From: a virus
DNA length: 35,188 nucleotides
Strand: one strand, 5' to 3'
Virus record (IMG/VR): IMGVR_UViG_3300044620_000986
Location: 1-35,188 of that record
Both the position numbers and the translations under genes were made by a program. Positions 1-35,188 of this stretch are shown here, in pieces; the stretch's first letter is position 1, and each line of letters starts with the position of its first letter. The notes under the pieces are model-generated. The model made no database searches and was not told the DNA's origin. It was given only the letters and a program-made list of their open reading frames with translations.

Positions 1-2818
1 TGGACGGGACTGCAACTCCTGCACTCCAGATGTGCCTGCGACTTGCCCCCGGGTTGTTCGTGGGGTGGCCGCTCCAGAGCGAGGCTTGCTTGCCAACGCC
101 CATGGTTGTACTGCTCTCGAAGTACCAGCCGTTCGTGTCGAACTGGGTTGCCGTCCACCACGCCTCGTCCGAGAAGTACGGATCCGGGCAGATCGACGCC
201 GGAACCACGAGGAGCTTGGAGGTGGTGATGGCGCCCGCTGACACCTTGGCGGCCGTCACGGCTCCAGCGTCGAGCTTGTTGGTAGAGATGGCGCCGTCGA
301 CGATGAGGGCGCCGGCGTTTCGACGGCGAACCTGGATGTTCCTGAAGTGCCAGCTTCCAGTGGCCCCGGCCGTGCCGTTGATCTGGAGCGCCATCATGGC
401 GAACCGCTTGCCTGCCGGCACCGTGACGTTGCCCTCGACGGTCTGCCAGGAGTTGGTCGTGCGGATGGCAAACGCGCTGGTGGACCAGACGGAGTTGGTT
501 CCGCCAACGTCATCAGCGAAGCGCATCATCACCGCCGCATCAGCGGTCGGCGGGTTGTCGCCGGCCTGGGCGGGGTAGAAGCTGCCGGACAGGTAGAACT
601 GATCTCCGGGCGTGACGTCGAACCAGGGCCCGATGTAGGCGTCGCGGTTGGTGGTTCGCAGGCTCTTTACGGCTGCGGTAAGCCCGCCGATGCCGGTGTT
701 CGGTCCCGTGACCACGCCGGTCGTCCAGCCATCCACGCCGGTCTCGCCGCTCGGGTTGGGGCACAAGTTCTGGAAGTCGCCAATGCCGATCTTGGAGGCC
801 GTGATTGAGCCAGCCGCGATCTTGTCGGCGGTCACCGCCCCGGCAAAGATGTTCCCCGCCTTGACCTCACCCGCTCCAATCTTGTCTGTCGTAATGGCGC
901 CGTTGGCGATGAGCGTGGTGTTCGATGTGCGGAACAGGCGCACTTCATCGGCGAAGGCGGACCCGGCCGTGAGGATGGACTCCACCTCTACGTCAACGAA
1001 GGCGACTCCAGCGCCTACCGTGAATGAGACTGACGACTTTGTGTATGCAGTGGTCGATGCCGGGACAACAGCGCCGTAGAAGAACTGCACCTCAGTGACG
1101 AGCGTGGCGTTGTAGCCGATGCACCGCACACGTGTGCCAGTTCCCGCCGAACTTGCGGCATGCTTGATGTACGCCTCAGCGTAGAAGGTCTCGCCGGGCT
1201 CCACGGCCACCTTCTGCAAGTTCCTGAGCGCAGTGCCAGCGGCAATGTTGGTGTTCCTTGCTACCCAAGAGCCGCTCTTGGCATTAGTCGCGTCGGAGAC
1301 GACCGTCCAGCCTGTCTCTTTGGACCAGCCGACGTCACCCTCCTCGAAGTTCCAGTTGCGGGCCTGGACCGTGAAGTCGCCCACGGCAATCTTGGAAGCG
1401 GTAACCGCGCCAGCCTGAATCTTGGCCGCTGTGACTGCATCGGCGCCGATTTTTAGAGCGGTGATAGCTCCATCGACGATCAGCTCACCGCTGGCAGCGC
1501 GGCGCATTACCGGGCCACCGAAGCGCACTTCGGTGGCGCTATCGTTGTTCTTGTAGAACCGGACGCGACCGAACCGCTTGCCGGCTGGTGCAAGTACGGT
1601 CCTTGAGGAGGCCGTGACCGTCGCGGCGGAAACCGAAGCGAAGTCAGTCTCGGTCAGATTGGTCCCGGCGTCGTCATCGGCCCACTGCATGTTCCAGAAG
1701 GCGGTTCCAGTGCCGGCCGCCACGCGGGCCTGAATGCTCACGTAGTAGCTGAACCCAGGCTCTACAGGCACCCACTTTGAGGTCACGAAGCCGGCGTAGG
1801 CGCCAGCCGCTCCCGTGATGATCAGGTAGCGGGTGGAGCGGAACCCGCTGTCGGTCGCGGCAGAGATCCCCCAGGTCGATGTTCCAAGGCTGCCCCATGC
1901 AGCAGCATCGGTCATGCTCGCGTCAGAGATCAGGTTGGAGAAGTCGCCGACGGCGATCTTGGAGGCCAGGATCGAGCCGGCTTGGATCTTTGAAGCAGTC
2001 AGCGTGTTGTCCACGATGACGTTGCCGCCGAAGACCACGGTGAGCGCAGTCCACGTTCCGGCGCTGGAGCGGATGCGGGTCTCGGAGTACGGCGCCGCCG
2101 AGTTGTGAAGGGTCACCGTGTCCCCGGTAATGGGAGACACGCCTCCGGCGTCTGCAATGGCCGTTGCAGCCTCTGCATCGGACCATGTGGACCCAGAGAT
2201 CGCCCGGGCCGTTGTGAGCGCTCCACGGGCCCCGTAGAGCCGCCAGTAGGTATTGGCAGTGGCCGGGAATGTGGGTGGCGTAACGGAGACGCTGGAGATG
2301 TGCGCCAGGATGCAGACCCAGCGGAACCCATTGCGGGTCACGATGTCGCCCACACCGTAGGCCACGGACCCAGAGGACCACTCCCCCGACAGCACGTTGC
2401 GGGTTGCGCCGGCCTCGGCCGTCGTGTCGCCCAAGCGGATCAGGTTAGCGTAGGCAGCAAGGCTGCCCGCCGTGGCGCCGATGGCAACCTGCTTGGCGGC
2501 GCCGAACTGCGCCAGGGTCATGTAGGCCGTGTCGCCATCCCCAGTCCCAGGCAGCCCGAAGATGTACTCCGTGATGTCGAGCTTGTTCAGGTTGGTGTCG
2601 AGCGTGACCCCGTTGGAGGCCGCCCAGTTGGCCTGCTCTGCATCCAGGCCCTGCCTCAGAAGGGTGAGGGCGACCGCCTGCTCTGCGGGGATGGCCACCC
2701 CGTCCACATACGTGAAACCCGCCGCGCTGGAGATGATCTGGAGCGCAGGACCATCCAGCCCGTCGACGCCGTCGTTGACATCGACGATGGTGATCTGACC
2801 CGTGGAGACTATGGGCAT
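1..2818 (-). CDS. Modular tail/fibre protein, 3' end cut by window edge
   Basis: The frame stays open from ATG 2818 to the window edge (at least 939 aa), with GAGG 8 nt before the start. It begins MPIVSTGQITIVD, the same 13 residues as the protein starting at 5602, which suggests a shared tail-docking segment. After about 260 residues come four copies of a linker of the type DGAITA-KI-AGAVTASKIAVGDF (near 1920-2030, 1365-1490, 770-910 and 190-320). They separate modules of about 180-195 aa that end in GKRF/VDV beta-strand patterns like jelly-roll carbohydrate-binding domains. Such repeated linkers are common in phage tail-tip and fibre proteins. A role in receptor contact is inferred; the C-terminus, where a receptor domain would lie, is outside the window. 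Confidence 0.8.
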   Translation of the reverse strand, partial: MPIVSTGQITIVDVNDGVDGLDGPALQIISSAAGFTYVDGVAIPAEQAVALTLLRQGLDAEQANWAASNGVTLDTNLNKLDITEYIFGLPGTGDGDTAYMTLAQFGAAKQVAIGATAGSLAAYANLIRLGDTTAEAGATRNVLSGEWSSGSVAYGVGDIVTRNGFRWVCILAHISSVSVTPPTFPATANTYWRLYGARGALTTARAISGSTWSDAEAATAIADAGGVSPITGDTVTLHNSAAPYSETRIRSSAGTWTALTVVFGGNVIVDNTLTASKIQAGSILASKIAVGDFSNLISDASMTDAAAWGSLGTSTWGISAATDSGFRSTRYLIITGAAGAYAGFVTSKWVPVEPGFSYYVSIQARVAAGTGTAFWNMQWADDDAGTNLTETDFASVSAATVTASSRTVLAPAGKRFGRVRFYKNNDSATEVRFGGPVMRRAASGELIVDGAITALKIGADAVTAAKIQAGAVTASKIAVGDFTVQARNWNFEEGDVGWSKETGWTVVSDATNAKSGSWVARNTNIAAGTALRNLQKVAVEPGETFYAEAYIKHAASSAGTGTRVRCIGYNATLVTEVQFFYGAVVPASTTAYTKSSVSFTVGAGVAFVDVEVESILTAGSAFADEVRLFRTSNTTLIANGAITTDKIGAGEVKAGNIFAGAVTADKIAAGSITASKIGIGDFQNLCPNPSGETGVDGWTTGVVTGPNTGIGGLTAAVKSLRTTNRDAYIGPWFDVTPGDQFYLSGSFYPAQAGDNPPTADAAVMMRFADDVGGTNSVWSTSAFAIRTTNSWQTVEGNVTVPAGKRFAMMALQINGTAGATGSWHFRNIQVRRRNAGALIVDGAISTNKLDAGAVTAAKVSAGAITTSKLLVVPASICPDPYFSDEAWWTATQFDTNGWYFESSTTMGVGKQASLWSGHPTNNPGASRRHIWSAGVAVPS

Positions 2819-2823
2819 GTGGC

Positions 2824-2901
2824 CTACCTCTTGCCGCGCCTAAACACACTCGGGACCAGCACAGTGGCCGGCTGCGGGTTGCGGGTGGTACTACGCTGCA
2901 T
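2824..2901 (-). CDS. Tiny basic peptide (25 aa)
   Basis: An ATG 3 nt after the stop of the upstream tail gene opens a 25-codon frame, MQRSTTRNPQPATVL..., ending in FRRGKR. It exactly fills the gap before the fibre gene at 2818 and uses the same strand. There is no clear Shine-Dalgarno sequence, so it would depend on translational coupling. The peptide is basic (six Arg/Lys among the last and first residues) with a Pro/Val centre. No family is recognised. It could be a chance frame; tight packing is the only support. Confidence 0.35.
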   Translation of the reverse strand: MQRSTTRNPQPATVLVPSVFRRGKR

Positions 2902-2903
2902 CT

Positions 2904-4100
2904 TTAGGACGCGGTGAACGAGGTGTTCAACATGAAGGCGGTTTGCAAGGTCGCGCCGTTCACGTACACCGCCCGGTAGTACCGGGTCATCACCGGGACG
3001 GACAGGTAGACCACCGCGTTGGCCGCAACAGCCGTGTCCGCCGTGGCCCGTCGCCATGTGGTGTTGTCGTTCGAGCACTCGATGCGCAGCGTCCCGGCTT
3101 GGTCGGCGAAGGCTGAGGCGTTGAACGCCGAGTAGCGGTGGACAGAGCCTGCGGCGATGCCGACGTCACGAGACGTGCCGGTGAGCGTTGCGCTGGCCGC
3201 CTGGGCGGTCGTGCTGTCGTTGAAGTAGATGTTGTCCTGAGACGTTGCGTTGGCTGCCACAGTAGGCATCGTGGTGACCGCCACTGCCAAGGCCTGCCCC
3301 GCGACGGACTGCCCGCGGCCAGCCGTGATCTCTGCCGTGAGTTCCGCGTAGTCCTGGCAGGCCACGTACTGGAGAGTTGCAGTTGTCGTGGAGGCGGGTG
3401 GCGTAGCTCCGTTGATCCACCGCAGCCGAATCTTGTAGAGCGCGTTTGGGTCGGGGATCTGCTGGTGGCGCCGGTAGCTGTTAGACCGCCCGTTGGTGGT
3501 GTCGAGAACGGAGGAGTGAAACCACACCTCGTCGGCGAACGGCTCAAGCTCATAGACCCCAGTGCCAGCCGTGGTGACCACGGTGGACGCCGCGCTGTCG
3601 AGCGGTGTCACGCCGGAGTTCTGCACCCGGTACTTGGCCTGGGTGACGGTCGTGCCGTCGAAGAGCCAAGCGGCTGAGTGCAGGCCGTCGGGCACCCCGG
3701 TCGTCGCGTTGACCGAGACCGCCTCGACCAGGAAGGTCTGGTTGGCGATCCGCTGGGACATGGTCAGTTGAAAGCCCACGCGGAACGGGACCGTAAATGT
3801 CTCCTTGGACAGAACTGATGTCTCGACGCTGGCATTGGCGCCGCTTGACATGACGAGCGTGCCGGCCGTAACGGAGACGGACCCACCCGAGCCGATGGAA
3901 CTGTCCCAGTTGGCGGCGTTCAGCGAAGACCCCGGAAAGCTGTCCCGGAACTTCTTTTGCACGCTCTTGACCTTGAGCATGTCGTCCTGGGCGTCGTAGC
4001 CCATGACACGCTGGTAGGGCGTGTGAACCCCACCAACGTCTTGGGTCCGCATCGTAAGCAGCGTGCCCGATGCGTCCCTCACTTGAATGTTGTCTGCCAT
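2904..4100 (-). CDS. Virion tail-associated protein of unknown fold
   Basis: 398 aa with AGGAG 6 nt before the ATG. The N-terminus reads MADNIQVRDASGTLL-T, a short leader, followed by a beta-rich central region (residues about 60-230) resembling a lectin/jelly-roll-like structural domain. The C-terminal half (about 280-395) is rich in Ala/Thr and ends with WRRATADTAVAANAVVYL and RYYRAVYVNGA, typical of beta-sandwich appendage domains. There are no catalytic motifs. Its position between two tail proteins supports a virion role; the exact function is not recognised. Confidence 0.65.
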   Translation of the reverse strand: MADNIQVRDASGTLLTMRTQDVGGVHTPYQRVMGYDAQDDMLKVKSVQKKFRDSFPGSSLNAANWDSSIGSGGSVSVTAGTLVMSSGANASVETSVLSKETFTVPFRVGFQLTMSQRIANQTFLVEAVSVNATTGVPDGLHSAAWLFDGTTVTQAKYRVQNSGVTPLDSAASTVVTTAGTGVYELEPFADEVWFHSSVLDTTNGRSNSYRRHQQIPDPNALYKIRLRWINGATPPASTTTATLQYVACQDYAELTAEITAGRGQSVAGQALAVAVTTMPTVAANATSQDNIYFNDSTTAQAASATLTGTSRDVGIAAGSVHRYSAFNASAFADQAGTLRIECSNDNTTWRRATADTAVAANAVVYLSVPVMTRYYRAVYVNGATLQTAFMLNTSFTAS

Positions 4101-4123
4101 GCGGCTCTCCTGGTATCAGTGGC

Positions 4124-5602
4124 TTACGGGCGGTCGGCTTCGCACAAGATGCGGGCCTTCACGTCGACCTCATCGCCAGTCAGCGTCACGGAAGCGCCTG
4201 CTGAAGTGCTGCGCCGCCCGAGGGAACCCACGCAGCCGTAGAGCCTCCCACCCACAAAGTCAGTGGCGGCTGCCGGGGCGGGGAAGTCGGTGAAGTTCAA
4301 GAACGTATTTGTCACCGGCGTGCGGATCGTGACCTGATTGGTCGTGCTCGAAGCGACCTCGTAGAAGAAAGCGTCGCCGTTGGGCTTGACCGCCTTCACG
4401 ATGTCGCCCGCTACAAAGTTGTAGGTGGTGCCGTTGTAGTTGATGGTGGCAGATGTGCCCGTGCCGTTGGCAGTGATCTGGGCGCCCTGCGCGGTGCTGA
4501 TCTTGGCCGTGTCGATGAAGGCTCCGCGCTTGCCGTTCTTGTCGAAGAACGTCCAGGTGAACGTCCAGCCGGTCAGCGTCATTACCTCATTGCCGCCGTA
4601 GTAGACCTTTGGCGTCAGCAAGGTGTTACCTTGGCCGTTCTGGAGCTTGTCCCCGGTGGACGAGATGACGATCGTCTCGTACGGATCGCTGACGTCGTAG
4701 ATCGTGAAGTACGCGGTGTAGGTCTTGTTGTCGCCGTCCGTGATGTCAACCCGGTACACCCCGAGGTCAGCCACTGCCGACTCGTTGATGACCAGCGTGT
4801 TCTGCGCGTTGCCGGCAGCCGTAGGGATGTTGACGTTCAACTCGCCGTTTCCGGGAGCCGCGGTAGGCACCGTCGGGGCCGCGACCGTCTTCATGCCGTA
4901 CTTGGTCGCCACGGATGGCAGGGACGACGTTATCTGGGTGCCGCCGCCACCCTCGTACCACCTGTACGTCAAGCCGGTCGTGTCGATGCCGCCAGAGCGC
5001 ACCAGATCGGCCGCTACGGCGATGTTGTTCTTGCCCGTGGCAAGACCGCTTGTGGACTCTTCGATGGCGGTCTGACCGCGCAGCGCAATGAATACTGCGT
5101 TGGTGCCTGTCTTGACCGTGTTCAGCGTGATCTGGCAAGAGATGCGAGTCGCAAGGGTGGTGACCGGGTCGACGAAGTCGGCCTCAAAGAAGAGCGTGAA
5201 GACCGCGACGCTGTCCTTCAGGTTGCCCGTGATCGTGAACGTCGAGGCAGTGCCTGAGCCGTTGGCCGCATGGCTGACGGTGAACGGCGTGCTGAGCTGC
5301 GTGTCGGCGTTGTTGTTGAAGCTCGTGGAGGTTGTCCCGGAGACCACCGCCGCACCTCCAGCCGTCAGGGAGAAGGTCTTGTTGGTCAAGGCCGCCCAGG
5401 CCTGGGCCGCCGTCATGCCCCCGATAGAGATTTGCGGGGTGATGATGATGGGGGTCGAGAACCATGAAGGCGTGTAGCCGACGGTGGACTCGTCCTTGGT
5501 GTAGACCTGCTGAGTGCCCTGGTTGGCTGACAGGAACGCGGTGATCGATCTTGCGTCGTTGGTGTCGACGATGGTGATCTGACCAGTTGAAACGATGGGC
5601 AT
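4124..5602 (-). CDS. Tail protein with Ig-like repeats
   Basis: 492 aa with AAGGAG 6 nt before the ATG. It starts MPIVSTGQITIVDTND, sharing its first 13 residues with the long fibre protein at 2818. The middle (residues about 60-330) is Thr/Ser/Val-rich beta sequence. It includes YRWYEGGGG and LGVYRVDITDGDN, which look like immunoglobulin-like Y-x-W and D-x-G-x-Y patterns found on phage surface proteins. The C-terminus ends in a Cys-containing beta segment. A structural tail or fibre-base role fits its neighbours. No enzyme motif is visible. Confidence 0.7.
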   Translation of the reverse strand: MPIVSTGQITIVDTNDARSITAFLSANQGTQQVYTKDESTVGYTPSWFSTPIIITPQISIGGMTAAQAWAALTNKTFSLTAGGAAVVSGTTSTSFNNNADTQLSTPFTVSHAANGSGTASTFTITGNLKDSVAVFTLFFEADFVDPVTTLATRISCQITLNTVKTGTNAVFIALRGQTAIEESTSGLATGKNNIAVAADLVRSGGIDTTGLTYRWYEGGGGTQITSSLPSVATKYGMKTVAAPTVPTAAPGNGELNVNIPTAAGNAQNTLVINESAVADLGVYRVDITDGDNKTYTAYFTIYDVSDPYETIVISSTGDKLQNGQGNTLLTPKVYYGGNEVMTLTGWTFTWTFFDKNGKRGAFIDTAKISTAQGAQITANGTGTSATINYNGTTYNFVAGDIVKAVKPNGDAFFYEVASSTTNQVTIRTPVTNTFLNFTDFPAPAAATDFVGGRLYGCVGSLGRRSTSAGASVTLTGDEVDVKARILCEADRP

Positions 5603-5614
5603 GATGAACTCCTT

Positions 5615-7015
5615 TTATGGGCTGATTACGTCGCAGAAGAACGTCGCGCGGGCGTACACGCTGTCGACGTTGATTGATACCTGGGTGTACCCCGTCACGT
5701 AGAGGGCATTCCAGGCCGCGTCATCGTTTGGCGGAGCCTGCGGGATCGCAGACACGCGCCGCCAGCGGAACCACCCCGTGGGCGTTACGTCCGTGACTTC
5801 TGCTCCGTTCTTGAACAACCGCGCCTTCAGCAACGTGCTGGTGCTCTGCCCGACCCGAAACACAGTGCCGTTCGTGGACTCGATGGTGAGCAAAAAGGCC
5901 AAGCCGTCCTGAAGGTACAGAACCCAACCCAAAGGATTGCCGGTGAGCACGTAGCTCTTGGCGTCGGCCGTGTTCTTGTAGACCGCGTTCTGCTTCCAGG
6001 CGGCGCCGAGTTGCGATTGGGTGGGCGCGGAAGCGAAGGCGCCGACATAGTTCAGGGACGGGACGAGTGCATTGGCCGCCACGTCCGAGATCAGCACGTT
6101 GTTGCTGTTGACGTTGACGTAGGCCGTCGGCGCAATCTCGCCTGTGTAGTCGAAGATCGTGTTGCCCAGCAGGTCCTTGATGTCCAGGCCGCGAGAGTCG
6201 ATGTCCAGCGCCTCGACCACGGAGGTGAAGTCCACGCCGTCGTAGCGGTAAATCTTCGAGTCCGAGGTCTGGAAGACCGTGTTTGGGCCGGTGTACCCCA
6301 GCGCAGGCGGCAAGTCCGCGACGATGCCCAGCGGCTGATACCCGGGCGCGAAGACGCCGGACGTGATGGCGTCGCTGGCCAGCTTGCTGGTGCTGACAGC
6401 GCCGCTTGCAAGGTTGCCGGCTTCAACAATCAGCGGACCCAGGTCGACGTTGCCGATCTTTCCGGTCGTGGCCTCCAGCCCGTTTGTGCCGCCTGCGGGG
6501 CTGACGCTGAGGACGCCGTCAGAGGACTCCCACTTGACCCACAGCCTCCACGTCGTAGAGAGGTTGCTGGGGTGGGAATGGACGCTTCCGGTGAACTGCG
6601 CGATCTCCACGGCGTCGGCGAACGCCGGCAGCGGGTCGCCTGCCGAGATGGTCTTGCCGTACAGGCGCGTGCGAAAGTGCCCGTGGCCTTGTGAGTACGC
6701 CGGGTCGTCGTGCTCGATGAAGATGTTGTTCAGGCCAGCGGCGACGGAGAACCCCGTCGGCGTCGGCGGCGGGGTCAGATCCGGCTCGGTCTCGGTCGCC
6801 TGTGGCTGGATTGGCAGCGTGGAGCCGCCTACGGACAGGGATGTGGGCGTGCGCCCGGGCTTGAGCTTTGCCAGCCCGCTGTCGAGCAGGTCGCGCAACG
6901 TCACGCCACGATCGAGCGGGTCTCCCGTTCGTCCGAGGTACGTCATCAAGGTCTCGCGCACGCGAGCCTCGAAGTTCGTCGAACTCGGTGTTGGGAGGTC
7001 TTTGCGGTCGGACAT
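5615..7015 (-). CDS. Tail protein, Fn3-like with SKLAS-type linker
   Basis: 466 aa. The N-terminal third contains FEARVRETLMTYLGRTGDPLDRG, then a Pro-rich spacer (TPPPTPTGF) and a fibronectin-III-like segment (PTPTGFSVAAGLNNIFIEHDDP to WRLWVKWES), as seen in central tail proteins. Next come ASGAVSTSKLASDAITSG, the same style of linker as in the fibre gene at 2818, and a beta-rich C-terminal domain with VYKNTADAKSYVLTG. This resembles the C-terminal parts of host-specificity or baseplate proteins. No strong Shine-Dalgarno is seen, and the start follows the stop of the upstream gene by 14 nt. Confidence 0.7.
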   Translation of the reverse strand: MSDRKDLPTPSSTNFEARVRETLMTYLGRTGDPLDRGVTLRDLLDSGLAKLKPGRTPTSLSVGGSTLPIQPQATETEPDLTPPPTPTGFSVAAGLNNIFIEHDDPAYSQGHGHFRTRLYGKTISAGDPLPAFADAVEIAQFTGSVHSHPSNLSTTWRLWVKWESSDGVLSVSPAGGTNGLEATTGKIGNVDLGPLIVEAGNLASGAVSTSKLASDAITSGVFAPGYQPLGIVADLPPALGYTGPNTVFQTSDSKIYRYDGVDFTSVVEALDIDSRGLDIKDLLGNTIFDYTGEIAPTAYVNVNSNNVLISDVAANALVPSLNYVGAFASAPTQSQLGAAWKQNAVYKNTADAKSYVLTGNPLGWVLYLQDGLAFLLTIESTNGTVFRVGQSTSTLLKARLFKNGAEVTDVTPTGWFRWRRVSAIPQAPPNDDAAWNALYVTGYTQVSINVDSVYARATFFCDVISP

Positions 7016-7029
7016 GGTGGCCGCGGCCT

Positions 7030-8724
7030 TCAGGACTGGCGTAGCTCTTCGACGCTGCTGGCGATCGCAGCGGCCTGCACTGCTCCGGAGGACTCAAGCT
7101 CGATGCGCCAGTCAGACGCCATGAATCCACCGGGCAGGCGCACCGCGCTCTCGTCGGGCACGGAGATCGTGCAGCGGAAGGTGGTGGCATCGGGCGCCGA
7201 GAAATACGTGGGGTTCCTGGCAACCAGAGCCGACACGGTGGACGCCGGCAGGTTCATGGCGTCCACGCGCATCGTCACCGGGTAGGTTTCGGACTGGACC
7301 TCGGCTGTCGCAAACGTCACCGGCTGCGGGGCCTTGAACTGCTTGGACCGAAAGCGCGCAGTCAGAGCGGAGGCGCCCGCGTCCCAACGGCGCACGGACG
7401 TGCCGTCGAGCACGTACAGCTGGTCCTGCAGCTCGTCGAAGTGCATCGCCGAGTAGCCGGCGTCGAGGAAGTAGATGCCGGCGTTCTGATCGGCGGGGTT
7501 GATCATGAACCCCTTGCGGCCGCTGCCGTCGTCGTAGCTGCCGAAGTACAGGCCTTCGTACATCCGGCCCACGATCGAGGAAGGCACCAGGGCCTGCCAG
7601 TCCTCGCGCGTCATCAGGCCCGCCGTGAGAATGCGTGGGCCGCCTGCGCCGTACCAGCACAGACCGTCGGAGCTTGCCCAGGCCACGCCCGTGCCCATGC
7701 TGACGGCTGAGCGTGCAGCCACGCACCCCTGGGGAATCTCGAGCGGCACCTGATCCATGGCCTCGGGTGTCGATCCCTGAACCAGCATCGGCCGGCCCGT
7801 TGTCAGCACCAGCAGGCTCTGCCCGAAGACGCCAAGTGCAACGGGCGTGGAGTCCGGGGGAACGAGGTCATACCGGGTCGGCCACGCATAGGGCGTGTAG
7901 GGCTCGCAGAACTTGACGGCGCGCCCGGAGATGCCAGCCAGCATGCCGTTCCACAGCGCGGTCAGGTTGGTCATGCTGGCAGGCGGCATCGCCCAGGTGG
8001 TCGTCGGGAGCACCTCGCCAAGCGTTCGGTTGTCGTCGGTCGTGCTCGCGGTGCCGGCAGCGATCTCGCGCAGGAACAGGAACTCGGTGGCGCCGCTTGA
8101 GCCCGTCTCTGTGCGGTAGATGCGAATCTTGTCGATGCCGTAGCTGCCCGACGGCGGCGCCGAGAAGGAGCCGATGGTGGCGGTGTCGTCGATCTTGCGC
8201 GTGTTGGCGGCGCTGACCGGACTGGGTGCCGACTCCCAGCCCCACGAGCTCACGTAGGTGTAGACGTAGAAGACGGTCTGAAGCTCGCTGGACGAGCCGC
8301 CGGCCACCGTGCTGACGGAGGGCGCAGCCGATGGCGCAGGCACGCCCAGGAGCCGCCAGTTGGCCCCGGGGTTGTCCTGCGGGTCCACGCCATCGAGCGA
8401 GAGGTTGTCAGTGACCTTCGGGGCGCCATCGCCCGTGTAGTAGGTGCGCTCGGTGGTGTCCGAGGTGTCGTAGCCGCGCACGGCATGAACTACGCCGGTC
8501 CAACTCAGCCAGTATTGGGCATCGCTGGCCACATCCCGGCCCATGCGGTAGATGGTCTGCCGGCCAGAGGGGACGGTGGCCACCGTCTGCGGCTGCTTCC
8601 AGGGGCGCAGGTCGCCGCGCCCGGGCTTTTGGTTGCGGCTGATGGTGCCGATCTGCTCGGGCAGCAAGGTGGGGTGGCTTGCACGCGCCTCACCGGCAAA
8701 GCCGCGCAAGCGGATCAGCGCCAT
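7030..8724 (-). CDS. Large virion protein, tail-tube or stabiliser type
   Basis: 564 aa. The recognisable pattern is in the middle: IRIYRTETGSSGATEFLF (about residue 200), then EVLPTTTWAMPPASMTNL, KFCEPYTPYAWPTRYDL, ALGVFGQSLLVLTTG and GVAWASSDGLCWYGAGG. This set, with repeated GL-W/Y blade-like strands, recurs in a family of podovirus virion proteins usually annotated as tail or stabilisation proteins. It lies directly after the holin and connector genes and before the tail proteins. A tail-nozzle or tube-like role is inferred; the family has no catalytic motif. Confidence 0.65.
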   Translation of the reverse strand: MALIRLRGFAGEARASHPTLLPEQIGTISRNQKPGRGDLRPWKQPQTVATVPSGRQTIYRMGRDVASDAQYWLSWTGVVHAVRGYDTSDTTERTYYTGDGAPKVTDNLSLDGVDPQDNPGANWRLLGVPAPSAAPSVSTVAGGSSSELQTVFYVYTYVSSWGWESAPSPVSAANTRKIDDTATIGSFSAPPSGSYGIDKIRIYRTETGSSGATEFLFLREIAAGTASTTDDNRTLGEVLPTTTWAMPPASMTNLTALWNGMLAGISGRAVKFCEPYTPYAWPTRYDLVPPDSTPVALGVFGQSLLVLTTGRPMLVQGSTPEAMDQVPLEIPQGCVAARSAVSMGTGVAWASSDGLCWYGAGGPRILTAGLMTREDWQALVPSSIVGRMYEGLYFGSYDDGSGRKGFMINPADQNAGIYFLDAGYSAMHFDELQDQLYVLDGTSVRRWDAGASALTARFRSKQFKAPQPVTFATAEVQSETYPVTMRVDAMNLPASTVSALVARNPTYFSAPDATTFRCTISVPDESAVRLPGGFMASDWRIELESSGAVQAAAIASSVEELRQS

Positions 8725-8742
8725 AGGGTTCTCACCATCGCG

Positions 8743-9021
8743 TCAGAGGTACGCGGTGGGCGCCTTTTCGCGCTCAGCCTCGTGGTAGCTGCGCATGCGC
8801 GCTTCATGCTCTTCGCGCTCGCGCTCGTCCTGGCGGTGCCTGTAGAACCAGTTGACCAGGAAGCCCGCGACACCGATCACGATGCCCACCAGCACGGCGA
8901 ACTCGCTGCTGAGCAGCCAGCCGCCCACCGTCATCCCGGCGCCCGTGTAAGTCGCCTTTGAACTTGCAGCCGCGATGGTTCCGTCCATCGTCTGATTGGC
9001 GAGGTCTGCCTTGTGCAACAT
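8743..9021 (-). CDS. Holin, HP1/P2-like single-TM type
   Basis: 92 aa with GAGGG 7 nt before the ATG. A soluble N-terminus (about 30 residues) precedes one strongly hydrophobic segment, WLLSSEFAVLVGIVIGVAGF (residues about 34-55). A highly charged tail follows (YRHRQDEREREEHEARMR). This matches the HP1-family holin layout: one membrane segment followed by a charged C-terminal helix. Holins form inner-membrane lesions that time lysis. It sits among connector genes, about 8 kb away from the endolysin and spanins, so the lysis genes are split. It could instead be another small virion-cluster membrane protein. Confidence 0.65.
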   Translation of the reverse strand: MLHKADLANQTMDGTIAAASSKATYTGAGMTVGGWLLSSEFAVLVGIVIGVAGFLVNWFYRHRQDEREREEHEARMRSYHEAEREKAPTAYL

Positions 9022-9067
9022 CTTGAATCCCTCTTGGAAGCTGTACTACAGACCGGTCCTTGGTCGG

Positions 9068-9784
9068 TCAGTTGCCGGCGCCGCCTGATGCGGCCATCGA
9101 GGCGGCAGGGTGGTTGGGGTTGCCTGGGCTTGTCGGCGCGACGCCGACGGTGGCCTTGATTTCAAGGCCCAGAGCGTTGGCGAAGGCCGCGTAGTGGGCC
9201 GTCGCGCGGTTGGCGTTGCCGGCGTACTGACTGTCCTTCATGTAGGACCGGTACATGATGTAGTCCTGCAGCACGTTGCCGTAGATGTCGGGCACGCTGA
9301 TGTTGCCCGTCACGGCCGTGTAGTCGGTGCCCGCGGCCGGTTCAGTGACGTCGTTGGGCAGAGCCGAGTAGACGATGTCCACGGACGCGCCCGAGGCTGC
9401 TGCGGGCGGGTAGACGTAGAACGTCTTGGGATCGCGCGGATCGAACATGAAGTGAACGATCTCGGTGACGCCGGCAAGGTTGTGCCAACCCTGCACCTGG
9501 GCGTCCAGGATCTCGCGCACGGACAGGCGCACGGCGCGCTTGTTGCCGCCTGAGTTGCGAACGACCTCGATCAGCTTCGTGCCGTTGGCCGGCAGCGTCT
9601 GTCGACTGCCTGCGATCAGCGTGTGCGCTGTGTTGGTCACCATCGCATCGGGGCGGTGGACGATGATCTCGCGCTGCCCGTCGTTGAGGTAGCGCACCAG
9701 CTCGGCCACGGGCCAGCGGATTGAGGTGGTGTCCTGCAGCGTCTCGACGCAGCGACGAACGATGGACTGGGCTGTGATGGGCAT
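9068..9784 (-). CDS. Head-tail connector/adaptor (DUF6682-like)
   Basis: 238 aa with AGGAG 9 nt before the ATG. It shows the DUF6682-like series RCVETLQDTTSIRWPVAELVRYLNDGQ, then LIEVVRNSGGNKRAVRL, LDAQVQGWHN, FDPRDPKTFYVYPP and DIYGNVLQDYIMYRSYMKD near residue 175, ending in YAGNANRATAHYAAFANAL. Proteins of this type sit in the head-completion cluster and are taken to join the portal to the tail. The gene lies next to another adaptor-like gene (9808-10422). The last 30 residues are a low-complexity Pro/Ala/Gly tail. Confidence 0.7.
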   Translation of the reverse strand: MPITAQSIVRRCVETLQDTTSIRWPVAELVRYLNDGQREIIVHRPDAMVTNTAHTLIAGSRQTLPANGTKLIEVVRNSGGNKRAVRLSVREILDAQVQGWHNLAGVTEIVHFMFDPRDPKTFYVYPPAAASGASVDIVYSALPNDVTEPAAGTDYTAVTGNISVPDIYGNVLQDYIMYRSYMKDSQYAGNANRATAHYAAFANALGLEIKATVGVAPTSPGNPNHPAASMAASGGAGN

Positions 9785-9807
9785 GGTTGGGTGCTCCTAG
9801 TTGATGC

Positions 9808-10422
9808 TCAACACCACTTCGGCCGGGCGCGCGGCACGGACGGGGCGTTTCCTCGGTAGGCCTGGAAAGTGAATTTGCTCAGGTGCTGCTGGTATTCCTG
9901 GAGCGCGAGTTGTGCGCCCTGGGGGTTGTTCAGCGGCCCAGGGGTGCGCATCAATCGGTAGCGGGCGCCGGCGACGATCGCGTCGGCGTACTGCTCCATC
10001 AGCGCATCTGGCAGCGTGTTGGCCGTTCGGCTCGGAGTGAGCGCGGCCTGAATCTCGATCTGAGCGCCAGCGGTGAACGCGCGCGTCAAAGTGATCGACA
10101 CCCGGTCGGCCGTGACGATGCCGGGGCGCTCGTTCTCATAGGTGGCCGGGTTCTTTTCCTGCGCCTTGAAGGACAGGATCTCGACCGGCGAGCCGCTCGA
10201 TGTGGCGCGCTCTATGCCCACGACGGTGCTGTCGGTCGGCAGGACCAGGGCGTACTCGCGCAGCGTGCCGTTCGACACGATGGGGTCTAGCCACTCCACC
10301 CAGGCCCGACTGTCCTGGAAGAACTCGGTTGCGGCGCGACGAAGTTCTTGCGTCAGGAACGGGTCAGGGCAGCCCGGCACATAGACCAGGATGTCCGGGT
10401 GGAGATCAGCCCAGGTGGCCAC
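9808..10422 (-). CDS. Second adaptor-like head-completion protein
   Basis: 204 aa from a GTG start, 15 nt after the previous stop. The N-terminus (WADLHPDILVYVPGCPDPF) and helical segment LTQELRRAATEFFQDSRAWVEW resemble phage adaptor proteins that bind beneath the portal. The rest alternates beta strands (YALVLPTDSTVVGIERA) with a helix near the C-terminus (LALQEYQQHLSKFTFQAYRG). No ATG fits better. Its order, capsid - decoration - small protein - this - DUF6682-like, supports a head-completion role. Confidence 0.55.
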   Translation of the reverse strand: MATWADLHPDILVYVPGCPDPFLTQELRRAATEFFQDSRAWVEWLDPIVSNGTLREYALVLPTDSTVVGIERATSSGSPVEILSFKAQEKNPATYENERPGIVTADRVSITLTRAFTAGAQIEIQAALTPSRTANTLPDALMEQYADAIVAGARYRLMRTPGPLNNPQGAQLALQEYQQHLSKFTFQAYRGNAPSVPRARPKWC

Positions 10423-10437
10423 GGATGACTCGCTCGA

Positions 10438-10737
10438 TCAGGCGCGAGCCTTGCTGCGGCGGGGCGCGGGCGCGCTCAAACTGGCGGGTACAGCCTCGGG
10501 CTCGGCCTGGGGCTCTTCCTCGGGCAGCTTGATGACCGATAGCGCCTCGTCAAAGTCCGCCTCGTCTGCGGGGTAGAAGTTGCCGGTCTGCAGCAGGGCG
10601 GCGATGGCCTCTTCTCCGATCACATCGCACTCCAGGTCACCGGATGCGTTTGGCTTGAAGACGAAGGGTTCGCTGTCCTTGAGTGTCACGCTCACCGTGC
10701 CGTCCTTGCGGGGCTGGATCGAGGTGGTCAGCTTCAT
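10438..10737 (-). CDS. Small acidic protein after capsid genes
   Basis: 99 aa starting MKLTTSIQPRKDGTV. This ATG is preferred over one 12 nt upstream because GGAG lies 6 nt before it. A compact beta-rich N-terminal part (residues 1-35) precedes the helix ECDVIGEEAIAALLQTG and an acidic, Pro/Glu-rich stretch (EEEPQAEPEAVP), ending in basic RRSKARA. No family is recognised. It is the first gene after a strong terminator and may be read through or carry its own promoter. A minor head or assembly role is only a guess. Confidence 0.6.
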   Translation of the reverse strand: MKLTTSIQPRKDGTVSVTLKDSEPFVFKPNASGDLECDVIGEEAIAALLQTGNFYPADEADFDEALSVIKLPEEEPQAEPEAVPASLSAPAPRRSKARA

Positions 10738-10747
10738 GTGGTTCTCC

Positions 10748-10776
10748 AAAAAGAAAGGGGGAAGTCGCCTCCCCCC
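10748..10776 (-). terminator. Rho-independent terminator after decoration gene
   Basis: On the minus strand an 8-bp stem GGGGGGAG/CTTCCCCC (one G-T wobble) encloses a GCGA tetraloop of the GNRA type and is followed by TTTCTTTTT. It lies about 55 nt after the stop of the 149-aa decoration gene and just before the small gene at 10737. It would end or attenuate the capsid transcript, favouring head protein over downstream tail genes. Confidence 0.85.
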
Positions 10777-10830
10777 TTCAAGAGCAGCCCGCCCCCGGCT
10801 GGCCGCTCACCCTGCGGGAGTTGGCCGCGA

Positions 10831-11280
10831 TCAGACCGCGCGGTACAGCAGCGTCAGGCCAACCTCGCCAGCAGCCTTGGTGGCGGCGGCGGCGGTGAAC
10901 TTGATGCCGATGAGCGTGTCGGTGGCCGACGCTGCGAGGCGCATCGCCGCAGTCGACAGGGCGACGTTGGCTGCTGTGCCGCCTTGGCTTGCGGTGATGC
11001 CGCTGGCCCAGGTCGAGGACAGGTCCGTGGCGCCGGCGTTGACCGGGCCCACGCTGGCCGCGATGGTCGCGCTGGCGTTGGTGTCCAGGTCATCGGAGTC
11101 GTAGACCAGACCCACCGGCACGCAGCCGGCCGGCAGGACGGCCACGGCGCCGCAGTCGTTGGCGTCCAGGTCGGCTGCCACCAGCGCGATCGGGTAGCGC
11201 ACGGCGACCACTTCGCCGCCAGCCGGGAAGACGGCAGGCTTGCGGCCGTCGAGGTAGTCGTTGGAATTGGTGAAGGGCAT
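10831..11280 (-). CDS. Putative capsid decoration protein
   Basis: 149 aa with AGGAG 6 nt before the ATG, directly downstream of the major capsid gene. It is small, Ala/Thr/Val-rich and beta-like (FPAGGEVVAVRYPIALVAADLD, AAVLPAGCVPVGLVY-like strands), as are head-stabilising proteins encoded next to N4-gp56-type capsids. No catalytic motif is visible. The terminator that follows suggests high-level co-expression with the capsid gene. The decoration role rests on position, size and composition, not on a recognised domain. Confidence 0.6.
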   Translation of the reverse strand: MPFTNSNDYLDGRKPAVFPAGGEVVAVRYPIALVAADLDANDCGAVAVLPAGCVPVGLVYDSDDLDTNASATIAASVGPVNAGATDLSSTWASGITASQGGTAANVALSTAAMRLAASATDTLIGIKFTAAAATKAAGEVGLTLLYRAV

Positions 11281-11309
11281 GTTGCTCTCCTAGTGCGTGT
11301 TGACCTGGA

Positions 11310-12428
11310 TCAGCGCGCGGCTGCGGCGGTATCGAGGCTGAACACCCCGAAGTCCTGCGCGCCGGAGCCGTCGTGCGTGAACGTGACCTTCTTCATGCCG
11401 AAGATCGAGGAGGTCGTGATGACCACCTTGTCCCCGTTGTCACGGGTCTCTTCGTGCCAGTCGAAGCGCATGTTGGTGCCCGGCGAACCGAAGGCGACCA
11501 CGGCGGCCTGCGAGCCCAGGAACAGGGCGCGCGCGGCTTCGACGTTGGCGCCGGCGCCAGCGTTGTTGAAGCGGATCACGTTGCGGTGCGAGTGCAGGAT
11601 CACGCCGCGGTACATGCCCAGGCTGCCCTTGAACAGCGGGTTGTTACGACCCTCGGCTGCGGCTGCGGCCTTCTGGATGTCCAGCCACTGTCCCGTGCTC
11701 GTGTCGGCGCGCAGGTCGTCCTCTTGGAACGAGTGCATGCAGACCACGAAGGTCTCGTTGCCGTCGATCTTGCAGGGCTGCAGGACCGGGATGTTCGTCG
11801 CGCCGCCGCCCTGGCTGTCCGCCTTGGTCTTGGCGCGATCGATCAGCCGCAGGTTGAACTTGTCGTTGGCGTCCAGGTTGTTGAAGGCCGTGGCATCGCC
11901 ACCGAACAAACGGTGGTTGCTGTCCGGGGTGACCAGACCGTTGTTCGCGCGGCCGGTGTAGTTCAGCGGCAGCAGGAAGTTCGGGTTCACGCCACGGGCG
12001 CCCGACAGGTAGATGAACAGCAGTTCATCCATCAGGCGAGCCCACCAGCCGGACTGCTGGCGCTTGGCCTTCTCGCGCAGGTCGTGCAGGGTGCGCTTGC
12101 GCGTCATCTTGCCGCCCGTGTTCACGCCGCACCGTGCTTGGTCGATGTAAATCTGGTCGGTGTAGAACTTCTGCGCCTCTTCCTTGCCTTCGAGGATGTC
12201 CTCGCCCTCGACGGGGGCCATCTTCAACTCGGCCAGCAGGTCGTAGCTGATCTGCTCACCGGCGTCGCTTTCCAGGTCCGTCAGGATCTGGATAGGCACC
12301 TCGGCCTCGGCGCCACGCGCCATGAAGCGCTGGCTGAAATAGGACTTCTGGGACTGGTCATAGGCCAGGAGGCCAGACCACTTCTTGATCGCCTTGGGGT
12401 CGTTGACCCCTACGATGGTGCGAGCCAT
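11310..12428 (-). CDS. Major capsid protein, N4-gp56 family
   Basis: 372 aa with a strong AGGAG 7 nt before the ATG. It matches the N4-gp56/DUF4043 capsid layout: KKWSGLLAYDQSQKSYFSQRFM at residues 15-36, then DLESDAGEQISYDLLAEL and VEGEDILEGKEEAQKFYTDQ, the basic segment GKMTRKRTLHDLREKAKRQQS, and FVVCMHSFQEDDLR. A C-terminal beta part carries MRFDWHEETRDNGDKVVITTS. These proteins have the HK97 fold and build the icosahedral head. Scaffold and CsrA-like genes precede it and the decoration gene follows. No prohead protease is visible. Confidence 0.9.
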   Translation of the reverse strand: MARTIVGVNDPKAIKKWSGLLAYDQSQKSYFSQRFMARGAEAEVPIQILTDLESDAGEQISYDLLAELKMAPVEGEDILEGKEEAQKFYTDQIYIDQARCGVNTGGKMTRKRTLHDLREKAKRQQSGWWARLMDELLFIYLSGARGVNPNFLLPLNYTGRANNGLVTPDSNHRLFGGDATAFNNLDANDKFNLRLIDRAKTKADSQGGGATNIPVLQPCKIDGNETFVVCMHSFQEDDLRADTSTGQWLDIQKAAAAAEGRNNPLFKGSLGMYRGVILHSHRNVIRFNNAGAGANVEAARALFLGSQAAVVAFGSPGTNMRFDWHEETRDNGDKVVITTSSIFGMKKVTFTHDGSGAQDFGVFSLDTAAAAR

Positions 12429-12499
12429 GGAAATACTCCTTTGGGTGGAACCTCAAAGAGCACGTCCTGCGCTCGCTTGCTGCTATCAGCGTGTAGGCG

Positions 12500-12712
12500 C
12501 TACGTTGCCACGCTTGGCACGGCTTCGAGAGCCTCGTCGATGTGTGATTTGTCGATCTGAACGGAGGGCAGCGCAGTGACGCGCAGCCGAACCAGTTGGC
12601 CGGACTTCTGCTTTTCAGCAAGTTCGACTACGGCTACTGCTTCGGGGACTCCGTAGCCCAGGGAGAACACCACGCGCTCCCCGGGTCGAACGTCCATGAT
12701 CAGTGACGGCAT
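12500..12712 (-). CDS. CsrA-like small beta protein
   Basis: 70 aa, with GGAG 7 nt before the ATG. The order of elements resembles CsrA/RsmA: a short start (SLIMDVRPGERVVF versus LILTRRVGETLMI), a beta strand (EAVAVVELAEK), then GQLVRLRVTA followed by VQIDKSHIDEAL, which parallels CsrA GNQVRIGVNA and VAVHREEIYQR. The key Arg of CsrA (VAVHR) is replaced by Lys and the loop is longer, so RNA binding is uncertain. CsrA proteins bind GGA-containing hairpins and control translation. Here the gene sits just before the capsid gene. Its last codons carry a degenerate copy of the dispersed 16-bp repeat. It may instead be a head-assembly protein of similar fold. Confidence 0.5.
   Translation of the reverse strand: MPSLIMDVRPGERVVFSLGYGVPEAVAVVELAEKQKSGQLVRLRVTALPSVQIDKSHIDEALEAVPSVAT
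12506..12521 (-). repeat. Degenerate copy of the 16-bp repeat
   Basis: The sequence CGTGCCAAGCGTGGCA on the minus strand differs at one base from the exact element found at four other sites. The change makes a perfect hairpin, TGCCA-AGCG-TGGCA. It overlaps the last codons of the CsrA-like gene and lies about 78 nt before the capsid start. Confidence 0.5.
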
Positions 12713-12733
12713 GCGCGCACTCCGCTCCTTGAG

Positions 12734-13684
12734 TTATGCCGCGCGCAGGAAGCGCTCACGCTGTGCGGCCGACATGCGTGCGATCGCGGTCTCGTACTCC
12801 ATGCCATCGAGCGACAGCACGTCCGAGAACTCGCCATCGACATCGCCTGGGCCGTCTCCCCCAGGCACGTTGGCCAGGGTCGGCGGCACGGCGTCCACCG
12901 GGGGGGTGCGGCGGGTGGCCGCGGGCTTGGCGTTGGCTGCAGCAGCCGGTGCCGGTGCGGCAGTCGGTGCGGGCGTGGTCATGCCGTGCAGCGCCTGCAC
13001 ACGACGGTGCGCCTCCTGCAGGAACCACTCCATCGGCTTGTCAGCGTTGGTGGCCTTGGCGGCCAGCGTCTTGACGAACTGGTCGAGGTCTTCGAGCTTC
13101 TCGCCGTCCTTGCGGTAGTCGATCGTGCCGTCTTTGGCGGCCTTGTCCATGAAGGACTCGACCGTGTTCTGCCACGCCTGCTGGGCGCTCTGCGCGGTCA
13201 TCTCCTGGCTGATCTCGGCCTTGGTGCGGGCGATGGTCAGGGACTCGCGCTCGGTGAGCAGTTCTGCGCGCTGGGTCTCGAAGTCGTCGAACTCCATCTC
13301 GCCAGAGCGGAACTTGCGCTTGAGCTCCGCCTCGCGCTCGGCCAACTCCTGCACCTTGGTGTCGTAGTCCGCAGGCAGGGGCGCCTCGTAGCGCGTCGTG
13401 GACTGACGGGCAGGCGCGGGGGCGGTGGCGTCGGCAGCATCGGCCTGGGCGGACGGTGCATCGGTGGCTTGGGGGGCCTCAGCGGCTTCAGCGGCGGCGC
13501 CTTTTCCCTCGACGGGAGCGGCTTCGCTCGACGCGCCGTCGTCATCGTCGTCGTCGTCATCGTCGTCGTCCCCAGCAATGCGCTGCATCGCGGCGAGTTC
13601 CTCGGGGGTCATGTCGTTGGACTCGATGGCCTCGCGCTCCTCGGGGGTCAGCGTAGCCAGTGCGTCAGCGTCGAGCGTGCTCAT
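12734..13684 (-). CDS. Scaffolding protein
   Basis: 316 aa with AAGGA 7 nt before the ATG, just ahead of the capsid genes. It is highly charged and low-complexity, as podovirus scaffolds are: LTPEEREAIESNDMTPEE, then a run of 11 Asp (residues about 38-48), Ala/Pro/Glu-rich spacer, a long helix (LAEREAELKRKFRSGE to SLTIARTKAEISQEM), and a C-terminal Ala/Pro linker with FSDVLSLDGMEYE. The helix is likely coiled-coil. It would guide procapsid assembly and leave before packaging. The Asp run is encoded by a GAC/GAT triplet array that is prone to slippage. Confidence 0.75.
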   Translation of the reverse strand: MSTLDADALATLTPEEREAIESNDMTPEELAAMQRIAGDDDDDDDDDDDGASSEAAPVEGKGAAAEAAEAPQATDAPSAQADAADATAPAPARQSTTRYEAPLPADYDTKVQELAEREAELKRKFRSGEMEFDDFETQRAELLTERESLTIARTKAEISQEMTAQSAQQAWQNTVESFMDKAAKDGTIDYRKDGEKLEDLDQFVKTLAAKATNADKPMEWFLQEAHRRVQALHGMTTPAPTAAPAPAAAANAKPAATRRTPPVDAVPPTLANVPGGDGPGDVDGEFSDVLSLDGMEYETAIARMSAAQRERFLRAA

Positions 13685-13733
13685 GCGCGCGTCCTTTCAG
13701 GTTGGTTTTCGATGGAAGCCCAAGGTCGTCGCG

Positions 13734-13922
13734 TCAGTCCGCGTCGTTGGCCGCGACCTTGGCTGCGGCCATCATCTTTTCCTTGGCCATGGCCTGCGCT
13801 GCGGCGAGGCGCTTGGGGTCGGCCTTGATCTTCTCGGCCTCCATGAGCGTGCTGAGGTCACTCTCGACCCGCCAGCGGTTGTCCTCGCTGATTGCGACGG
13901 CTGCCTTCTTGCTCTTGGCCAT
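13734..13922 (-). CDS. Small basic helical protein
   Basis: 62 aa with AAGGAG 6 nt before the ATG. It reads MAKSKKAAVAISEDNRWRVES, followed by a helix rich in Lys and Ala (IKADPKRLAAAQAMAKEKMMAAAK). Such small basic helical proteins sit between ejection and scaffold genes in many podoviruses without a defined role. No motif is recognised. The strong ribosome site and codon use support a real gene. Confidence 0.6.
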   Translation of the reverse strand: MAKSKKAAVAISEDNRWRVESDLSTLMEAEKIKADPKRLAAAQAMAKEKMMAAAKVAANDAD

Positions 13923-13955
13923 GGGGTACTCCTTCTGTCGGTTGATTGAGCGTGC

Positions 13956-15698
13956 TCAGCGAGGCACCGCGCCGATGTTTGCGAACTCGTCGGCGATCTC
14001 CTGCGGGCTGCGGGGTTGCGCGGCTGGCGCTGGCACCATGGGGGCCGCTGGGCGCGGCGCCACGGAGACGGCAGCGGCAGGGCGAGGTGCTGGCACGGGC
14101 GAGGGCGCGGGCGCCGGCAGCCACTGAACACCCTCGACCGGACGCCCACCGGGCCCGTTCTTGATGTTGAACTTGGTCCCAGGCTGGATCTTTCCCGCTG
14201 CGCCCGCGGCTTCGGCTTCGGCGGCGGTGTTGAACGTCAGCGGTGCGCCGGGCTGTGCGGGGGCTGCCGGTGCAGGGGCGCCGGGTGCGGGCGCCTGGGC
14301 GGCACCCACGACCGCGTCGTAGTCCTTGAGCGCCTGATCAGCGACCTTCTTGGCCTGCTCTGCGCTTCCCATCGAGGCGGTTAGCGCCTTGCCGTAGATG
14401 TCTTGGTAGAAGTCGTTGCGCGACTTCTGCACGCCCTGCATGGCCATGCGCAGGCCGGTGGCCATGTCTGGCGCCACCTTGGCGTTGATGAGGGCCTGGG
14501 CCAGCTTCACCTGGGCCGGCGAGTTGGCGTCGATTGTGGGCACCGCACTGATGACTCCGCGCCGGACCGCTTCGACATCTGCCGGGGTGGCGTTCGGGTT
14601 GTTCTGCTTGTAGAGGGCGACGGCGGCGTTGGCCTTGGCCTCGGCATCCTTGCGCGCCTGCGCGTCTGCGCCAGCCAGCCGGCGCGCAGCGTCATCGGCC
14701 CGCTTGTTGTCGGCCTTGATGTTGTCGATGTTGGCGCCCGTCTGTGCGACCGTGTTCGTGTTGGTCGCCACCTGGGAGGTCGTCAGGTTCTCGTCCCTGA
14801 CAGCCTGCGCGAGGTCTTTGTTGACCTCCTCCATCATCTTCAAGGCGCGCGTCGGGTTCACGTCCAGCAGGCCGACGGCGGCGTACAGCTTGGCCTGCTC
14901 GCCACGGCTGAGCGTCTCGAAGCGGGCGTTCCCATCGGGAGTCACCACGGACAGCCCCACCAGACCGTTCTTGTCTGGCGCGGACATCGTGATTCGGCGA
15001 GAGGTCTGGTTGACGAAGACCGTCGTTGCGCCGATCTGGTCTTCGGTGGCCTTGTATTCCTTGGTGCGCTGGGCGATCAGTGTGTCTTCAGCCGTCGTGC
15101 GCCGCTCGCTCTCAAGCGATCGAAGGCGCTCGATGTCGCCCGTGGCTGCAGCGATGGCGGCCATCTGACCGCTGACGCGCTGGCGGTACTCCGGCGACAG
15201 CGGGTCAACGGCGCCGCGCACCGTCAGGGCCTGCTCGTTGGCGGCGTTGGAGCCGCCTCGCACGGCTGGCACGGCAGGCGCGGCGGGCATGACGCCGGCA
15301 GCGGGTCCAGCAGGCGCCGGGGCGGCTGCGGCTGCGTCGGCAGGCACGCCAGACGGCGCCGGGGCGGCGGCCGGGCGCACGCCCTGGCGCGCGGCGTTCT
15401 CGGCCATCACGGCGTTGTCAGACGCCTGCAGCGCTGCATTGAAGTCGGCATCGAGCGCCGCGTTGGTGGCCGGCCTGTCAATGCCCTGGATCGTGTCGCT
15501 CAGGCCGCGCGTGAGCTGCGCGACCTCAGCCTTGCGGCGGGCCTCTTCGGTGGCCGATCCGATCTGCAGGCGAGTCAGGTCCTTGCGCAGCTCGCGCTCC
15601 TCGTCTTCCTTCTTCTGGCGCTCGGCGCGCTCCTTGCGGTCAAGGGCATCGGTTGCGATGCGGCTACCCAGCTGGAAACCGGTTTGAAACGCTGCCAT
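13956..15698 (-). CDS. Putative internal virion/ejection protein
   Basis: 580 aa. GGAGG lies 8 nt before the ATG, inside the last codons of the upstream gene. The N-terminus is a charged helix (ALDRKERAERQKKEDEERELRKDL, about residues 18-42), likely coiled-coil. An Ala/Pro spacer follows, then a central globular part (residues about 160-300) and another charged helical region (ARRLAGADAQARKDAEAKANAAVALY), ending in a Pro/Ala-rich tail. This composition is typical of proteins ejected with podovirus DNA. No lytic transglycosylase motif is seen. The role is inferred from position and composition. Confidence 0.55.
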   Translation of the reverse strand: MAAFQTGFQLGSRIATDALDRKERAERQKKEDEERELRKDLTRLQIGSATEEARRKAEVAQLTRGLSDTIQGIDRPATNAALDADFNAALQASDNAVMAENAARQGVRPAAAPAPSGVPADAAAAAPAPAGPAAGVMPAAPAVPAVRGGSNAANEQALTVRGAVDPLSPEYRQRVSGQMAAIAAATGDIERLRSLESERRTTAEDTLIAQRTKEYKATEDQIGATTVFVNQTSRRITMSAPDKNGLVGLSVVTPDGNARFETLSRGEQAKLYAAVGLLDVNPTRALKMMEEVNKDLAQAVRDENLTTSQVATNTNTVAQTGANIDNIKADNKRADDAARRLAGADAQARKDAEAKANAAVALYKQNNPNATPADVEAVRRGVISAVPTIDANSPAQVKLAQALINAKVAPDMATGLRMAMQGVQKSRNDFYQDIYGKALTASMGSAEQAKKVADQALKDYDAVVGAAQAPAPGAPAPAAPAQPGAPLTFNTAAEAEAAGAAGKIQPGTKFNIKNGPGGRPVEGVQWLPAPAPSPVPAPRPAAAVSVAPRPAAPMVPAPAAQPRSPQEIADEFANIGAVPR

Positions 15699-15701
15699 TG
15701 C

Positions 15702-16715
15702 TCAGACCTCCACCATTTCGAGACCCAGGCGCCCGTAGTCCACGGACGCGAAGCCAAGGTCGTCATAGGCCACAGCCTTCGGATCGAAGCGCTCGACCTC
15801 GTCGGCCATCACGCCGCGATAGCGCTTGCCGTCCGTTGCGCCGATGTAGGCGAACTCGTAGAGGTTCAGGCCGGTGCGTTCATCTTGGCCTACGCGCACA
15901 ACCGCCGTTTTCAGGCGGGGGTCGGACATGAACTTGGTCGTCGCTGCGCCAGCGGCTGCGCCCAGGATGGTGTTGAACGGGTCGCTCGAAGCCGCGATCT
16001 GGTCCTGACTGTTCTTGAAGCTCGCCTGGGCGTTGAACATCCCGGTGGCATTGGCGCCCATCTGACCGGCGACGGTGGCCGCCGACCCGAATCCGCTGTT
16101 CATGCCGGAGGTGCCTGCGTTGACCACATTCACCCCGCCTGCGGCCATGCTGGCGCCCTGTCCGGTGGCCTGCATGCTCATCGCCGGGTAGCCCGCCAGG
16201 GCGTTCGTGGCGCGGTCCGTCAGGGCGTAGCTCTCTTGGCGGGCAGCGCGGCGCGCCGTGTTCATGCTGCCGGCCTTGAGTGCCGCCTCGCCAAGCACCA
16301 GGGCCGTGTCATCGGAGCGGCCCGTGCCGGGCATGACGCCGCGGCGCGCGAGGTCACGGGCCGAGGATGCGCGGGCGTTGGCAATCGCAATGGACGCATC
16401 GGCGCCAGCCTGACGCGCGAGCGTATCGGCGCGCTGGTCGGCGTCGAACTTGTTGGCGTCCTCGACCATCCGGTCCTGCACGCCGGACAGCATCGCCCTG
16501 CGGGTCAGCATCCAGTTGCGGTCCTCGCGGGAATCCGTCACGCCCTGGCGCGCGTTGTCGAGCGCGAACTGGGTGGTCTCGCGCTGCAGAGGCAGCATGG
16601 ACTCGGAGTTGGCCAGGATGCGAGAGATCGCGTTGTCCTGGATTCCCATTGAACGGATCTGCGCCTCGACCAATCGCGGATCGGGTGCTGGCGCGCTTGA
16701 ACTTTTGCTGCCCAT
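15702..16715 (-). CDS. Virion protein with C-terminal S74 chaperone domain
   Basis: 337 aa with GGAGG 6 nt before the ATG. The N-terminal two thirds are helical and Ala/Gly-rich (ALDNARQGVTDSREDR, NARASSARDLARRGVMPG), with Gly-rich repeats near residues 190-240. The C-terminus carries a peptidase S74-type intramolecular chaperone: SDPRLKTAVVRVG at about 265, LYEFAYIG, YRGVMADEVE and DLGFASVDYGRLGLEM. In S74 proteins the Ser of SD-R-K is the self-cleavage site and the released domain helps trimers fold. Here it follows an ejection-like helical region rather than a fibre, which is unusual. The start chosen is the first ATG after the GNAT-like gene's stop. Confidence 0.75.
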   Translation of the reverse strand: MGSKSSSAPAPDPRLVEAQIRSMGIQDNAISRILANSESMLPLQRETTQFALDNARQGVTDSREDRNWMLTRRAMLSGVQDRMVEDANKFDADQRADTLARQAGADASIAIANARASSARDLARRGVMPGTGRSDDTALVLGEAALKAGSMNTARRAARQESYALTDRATNALAGYPAMSMQATGQGASMAAGGVNVVNAGTSGMNSGFGSAATVAGQMGANATGMFNAQASFKNSQDQIAASSDPFNTILGAAAGAATTKFMSDPRLKTAVVRVGQDERTGLNLYEFAYIGATDGKRYRGVMADEVERFDPKAVAYDDLGFASVDYGRLGLEMVEV

Positions 16716-16716
16716 A

Positions 16717-17148
16717 TCAGGCCTCCAGAAAACGGCACTCGTCGCGCCACATGACGTACAAGATCACATCGCCACCGTCGGCTGCCGCGCCTCGCAGGCG
16801 GGCCTCTTCACGAAACCCCAGGTGCTCATCGAAGCGGCGCGCGGCCGTGTTGCAGGCGTCCACGTAGCCGCTGATGCGCTTCAAGCCGCAGATCACAAAC
16901 GGGTACGCGAAGCAGGCCTTCAAGTAGGCGCGCGTCAACCAGCGTGCTCCGGGCTCTGCAGCGACGTGCATCCAGGCGTTGTGCGGGTTGATGCCCTCGT
17001 AGAGGACGCCTGCGATCAGGCGGCTCTCGATCGGACTGCAGCGCTCCAGGCCGATGGCCACCATGTCCTCGGACGTGCGCATGCCCGGCAGCAGCGCGCG
17101 CATGAACGCCGCGACCCTGGGCACGTCATAGACGAAGGCATGGGACAT
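16717..17148 (-). CDS. GNAT-like phage protein
   Basis: 143 aa starting MSHAFVYDVPRVAAFMRALLPG. It has the GNAT-type order: a first helix, a beta pair (MVAIGLERCSPIESRLIAGVLYEG), then WLTRAYLKACFAYPFVICGLKRISGYVDACNTAARRFDEHLGF, which matches the acetyl-CoA-binding region and the NTAARRFYEKLGF-type motif of acetyltransferases, and a final strand with VILYVMWRDECRFL. The substrate is unknown. It sits between Rz and the virion genes. A longer start at 17175 would translate the repeated element as MASVAGLPA and was rejected. A repeat copy ends 12 nt before this ATG and no clear Shine-Dalgarno is present. Confidence 0.6.
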   Translation of the reverse strand: MSHAFVYDVPRVAAFMRALLPGMRTSEDMVAIGLERCSPIESRLIAGVLYEGINPHNAWMHVAAEPGARWLTRAYLKACFAYPFVICGLKRISGYVDACNTAARRFDEHLGFREEARLRGAAADGGDVILYVMWRDECRFLEA

Positions 17149-17160
17149 GGCCGGCAAGCC

Positions 17161-17176
17161 TGCCACGCTTGCCACG
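17161..17176 (-). repeat. Exact 16-bp repeat before the GNAT-like gene
   Basis: The minus strand reads CGTGGCAAGCGTGGCA and ends 12 nt before ATG 17148. Downstream bases GGCTTGCC allow a hairpin with GGCA. It lies just after the Rz stop codon (17179). Confidence 0.8.
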
Positions 17177-17178
17177 GG

Positions 17179-17739
17179 TCACGGCCGGCGCAGCGCCTCG
17201 TAGGCTCGTTCGCAGGCACTGCCTGCAGCAGCGCGGGCGTCGGCTACCGCAGCAAGCTCTCGACCAGCCGCCTCCAGCCGTCCGAGCACGTCGGCGAGCA
17301 CAACGGCGGGGTTGCCGGCTGGCGGGCTGACGGTGGCAGGGGCGGGGTCTGCGGGGGCTGCACAGCGGGTGGCGGTGGCGGCAAGGGCTGCGGCCCGTTC
17401 GCGCAGGCCGTTGCCAGCAACGGCGCCAGCAGCCACAGCAGCCGCATGGCGACGGGCAAGTTCTTCTGCATCACGGGCGATCTCCTGGTGCTTGTTGACC
17501 CATGCGGCCTCGATGTTGCGGGCGCGCTCTGACTCCTTGAGCGCCTGGGCGGTCAGGCTCTCGCGCTCGCGGGCGCGGTCGGCTCGCTCTTCGGCCAAGC
17601 TCGCGCGCAACCGCTGGGCGTCTTGCTCAACCTCGATCTTGCCCAGGTAGGTATAGGCCCCGGCCAGGGCCAGCAAGGCGCACGCCACGCCCCACAGCAG
17701 GTTCACGCCGGGCAGAGCGCTCAGGAGTCGCCCAAGCAC
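17179..17739 (-). CDS. Rz: i-spanin, Rz-like
   Basis: 186 aa from GTG 17739, chosen because AGGAG lies 8 nt before it; it overlaps the endolysin end by 19 nt. One N-terminal membrane segment (NLLWGVACALLALAGAYTY, residues about 13-31) is followed by a long charged helix (EQDAQRLRASLAEERADRARERESLTAQALKESERARN), as in Rz inner-membrane spanins (DUF2514 type). The C-terminus is Ala/Pro-rich and contains the out-of-frame Rz1. With Rz1 it would span the periplasm and disrupt the outer membrane after the endolysin acts. Confidence 0.8.
   Translation of the reverse strand: MLGRLLSALPGVNLLWGVACALLALAGAYTYLGKIEVEQDAQRLRASLAEERADRARERESLTAQALKESERARNIEAAWVNKHQEIARDAEELARRHAAAVAAGAVAGNGLRERAAALAATATRCAAPADPAPATVSPPAGNPAVVLADVLGRLEAAGRELAAVADARAAAGSACERAYEALRRP
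17244..17474 (-). CDS. Rz1: o-spanin Rz1, nested in Rz
   Basis: 76 aa fully inside Rz in a different frame. It starts at GTG 17474, or ATG 17471, with AGGAG 7 or 10 nt before. A signal sequence (MRLLWLLAPLLATAC) ends in a lipobox-like LATAC, so Cys24 would be lipidated and exported. The mature part is Pro-rich (GPQPLPPPPPAVQPPQTPPLPP), as in Rz1 lipoproteins. It would be placed in the outer membrane to pair with Rz. Nested Rz/Rz1 genes are known from lambda. Confidence 0.85.
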   Translation of the reverse strand: MMQKNLPVAMRLLWLLAPLLATACANGPQPLPPPPPAVQPPQTPPLPPSARQPATPPLCSPTCSDGWRRLVESLLR

Positions 17740-18185
17740 TTGCGGTGCTCCTGTTGGCGCCGGATGGTCAGGCCGCGCAGAGGCTCGCCCTGGAACTTGT
17801 CCCAGCGAAGGATCTGGTTGCATGCTTCGGCGTAGCGCCCTTCATTGAGCAGGCGAACCAGCGTTGAGTTGCAGAAGGCAGTCGGGCCGATGTTGTAGGC
17901 CAGGGACAGGTATGCGTCGTACTCGTGCTGATGCAGCGGCACCTTGACGCACGTCTTGAGCGCGCCCTCGAATCGCTGGACATCGCTCAGCGCACGGGCC
18001 AGGGCCTGGGTGGGCGTGGTCTTGTCGCCCAGCTTGACGCCACCGGTCGTCCCAAAGCCAATCGTGGGAACGTCACCCGGGACCGGGATGATGGCGCTGT
18101 CGCTGTAGCCCTCGTGGACGGCCAGCCCGACGAAGGCGGCGGCGGAAAGGGTGAGCGCGGCGGCGGCGACTCTGAGGCGGTCCAT
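17721..18185 (-). CDS. SAR-type endolysin (lysozyme, GH24)
   Basis: 154 aa, the family's usual size. A weakly hydrophobic N-terminus rich in Ala/Gly/Ser (residues 5-22) precedes the catalytic Glu25 (HEGY), followed by GDVPTIGFGTTGG with Asp38 and Thr41, the GH24 triad. The later NIGPTAFCNSTLVRLLN and QGEPLRGLTIRRQQEHRKC are the C-terminal lysozyme lobe. The weak first segment fits a signal-anchor-release domain, so the enzyme could be held in the membrane until the holin acts. No Shine-Dalgarno is visible, and a triplicated form of the repeat ends 11 nt before the ATG. It cleaves peptidoglycan. Confidence 0.85.
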   Translation of the reverse strand: MDRLRVAAAALTLSAAAFVGLAVHEGYSDSAIIPVPGDVPTIGFGTTGGVKLGDKTTPTQALARALSDVQRFEGALKTCVKVPLHQHEYDAYLSLAYNIGPTAFCNSTLVRLLNEGRYAEACNQILRWDKFQGEPLRGLTIRRQQEHRKCLGDS

Positions 18186-18196
18186 TCGCGGCAGAC

Positions 18197-18212
18197 TGCC
18201 ACGCTTGCCACG
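18197..18212 (-). repeat. Exact 16-bp repeat before the endolysin
   Basis: The minus strand reads CGTGGCAAGCGTGGCA, preceded by a third degenerate unit (CGCGGCAAG), so three 9-bp units lie in a row. It ends 11 nt before ATG 18185. GGCAG-T-CTGCC can form a hairpin immediately downstream. Confidence 0.8.
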
Positions 18213-18225
18213 CTTGCCGCGTGGG

Positions 18226-18717
18226 CTAGGACTCCAGCAGCAGCAGGATCAGCGCATCCTCGTCTTCGAGGCGCCGCGCATCGCGCGCGCGCTGCGCCGC
18301 ATCCGGCAGCGGGGCCGCAGCCGCAGCGACACGGGCCACCGCTACGGGAGTGGCCGGCGCGGCTGTGGGAGCCTGGGCAGCGGCAGCAGACTGGCTGAGG
18401 GCGGCAGCCGTAGCGGATCGTGCTGCCTGTGCCGCTGCATCGATCAGCCGGGCGGTTTCGATGGCCTCCCACTTGGCGTCCACCAGGGCGCGCAGGGCGG
18501 TTTCGTCGCCGAGCTTGATGTGCTGGCGTTCCTTTGCGCGTCGGCCGCCTCCGCCGATCGTCGTTGCCTGGGCAACGACGGTCATCGTGCCCGAGGCGCT
18601 GAAGGACATCTTCGCGGCGCCTACCATCCACCCCGGCGTGACGCCGGTCGAGGCGCCTAAGTAGTCGCCGAAATAGTCGCCGAAGTATTGGCCGCTGTAC
18701 GGGCCTTGGGTGCTCAC
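18226..18717 (-). CDS. Small virion-cluster protein
   Basis: 163 aa from a GTG start that overlaps the upstream stop as GTGA. The N-terminus repeats Gly-Asp-Tyr segments (QYFGDYFGDYLG), followed by FSASGTMTVVAQATTIGGGG, which resembles segments of the upstream 280-aa protein, then a helix (LVDAKWEAIETARLIDAAAQAARSATAAAL) and an Ala/Pro tail. The C-terminal end is acidic, LEDEDALILLLLES. It may be a minor head or fibre-base protein. No catalytic motif. Confidence 0.6.
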   Translation of the reverse strand: MSTQGPYSGQYFGDYFGDYLGASTGVTPGWMVGAAKMSFSASGTMTVVAQATTIGGGGRRAKERQHIKLGDETALRALVDAKWEAIETARLIDAAAQAARSATAAALSQSAAAAQAPTAAPATPVAVARVAAAAAPLPDAAQRARDARRLEDEDALILLLLES

Positions 18718-19556
18718 GACGGATCGACCGAGGTGACAGCGCGGGACCCCGAGTTGTAGGCAGCCTCAACCCGGTCTTTGGTCCCGTCCTGGCTTTTGAA
18801 GACCATGGTGCCGCTTTCCAGGCCGGTGGCATCGCCGGCGTTGACGGCCAGCAGCAGGCGCATGACGTCGCGCAGGGTAAGCGCGCCCTCAACCGTGCCG
18901 AGCAGCGGGTCAGCGGCCGAGCCGGCGCTGTTCAGCAGTTCGCCCATGCTGCCGCTGGCGTTGTAGGTGTTCGCCACGGCGCTCCACACCGCGTCGGCTA
19001 GGCTCTGCGGGCTCAGCGGGGTGTTGCTGGTGGCCTCTCCGGTCATGTGGCCCACGGCGTAGGCCGGGGCGCTGGCGCTGAAGCTGATGGTGGCCGCGCC
19101 CGTCAGGTTGGCGATGGCGCCGATGGCGGCGCTGGCGTTGATGGACAGACTCGCCGCACCCGTCCCGCCCACCGTGGCCCGCAAGAAGGGGTTGTTGGTG
19201 ACGATGCTGAACGTGGCGCTGCCGGTGGCGCTGACGATCAGCCCGCCGACTGCGCTGGCGTCAAAGCTGAAGCTGGCTGCGCCCGTGGCTTTGAGGCCTC
19301 GGGTGCCGTCGGCGGCGGCGGTGATCGTCAGGATGGCCGCCCGCGACGACATGCGCCCAGGCTTGTACGGCAACACCCACGACGACGGGGCTAGATTGCC
19401 GCTTGGGATACCCGCCAACTTGGACGGGATGCCCTGGCCCACGGACTGGTTCATGCGCTCGGCGCGGCCCCACATGGAGCGCAGCGTGCCGGGCTCGCCG
19501 CCGATCTGGCGCAGGGGGAGCTGCGCCAGGATCGTGGTGTTCTGCTTGAGCGCCAT
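18714..19556 (-). CDS. Minor virion protein with Ala/Ser beta repeats
   Basis: 280 aa; the ATG overlaps the upstream stop as TGATG. The N-terminus reads KQNTTILAQLPLRQIGGEPGT. Residues about 75-170 hold four repeats of the type (K/V/L)(A/S)TGAASFSFDASA / SATGSATFSIV / GGTGAASLSINASA / NLTGAATISFSASA, each about 25-30 residues. The C-terminus has LADAVWSAVANTYNASGSMGELLNSAGSA and GTKDRVEAAYN, seen in many phage structural proteins of unknown role. A beta-solenoid-like repeat is a possible fold. Overlapping genes suggest coordinated expression. Confidence 0.6.
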   Translation of the reverse strand: MALKQNTTILAQLPLRQIGGEPGTLRSMWGRAERMNQSVGQGIPSKLAGIPSGNLAPSSWVLPYKPGRMSSRAAILTITAAADGTRGLKATGAASFSFDASAVGGLIVSATGSATFSIVTNNPFLRATVGGTGAASLSINASAAIGAIANLTGAATISFSASAPAYAVGHMTGEATSNTPLSPQSLADAVWSAVANTYNASGSMGELLNSAGSAADPLLGTVEGALTLRDVMRLLLAVNAGDATGLESGTMVFKSQDGTKDRVEAAYNSGSRAVTSVDPS

Positions 19557-20434
19557 CAGCCCCAGCCGAACTCAGCCGAGCCGTAGAAGTTGGTGTTGGC
19601 GGCAGTGCCCGCGCCCGCGAAGTAGAGCCACGTCAGACAGGCGCCGTCTTTGACTTGCGGCAGGCTGGGCAACTGGTTGAGCAGATCGCGCTCGGCAGCG
19701 ACGGACACCGTGGTCAGGGGCAGCGTCAGCAGAGGCTTTGCAAGGCACAACGCCCCGGTGCCAGTGTTGGCCGCGCTGAATTGCACTGTGGCCACGTTGG
19801 ACACGCCCGTGTCACCGCTTGCCAGCGGCAGGAACGGCCCGTAGTTGTTGGCCGCCGTGCCCGAGTGGCTGATGTGCGGGGTGATGGCCGAGGCGGTCAT
19901 GGCCACCGTGACCGGCAGCGAACGGCCCGAGGTGGGCGTGGTGTTGGAGTAGCTGACCGAGATGTTCTGCGCTGTTGCGCCTGCGGTGGCGGTCTGCACC
20001 CAGAACAGTCGGCAGCCCGCGCCGTTGGCGTAGCGCAAGCTGGGCGTGCCCGTCAGCGCCTGAGCCGTACCGCTGTTGTTCGTGATACCGGGCCAGTAGC
20101 CTTGCAGATCGACCAGCATGAGCTGTCCAGGCACCCCGGTGGCCACACCCGTGAGCGCCTGCACGTTCAGGATGTGTTTGGTGTCGGTGCTGACGTTGCC
20201 GCCGTGCTGAAGGCCGAATATCTGCGTGCCGTTGCCCGTCGTCTCATCGCATGTCCTCCAGGCCAGCGCAGTGCCTGCCCAGGCGTTGGCGACCGGCGTG
20301 CCGCCCAAGGCGCTGAAGTCGTACCACCGGCCCGCCGTGTAGCCGGCAGCGCCCGTGATCTTGTTCCAATCGTTGCGGTTGAACTTTCCGTTTGTGATCT
20401 CGTTGACGAGATCGTCCATCGATGAGAAAGGCAT
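19556..20434 (-). CDS. Virion-cluster protein, paralogue 1
   Basis: 292 aa, starting 2 nt after the stop of its paralogue (20437-21297). It shares with that protein a run of features in the same order: GTPVANAWAGTALAW versus GIPTYNAYVGNPL, VPGQLMLVDLQGYWPGI versus VPAYLLLADYLMFYPLI, SLRYANGAGCRLFWV versus LPRYASGDGVRCMIV, VSYSNT-SGRS versus VSYTNS-SGRT, FLPLASGDTG versus FIPLASGDKG, and GSAEFGWG versus GFLQFAWG at the C-terminus. It is Thr/Ala/Gly-rich and beta-like. No enzymatic motif. A head or fibre subunit is likely. Confidence 0.65.
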   Translation of the reverse strand: MPFSSMDDLVNEITNGKFNRNDWNKITGAAGYTAGRWYDFSALGGTPVANAWAGTALAWRTCDETTGNGTQIFGLQHGGNVSTDTKHILNVQALTGVATGVPGQLMLVDLQGYWPGITNNSGTAQALTGTPSLRYANGAGCRLFWVQTATAGATAQNISVSYSNTTPTSGRSLPVTVAMTASAITPHISHSGTAANNYGPFLPLASGDTGVSNVATVQFSAANTGTGALCLAKPLLTLPLTTVSVAAERDLLNQLPSLPQVKDGACLTWLYFAGAGTAANTNFYGSAEFGWG

Positions 20435-20436
20435 GG

Positions 20437-21297
20437 TTATCCCCAGGCAAATTGCAGAAAGCCGCGCAGCGACGGCGCCGTCGCGTTGCCGTTGTTCAGT
20501 ATCCAGTTCAGGTACGCGCCGGTCTCGATCTTTGGGCACGAAGCCGAGTGCGGCAGCATGACCTTCTCTGCCGCTGTGGAGTTCTCGCGTATCTGCAAGT
20601 GCGCCAGCGGCTTGACCAGCACCGCATTGAACAACCCCCCAGGCGAGCCCGACACCGTGACCGACTCGATGCTGCGGATGCCCTTGTCGCCACTGGCCAG
20701 CGGGATGAAAGGCGACACCGCGCCAGCGGCAGTCGTGGCATCCGATGTGTTGGCGAGGCTGCCGATGACCGTGGTAGCGACCAGCCCAGCGGTGGCCGTG
20801 CGCCCCGAAACCCCGTCCGAGTTGGTGTAGCTCACCGTCACCGTGCCGGCCTGCGTCATCGGCGAGGCCACCACGATCATGCACCGCACCCCGTCGCCCG
20901 AGGCGTACCTGGGCAGCGGCGAGGTATTGCTCATGTCCTGCTGGTCGGTGGAGTCTCCGTCGATCAGCGGGTAGAACATCAGGTAGTCGGCCAGCAACAA
21001 GTAGGCCGGCACGCCCGCACCAATGCTGACGGCCTGCATGACGTGCAGGAACTTCTCTTGCCCTGCCACTGGCGTCGGTCCGGTGTAGATGCCCCGGTTG
21101 CCCACACCCGTCAGCGGCGTGGCGTCCAGGGGGTTGCCGACGTAGGCGTTGTAGGTTGGGATGCCAGAGCCCACGCTGCCGTCAGCCCAGCGCCCTGCGC
21201 CGGGAGCGGGCACGGCGGCTTTGAAGAAGAACGACTGCCACTCGCGGCCATCGGTGGCCACCGAGTCGGCAAGCTGGCGCACGCTCCTAAACGACAT
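20437..21297 (-). CDS. Virion-cluster protein, paralogue 2
   Basis: 286 aa starting MSFRSVRQLADSV; this ATG is preferred to one 18 nt upstream and overlaps the small zinc-ribbon-like gene's stop by 11 nt. It carries the same ordered motifs as its neighbour (see 19556-20434), including ADYLMFYPLIDGDST, RYASGDGVRCMIVV and SPFIPLASGDKG, and ends QFAWG. The pair reads as a tandem duplication that has diverged well beyond recent copying. Family and precise role are not recognised. Confidence 0.65.
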   Translation of the reverse strand: MSFRSVRQLADSVATDGREWQSFFFKAAVPAPGAGRWADGSVGSGIPTYNAYVGNPLDATPLTGVGNRGIYTGPTPVAGQEKFLHVMQAVSIGAGVPAYLLLADYLMFYPLIDGDSTDQQDMSNTSPLPRYASGDGVRCMIVVASPMTQAGTVTVSYTNSDGVSGRTATAGLVATTVIGSLANTSDATTAAGAVSPFIPLASGDKGIRSIESVTVSGSPGGLFNAVLVKPLAHLQIRENSTAAEKVMLPHSASCPKIETGAYLNWILNNGNATAPSLRGFLQFAWG

Positions 21298-21433
21298 CGT
21301 TGCCCTCGTCCACAAACACCGTCAAGACCACCTCGACGGCGCCGTCAGGGTGATCCGGGCATGGCTCGGGTGTACCGTCCTCCAACCACGCCAGCAGACG
21401 CAGGCAGTGGGCACAGACGATTTGAAAGCCCAC
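21287..21433 (-). CDS. Small zinc-ribbon-like protein (48 aa)
   Basis: 48 aa from GTG 21433, filling the gap between two virion genes and overlapping the next start by 11 nt. It contains CAHC at residues 7-10 and CPDH about 19 residues later (VCAHCLRLL, EPCPDHPDG), a likely Zn-binding Cys2-Cys-His set, and ends VVLTVFVDEGNDVV. No good Shine-Dalgarno precedes the GTG, so translation may be coupled to the 134-aa gene (stop 4 nt upstream). Small Cys-rich proteins here could be assembly or regulatory factors. Function unknown. Confidence 0.55.
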   Translation of the reverse strand: MGFQIVCAHCLRLLAWLEDGTPEPCPDHPDGAVEVVLTVFVDEGNDVV

Positions 21434-21437
21434 GGCA

Positions 21438-21842
21438 TCAGTCAGCCGTCACTGACAGGTCGCCGGGAGCGAACTGCGGCTGGATGCCGGTGGACACGTT
21501 AAGCGTGCCGCCCAAAGCGCCCGAGATCATCATGTTGACCGCGCCGCTGGCCGTGTCCACGATTGCAAAGTGTGTCAAGGCACTGGTGCCGCCCGTGCAA
21601 ACCGGCAACTGCATCAGCACAGCGTTGTCGAACGTCGAGCCGTTGTCGGTCCAGGCGCTGGACTTGGTGATGGCCAGCCGCGCATAACCGGTGTAGGCGG
21701 CCTCGTTGGCGAGGGATGCAGCTTCGCCGGGGTCGGCGGTGAAGGCCGCGAGGTACTGCGTGGCGCCGGCCCGGTAGGACGGGTCCGTGCCCTGCAGAAA
21801 CATCTTCAGGGCGGCGTTCTCGGTGGCGTTTGACAAAGACAT
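21438..21842 (-). CDS. Tail-fibre-type protein (Gp80-like)
   Basis: 134 aa with AAGGAG 6 nt before the ATG. It starts MSLSNATENAALKMFLQGTD, followed by ATQYLAAFTADPGEAASLANEAAYTGYAR, the pattern of the small Gp80-like family usually annotated as phage tail fibre protein. The rest is beta-like (FDNAVLMQLPVCTGG, THFAIVDTASGAVNMMISGAL). Family members are single-domain and lack a receptor-binding tip of known fold. It opens the virion cluster after the portal. Confidence 0.65.
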   Translation of the reverse strand: MSLSNATENAALKMFLQGTDPSYRAGATQYLAAFTADPGEAASLANEAAYTGYARLAITKSSAWTDNGSTFDNAVLMQLPVCTGGTSALTHFAIVDTASGAVNMMISGALGGTLNVSTGIQPQFAPGDLSVTAD

Positions 21843-21868
21843 GGGTGGCTCCTTGTGGGTCGCTTACT

Positions 21869-24454
21869 TCACTTCGCGCCGTCGGTTTCCTGAACCTCGG
21901 CGCCCACGATGTTCCCGTCGGCGTCTCGCTTGACGACAACGGACTTCTTGACCTCGCCGGTCTTGGCGTCAACCTGGACGTTGATGGTCACGGGTGCTGC
22001 CGGGGCGGGTGCCGGGGCCGGCGCTGGCGCGGGAGTCGGCGCAGGCACGGCGGGCGCTGCGGCGGCCTTCTCCTTGGCCGCGATCTCGCGCTCGCGTTGC
22101 GCAAGGTCCTGCTGGCGCAGCTTCTCGTCCATGGCCTGCTGCATCTGCTGCAGGCGCTGCTCGATGGCTTGCAGCTTGCGGTCGCTCGCGGCCTGGATGT
22201 CGGCCACGCGCGCCTTGGCGTCCGCGTCGATCCTGGCGGTCTCCAGTTTGGTGTCCGCCTCGCGGTTGATCTGCAGCGTGCGGTTGGCAAGTTCGGCCTG
22301 GGCCTTGCGCAGGGTCTCGCTAAGGCGGTCGATCTCTGCGGAGGCCTCAGAGCGGACTTGCATCAGGGCGTCTTGCATGCCGGCCTGGGAGTCGCCACCA
22401 GCGCCCGCGACGTTGGCCTCGGCCTCCATCTTGGCCGCCTTCGCGTTGAGTTCGCGCACCTTGGCGCGCTGCTCTTCCAGGGCCGCCATGGCCATCTCGC
22501 GCTGGACCTGCATCGCCTCGGCCTGGGCCATGGCCTGCTGCTCGGCCTGGGCCTGCTCTTCGGGCGACATCTCCTTGGTCGGGTCGCGCTCGCCCGTCAG
22601 CTTGCGGATCTGGTCGGCGATCTCTGACTTGTTGGGCAGGTCGGAGAACTCCATGGCGATTGTCAACACGCGCAGGCTGACCTCTGGAGGCAGGCGCGAG
22701 GCGAGGTTGTTCAAGCTCTCGAACATCACCTGCCGCAAGGTGCCGGCGTAGTCCTGCTCCGAGACGATGAAGTCGCCCATCGAGGACGTGATGTCGTTCA
22801 AGTAGCGCACCGTGCCATCCGCCTGAAGCTCGGGCACGTTGACCTTGACCCACTCGATCGCACCCTTGGCGCCGGTCAGGCGGATGACCTTCTCTTCGGT
22901 GTACCACTGCTCGACCAGGGACAGTTGCTTCTCGCCCTGCACCTGGACGGCCAGCCGCAGGTTGTCGAAGGGCTCGGTGGTCACCACGCTGCCCTGCAGT
23001 TGCCGGGCCTTGATGGCCTCGCCGGAGACAGCGTTGGTCTGCCGGCCCATGTTCTCGTCGGCCACGCCGGCCGAGCGCTGGATGGTGGACTGGGCCAGCT
23101 CCATCATGCTGATCTGGCCGGTTGCCGCGTCCGTGTCGCGCTTGATCTCGACCTTGCGCCCAGGCTTGTAGACGATCATGCCGTCGGGCCGGTCGGCCTC
23201 GTCGCGCAGCAGATCCCAGTCGTCGGTGGCGCCCTCTTCGGCAAACACCTGATTGGTGTTCAGCATGAACAGGGCCTTGGAGGCGCGCTTGTTCAGGTCC
23301 TGCTGGATGTCGCGCACGCGGCGGATCGTGCCGTAGGGCAGGCGGTCCCTGGAGCGGCGGTAGCACCAGATCGGGGTCAGCGTGAATCGGTTGTGGCGGT
23401 AGGGGCTGGGCCCGTAGCCCAGCATGTGCGTTTCGGTGAAGACGGCGATGTGCACACGCATCATCATGCGATCGACCAGCATGCTGCCGCTTTGGCCCAC
23501 GGCGTCACGCAGCACCGAATCCCGGGTGGACAGGATGGCCCCCTTCATCGGGCCGTCGGCCACCACCGTCACGCGCGCGGGCTTGCGGTACTGACCTTCG
23601 ATCAGCTTGACGCGGCGGCGCTTGGCATCAGCCAGGGCGCCCACACCGGTGGCAGTCAGCGTGCCCGTCTTCAGTTGGGTGAGGTCGTGGGCGGTGTACC
23701 AAGTGTCCTCTTCCCAGCCGTCGGTCGTGTAGTTGGTCCCTTCCTCGACGGCGGCGCGGATCTGCGTGGCGCGGTTGGGAAACATCAGGACGGCCACGTC
23801 CTCGTCGACCCACCGCCAACGGAAGAGGTAGCGGGCGTCCGACAGGTCCGGCTCGTAGCTGGCCGAGTCCCACAGCACGTTTCTCCAGTCCTCGTAGCGC
23901 GAGTACAGGATGTCTTGCGTCGGGTCGTCGCGGGTGCCGTCGTCCATCCAGCCCACGCCAGCCTTGAGCGCATCGGCGAAGGCCCGGGAGCGGGTGAAGG
24001 GCACGCGGTTGATGTCGCTGACGTACTTCAACACCTTGGTCTTTACGTCGGCCGACTGCACGTCGTCCTCGGTGCGCGGCAGCACCTTCCAGTCCACGCG
24101 CGCGCGGCGCTCGGTGCCGATCAGCCAGTCGACCATCGGCGCAACCTCGTTGTAGACCAGGGGCACTTGACCGCGCTCTCGCAGCGTCGTGGCGTCCTCG
24201 GGGTCCCACTGCAGGTTGTCGTAGAAGTCGCAGTCCATCGCCATGTCCAGGCGGTTCAGGGACTGCTTTTCCTTCTCGTAGTAGTACCACTCGAGCAAGC
24301 GGCGCAACTCGGCGCGGGCCTCCTCGCCATCGAGCTTGTTGCCCCGGGGCTCCGGCACGCGGCCGGCGCTGTCCATCGTCTGGGCCTGTCGGCGGAAGTA
24401 GTCGTCTCCTGGCGCGCGGCCCCGGGCGGGGCGAACGTCGAATGGCTCAGCCAT
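21869..24454 (-). CDS. Portal protein, P22-like
   Basis: 861 aa starting MAEPFDVRPARG at 24454, with AAGGAGG 9 nt upstream; the start lies 8 nt inside the upstream gene. A longer start at 24514 has no ribosome site. Characteristic portal features in order: YDNLQWDP near residue 80, VPLVYNEVAPMVDWLIGTERRAR, KAGVGWMDDGTRDDPTQDILYSRYEDWRNVLWDSAS, RFTLTPIWCYRRSRDRLPYG, and a C-terminal long helix (residues about 620-800) that is Gln/Ala/Glu-rich and coiled-coil-like. That extended helical barrel is the P22-like portal feature. It forms the dodecameric DNA entry vertex and docks the terminase. Confidence 0.9.
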   Translation of the reverse strand: MAEPFDVRPARGRAPGDDYFRRQAQTMDSAGRVPEPRGNKLDGEEARAELRRLLEWYYYEKEKQSLNRLDMAMDCDFYDNLQWDPEDATTLRERGQVPLVYNEVAPMVDWLIGTERRARVDWKVLPRTEDDVQSADVKTKVLKYVSDINRVPFTRSRAFADALKAGVGWMDDGTRDDPTQDILYSRYEDWRNVLWDSASYEPDLSDARYLFRWRWVDEDVAVLMFPNRATQIRAAVEEGTNYTTDGWEEDTWYTAHDLTQLKTGTLTATGVGALADAKRRRVKLIEGQYRKPARVTVVADGPMKGAILSTRDSVLRDAVGQSGSMLVDRMMMRVHIAVFTETHMLGYGPSPYRHNRFTLTPIWCYRRSRDRLPYGTIRRVRDIQQDLNKRASKALFMLNTNQVFAEEGATDDWDLLRDEADRPDGMIVYKPGRKVEIKRDTDAATGQISMMELAQSTIQRSAGVADENMGRQTNAVSGEAIKARQLQGSVVTTEPFDNLRLAVQVQGEKQLSLVEQWYTEEKVIRLTGAKGAIEWVKVNVPELQADGTVRYLNDITSSMGDFIVSEQDYAGTLRQVMFESLNNLASRLPPEVSLRVLTIAMEFSDLPNKSEIADQIRKLTGERDPTKEMSPEEQAQAEQQAMAQAEAMQVQREMAMAALEEQRAKVRELNAKAAKMEAEANVAGAGGDSQAGMQDALMQVRSEASAEIDRLSETLRKAQAELANRTLQINREADTKLETARIDADAKARVADIQAASDRKLQAIEQRLQQMQQAMDEKLRQQDLAQREREIAAKEKAAAAPAVPAPTPAPAPAPAPAPAAPVTINVQVDAKTGEVKKSVVVKRDADGNIVGAEVQETDGAK

Positions 24455-24863
24455 AGGTGGCGCCCTCCTTCTCGATGCGGATGTCCTCGCCAGCCACGGC
24501 CTGACCATCCACACGAAGCTCCATGTGGCCCATCGAGCTGCGCATGTACTCGGTCGGCGGCGCCGACGGCATGCGGATCAGGTCTGGCAGGCCCTCGTTG
24601 ATGATGCTGGCTACCCGCACCCAGTTCGGACGGCTGGGCTCCAGGCCGAGCACGTTGCAGGCGGTGACGCACTGACGGGCGAGGTAGGTCGCGTCGTCAT
24701 ACTTGAAAGCGGCCGACTCCATGACGACGTACCAGGGCGCGCCGCTGCGGAAAGTCGGGACGAGGACAAGCGCCCGTTCGTCATTGACCCAGGTATAGAT
24801 CGCAGTGATGTCGCCGTGTTGGCGCGACATGAACGCTTTGCGCAGGTCTAGAGAGACACCCAT
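24447..24863 (-). CDS. Conserved-position protein between terminase and portal
   Basis: 138 aa starting MGVSLDLRKAFMSRQHGDITAIYTW. Alpha/beta, with YVVMESAAFKYDDATYLARQCVTACNVLG in the middle and a C-terminal IRIEKEGATYG. The upstream longer frame translates the repeat element and is unlikely to be coding. The portal start overlaps its end by 8 nt. No domain is recognised; its position between terminase and portal suggests a packaging or head-assembly role. A copy of the 16-bp repeat lies 35 nt before the ATG. Confidence 0.6.
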   Translation of the reverse strand: MGVSLDLRKAFMSRQHGDITAIYTWVNDERALVLVPTFRSGAPWYVVMESAAFKYDDATYLARQCVTACNVLGLEPSRPNWVRVASIINEGLPDLIRMPSAPPTEYMRSSMGHMELRVDGQAVAGEDIRIEKEGATYG

Positions 24864-24898
24864 GCGGTAGCCCCGGCACCGTTGAAACGGCGCAAGCC

Positions 24899-24914
24899 TG
24901 CCACGCTTGCCACG
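24899..24914 (-). repeat. Exact 16-bp repeat after the terminase gene
   Basis: The minus strand reads CGTGGCAAGCGTGGCA within GCAAGC-GTGGCAG-GCTTGC, a 6-bp stem with a 7-nt loop. It lies in the 76-bp gap between terminase and the 138-aa gene, 35 nt before the start. A second short stem, CCGTT-TC-AACGG, follows. Confidence 0.8.
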
Positions 24915-24939
24915 GCTCCCAGCGGGGTGCCGGCCGGCG

Positions 24940-26262
24940 TCAGACCGCCATTCCTGTGCGTCGGCGGCGGGCCAGGGCGCCCTGCGGGCTGCCGGAGCGC
25001 AGCGTGTCCTCGGCCACGATGCACAGCATTCCGAAGGCGTCTGCGGAGTGGCTGGACCAGTCGTGCTCGGGCCCCAGGCCCACGTCGCGGACCTCGTCGC
25101 GCTTCTCGTGATACCAGCCAAGGGCGTCCCGGCCGGCCTCGGTCGTGTCCTCGTTGAACCAGATAGCCGGGAACATCCGGCGCGCTGCCTCGATGCGGGC
25201 GATCGCAGCTCCCGGGCCCTGGTTGGGGACGATCTCCACCGTGTAGCCGGCCCGCAGCAAGGCGGACTCGAAGCTCACGTCGAACACCTTGTCGTGCGTC
25301 ACCCCGTCGTGGGGCAGCCAGATGTCCATGCGGTCCGGGCCGTAACCCTTCTTGCGGGCCCAGTGAAGGTGGGCCTCCAGCGGCTGGCCCTGCGTCTCAT
25401 AGTGGTCGAGCATGCGGATCTCGCGGCCGATGAACTGGGCGACCCACCACACGAAGCTGTCGGCCTTCTTGCCGGTGCCGCCGATGTCGGTGAAGGCCCG
25501 CAGGCGCATCAGCGGGTCCGGGGCGACGCGGCTGATTCGTCCTGCGGCCTTGGCGGCGGTCAGGCTCTTGGCGAAGTAGGCACCGGCGACGACGGTGGCG
25601 TAGGCGCCTTCCCAGATCCAGTCGTAGGTGTCGGGCCGCTCGGCGAGGTCACGCTGCCGCTGGCGCTCCAGGACGGCGGGGAACTTGGGGTTGTCGCGCC
25701 AGTTGATCTCCGCGACCTTGATGCGCTCGTCCTTGGTTTGGCGAAAGCGCTGGTCGGTAGCGCTGCCCTTGCGCTGCGGGTTCCAGGTGACCCAAAGCTC
25801 GGCGTTCCAGTCCTCTCCTTCCTCGCGCAGGGTGGGGGTGAGCACGGACCAGGACTTCTCGGACACGCCCTCGGCCTCGTCCACCCAGCACAGCAGGATG
25901 CGGCCCTTGGACTTGATCGAGTTGATGTTGCGTTCCAGGCCGGCGAACGTGTACTCGACGCGGCCGTCGCGCGATCGGACGTAGCTCTCGCCGATCTCGT
26001 AGTAATCCATCAGCCAGGGCTCGTCCTGGATGGCGCGCTTGATCTCCTCCAGGCTGGAATCCGCCAGGGAGTTCTGGAACTGACGAGCACACAGGATCTG
26101 CCCCGAGATGCCTGCCTTGCCGAAGATCATGCCGCGCACGGCTGTCAGCTTGGCGAATGTGCGTGTCTTGCCCGACCCGCGGCCGCCGAAGGCTCCACGG
26201 ACGTCAGCGTCCCCCTCGAATACGGGGCCTATCTTGGGCGGAATCTCGACATTGACTTGCAT
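24940..26262 (-). CDS. Large terminase subunit (TerL), PBSX-like
   Basis: 440 aa, typical length. Walker A GGRGSGKT lies at residues 26-33, and Walker B with the catalytic Glu (ILLCWVDEAE) at 122-131. WVTWNPQRKGSATDQRF fits motif III/coupling. The C-terminal nuclease domain begins FTDIGGTGKKADSFVWW (Asp259) and includes WLPHDGVTHDKVFDVSFES and the final HSADAFGML with its Asp. This is the ATP-driven DNA-packaging motor that cuts concatemers. No small terminase was recognised upstream, where it is usual. The start ATG has no clear Shine-Dalgarno. Confidence 0.95.
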   Translation of the reverse strand: MQVNVEIPPKIGPVFEGDADVRGAFGGRGSGKTRTFAKLTAVRGMIFGKAGISGQILCARQFQNSLADSSLEEIKRAIQDEPWLMDYYEIGESYVRSRDGRVEYTFAGLERNINSIKSKGRILLCWVDEAEGVSEKSWSVLTPTLREEGEDWNAELWVTWNPQRKGSATDQRFRQTKDERIKVAEINWRDNPKFPAVLERQRQRDLAERPDTYDWIWEGAYATVVAGAYFAKSLTAAKAAGRISRVAPDPLMRLRAFTDIGGTGKKADSFVWWVAQFIGREIRMLDHYETQGQPLEAHLHWARKKGYGPDRMDIWLPHDGVTHDKVFDVSFESALLRAGYTVEIVPNQGPGAAIARIEAARRMFPAIWFNEDTTEAGRDALGWYHEKRDEVRDVGLGPEHDWSSHSADAFGMLCIVAEDTLRSGSPQGALARRRRTGMAV

Positions 26263-26275
26263 GCCGTGGCGAAGG

Positions 26276-26291
26276 TGCCACGCTTGCCACG
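26276..26291 (-). repeat. Exact 16-bp repeat before the terminase
   Basis: The minus strand reads CGTGGCAAGCGTGGCA, ending 13 nt before ATG 26262. GTGGC-ACCTTC-GCCAC can fold into a hairpin immediately downstream, next to the start codon. Confidence 0.8.
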
Positions 26292-26304
26292 GCGACGGGG
26301 TATC

Positions 26305-26325
26305 GGCGGTTAGGCCCTATCCGCC
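26305..26325. repeat. Imperfect palindrome between orphan gene and terminase
   Basis: A 21-bp near-palindrome pairs GGCGG/CCGCC and TAG/CTA around a short centre with one mismatch. It lies just after the stop of the 419-aa gene (26335) and before the repeat copy. No T-run follows, so a rho-independent terminator is not clear; it could be an RNA hairpin or a binding site. Confidence 0.4.
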
Positions 26326-26334
26326 ATCACGCGG

Positions 26335-27594
26335 TTACCGCGCGGCCAGTTCGCGCTGGGTCTTGAGGTCGGCGAAGTCTTCATTGGCGGCGACCGTCTC
26401 AGCAAATGCTTCGGTGGTCAAAAGACCGGGCCGGTCGTCATCAGTATCAACCTCTTCCGGCGTGATTGGGCACGTAGTCCCTATGATGCCGTTGAGATTT
26501 GGGGCGGTGACATGGCAAGCAAAACCGCGCCACATGAACGTCCGCAGGCCTCTGACATGCGCCTTGACGATCTGGCCGTTGGCGCGCTCATGCTCCCGCA
26601 CAAAGTGGATGATTTTCTTTGCCGTACCGTCAACGGCTGCGGTTTTTTCGCGGTCGGCAAAGTAGGCTGCTGTGTGTTCTTTGGCAATCGTGAATGTGAC
26701 CCGTTTGCCTTCTCTGCGGACGCCGACAGACCAGTTTTCTGCGCGACGGTTCCACCACAACAGAAGCTGTCGGAACACGCACAGCAAAAACCGTTCGTGG
26801 CTCTGCTGATCTTGGCTTTCTTCGGCCTGGAAGGCGGTCGGCATCACCCACTGGCGGGTCTGGAAGTGTGACGCCCTGCTGCCGCGCGTCTTGTATTCGC
26901 GGGCGCGACGGTGAGTGATTGCGTGAACCATCAATCGCTTCTCACGCGGGATCACAAGGGAGCCATCGGCAGCGACAACAACCCAAGCCCACACCCAGAA
27001 CAGGCGCGGCGGGCTGTTTTTGTCGTGTTCAAGCTCAGAAAGTTGCACGCAGTATCCAAAGCGATACGCCGTGCCAGTGAATTGCTCGACGTTTTCAGGC
27101 AAGCGAGGCGCCTTGATGGCAAACGCAAACCGCGGGCAAACCTTCTCTTCGGTGTCGTATTTACGCCCCATCATCAGGCATGAGGCCATGGCCGGGAGGG
27201 CATCGCCGGGCGGCAGCGCCGGGCGGTCCGTCAGTTCAAGAAGCCACGGCGTGGGAATATAAATGCCAAGTTTGTGCAGGGCTCGAACGTCAGATCGTGG
27301 CAACCAGTTGCCTTTTATAGAAGGGATTTGAAGAGACGCAAACGACTCGTCTAGGCCGTCAAGGAGGGACGCTAGGGTTTCCGCGTCGGGTTGTGTTTGT
27401 GTCTTGCTGCGCGAGGCAGTGCGCCGAACTCTGTGGACTTTGGGGGGTGCGGCCAATGCAGCCGGCTGCGCGGACGGCTCTGCGACAACCTCATCAGGCC
27501 GGGATGGCGCAGGCGGCGAAACCTCGCGGCCAAAGATGCCGCGCAGCAACGTCATCAGCCAAGCAAGAGAAAACCGCTCAAGAACTTCGCTCAT
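26335..27594 (-). CDS. Orphan 419-aa protein of lower GC
   Basis: 419 aa; GGAAAG about 8 nt before the ATG. The N-terminus is a possible amphipathic helix (FSLAWLMTLLRGIFG), then a Pro/Ala spacer. The core (residues about 95-360) includes PRSDVRALHKLGIYIPTP, YDTEEKVCPRFAFAIKAP, LFWVWAWVVVAADGSLVIPREKR, HERFLLCVFRQLLLWWNRRAENW and VRGLRTFMWRGFACHVTAP. The tail is acidic (PEEVDTDDDRPG). No known domain is recognised. Its base composition is visibly more AT-rich than flanking genes, suggesting recent acquisition. It lies where a small terminase would be expected, between early genes and TerL, but it is too long and unlike known TerS. Possible moron, host-interaction or defence gene. Confidence 0.7.
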   Translation of the reverse strand: MSEVLERFSLAWLMTLLRGIFGREVSPPAPSRPDEVVAEPSAQPAALAAPPKVHRVRRTASRSKTQTQPDAETLASLLDGLDESFASLQIPSIKGNWLPRSDVRALHKLGIYIPTPWLLELTDRPALPPGDALPAMASCLMMGRKYDTEEKVCPRFAFAIKAPRLPENVEQFTGTAYRFGYCVQLSELEHDKNSPPRLFWVWAWVVVAADGSLVIPREKRLMVHAITHRRAREYKTRGSRASHFQTRQWVMPTAFQAEESQDQQSHERFLLCVFRQLLLWWNRRAENWSVGVRREGKRVTFTIAKEHTAAYFADREKTAAVDGTAKKIIHFVREHERANGQIVKAHVRGLRTFMWRGFACHVTAPNLNGIIGTTCPITPEEVDTDDDRPGLLTTEAFAETVAANEDFADLKTQRELAAR

Positions 27595-27635
27595 GATTTT
27601 TCTTTCCGGCGCCAGTGACGCCTAACACTACCCTT

Positions 27636-27661
27636 GAGGCAAGCCGCTTAGCTGCTCAAGC
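27636..27661. repeat. Stem-forming repeat before the 419-aa gene
   Basis: CTTGAG and CTCAAG form a 6-bp inverted repeat separated by about 16 nt, with a further short AGC/GCT pair inside. It lies directly after the DUF4224-like gene's stop codon and before the orphan gene. No T-run is seen, so a pause or boundary hairpin is possible. Confidence 0.4.
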
Positions 27662-27885
27662 TACGCCGGCCTAGCTCGAACGCTGGCCAGCACGCGGGGG
27701 GACCACGTGGGCCGCGCCTGCGCTGCTGTCGCGGCGCCGGTCAGAGCGGCCCGCACAACGACGGGACGGCCAACCGCGCTCACGTAGAAGGGGATGCCCT
27801 GCTGGCGCAGGGCCTCGATCTGGTGGGCCTTGCGCTTGCGGCCGGTCAGGGCCACAAGCTCATCGGCCGAAAGGAACGTGCTCAT
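27661..27885 (-). CDS. DUF4224-like small protein
   Basis: 74 aa starting MSTFLSADELVALTGRKRK at 27885, where ATG overlaps the SSB stop as ATGA. The N-terminal LSADELVALTGRKRKAHQIEALRQQGIPFYV is the pattern of DUF4224 proteins, small phage proteins that may bind DNA through a helix-turn-helix-like fold (ELVALTGRKR-QIEALR). The C-terminus is basic. It ends the early operon. Function in the family is unproven. Confidence 0.7.
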   Translation of the reverse strand: MSTFLSADELVALTGRKRKAHQIEALRQQGIPFYVSAVGRPVVVRAALTGAATAAQARPTWSPRVLASVRARPA

Positions 27886-28241
27886 GCGCGCCTCGGTCGA
27901 TTGAGGCCGGTCATCATCGGGTCGGCGATGACATCGACGCGGCCCAGGCGGCCCACCAGCTTGTGGCCGGTGCCGCCCGAGGCGTTGGTGTAGGCCTCGA
28001 CGTGGACCTCCTCGATCACTGCAAAGATCAGGGAGTGTGCGACCAGCCTGGGGGCCAGTTTGGTCGCGCGCGATCCCCATAAACCGGCCTCCACCCACTG
28101 CGTCGGACGGTGCCCCTCCGGCTGCCGGCCCCCGTAGGCGTAGGTCAGCTGCAGGGTCACCACGGGGTCGCCAGTGGCAAGCTCGCGGATCTCCGCGTCC
28201 TGCTGGACCTTGAACACGCCAGTCAGGGTAGCTGCGGTCAT
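27882..28241 (-). CDS. Single-stranded DNA-binding protein
   Basis: 119 aa; ATG overlaps the upstream stop as ATGA. It has the OB-fold order of short phage SSBs: LTGVFKVQQDAEIRELATGDPVVTL, then TQWVEAGLWGSRATKLAPRL (as in SSB WHRVVLFG-KLAE), EVHVEAY and GHKLVGRLGRVDVIAD. The acidic C-terminal tip of cellular SSBs is absent; the end is basic. It would coat ssDNA during recombination with RecT and YqaJ encoded upstream in the same operon. Confidence 0.75.
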   Translation of the reverse strand: MTAATLTGVFKVQQDAEIRELATGDPVVTLQLTYAYGGRQPEGHRPTQWVEAGLWGSRATKLAPRLVAHSLIFAVIEEVHVEAYTNASGGTGHKLVGRLGRVDVIADPMMTGLNRPRRA

Positions 28242-28501
28242 GCTGCCTCGGACTGAACCGAGAAGAGGTGAGGCGCCTCCGGCTCGTCGTCGCGCTGCGA
28301 GGCGTCCTCGATGCGCGCCGGCTCGGCTGCGGTCAGTAGGGCCACCAGTTGGTCCTGGCTGGCCACGTCAACCGCGATGGTGTCGCGGGCCGCGTGGTTG
28401 CGCGCCTGGGCGGCAGTCGAGGCGCGGATCAGGCGCTCAGTGCCCGTGTCGGTGTGCCGCACGAGGTAGATGCGGCGGGGGGTCTTGGGTGTGGTTGTCA
28501 T
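28238..28501 (-). CDS. Small phage protein, unknown family
   Basis: 87 aa. It resembles a group of small proteins with (K)RYLV-T-GTERLI(R/Q)A-AAQA-NHAARDTIAV-VASQ-LV patterns that sit next to recombination genes in Burkholderiales phages. A short beta-helix unit (RIYLVRHTDTGTERLIRASTAAQARNHAARDTI) is followed by an acidic tail. The gene overlaps its downstream neighbour (SSB) as ATGA. No function is known. Confidence 0.6.
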   Translation of the reverse strand: MTTTPKTPRRIYLVRHTDTGTERLIRASTAAQARNHAARDTIAVDVASQDQLVALLTAAEPARIEDASQRDDEPEAPHLFSVQSEAA

Positions 28502-28523
28502 GGTTGTGCTTTCAGTTGATGCG

Positions 28524-28949
28524 TCAGAACGATTTGCCGCCCTCGGCCTTGCGGCTTGCCGGCTTGTGGTCGGCCCTGGATTGGTTGAACAGCAGCTTTT
28601 CGGCGATGGCCCCGGGCAGGTCCAGGCGCAGGCCGCCAGCCATGTCGAAGCACCGGATCACGGCGTCGGCGAGCTCGACCTCGAGCATGGGCCTGTGGGT
28701 CAGCTTGTCGTCCATGAGTCCCTTGCGGGCCCCCTCCATCGCTTCGCTGATCTCGGAGTGAACGAGGCACAGCAATTCGCCGATGTTGCGAGGCGACTTG
28801 TTGGTCATCGAGGCGCCATAACTGCACGTCAGGTCGGCGCCAGTGGCGAGATCCGTCCACCAGCCGCTGCTACGGGCCAGCCCGTGACACTGCTCCTGGA
28901 TGATCTCGGCGGACCGCTCGATAGCGGCGATGTCGAGGCGAAAGGTCAT
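28524..28949 (-). CDS. MazG-like NTP pyrophosphohydrolase
   Basis: 141 aa; ATGA overlap with the Gp49-like gene upstream. It has the all-alpha NTP-PPase pattern: ELLCLVHSEISEAMEGARKG (residues about 57-77) provides the first metal-binding acidic pair, and VELADAVIRCFDMAGGLRLDL (about 91-112) the ExxD of helix three. FNQSRADHKP resembles the C-terminal part of the family. Such enzymes hydrolyse NTPs or dNTPs to the monophosphate. In phages they may shift nucleotide pools or interfere with ppGpp or nucleotide alarms. The substrate here is unknown. Confidence 0.75.
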   Translation of the reverse strand: MTFRLDIAAIERSAEIIQEQCHGLARSSGWWTDLATGADLTCSYGASMTNKSPRNIGELLCLVHSEISEAMEGARKGLMDDKLTHRPMLEVELADAVIRCFDMAGGLRLDLPGAIAEKLLFNQSRADHKPASRKAEGGKSF

Positions 28950-29302
28950 GCAACCCCCGACAGCTTGGTGCGCAGCTCGTAGCCCATCAGGGGCCAGACC
29001 TTGTTGACCGCGTTGGCCCTGGCGATCTTGCGGCCGACCTCGGCGTCAAAGTTCTCCGGACTGGCGCAGGCCGACTCACCGGTTACGGTGAAGCCGTTGC
29101 GTAGCACGAGGACGCAGAAGGTCAGGAGGGACAGGAAGCCTTTGTCGTTGGCGTCGTGGATGCGGTAACCCGCACCGGCCACGCCCTGGGAGGCCGTGAA
29201 GTAGTGCTCGCTGGCGATGTTGGCCTCGATGTCGGCCGGCGTGATGCGCGGCGCGGTCAGGCCCTTGGCCTGGATCTCGGCCTCAATGGCTTGGTTATTC
29301 AT
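28946..29302 (-). CDS. Gp49-like phage protein
   Basis: 118 aa with AGGAG 8 nt before the ATG. The C-terminal half GFTVTGESACASPENFDAEVGRKIARANAVNKVWPLMGYELR is a close match in pattern to the Gp49/Phage_gp49_66 family, found beside recombination genes. The N-terminal part contains LTAPRITPADIEANI and HDANDKGFLSLLTFCVLVLRNG. Family function is unknown, with a replication or recombination accessory role suggested by location. It overlaps the MazG-like gene start by 4 nt. Confidence 0.75.
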   Translation of the reverse strand: MNNQAIEAEIQAKGLTAPRITPADIEANIASEHYFTASQGVAGAGYRIHDANDKGFLSLLTFCVLVLRNGFTVTGESACASPENFDAEVGRKIARANAVNKVWPLMGYELRTKLSGVA

Positions 29303-29334
29303 GCAGGGGACTCCTTGATGATGCTGGAGTGAAT

Positions 29335-29353
29335 GCGGGGCTACGCGCCCCGC
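29335..29353 (-). terminator. GC-rich stem-loop between recT and gp49-like gene
   Basis: Perfect 7-bp stem GCGGGGC/GCCCCGC with a 5-nt loop on the minus strand, starting 10 nt after the recT stop. No T-run follows, so termination may be partial or rho-dependent, or the stem may protect the recT 3' end. Confidence 0.45.
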
Positions 29354-29362
29354 GGGCGGGCA

Positions 29363-30202
29363 TTACTTGCCGGTGGGGACTGGTGTGTCGATTTGCGGCG
29401 GCAGGTCGGGCGGCGCCTCGGGGTTGATCTCGCCCGTCTCCGCGTCGATGGTCAGCGGGTTGTCCTGCGGCAGGTCGATGTCCACGCGCTCGTCCTGCTC
29501 GACGGCGCCCGCAAGCTCGATGCTCACGGGCAGGTACTTGAACAGGCGCCGGATGACGGTCTTCTTGGCCATCTCCTCGAAGTGGTCCACCCAGGGCCCG
29601 GACTGCCCGGCGCGGCTCTTGGAGCGCACGCGCTCGATCTCGGCGCGGCTCATGACCTCGAACTGGGTGCCGCCGTCCTTCAGCTTGGCCACGGCATAGA
29701 CGAAGCGCAGCGGGCCGCGATCGTCGGCGTCCCAGGCCGGCTCGTGCGTGAGGTCCGGGTTCAGGCCCAGGGCCACGTGGAACTTGTCGGCCGCATAGAC
29801 GGCCCGGGCCTCCAGGCTCAGGATCTGGCCCGAGCGGCGGGCGAGGTCGATCATGCCCCGGTAGCCGACGATGAACTGAACCTCTGTGATCTGCTTCTTG
29901 CGGTTCTCGAAGGGCAGCAGGTAGGCGTGGCCCAGCGCGCTTCCGGGCTCCAGGCCCAGTTGCGCGCACTGCATGATGGCGCCCAGGAACGAGGCCTGAT
30001 CGCAGCGGCCCAGGGCCGGGGTCTTGCGGACCTCGGTCAGGGCGATGCGGGCCAGCCGGTCGGCGGTCATGTGCTTGGGCAGGGCCAGGGCCATCTGCGC
30101 CTTGATGGTGGGATCGGTCAGCAGGCCGGCGATGGTGGTCGGCCGCTTTGCGGCCTCGGTCACCTTGCCGGTGACTGCGGCCTTGAGGGCGGTAGTGCTC
30201 AT
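29363..30202 (-). CDS. recT: RecT single-strand annealing protein
   Basis: 279 aa with AGGA 9 nt before the ATG. Core family pattern: HMTADRLARIALTEVRKTP (residues about 44-62), FLGAIMQCAQLGLEPGSALGHAYLLPF, VQFIVGYRGMIDLARRSGQI, then KFHVALGLNPDLTHEP and YAVAKLKDGGTQFEVMSRAEIERVR, with PWVDHFEEMAKKTVIRRLFKYLP near 200-225. The C-terminal tail is Pro/Asp-rich. RecT anneals complementary ssDNA and works with a 5' exonuclease, here the upstream YqaJ; SSB and Gp49-like are in the same operon. Confidence 0.92.
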   Translation of the reverse strand: MSTTALKAAVTGKVTEAAKRPTTIAGLLTDPTIKAQMALALPKHMTADRLARIALTEVRKTPALGRCDQASFLGAIMQCAQLGLEPGSALGHAYLLPFENRKKQITEVQFIVGYRGMIDLARRSGQILSLEARAVYAADKFHVALGLNPDLTHEPAWDADDRGPLRFVYAVAKLKDGGTQFEVMSRAEIERVRSKSRAGQSGPWVDHFEEMAKKTVIRRLFKYLPVSIELAGAVEQDERVDIDLPQDNPLTIDAETGEINPEAPPDLPPQIDTPVPTGK

Positions 30203-30205
30203 GGA

Positions 30206-31171
30206 TCAGAGTCCTTCTGTGGAAAACGACTTCAGGGCGAAAACCCGCTTGTCCCACTTGCGTTGGAACTCACGGGCCAGCTTGGGGTGCGCCTCTTTCA
30301 GCGCCGTCTCGTCAAGCCACGATCCGCTGCGCTGCTTCCATGTCACCGCCTCTTTACCGTTGGGCATGACGATGCTGGTGCAGTCGCGCATGGCGCGCTT
30401 GACGGCGAACTCCAACACCTCGGCCTCGGCCTCGCGGGCCTTGATCTCGGCGTTGATCGCTCGCATGCGCATCACTTGCTCGGCCAGCGTCTCGTCGGCC
30501 AGCAAGGGATGGGCATCGGGGTTGTCCTTGTCGAAGAGCTTGGAGAGGTCTTCGAGCGTGGTCGGATCGGGGGCGATGCCGGCCAGGACGTGATCGGTCC
30601 AGAAAGACACGGCCCGCGCGCGCAGGCCGGCGATGGTTTCGTTGTCGGCGTCCACTGGGTACACGCGCAGCTCGTCGGCGCCGAAGAGCGCTGCCAGCAT
30701 CGCGTGGCGCCTGCGGGTGACGCCCAGGCCGTGCATGACCTGGGCGGTGTAGTGCACGGGCAGGGTGTCGCTGCCGGACTCGCCCCACTCGCGCAGCCGA
30801 AAGGGGTGGACCGTCTTCAGTTCGACGTTGGTGATCTCCTCGGCGCCGTCCAGGCGGATCTCGAAGTCGATCTCGGCGGCCAGGAAGGGGTGCTCGTCGT
30901 CGCGGTAGCGGCGGTTGCTGGCCACGATGTCCACCCTGCGGCCCTGGGCCTCCAGGCTTTCGACGAGCATCTCGGCCACGGCGCCCTCCCAGCGGATGCC
31001 GCGGGTGAATACCTGCTTGCGCGCGCCCTCCACGCGGGGCGTGGTCTTGTCGCGCCACAAGTCCAGCGGCGTCTTCCAGGGGGACAGGCCCAGCACGGCG
31101 GCGATGTCGCTGCCGCCCAGCAGCTTGCTGCGGTCGTGGGTTTCGGGGGTGATGACGGACAGGTCGGTCAC
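30206..31171 (-). CDS. YqaJ-family exonuclease (RecE/lambda Exo type)
   Basis: 321 aa from a GTG start that overlaps the Cys-rich gene stop as GTGA. It has the YqaJ pattern: GGSDIAAVLGLSPWKTPLDLW (SDIAAVLG at 21-28), RGIRWEGAVAEML with Glu62, LAAEIDFEI with Asp102, VELKTV with Glu117 and Lys119, and PVHYTAQVMHGL with Gln144. These acidic and Lys residues form the metal-dependent nuclease core. The C-terminal half carries a helical region and ends near VFALKSFSTEGL. It resects 5' ends to give ssDNA for RecT, encoded 3 nt downstream. Confidence 0.9.
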   Translation of the reverse strand: MTDLSVITPETHDRSKLLGGSDIAAVLGLSPWKTPLDLWRDKTTPRVEGARKQVFTRGIRWEGAVAEMLVESLEAQGRRVDIVASNRRYRDDEHPFLAAEIDFEIRLDGAEEITNVELKTVHPFRLREWGESGSDTLPVHYTAQVMHGLGVTRRRHAMLAALFGADELRVYPVDADNETIAGLRARAVSFWTDHVLAGIAPDPTTLEDLSKLFDKDNPDAHPLLADETLAEQVMRMRAINAEIKAREAEAEVLEFAVKRAMRDCTSIVMPNGKEAVTWKQRSGSWLDETALKEAHPKLAREFQRKWDKRVFALKSFSTEGL

Positions 31172-31455
31172 TTGCGGACTCCGGTGGTGGTGGGGAATAG
31201 GAAACTGCCGCTGCGCGAGGGGCAGTTGTCGATCAGGCTGTCCTCGCAGCAGGCCGAGACGGTGCGGATGTCGCGGTGGACACCCTTGCAGCCCCAGTAT
31301 TCGTAGGCGCCGATGCCGAAGTCAGCGGTGATCGAATCAGCCGGCATCCCGCAGCCTGCGCAAAGGTCTTGGGGCGTACAGGAATCGGCCGGGCACTTCC
31401 CGCCGCTGGCCCGGTGCGGGAACCGGTAGGCGGCGCAGTGGCACAGCGCCCTCAC
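31168..31455 (-). CDS. Cys-rich small protein
   Basis: 95 aa from GTG 31455, which overlaps the upstream stop as GTGA; YqaJ's GTG overlaps its end. It has ten or more Cys in clusters: LCHCAAYRF, KCPADSCTPQDLCAGCGMPAD, YWGCKG, SACCEDSLIDNC. The first set could hold a zinc ion. No family is recognised. Its place at the head of the recombination genes suggests a regulatory or accessory role. Confidence 0.6.
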   Translation of the reverse strand: MRALCHCAAYRFPHRASGGKCPADSCTPQDLCAGCGMPADSITADFGIGAYEYWGCKGVHRDIRTVSACCEDSLIDNCPSRSGSFLFPTTTGVRK

Positions 31456-31766
31456 TTGTCGGCCCCGCCGTCGAGTCCGCCCATCTCCTGCCAGCGGCTG
31501 ACCTTCTCCGGCGAGCCCCAGCAGTGCGCGGGCGCCTCGTTGTAGAACCAGCCCACGATGGCCGGCAGGGCCTGCAGGGCCTCGTCGTCGGCGCGGCCGA
31601 TCGCATCGCGCAGGTTGTTGCGCAGGACCGCGTTGAGGAACGATCCGGTGGGCTGGCCGGACTGGATGTGGGCGTCGATGCCGTAGACCAGATGCCCGGG
31701 GATGACGCGGCCTCTGACCGCATAGCCGGCGCACGAAGGTGCGCGGGCCGTTGTCTGCATGTCCAT
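31452..31766 (-). CDS. First gene of the recombination operon, unknown
   Basis: 104 aa with GGAG 6 nt before the ATG. Pattern: VRGRVIPGHLVYGIDAHIQSGQPTGSFLNAVLRNNLRDAIGRADDEALQALPAIVGWFYNEAPAHCWGSPEKV. The LPAIVGWFYNEAPAHCWGSP section recurs in small phage proteins of Burkholderiales with no function assigned. It stands directly behind a strong promoter with two operators, so it is likely to be expressed early. A leader palindrome lies at the predicted transcript start. Confidence 0.65.
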   Translation of the reverse strand: MDMQTTARAPSCAGYAVRGRVIPGHLVYGIDAHIQSGQPTGSFLNAVLRNNLRDAIGRADDEALQALPAIVGWFYNEAPAHCWGSPEKVSRWQEMGGLDGGADK

Positions 31767-31783
31767 GGCTGACTCCGTGATGT

Positions 31784-31798
31784 AGTGGAGCCTCCACT
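31784..31798. repeat. Palindrome at the early transcript start
   Basis: AGTGGAG and CTCCACT flank a single base, a 15-bp palindrome overlapping the -10 end and the predicted start of transcription for the gene at 31766. It may form a 5' hairpin or bind a protein. Confidence 0.55.
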
Positions 31799-31823
31799 AT
31801 ATCCGTAAACGGATGGTCGTCAA
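31796..31823 (-). promoter_or_regulatory. Sigma70-like promoter of the recombination operon
   Basis: On the minus strand TTGACG (31818-31823) and TATAGT (31796-31801) are separated by 16 bp, each 5 of 6 to the consensus. Two operator palindromes overlap its core. It drives the 104-aa gene and the downstream YqaJ/RecT genes. Confidence 0.75.
31800..31815. promoter_or_regulatory. Operator 1 (TATCCG-N4-CGGATG)
   Basis: Palindrome TATCCGTAAACGGATG inside the promoter spacer and -10. Centre-to-centre distance to operator 2 is 22 bp, about two helical turns. Repressor binding here would block the recombination operon. Confidence 0.75.
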
Positions 31824-31837
31824 TCCGTTTTCGGATA
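31822..31837. promoter_or_regulatory. Operator 2 (AATCCG-N4-CGGATA)
   Basis: Palindrome AATCCGTTTTCGGATA overlapping the -35 element of the recombination promoter. Same half-sites as four other copies. Confidence 0.75.
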
Positions 31838-32341
31838 TTACGGGGCGTGAAAAACGGACGCGCGATTGACGAAGGTCACAGATGGGTCGCGGTTGCCGGC
31901 CGCTGCGGCAGCGATGCGCGTGCGGGCCGACTCCTCGGCCTTGAACAACTCGGCATGCGTGACCTGACAGATTAGGTCGGCGTACTCGGCGGCAAAGCCG
32001 TCCAGGCGGGCGATCTCGTCGGGGTACAGCGCACGGGTGCCGCGCGTGGCCTCGCGCTCGATGATGTCCAGCACGGTGCGCTGGGTTGCAGCGATTGCGC
32101 CTTCGGGGTCCTGGGCGACACGCTGGCGCACTAGCTGCTCGGAGATGGCCAGGGCCACGAAGAGGGCAGTCCACTGGGCCTCAGTGGCGCGCCCTTTGCA
32201 GACGGCGGTGACGGCTTCGCGCGCGGGAAGCGCAAAGAGAAGGGAGTCATCCTTGGCCAGCTTCATGCAGCCCTGAAGGGCAACGAGGTGGGCCATTGGG
32301 TTGATGCCCTTGGGCCGGTAGCGCGAACGCTTGCGGCTCAT
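31838..32341 (-). CDS. Unknown helical phage protein
   Basis: 167 aa starting MSRKRSRYRPKGINPM at 32341; ATGA overlap with the HNH-like gene upstream. A basic N-terminus precedes a helical protein: HLVALQGCMKLAKDDSLLFALPAREAVTAVCKGRATEAQW, then AISEQLVRQRVAQDPEGAIAATQRTVLDIIEREATRGTRALYPDEIARLDGFAAEYADLI. No catalytic motif is visible. Its stop is adjacent to operator 2, so it ends the transcript before the recombination promoter. Confidence 0.6.
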   Translation of the reverse strand: MSRKRSRYRPKGINPMAHLVALQGCMKLAKDDSLLFALPAREAVTAVCKGRATEAQWTALFVALAISEQLVRQRVAQDPEGAIAATQRTVLDIIEREATRGTRALYPDEIARLDGFAAEYADLICQVTHAELFKAEESARTRIAAAAAGNRDPSVTFVNRASVFHAP

Positions 32342-32892
32342 CGCGTACCAGCCCAAGAAAACACGCTGGCGCCCTGGACGGTGCGCGTCCAGGTTTTGCC
32401 GGTGCGCACGCGGCTGATGCAGTGCGGGCTGACATCGAGCGCGTGGGCAATGACGATGCCGGACTGGCCGCTCTCGCGCACCCAGTCGGCGAGTTCCTGA
32501 GTAATGCGCGCCGTGCCGCTGGCCAGCTTGTTGCGCCGATTGATCAGGGACCGGGTAGGGTCGCCTTTGAGTCGGCCCGTGCCCTCAAGCCATCGGCCCA
32601 GGGCCTGCCTGGGGCCTGCACGCAGGTGCTGCGGGTTGCCGCACATGGAGTTGTGGCAAGTTCTCCAGACTGTCCAGTCGCGCGCTTTGCCCAGCGGCCT
32701 GCCGGCCAGGATCCAGCCGGCGCGCTGCAGAGTCTCGGTGCGCTGCAGGTCTGGCAGCCAGACGTTGGCGCCCCAGTCTCCAATGCGGTTCGGCTTTCGG
32801 GTGACCTGGAACACCCAGCAACCCGTGATGTCGTCCTCGACGCACCGCTCGCGCAGGTGCTCAAGTGTCCGTATTCCTGGTGGGGTCGGCAT
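32338..32892 (-). CDS. HNH-like protein with C-terminal HTH
   Basis: 184 aa; ATG overlaps the upstream stop as TGATG. The N-terminal half has CWVFQ near residue 25 and WTVWRTCHNSMCGNPQHLRAG near 72-93, resembling the CHN-x-C-NP-HL zinc/active-site loop of HNH endonucleases and intron-associated DNA-binding proteins. The C-terminal half contains TARITQELADWVRESGQSGIVIAHALDVSPHCISRVRTGKTW, a helix-turn-helix of the NUMOD/resolvase style. Full catalytic function is uncertain. It could be a free-standing homing endonuclease or a DNA-binding regulator. No intron is visible nearby. Confidence 0.65.
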   Translation of the reverse strand: MPTPPGIRTLEHLRERCVEDDITGCWVFQVTRKPNRIGDWGANVWLPDLQRTETLQRAGWILAGRPLGKARDWTVWRTCHNSMCGNPQHLRAGPRQALGRWLEGTGRLKGDPTRSLINRRNKLASGTARITQELADWVRESGQSGIVIAHALDVSPHCISRVRTGKTWTRTVQGASVFSWAGTR

Positions 32893-33125
32893 CAGACCCC
32901 CGAGACCAATGCGTAGAGCCAGCGCGAGACCTGGACGATGCCCAGCACCGCCACCCAGGCGCCGATGATGGACATCACCAGCAGGAACGCTCCGGCGCGA
33001 TCCAGAGGCGGGCCGTCTTGCTCTTCGGCCGGGATCTCGCAGGCATCGGGGTGTGGGCATTCGATGCGTCCCTGCTGGCAAGCCCCAGAGCAGCCTCGAA
33101 GTTGCATGGGTTCGTGCGGTGCCAT
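32892..33125 (-). CDS. Small Cys-rich membrane protein
   Basis: 77 aa starting MAPHEPMQLRGCSGACQQGRIECPHPDACEIPAEEQ, with Cys pairs that could bind metal. A C-terminal membrane segment follows (AFLLVMSIIGAWVAVLGIVQV, residues about 48-68). Overlap and tight packing with its neighbours support a real gene. Function unknown; small TM proteins of early phage regions sometimes block superinfection. Confidence 0.55.
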   Translation of the reverse strand: MAPHEPMQLRGCSGACQQGRIECPHPDACEIPAEEQDGPPLDRAGAFLLVMSIIGAWVAVLGIVQVSRWLYALVSGV

Positions 33126-33126
33126 G

Positions 33127-33339
33127 TCAGCGCCCCCCGATTGCGAAGGCCAGGACCACCAGAGCGACGCCCACGGCAATCCACCCGCAGGCGCGGGCAA
33201 GTGTGCGAGCCTCGCGGCGGTAGTACGTTATGGCGCAGGCTCTCTCCGTGCCGCCGAAAGCCTCCTGCAACGTGCGCGGGTAGCGGCGCACGCTTGGCCA
33301 TCCTTCGGTGGATAGATCGGGGTTGGTTTGGGACAGCAT
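33127..33339 (-). CDS. Small membrane protein, first gene after operator 3
   Basis: 70 aa starting MLSQTNPDLSTEGWPSVRRYPRT, with GGAG 7 nt before the ATG; a longer start at 33360 has no ribosome site. The C-terminus holds one membrane segment (GWIAVGVALVVLAFAIG). An operator lies about 36 nt upstream of the start, so it is probably the first gene of a repressed leftward transcript. No family is recognised. Confidence 0.6.
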   Translation of the reverse strand: MLSQTNPDLSTEGWPSVRRYPRTLQEAFGGTERACAITYYRREARTLARACGWIAVGVALVVLAFAIGGR

Positions 33340-33374
33340 GATCGGACTCCGGTAATGCAAAGAGAGTCCGACTT

Positions 33375-33390
33375 TATCCGAAAACGGATA
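33375..33390. promoter_or_regulatory. Operator 3 (TATCCG-N4-CGGATA)
   Basis: Perfect palindrome TATCCGAAAACGGATA in the gap before the 70-aa membrane protein. A weak promoter (TTGCGG, TAAAGT with 19-bp spacing) overlaps it on the minus strand. Confidence 0.75.
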
Positions 33391-33414
33391 TTCAGCCGCA
33401 AGCCAAAGCGGTTT

Positions 33415-33723
33415 TCAGGAGCGCAACTGCACCACCTCGCACAGCGGTAGCTGGGGTTGGTTCACGGCGTCTGCCCAGGCCCGCAGGGAGTTGGAGATTT
33501 CCTCCAGGCGCTCCAGCACGAGGTCTGCGTGCTCGGGCTCGATGCCGCGCACGGCAGCGTCGATCTGCCCGGAGGCGGTGATAGTCAGGGCAAGGCCTGC
33601 TACTGGCGCATCAGCCGCGTTGGCCTTGGTGACCATCCACAGACGGATGTCGGCTACGCGAGACGTATCGGGTTTGGGCAGGGTGTGTAGTGGGTCAGCG
33701 AGGGGTGGCGCGCTTCTTGGCAT
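33415..33723 (-). CDS. Unknown protein downstream of the repressor
   Basis: 102 aa starting MPRSAPPLADPLHTLPKP; the start overlaps the repressor's last 29 nt. GGAG lies 13 nt upstream, a weak fit, and an upstream ATG at 33780 is possible. The core is ADIRLWMVTKANAADAPVAGLALTITASGQIDAAV followed by a helix (EHADLVLERLEEISNSLRAWADAV). Likely co-transcribed with the repressor. Function not recognised. Confidence 0.55.
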   Translation of the reverse strand: MPRSAPPLADPLHTLPKPDTSRVADIRLWMVTKANAADAPVAGLALTITASGQIDAAVRGIEPEHADLVLERLEEISNSLRAWADAVNQPQLPLCEVVQLRS

Positions 33724-34174
33724 AACTAGGTCCGCTCTCCTGTACTTTGTCCTTAATAGGTCGCGCGACCGCTTTGGCATGGGCTGCGCGCCGTGATGGT
33801 GGCACAGGAACGGAAGAGTCAACGGAATACCGTGAAGCTGAAAGGGCGGGTTGTTCGTCCTGCGTAACTCCAGCGGCGTAACCCAGAAGGCGGTGGCGCG
33901 CCTCGGGCTTTAGTGCCTGGATGGCCTGCAGCAGGGCGATCTCTGTTGGATCATCCAGCAGAAGAGAAGCGGGCGATGTGCTGAAGGCGCGGGCAATCTG
34001 CGCAAGCGAGTCGGAGGTGGCCGACGAGTCGGCCGACAGGATGCGGGCAACAGTGCTTTGAGACAGGCCGGCGCGTTTGGCCAACTTGACCTGCGTGTCG
34101 AGGTCAGGGCGCGCACCCATGAGTGTGCGTAGGCGGTCGGCGATGACCTGCCGAAGTTGGGCAGCGGAGTTCAT
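33695..34174 (-). CDS. HTH repressor, CI-like without peptidase domain
   Basis: 159 aa starting MNSAAQLRQVIADRLRTLM at 34174; longer frames upstream would run through the operators. Residues about 25-70 form an XRE-type helix-turn-helix (TQVKLAKRAGLSQSTVARILSADSSATSDSLAQIARAFSTSPASLLL). A helical linker with LLQAIQALKPEARHRLLGYAAGV follows. The usual S24/LexA Ser-Lys autoprotease is absent, and the C-terminus is a short basic tail. It probably binds the TATCCG-N4-CGGATA operators, which lie in its own upstream region, and controls lysogeny without RecA-driven self-cleavage. Confidence 0.75.
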   Translation of the reverse strand: MNSAAQLRQVIADRLRTLMGARPDLDTQVKLAKRAGLSQSTVARILSADSSATSDSLAQIARAFSTSPASLLLDDPTEIALLQAIQALKPEARHRLLGYAAGVTQDEQPALSASRYSVDSSVPVPPSRRAAHAKAVARPIKDKVQESGPSYAKKRATPR

Positions 34175-34197
34175 AAGGGTATGGTGCCTGAGAGTGC

Positions 34198-34213
34198 CAT
34201 CCGTATGCGGATA
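34198..34213. promoter_or_regulatory. Operator 4 (CATCCG-N4-CGGATA)
   Basis: CATCCGTATGCGGATA, 24 nt upstream of the repressor start; overlaps the likely promoter of the repressor gene and lies 45 bp (centre to centre) from operator 5. Confidence 0.75.
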
Positions 34214-34242
34214 CACGTGGGGGGAGCGAAGCGCTTTGTGCA

Positions 34243-34258
34243 TATCCGTTTTCGGATA
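34243..34258. promoter_or_regulatory. Operator 5 (TATCCG-N4-CGGATA)
   Basis: Perfect palindrome TATCCGTTTTCGGATA. On the plus strand it lies within the spacer between a -35 (TTTGTG) and a -10 (TAGACT at 34257-34262) for the HTH gene at 34269. Confidence 0.75.
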
Positions 34259-34268
34259 GACTGCGCGC

Positions 34269-34544
34269 ATGAAGGTACAAGAAACGATCCACGATTACCT
34301 GCTTCGCAGGCTCCAGGAGCTTCGTGGCCAGCACGCCCGCATCGCGGCTGAGACCGGTGTGCCGCAGTCAACCCTGAGCCGCATCCAAAGCGGCCAGGGC
34401 AGCCCCCGGCTTGAGTCGGTGCAGCCGCTGCTTGACTGGATCTCGGCATATGACGCACAGCGCGCCGCGCGAAAGCGGGCTTCACGCGGCGCTCGGCGCG
34501 ACGGGAACGGCGCGCGCGTCGTCGAACCCGCTGCTACCCATTGA
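34269..34544 (+). CDS. Cro-like HTH protein
   Basis: 91 aa, divergent from the repressor and separated from it by two operators. Residues about 18-60 form an XRE/Cro-like helix-turn-helix (HARIAAETGVPQSTLSRIQSGQGSPRLESVQPLL). The rest is basic and disordered. There is no Shine-Dalgarno and the -10 TAGACT ends 6 nt before the ATG, so the transcript may be leaderless. It would compete with the repressor for operator sites, as Cro does, although which of the two is the true repressor is inferred only from size. Confidence 0.7.
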   Translation: MKVQETIHDYLLRRLQELRGQHARIAAETGVPQSTLSRIQSGQGSPRLESVQPLLDWISAYDAQRAARKRASRGARRDGNGARVVEPAATH

Positions 34545-34575
34545 ACACCCGCGACCACCGGAGGCGATGGCCACG

Positions 34576-34713
34576 ATGAACACCACGATGAGCGAGGCCT
34601 CGATGACTTCGCGCACTGTCCGCCAAGAGGCGGGCACGCCGTTGCAGGCGGCGCCGACCGTGAAGAAGGCGGCGGCGGCCAGAAACGTGACGACGGCCCA
34701 GGTCACCGCATGA
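34576..34713 (+). CDS. Small protein upstream of the RHH gene
   Basis: 45 aa, MNTTMSEASMTSRTVRQEAG and an Ala/Lys-rich tail. It follows GGAGG by 11 nt, and its stop overlaps the next ATG as ATGA. Codon use is ordinary for the window. A minus-strand alternative frame over the same bases (34482-34706) would encode a two-TM peptide and cannot be excluded; the operon-like overlap favours this frame. Confidence 0.45.
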   Translation: MNTTMSEASMTSRTVRQEAGTPLQAAPTVKKAAAARNVTTAQVTA

Positions 34714-34967
34714 GTCCGGTTTCAGGCCCTGGCGGCAAGCTCACCCACCGGCTGGACATTCCGATGTCTGAGGCCGACATGGAGGCCCTCATCGCCCTGG
34801 CGGCAGTGGCCGGCGTCACTAAGGCGGAATACGCCCGGTGGGTGCTGCGCCGCGCGATCTGGGGGGAAATGAGCATGCTTCGCACCGTAGCGCGTTCGGC
34901 GCGGGTTATGCCATCCGAGGATGATGGGACGACCACTTTGTATCCTCCTGGACGGGGGAGCATTTGA
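34710..34967 (+). CDS. Ribbon-helix-helix DNA-binding protein
   Basis: 85 aa. The pattern KLTHRLDIPMSEADMEALIALAAVAGVTKAEYARWVLRRAIWGE is that of CopG/Arc-type ribbon-helix-helix proteins: a short strand for the DNA groove and two helices. The tail is Pro/Gly-rich. ATG overlaps the upstream stop. It likely regulates the plus-strand early operon or replication genes beyond the window. Confidence 0.7.
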   Translation: MSPVSGPGGKLTHRLDIPMSEADMEALIALAAVAGVTKAEYARWVLRRAIWGEMSMLRTVARSARVMPSEDDGTTTLYPPGRGSI

Positions 34968-34969
34968 GC

Positions 34970-35188
34970 GTGAGCAACTCCTGGTGGATCACGCACCAGC
35001 TGCTGGCTCTGGGCGAAAACCGCGACCGGATCGAGGTTGACGCGCCCACGTTCAACCCCAGGCCGGCAGGCGTGATCCGCGACGGCAGCGCCACTGCTGC
35101 CGTTCTCGACTGGATGCGATCGCGCAAGTCGGGGGTCTGGTGGACCCGGGGGCAGATTATGGCCGGCACCCGTCGCAGCGAGAAGGCG
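34970..35188 (+). CDS. Winged-HTH-like early protein, cut by the window edge
   Basis: GTG start with GGGGGAG 9 nt upstream, open for 73 codons to the edge. It reads MSNSWWITHQLLALGENRDRI, then AAVLDWMRSRKSGVWWTRGQIMAGTRRSEKA, where VLDWMRSRKSGVWWTRGQIMAGTRRS looks like the start of a winged-helix DNA-binding fold. The C-terminus is missing. It is the third gene of the rightward operon, probably leading into replication genes. Confidence 0.6.
   Translation, partial: MSNSWWITHQLLALGENRDRIEVDAPTFNPRPAGVIRDGSATAAVLDWMRSRKSGVWWTRGQIMAGTRRSEKA

Follow-up and report, generated by a model that had tools for sequence, protein, structure and literature searches.

We found that a 16-bp repeat lying between genes of a viral stretch of 35,188 nucleotides (record IMGVR_UViG_3300044620_000986, hereafter the window) is, among the related phages, part of a directional 20-bp motif, CGTGSCAAGCATGGCA-NNN-T, that is found mostly before late genes. 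The element looks common to a family of viruses of Burkholderiales bacteria, in which it probably represents a late-gene promoter of a new kind. Judged from the sequence, the probability that it is a promoter with a predicted transcription start near position 27 (numbered from the first base of the motif) is roughly three in four.

Copies in the window and in related phages

The four exact copies of the 16-mer reported in the preliminary description (17161-17176, 18197-18212, 24899-24914, and 26276-26291, all on the minus strand) were recovered. At up to three mismatches, the window holds six sites compared with 1.11 expected, and none of 100 shuffles reached six. Both additional sites have one mismatch each: 12506-12521 precedes the gene of the major capsid protein, and 18206-18221 is a tandem copy that overlaps the one at 18197 with a 9-bp period and has no T at position 20 (T20). 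The 16-mer that had been taken as the repeat unit is real, but the conserved unit is 20 bp long, including T20, and its 5' half varies among phages. The features of the window are listed in Table 1. Sites homologous to the terminase element are present in loci L082 and L083, and none was seen before the terminase gene in G001, G002, and G004; those homologous to the GNAT element are present in G001-G004. A site before gpX was found in all 12 whole genomes, and the relatives also have hairpins at the place of the gpX hairpin, differently built.

Table 1. Predicted elements, RNA features, and genes in the window.
Feature	Position	Strand	Basis or remark
Terminase large subunit late-promoter element (predicted)	26272..26291	-	16-mer 26276-26291 + NNNT; predicted +1 about 26265-26262; ATG at 26262
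Inverted repeat GCCGTGGC...GCCACGGC flanking terminase element	26263..26293	-	Sequence; 3' arm touches terminase ATG
gpX late-promoter element (predicted), also serving portal gene behind gpX	24895..24914	-	Motif match
Hairpin GCGCCGT...ACGGTGC between element and gpX ATG	24876..24893	-	Sequence and class folding test; straddles predicted +1
Endolysin late-promoter element (predicted)	18193..18212	-	ATG at 18185
GNAT-like gene late-promoter element (predicted)	17157..17176	-	ATG at 17148
Major capsid late-promoter element (predicted)	12502..12521	-	Overlaps 3' end of CsrA-like ORF
Terminase large subunit, predicted (near-)leaderless	24940..26262	-	phrog_3717
gpX (name used here for the gene after terminase)	24447..24863	-	
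Endolysin, predicted (near-)leaderless	17721..18185	-	phrog_7
GNAT-like acyltransferase, predicted (near-)leaderless	16717..17148	-	phrog_4470 (scan began at GTG 17175)
Major capsid protein	11310..12428	-	phrog_334
Winged-helix protein, 5' part, candidate trans-acting factor	34925..35188	+	HMM hit E 2.6e-22; fold of a relative; cut by window end

Before counting, we removed copies near a record end and copies whose context was over 62% identical to that of a copy already retained; 149 non-redundant copies remained. Among these, T20, which was free of selection, occurs in 145, and T12, G13, and A16, all of which were selected for, occur in 147, 148, and 139, respectively. C15 was found in 145 copies, and positions 17-19 are not AT-rich. 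The core is a partial dyad (TGSCA-N4-TGGCA), which might suit any dimeric DNA-binding protein. With a matrix trained on the same 90 loci on which it was scored (six duplicate loci left out), we found 228 matches at a score of at least 15 compared with 6 in the reversed control, and 206 compared with 0 at a score of at least 18. Sites scoring at least 14 are present in 72/90 loci, and those scoring at least 19 in 67/90.

The genome-wide searches for copies, including the 12-genome count given below, required part of the 3' half plus the T, so the copies that they returned cannot prove that the 3' half is invariant. Approached from the 5' side, the same 12 genomes have 85 matches to the phage's own 11-bp box (one mismatch allowed); 53 of these continue with TGGCA, and all 53 have T20. 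Some late-gene copies depart from TGGCA yet keep T20 (TGGCC in G004 and TGACA in G011), and further departures with T20 kept were found in G017 (TGGCG and TGCCA), G019 (TGGAA), and G021 (TGGTG).

One Hydrogenophaga genome (H. intermedia S1) contains six sites with 0-1 mismatch, all inside ~25 kb around a prophage capsid gene. Among 74 terminase relatives (L084-L157), mostly other phage types, no site scored above 18.1 with an early matrix, and no motif that could clearly stand in for this one emerged from motif discovery in G026, G027, G028, and G030. The exact 16-mer was also found in 73 viral-contig stretches, mostly of other phages, three of which were inspected. These occurrences in other phages were set aside as chance or other systems (G008 and G009 are without T20; G010 has it).

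Downstream genes and spacing to start codons

Enrichment upstream of genes in relatives had been proposed as a check on the element, and it is present: in 12 whole genomes, 52/67 copies precede known late genes, namely, those of the portal operon, capsid, polyvalent virion protein, GNAT, a small gene or scaffold, TerS, and lysis. The other 15 precede no labelled gene, and 6 lie inside a called ORF; the copies within the resolvase-like gene of G017 and G018 look like coding coincidences. Gene starts were taken from a simple caller and are wrong in places (gpX of G003 and G019, capsid of G004).

The distances from the 16-mer to the start codon are bimodal. Among 168 copies (copies without T20 excluded, and 15/183 dropped because they have no downstream ORF of 60 codons), 2 were found at 0-9 nt, 29 at 10-14 nt, 7 at 15-25 nt, 85 at 26-47 nt, 4 at 48-61 nt, 36 at 62-90 nt, and 5 beyond. 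Inspection of nine odd spacings revealed a better start outside the gap in six and none better for L193, L285, and L286; in L285, a 20-nt distance occurs together with a Shine-Dalgarno score of -5.2. Most of the 52 copies from loci that the capsid query had not returned have distances in these classes too.

Good Shine-Dalgarno sites (dG of -4 or lower) are present for 81% of the 85 copies at 26-47 nt and 86% of the 36 at 62-90 nt. Because about 100 of the 168 copies (among the 121 in these two classes) precede a gene with such a site, the element is no general substitute for Shine-Dalgarno sequences. In the window, the 16-mer ends shortly before the ATG of the terminase (13 nt), endolysin (11 nt), and GNAT (12 nt) genes, as had been described, and no Shine-Dalgarno site is seen outside the element at these three starts. 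The fourth exact site (24899-24914) is 35 nt from the next ATG (24863), and the capsid gene has a predicted leader of ~70 nt with a strong Shine-Dalgarno site. The score for the 10-14 nt class was computed only over the short stretch that follows T20; when the element is counted in, some copies reach -4.8 to -5.0 via GGCAGG. The missing sites at short distance would be explained by leaderless mRNA, which is predicted here.

The promoter reading and its alternatives

A sigma70-type extended -10 element has TG at -15/-14, A at -11, and T at -7. T12, G13, A16, and T20 supply these bases, and the match of TGGCAnnnT to this element places +1 near position 27. The T at -12 and the AT-rich -10 hexamer are absent, and position 27 has no purine preference (64/149 copies). 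A GC-rich -10 half that carries C at -12 should be a poor site for host sigma70 on its own. The spacing pattern is compatible with a start ~7 nt after the T at -7, which gives either an ATG at positions 27-31 or a leader that fits a ribosome site. We propose that positions 12-20 would act as the extended -10, and that a DNA-binding protein encoded by the phage would recognise the upstream box (positions 1-11) and recruit RNA polymerase, probably the host enzyme, to this GC-rich site late in infection, so that transcription would begin near position 27. An ATG 10-14 nt past the 16-mer (positions 27-31) would give a message that is leaderless or has at most four extra bases and needs no Shine-Dalgarno site, as predicted for terminase, endolysin, and GNAT in this window; other genes, such as capsid, would have a longer leader, usually with such a site.

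The box is CGTGSCAAGCA in most phages. In a comparison of 42 loci (168 sites), identity at positions 4, 5, 7, 8, 10, and 11 was 0.877 within a locus and 0.715 between loci (0/500 label shuffles), whereas positions 12-16 had no phage-specific effect (0.910 versus 0.904; 57/500 shuffles). The copies of one phage thus share its box variant, which points to a DNA-binding protein of the phage that co-evolves with the box. Manual reading of gene lists drew attention to a MarR-like winged-helix protein, which an iterated HMM then located in 22/23 motif-bearing genomes, among which G001-G003, G013/G014, and G022/G023 are near relatives and not independent. It is missing from the motif-bearing record G033 and is present in two phages in which no motif was recognised. 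A BLAST comparison of gene content between 12 motif-bearing and 4 motif-less genomes returned late-region genes only. This protein is our candidate for the regulator that reads the box, of which we are less sure than of a promoter with a start near position 27.

The preliminary description put an RNA element first, a protein-binding site next, and a transcription signal last, an order that should be reversed; the fixed parts of the motif fit a promoter. A conserved mRNA motif plus hairpin that attracts the ribosome, keeps it away, or is bound by an RNA-binding protein of the phage would agree with the folding, which is stronger than in shuffles at 26-36 and 10-14 nt (mononucleotide shuffles; copies non-redundant but related). 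The 5' arm is often inside the element, and relatives have arms of different sequence at the same place. The pairing of GGC(A) with (T)GCC was also confirmed, e.g., GCCGTGGC..GCCACGGC at terminase and GGCAAGC..GCTTGCC at GNAT. The earlier reading is supported in part, but a general replacement of the ribosome site is not, given the many copies before good Shine-Dalgarno sites. Furthermore, the same shuffle test gave no fold signal at 37-47 nt, Rfam 15 had no match at gathering score in the window, and a promoter is the better fit to T20 and to the small number of starts at 15-25 nt. An RNA-level element is quite unlikely, and ribosome-entry RNA is at best a secondary reading. A repressor that binds a directional intergenic site and stops elongation in the lysogen would likewise account for several mostly intergenic, oriented copies per genome with a box that varies with the phage; such stoperators are described as asymmetric 13-mers that follow the direction of transcription and lie in promoters and short spacers between genes (available part of PMC9283540). 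Stoperator sites are also present at the early promoter, where the repressor binds them. However, no copy lies in the immunity region of the window (33.4-34.5 kb), where a different palindrome recurs near the XRE repressor gene (33375 and 34239), and this reading would explain neither T20, nor the absence of Shine-Dalgarno sites from the 10-14 nt class, nor the rarity of start codons 15-25 nt away. This alternative is very improbable.

The promoter might instead belong to an RNA polymerase or sigma factor encoded by the phage and not to activated host sigma70; this alternative overlaps with our preferred explanation and seems unlikely. A single contiguous block without a -35 is what the promoters of the phiEco32 phage sigma have, with starts 6-8 bp downstream (available part of PMC8948821), but Sigma70 region 2 was found in 0/18 genomes by a search that was positive in 10/14 control genomes, and region 4 gave only sub-cut-off matches in 4/18. 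The phage RNA polymerase family PF00940 was found in 0/4 genomes, with controls equally silent. Sigma54 promoters have GG and GC 12 bp apart (TGGCAC-N5-TTGC); this candidate was rejected because the logo has no conserved TTGC at the required spacing.

For the promoter with a start near position 27, the hairpins may have another role. In the 26-36 nt class, 802/1150 predicted pairs cross position 27, a share given without a null and relative to a +1 that is only predicted. Because many predicted pairs span this start, the hairpins would form mainly in read-through mRNA. Many of these genes have a hairpin encoded around the predicted +1, with its 5' arm inside the promoter or ahead of it; in read-through RNA this fold would mask the start region, and RNA begun at the promoter, without the 5' arm, would be translated. 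This silencing is proposed by analogy with T4 gene e and is less certain than the promoter itself.

Implications and comparison with known systems

Our searches of the open-licence literature turned up no account of how this phage clade controls its late genes. As a whole, the scheme is possible but tentative: a temperate Burkholderiales phage clade may control its late genes via an undescribed MarR-like winged-helix activator, with an 11-bp private box plus a GC-rich extended -10, leaderless mRNAs (terminase, lysis, and GNAT), hairpin-silenced read-through, and box and activator evolving in concert. If true, each such gene would answer only to its own late promoter, and each phage would have a private late-promoter code. 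It would be unusual for packaging and lysis genes to have leaderless mRNA. The element gives a start-site prediction for dozens of phages and would correct annotated start codons. The regulator can be tested by box swapping, since a natural series of boxes changed together within each phage.

Like the stoperators of cluster A mycobacteriophages, the element is a short asymmetric intergenic site oriented along transcription; those, in contrast, are repressor sites that stop elongation, and the available part of PMC9283540 describes no -10-like part. In Deinococcus-Thermus, leaderless mRNA arises from a -10 motif placed a few bp ahead of the start codon (available part of PMC12340547), similar to the -10-like part and the predicted leaderless mRNA here, but those are host promoters without an 11-bp upstream box or phage-specific variants. 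The one conserved block without a -35 resembles the phiEco32 promoters, which, unlike this element, have an AT-rich 9-mer and depend on a phage sigma factor, whereas sigma region 2 was not found in the 18 genomes here. The hairpins around the predicted +1 recall the control of the T4 gene e lysozyme. In this gene (and also soc, 49, and I-TevI), long read-through RNA folds over the start region, and a late promoter within the region encoding the 5' strand of gene e gives transcripts that are without that arm and are translated (available part of PMC3014915). T4 uses TATAAATA with the phage sigma gp55 at genes with ribosome sites, whereas here the putative promoter is GC-rich, many genes are predicted to be leaderless, and each phage has this layout at several genes.

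Distribution and sequence of the element

Four exact copies of the 16-mer CGTGGCAAGCGTGGCA occur in the window (a linear viral record of 35,188 bases), all on the minus strand as the preliminary description had claimed, and three of them indeed end 11–13 nt upstream of the endolysin, GNAT-like, and terminase ATGs. The fourth is located 35 nt upstream of gpX (PHROG label: DNA methyltransferase), the gene following terminase, and a near copy was found 77 nt upstream of the capsid gene. At up to three mismatches, the window has six sites, compared with 1.11 expected.

The window's portal and capsid share 41–50% identity with their counterparts in, for example, Erwinia phage Pavtok and the Burkholderia phages DC1 and BcepMigl; for the capsid, BcepIL02 is within the same range. 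We take Bcep22-like as the group name for these relatives. A capsid search provided 80 loci from viral contigs and eight from genomes titled Hydrogenophaga, Roseateles, Mitsuaria, Limnohabitans, Rubrivivax, and others; adding the nearest terminase relatives and leaving out duplicates gave a 90-locus set, of which 72 have a site scoring at least 14. With a matrix grown from the element copies themselves, a scan of 1.39 Mb found 228 sites at a score of at least 15 vs. six in the reversed control. With an early matrix, the remaining 74 terminase-relative loci yielded no site above 18.1. A set of 149 non-redundant copies has the consensus CGTGSCAAGCATGGCA-NNN-T; 145 of them have its last T (T20), a position that played no part in their selection, and other nearby positions are scarcely conserved. 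When copies are instead defined by the 11-bp box (positions 1–11) of the phage itself, 53 of 85 matches run on into TGGCA, all 53 with T20. In one Hydrogenophaga genome, all six sites with at most one mismatch are on contig C10 (61.8–86.8 kb), where they surround a phage capsid gene.

Among 67 copies in 12 genomes, the downstream genes are gpX (12), capsid (10), a polyvalent virion protein (nine), GNAT (eight), a small gene or scaffold (eight), TerS (three), and endolysin (two). The remaining 15 have no gene label, including one capsid site for which the gene caller picked the wrong frame. Six of the 67 are inside called ORFs, two of these in a resolvase-like gene. In G026 (loci L379–L381), a relative without the element, a possible different repeated motif, close to YCGMCTAACCTC, is located upstream of late-strand genes.

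Terminase shares 93% identity with its counterpart in the relative G001, while most neighbors are 97–100% identical and one short gene 90%. The 419-aa protein upstream of terminase belongs to no PHROG or Pfam family and has no match among G001 proteins, as if an exchange had taken place in this stretch.

Features of the window
Feature	Position	Strand	Remark
Exact 16-mer copy	17161-17176	-	
Exact 16-mer copy	18197-18212	-	
Exact 16-mer copy	24899-24914	-	
Exact 16-mer copy	26276-26291	-	
Capsid-leader hairpin	12458-12474	-	GAGCGC-AGGAn-GUGCUC; starts about 46 nt before capsid ATG
CsrA-like gene	12500-12712	-	Upstream of capsid; 60–70 aa
419-aa protein gene	26335-27594	-	Upstream of terminase
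Palindrome copies, inverted	33375-33394 and 34239-34258		TATCCGNNNNCGGATA-like; second overlaps 5' end of called XRE ORF
XRE repressor gene	33695-34270		
Small protein gene	34545-34964	+	Ahead of winged-helix gene

Promoter reading and start-codon spacing

We read the element as a putative phage late promoter. The spacing of T12-G13-n-C15-A16-nnn-T20 equals that of an extended −10 promoter element and, by the position numbering of the latter, predicts +1 at about position 27. Genes should then start either at +1, which would produce a leaderless mRNA, or far enough downstream for a leader with room for a Shine-Dalgarno site, and hardly in between. The distances from the 16-mer end to the start codon, available for 168 of 183 copies (15 have no downstream ORF of 60 codons), are 0–9 nt in two, 10–14 in 29, 15–25 in seven, 26–47 in 85, 48–61 in four, 62–90 in 36, and beyond in five. 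For the nine copies at 0–9 or 15–25 nt, inspection found a better start outside the gap in six and none in three. Good Shine-Dalgarno sites (dG −4 or lower) are present for 81% of the 85 copies at 26–47 nt, 86% of the 36 at 62–90 nt, and none of the 29 at 10–14 nt when only bases after T20 are scored; some of these 29 starts reach about −5 via GGCAGG once element bases are included. An exact pattern requiring T20 retrieved 52 copies beyond the capsid-based loci; these copies, also among the 183 where flanks suffice, mostly have the same distance classes. Counting against a promoter, the −10 part (positions 12–20) is GC-rich with C at −12, and position 27 has no purine bias among the 149 copies.

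A less likely alternative is that the element is a stoperator, as it shares direction and intergenic placement with the stoperators described in PMC9283540. However, this would leave the start-codon spacing unexplained, and the window's immunity region has no copy. The TATCCGNNNNCGGATA-like palindromes near the XRE repressor gene are possible lysogeny operators. In literature accessible without subscription, no phage work by title was among the matches listed for the motif string, and those listed for Bcep22-like promoters include no description of such an element.

Phage-specific box and candidate regulator

Copies within a phage have one box variant in common, and variants differ between phages: CAAGCG in the window and G001–G003, CAAGGA in G017, CAAGGC in G018, CTAGTA in G019, and CATGCG in G024. 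Across 42 loci (168 sites), agreement at positions 4, 5, 7, 8, 10, and 11 is 0.877 for within-locus vs. 0.715 for between-locus pairs, and the former was equalled in none of 500 label shuffles; for positions 12–16, the values are 0.910 and 0.904, with 57 of 500 shuffles as high. These sequence patterns fit recognition of the box by a phage protein and of the −10 part by a common machine. The −10 part deviates in some copies at late genes (TGGCC, TGACA, TGGCG, TGCCA, TGGAA, and TGGTG).

A search with working controls detected no sigma region 2 in 18 genomes. A protein family of about 110 residues was found at the window's cut right end, in each of the 12 whole genomes that bear the motif, and in 10 of 11 further motif-bearing genomes; among five genomes without a recognized motif, two have it and one has a weak match. 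Two members match nothing in Pfam above cut-off, and one has no match among named phages at E 0.001. AlphaFold predicted a winged helix for one member, with a mean pLDDT of 84.2 (core about 95); the fold most resembles MarR proteins, ZitR and MepR among them. This family is only a candidate regulator of the element, and shared ancestry alone could be enough for the co-occurrence. The small protein encoded ahead of it, which by its pattern resembles the ribbon-helix-helix type, has counterparts in eight of 16 genomes.

Leader hairpins and comparison with T4

Of 80 capsid leaders, 66 were tested, and every one has the core of the capsid-leader hairpin. In 35 distinct sequences, the inner four pairs always form, while the outermost fails in three and the next in 13. 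The CsrA-like gene matches phrog_8397 (E 0.002), and its G004 counterpart matches PF02599 (32.5 bits vs. a cut-off of 27). CsrA proteins recognize GGA in hairpin loops; a phage-encoded CsrA may therefore regulate translation of the capsid gene. PMC7366521 lists CsrA homologs for Bcep22, DC1, BcepIL02, and others.

Compared with shuffles confined to the bases between T20 and the start codon, real sequences fold better in the 26–36 nt class (n = 60, Stouffer Z −9.4 to −10.9) and the 10–14 nt class (n = 29, Z −4.1 to −5.2), and not significantly so in the 37–47 nt class (n = 25, Z −0.7 to −1.3). The capsid-like 62–90 nt class (n = 36) has Z −11.9, with another leader hairpin present there. Of 1150 pairs predicted in the 26–36 nt class, 802 span position 27, a share given without a null. 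The arms vary in sequence between phages, with pairing kept in most gpX leaders shown. According to PMC3014915, T4 gene e has a late promoter where the 5' strand of such a hairpin is encoded, and late transcripts thereby escape this hairpin. Given the predicted +1, the element hairpins fit the same escape by analogy, which would account for the pairing of GGC(A) in the element with (T)GCC before the ATG noted in the preliminary description.
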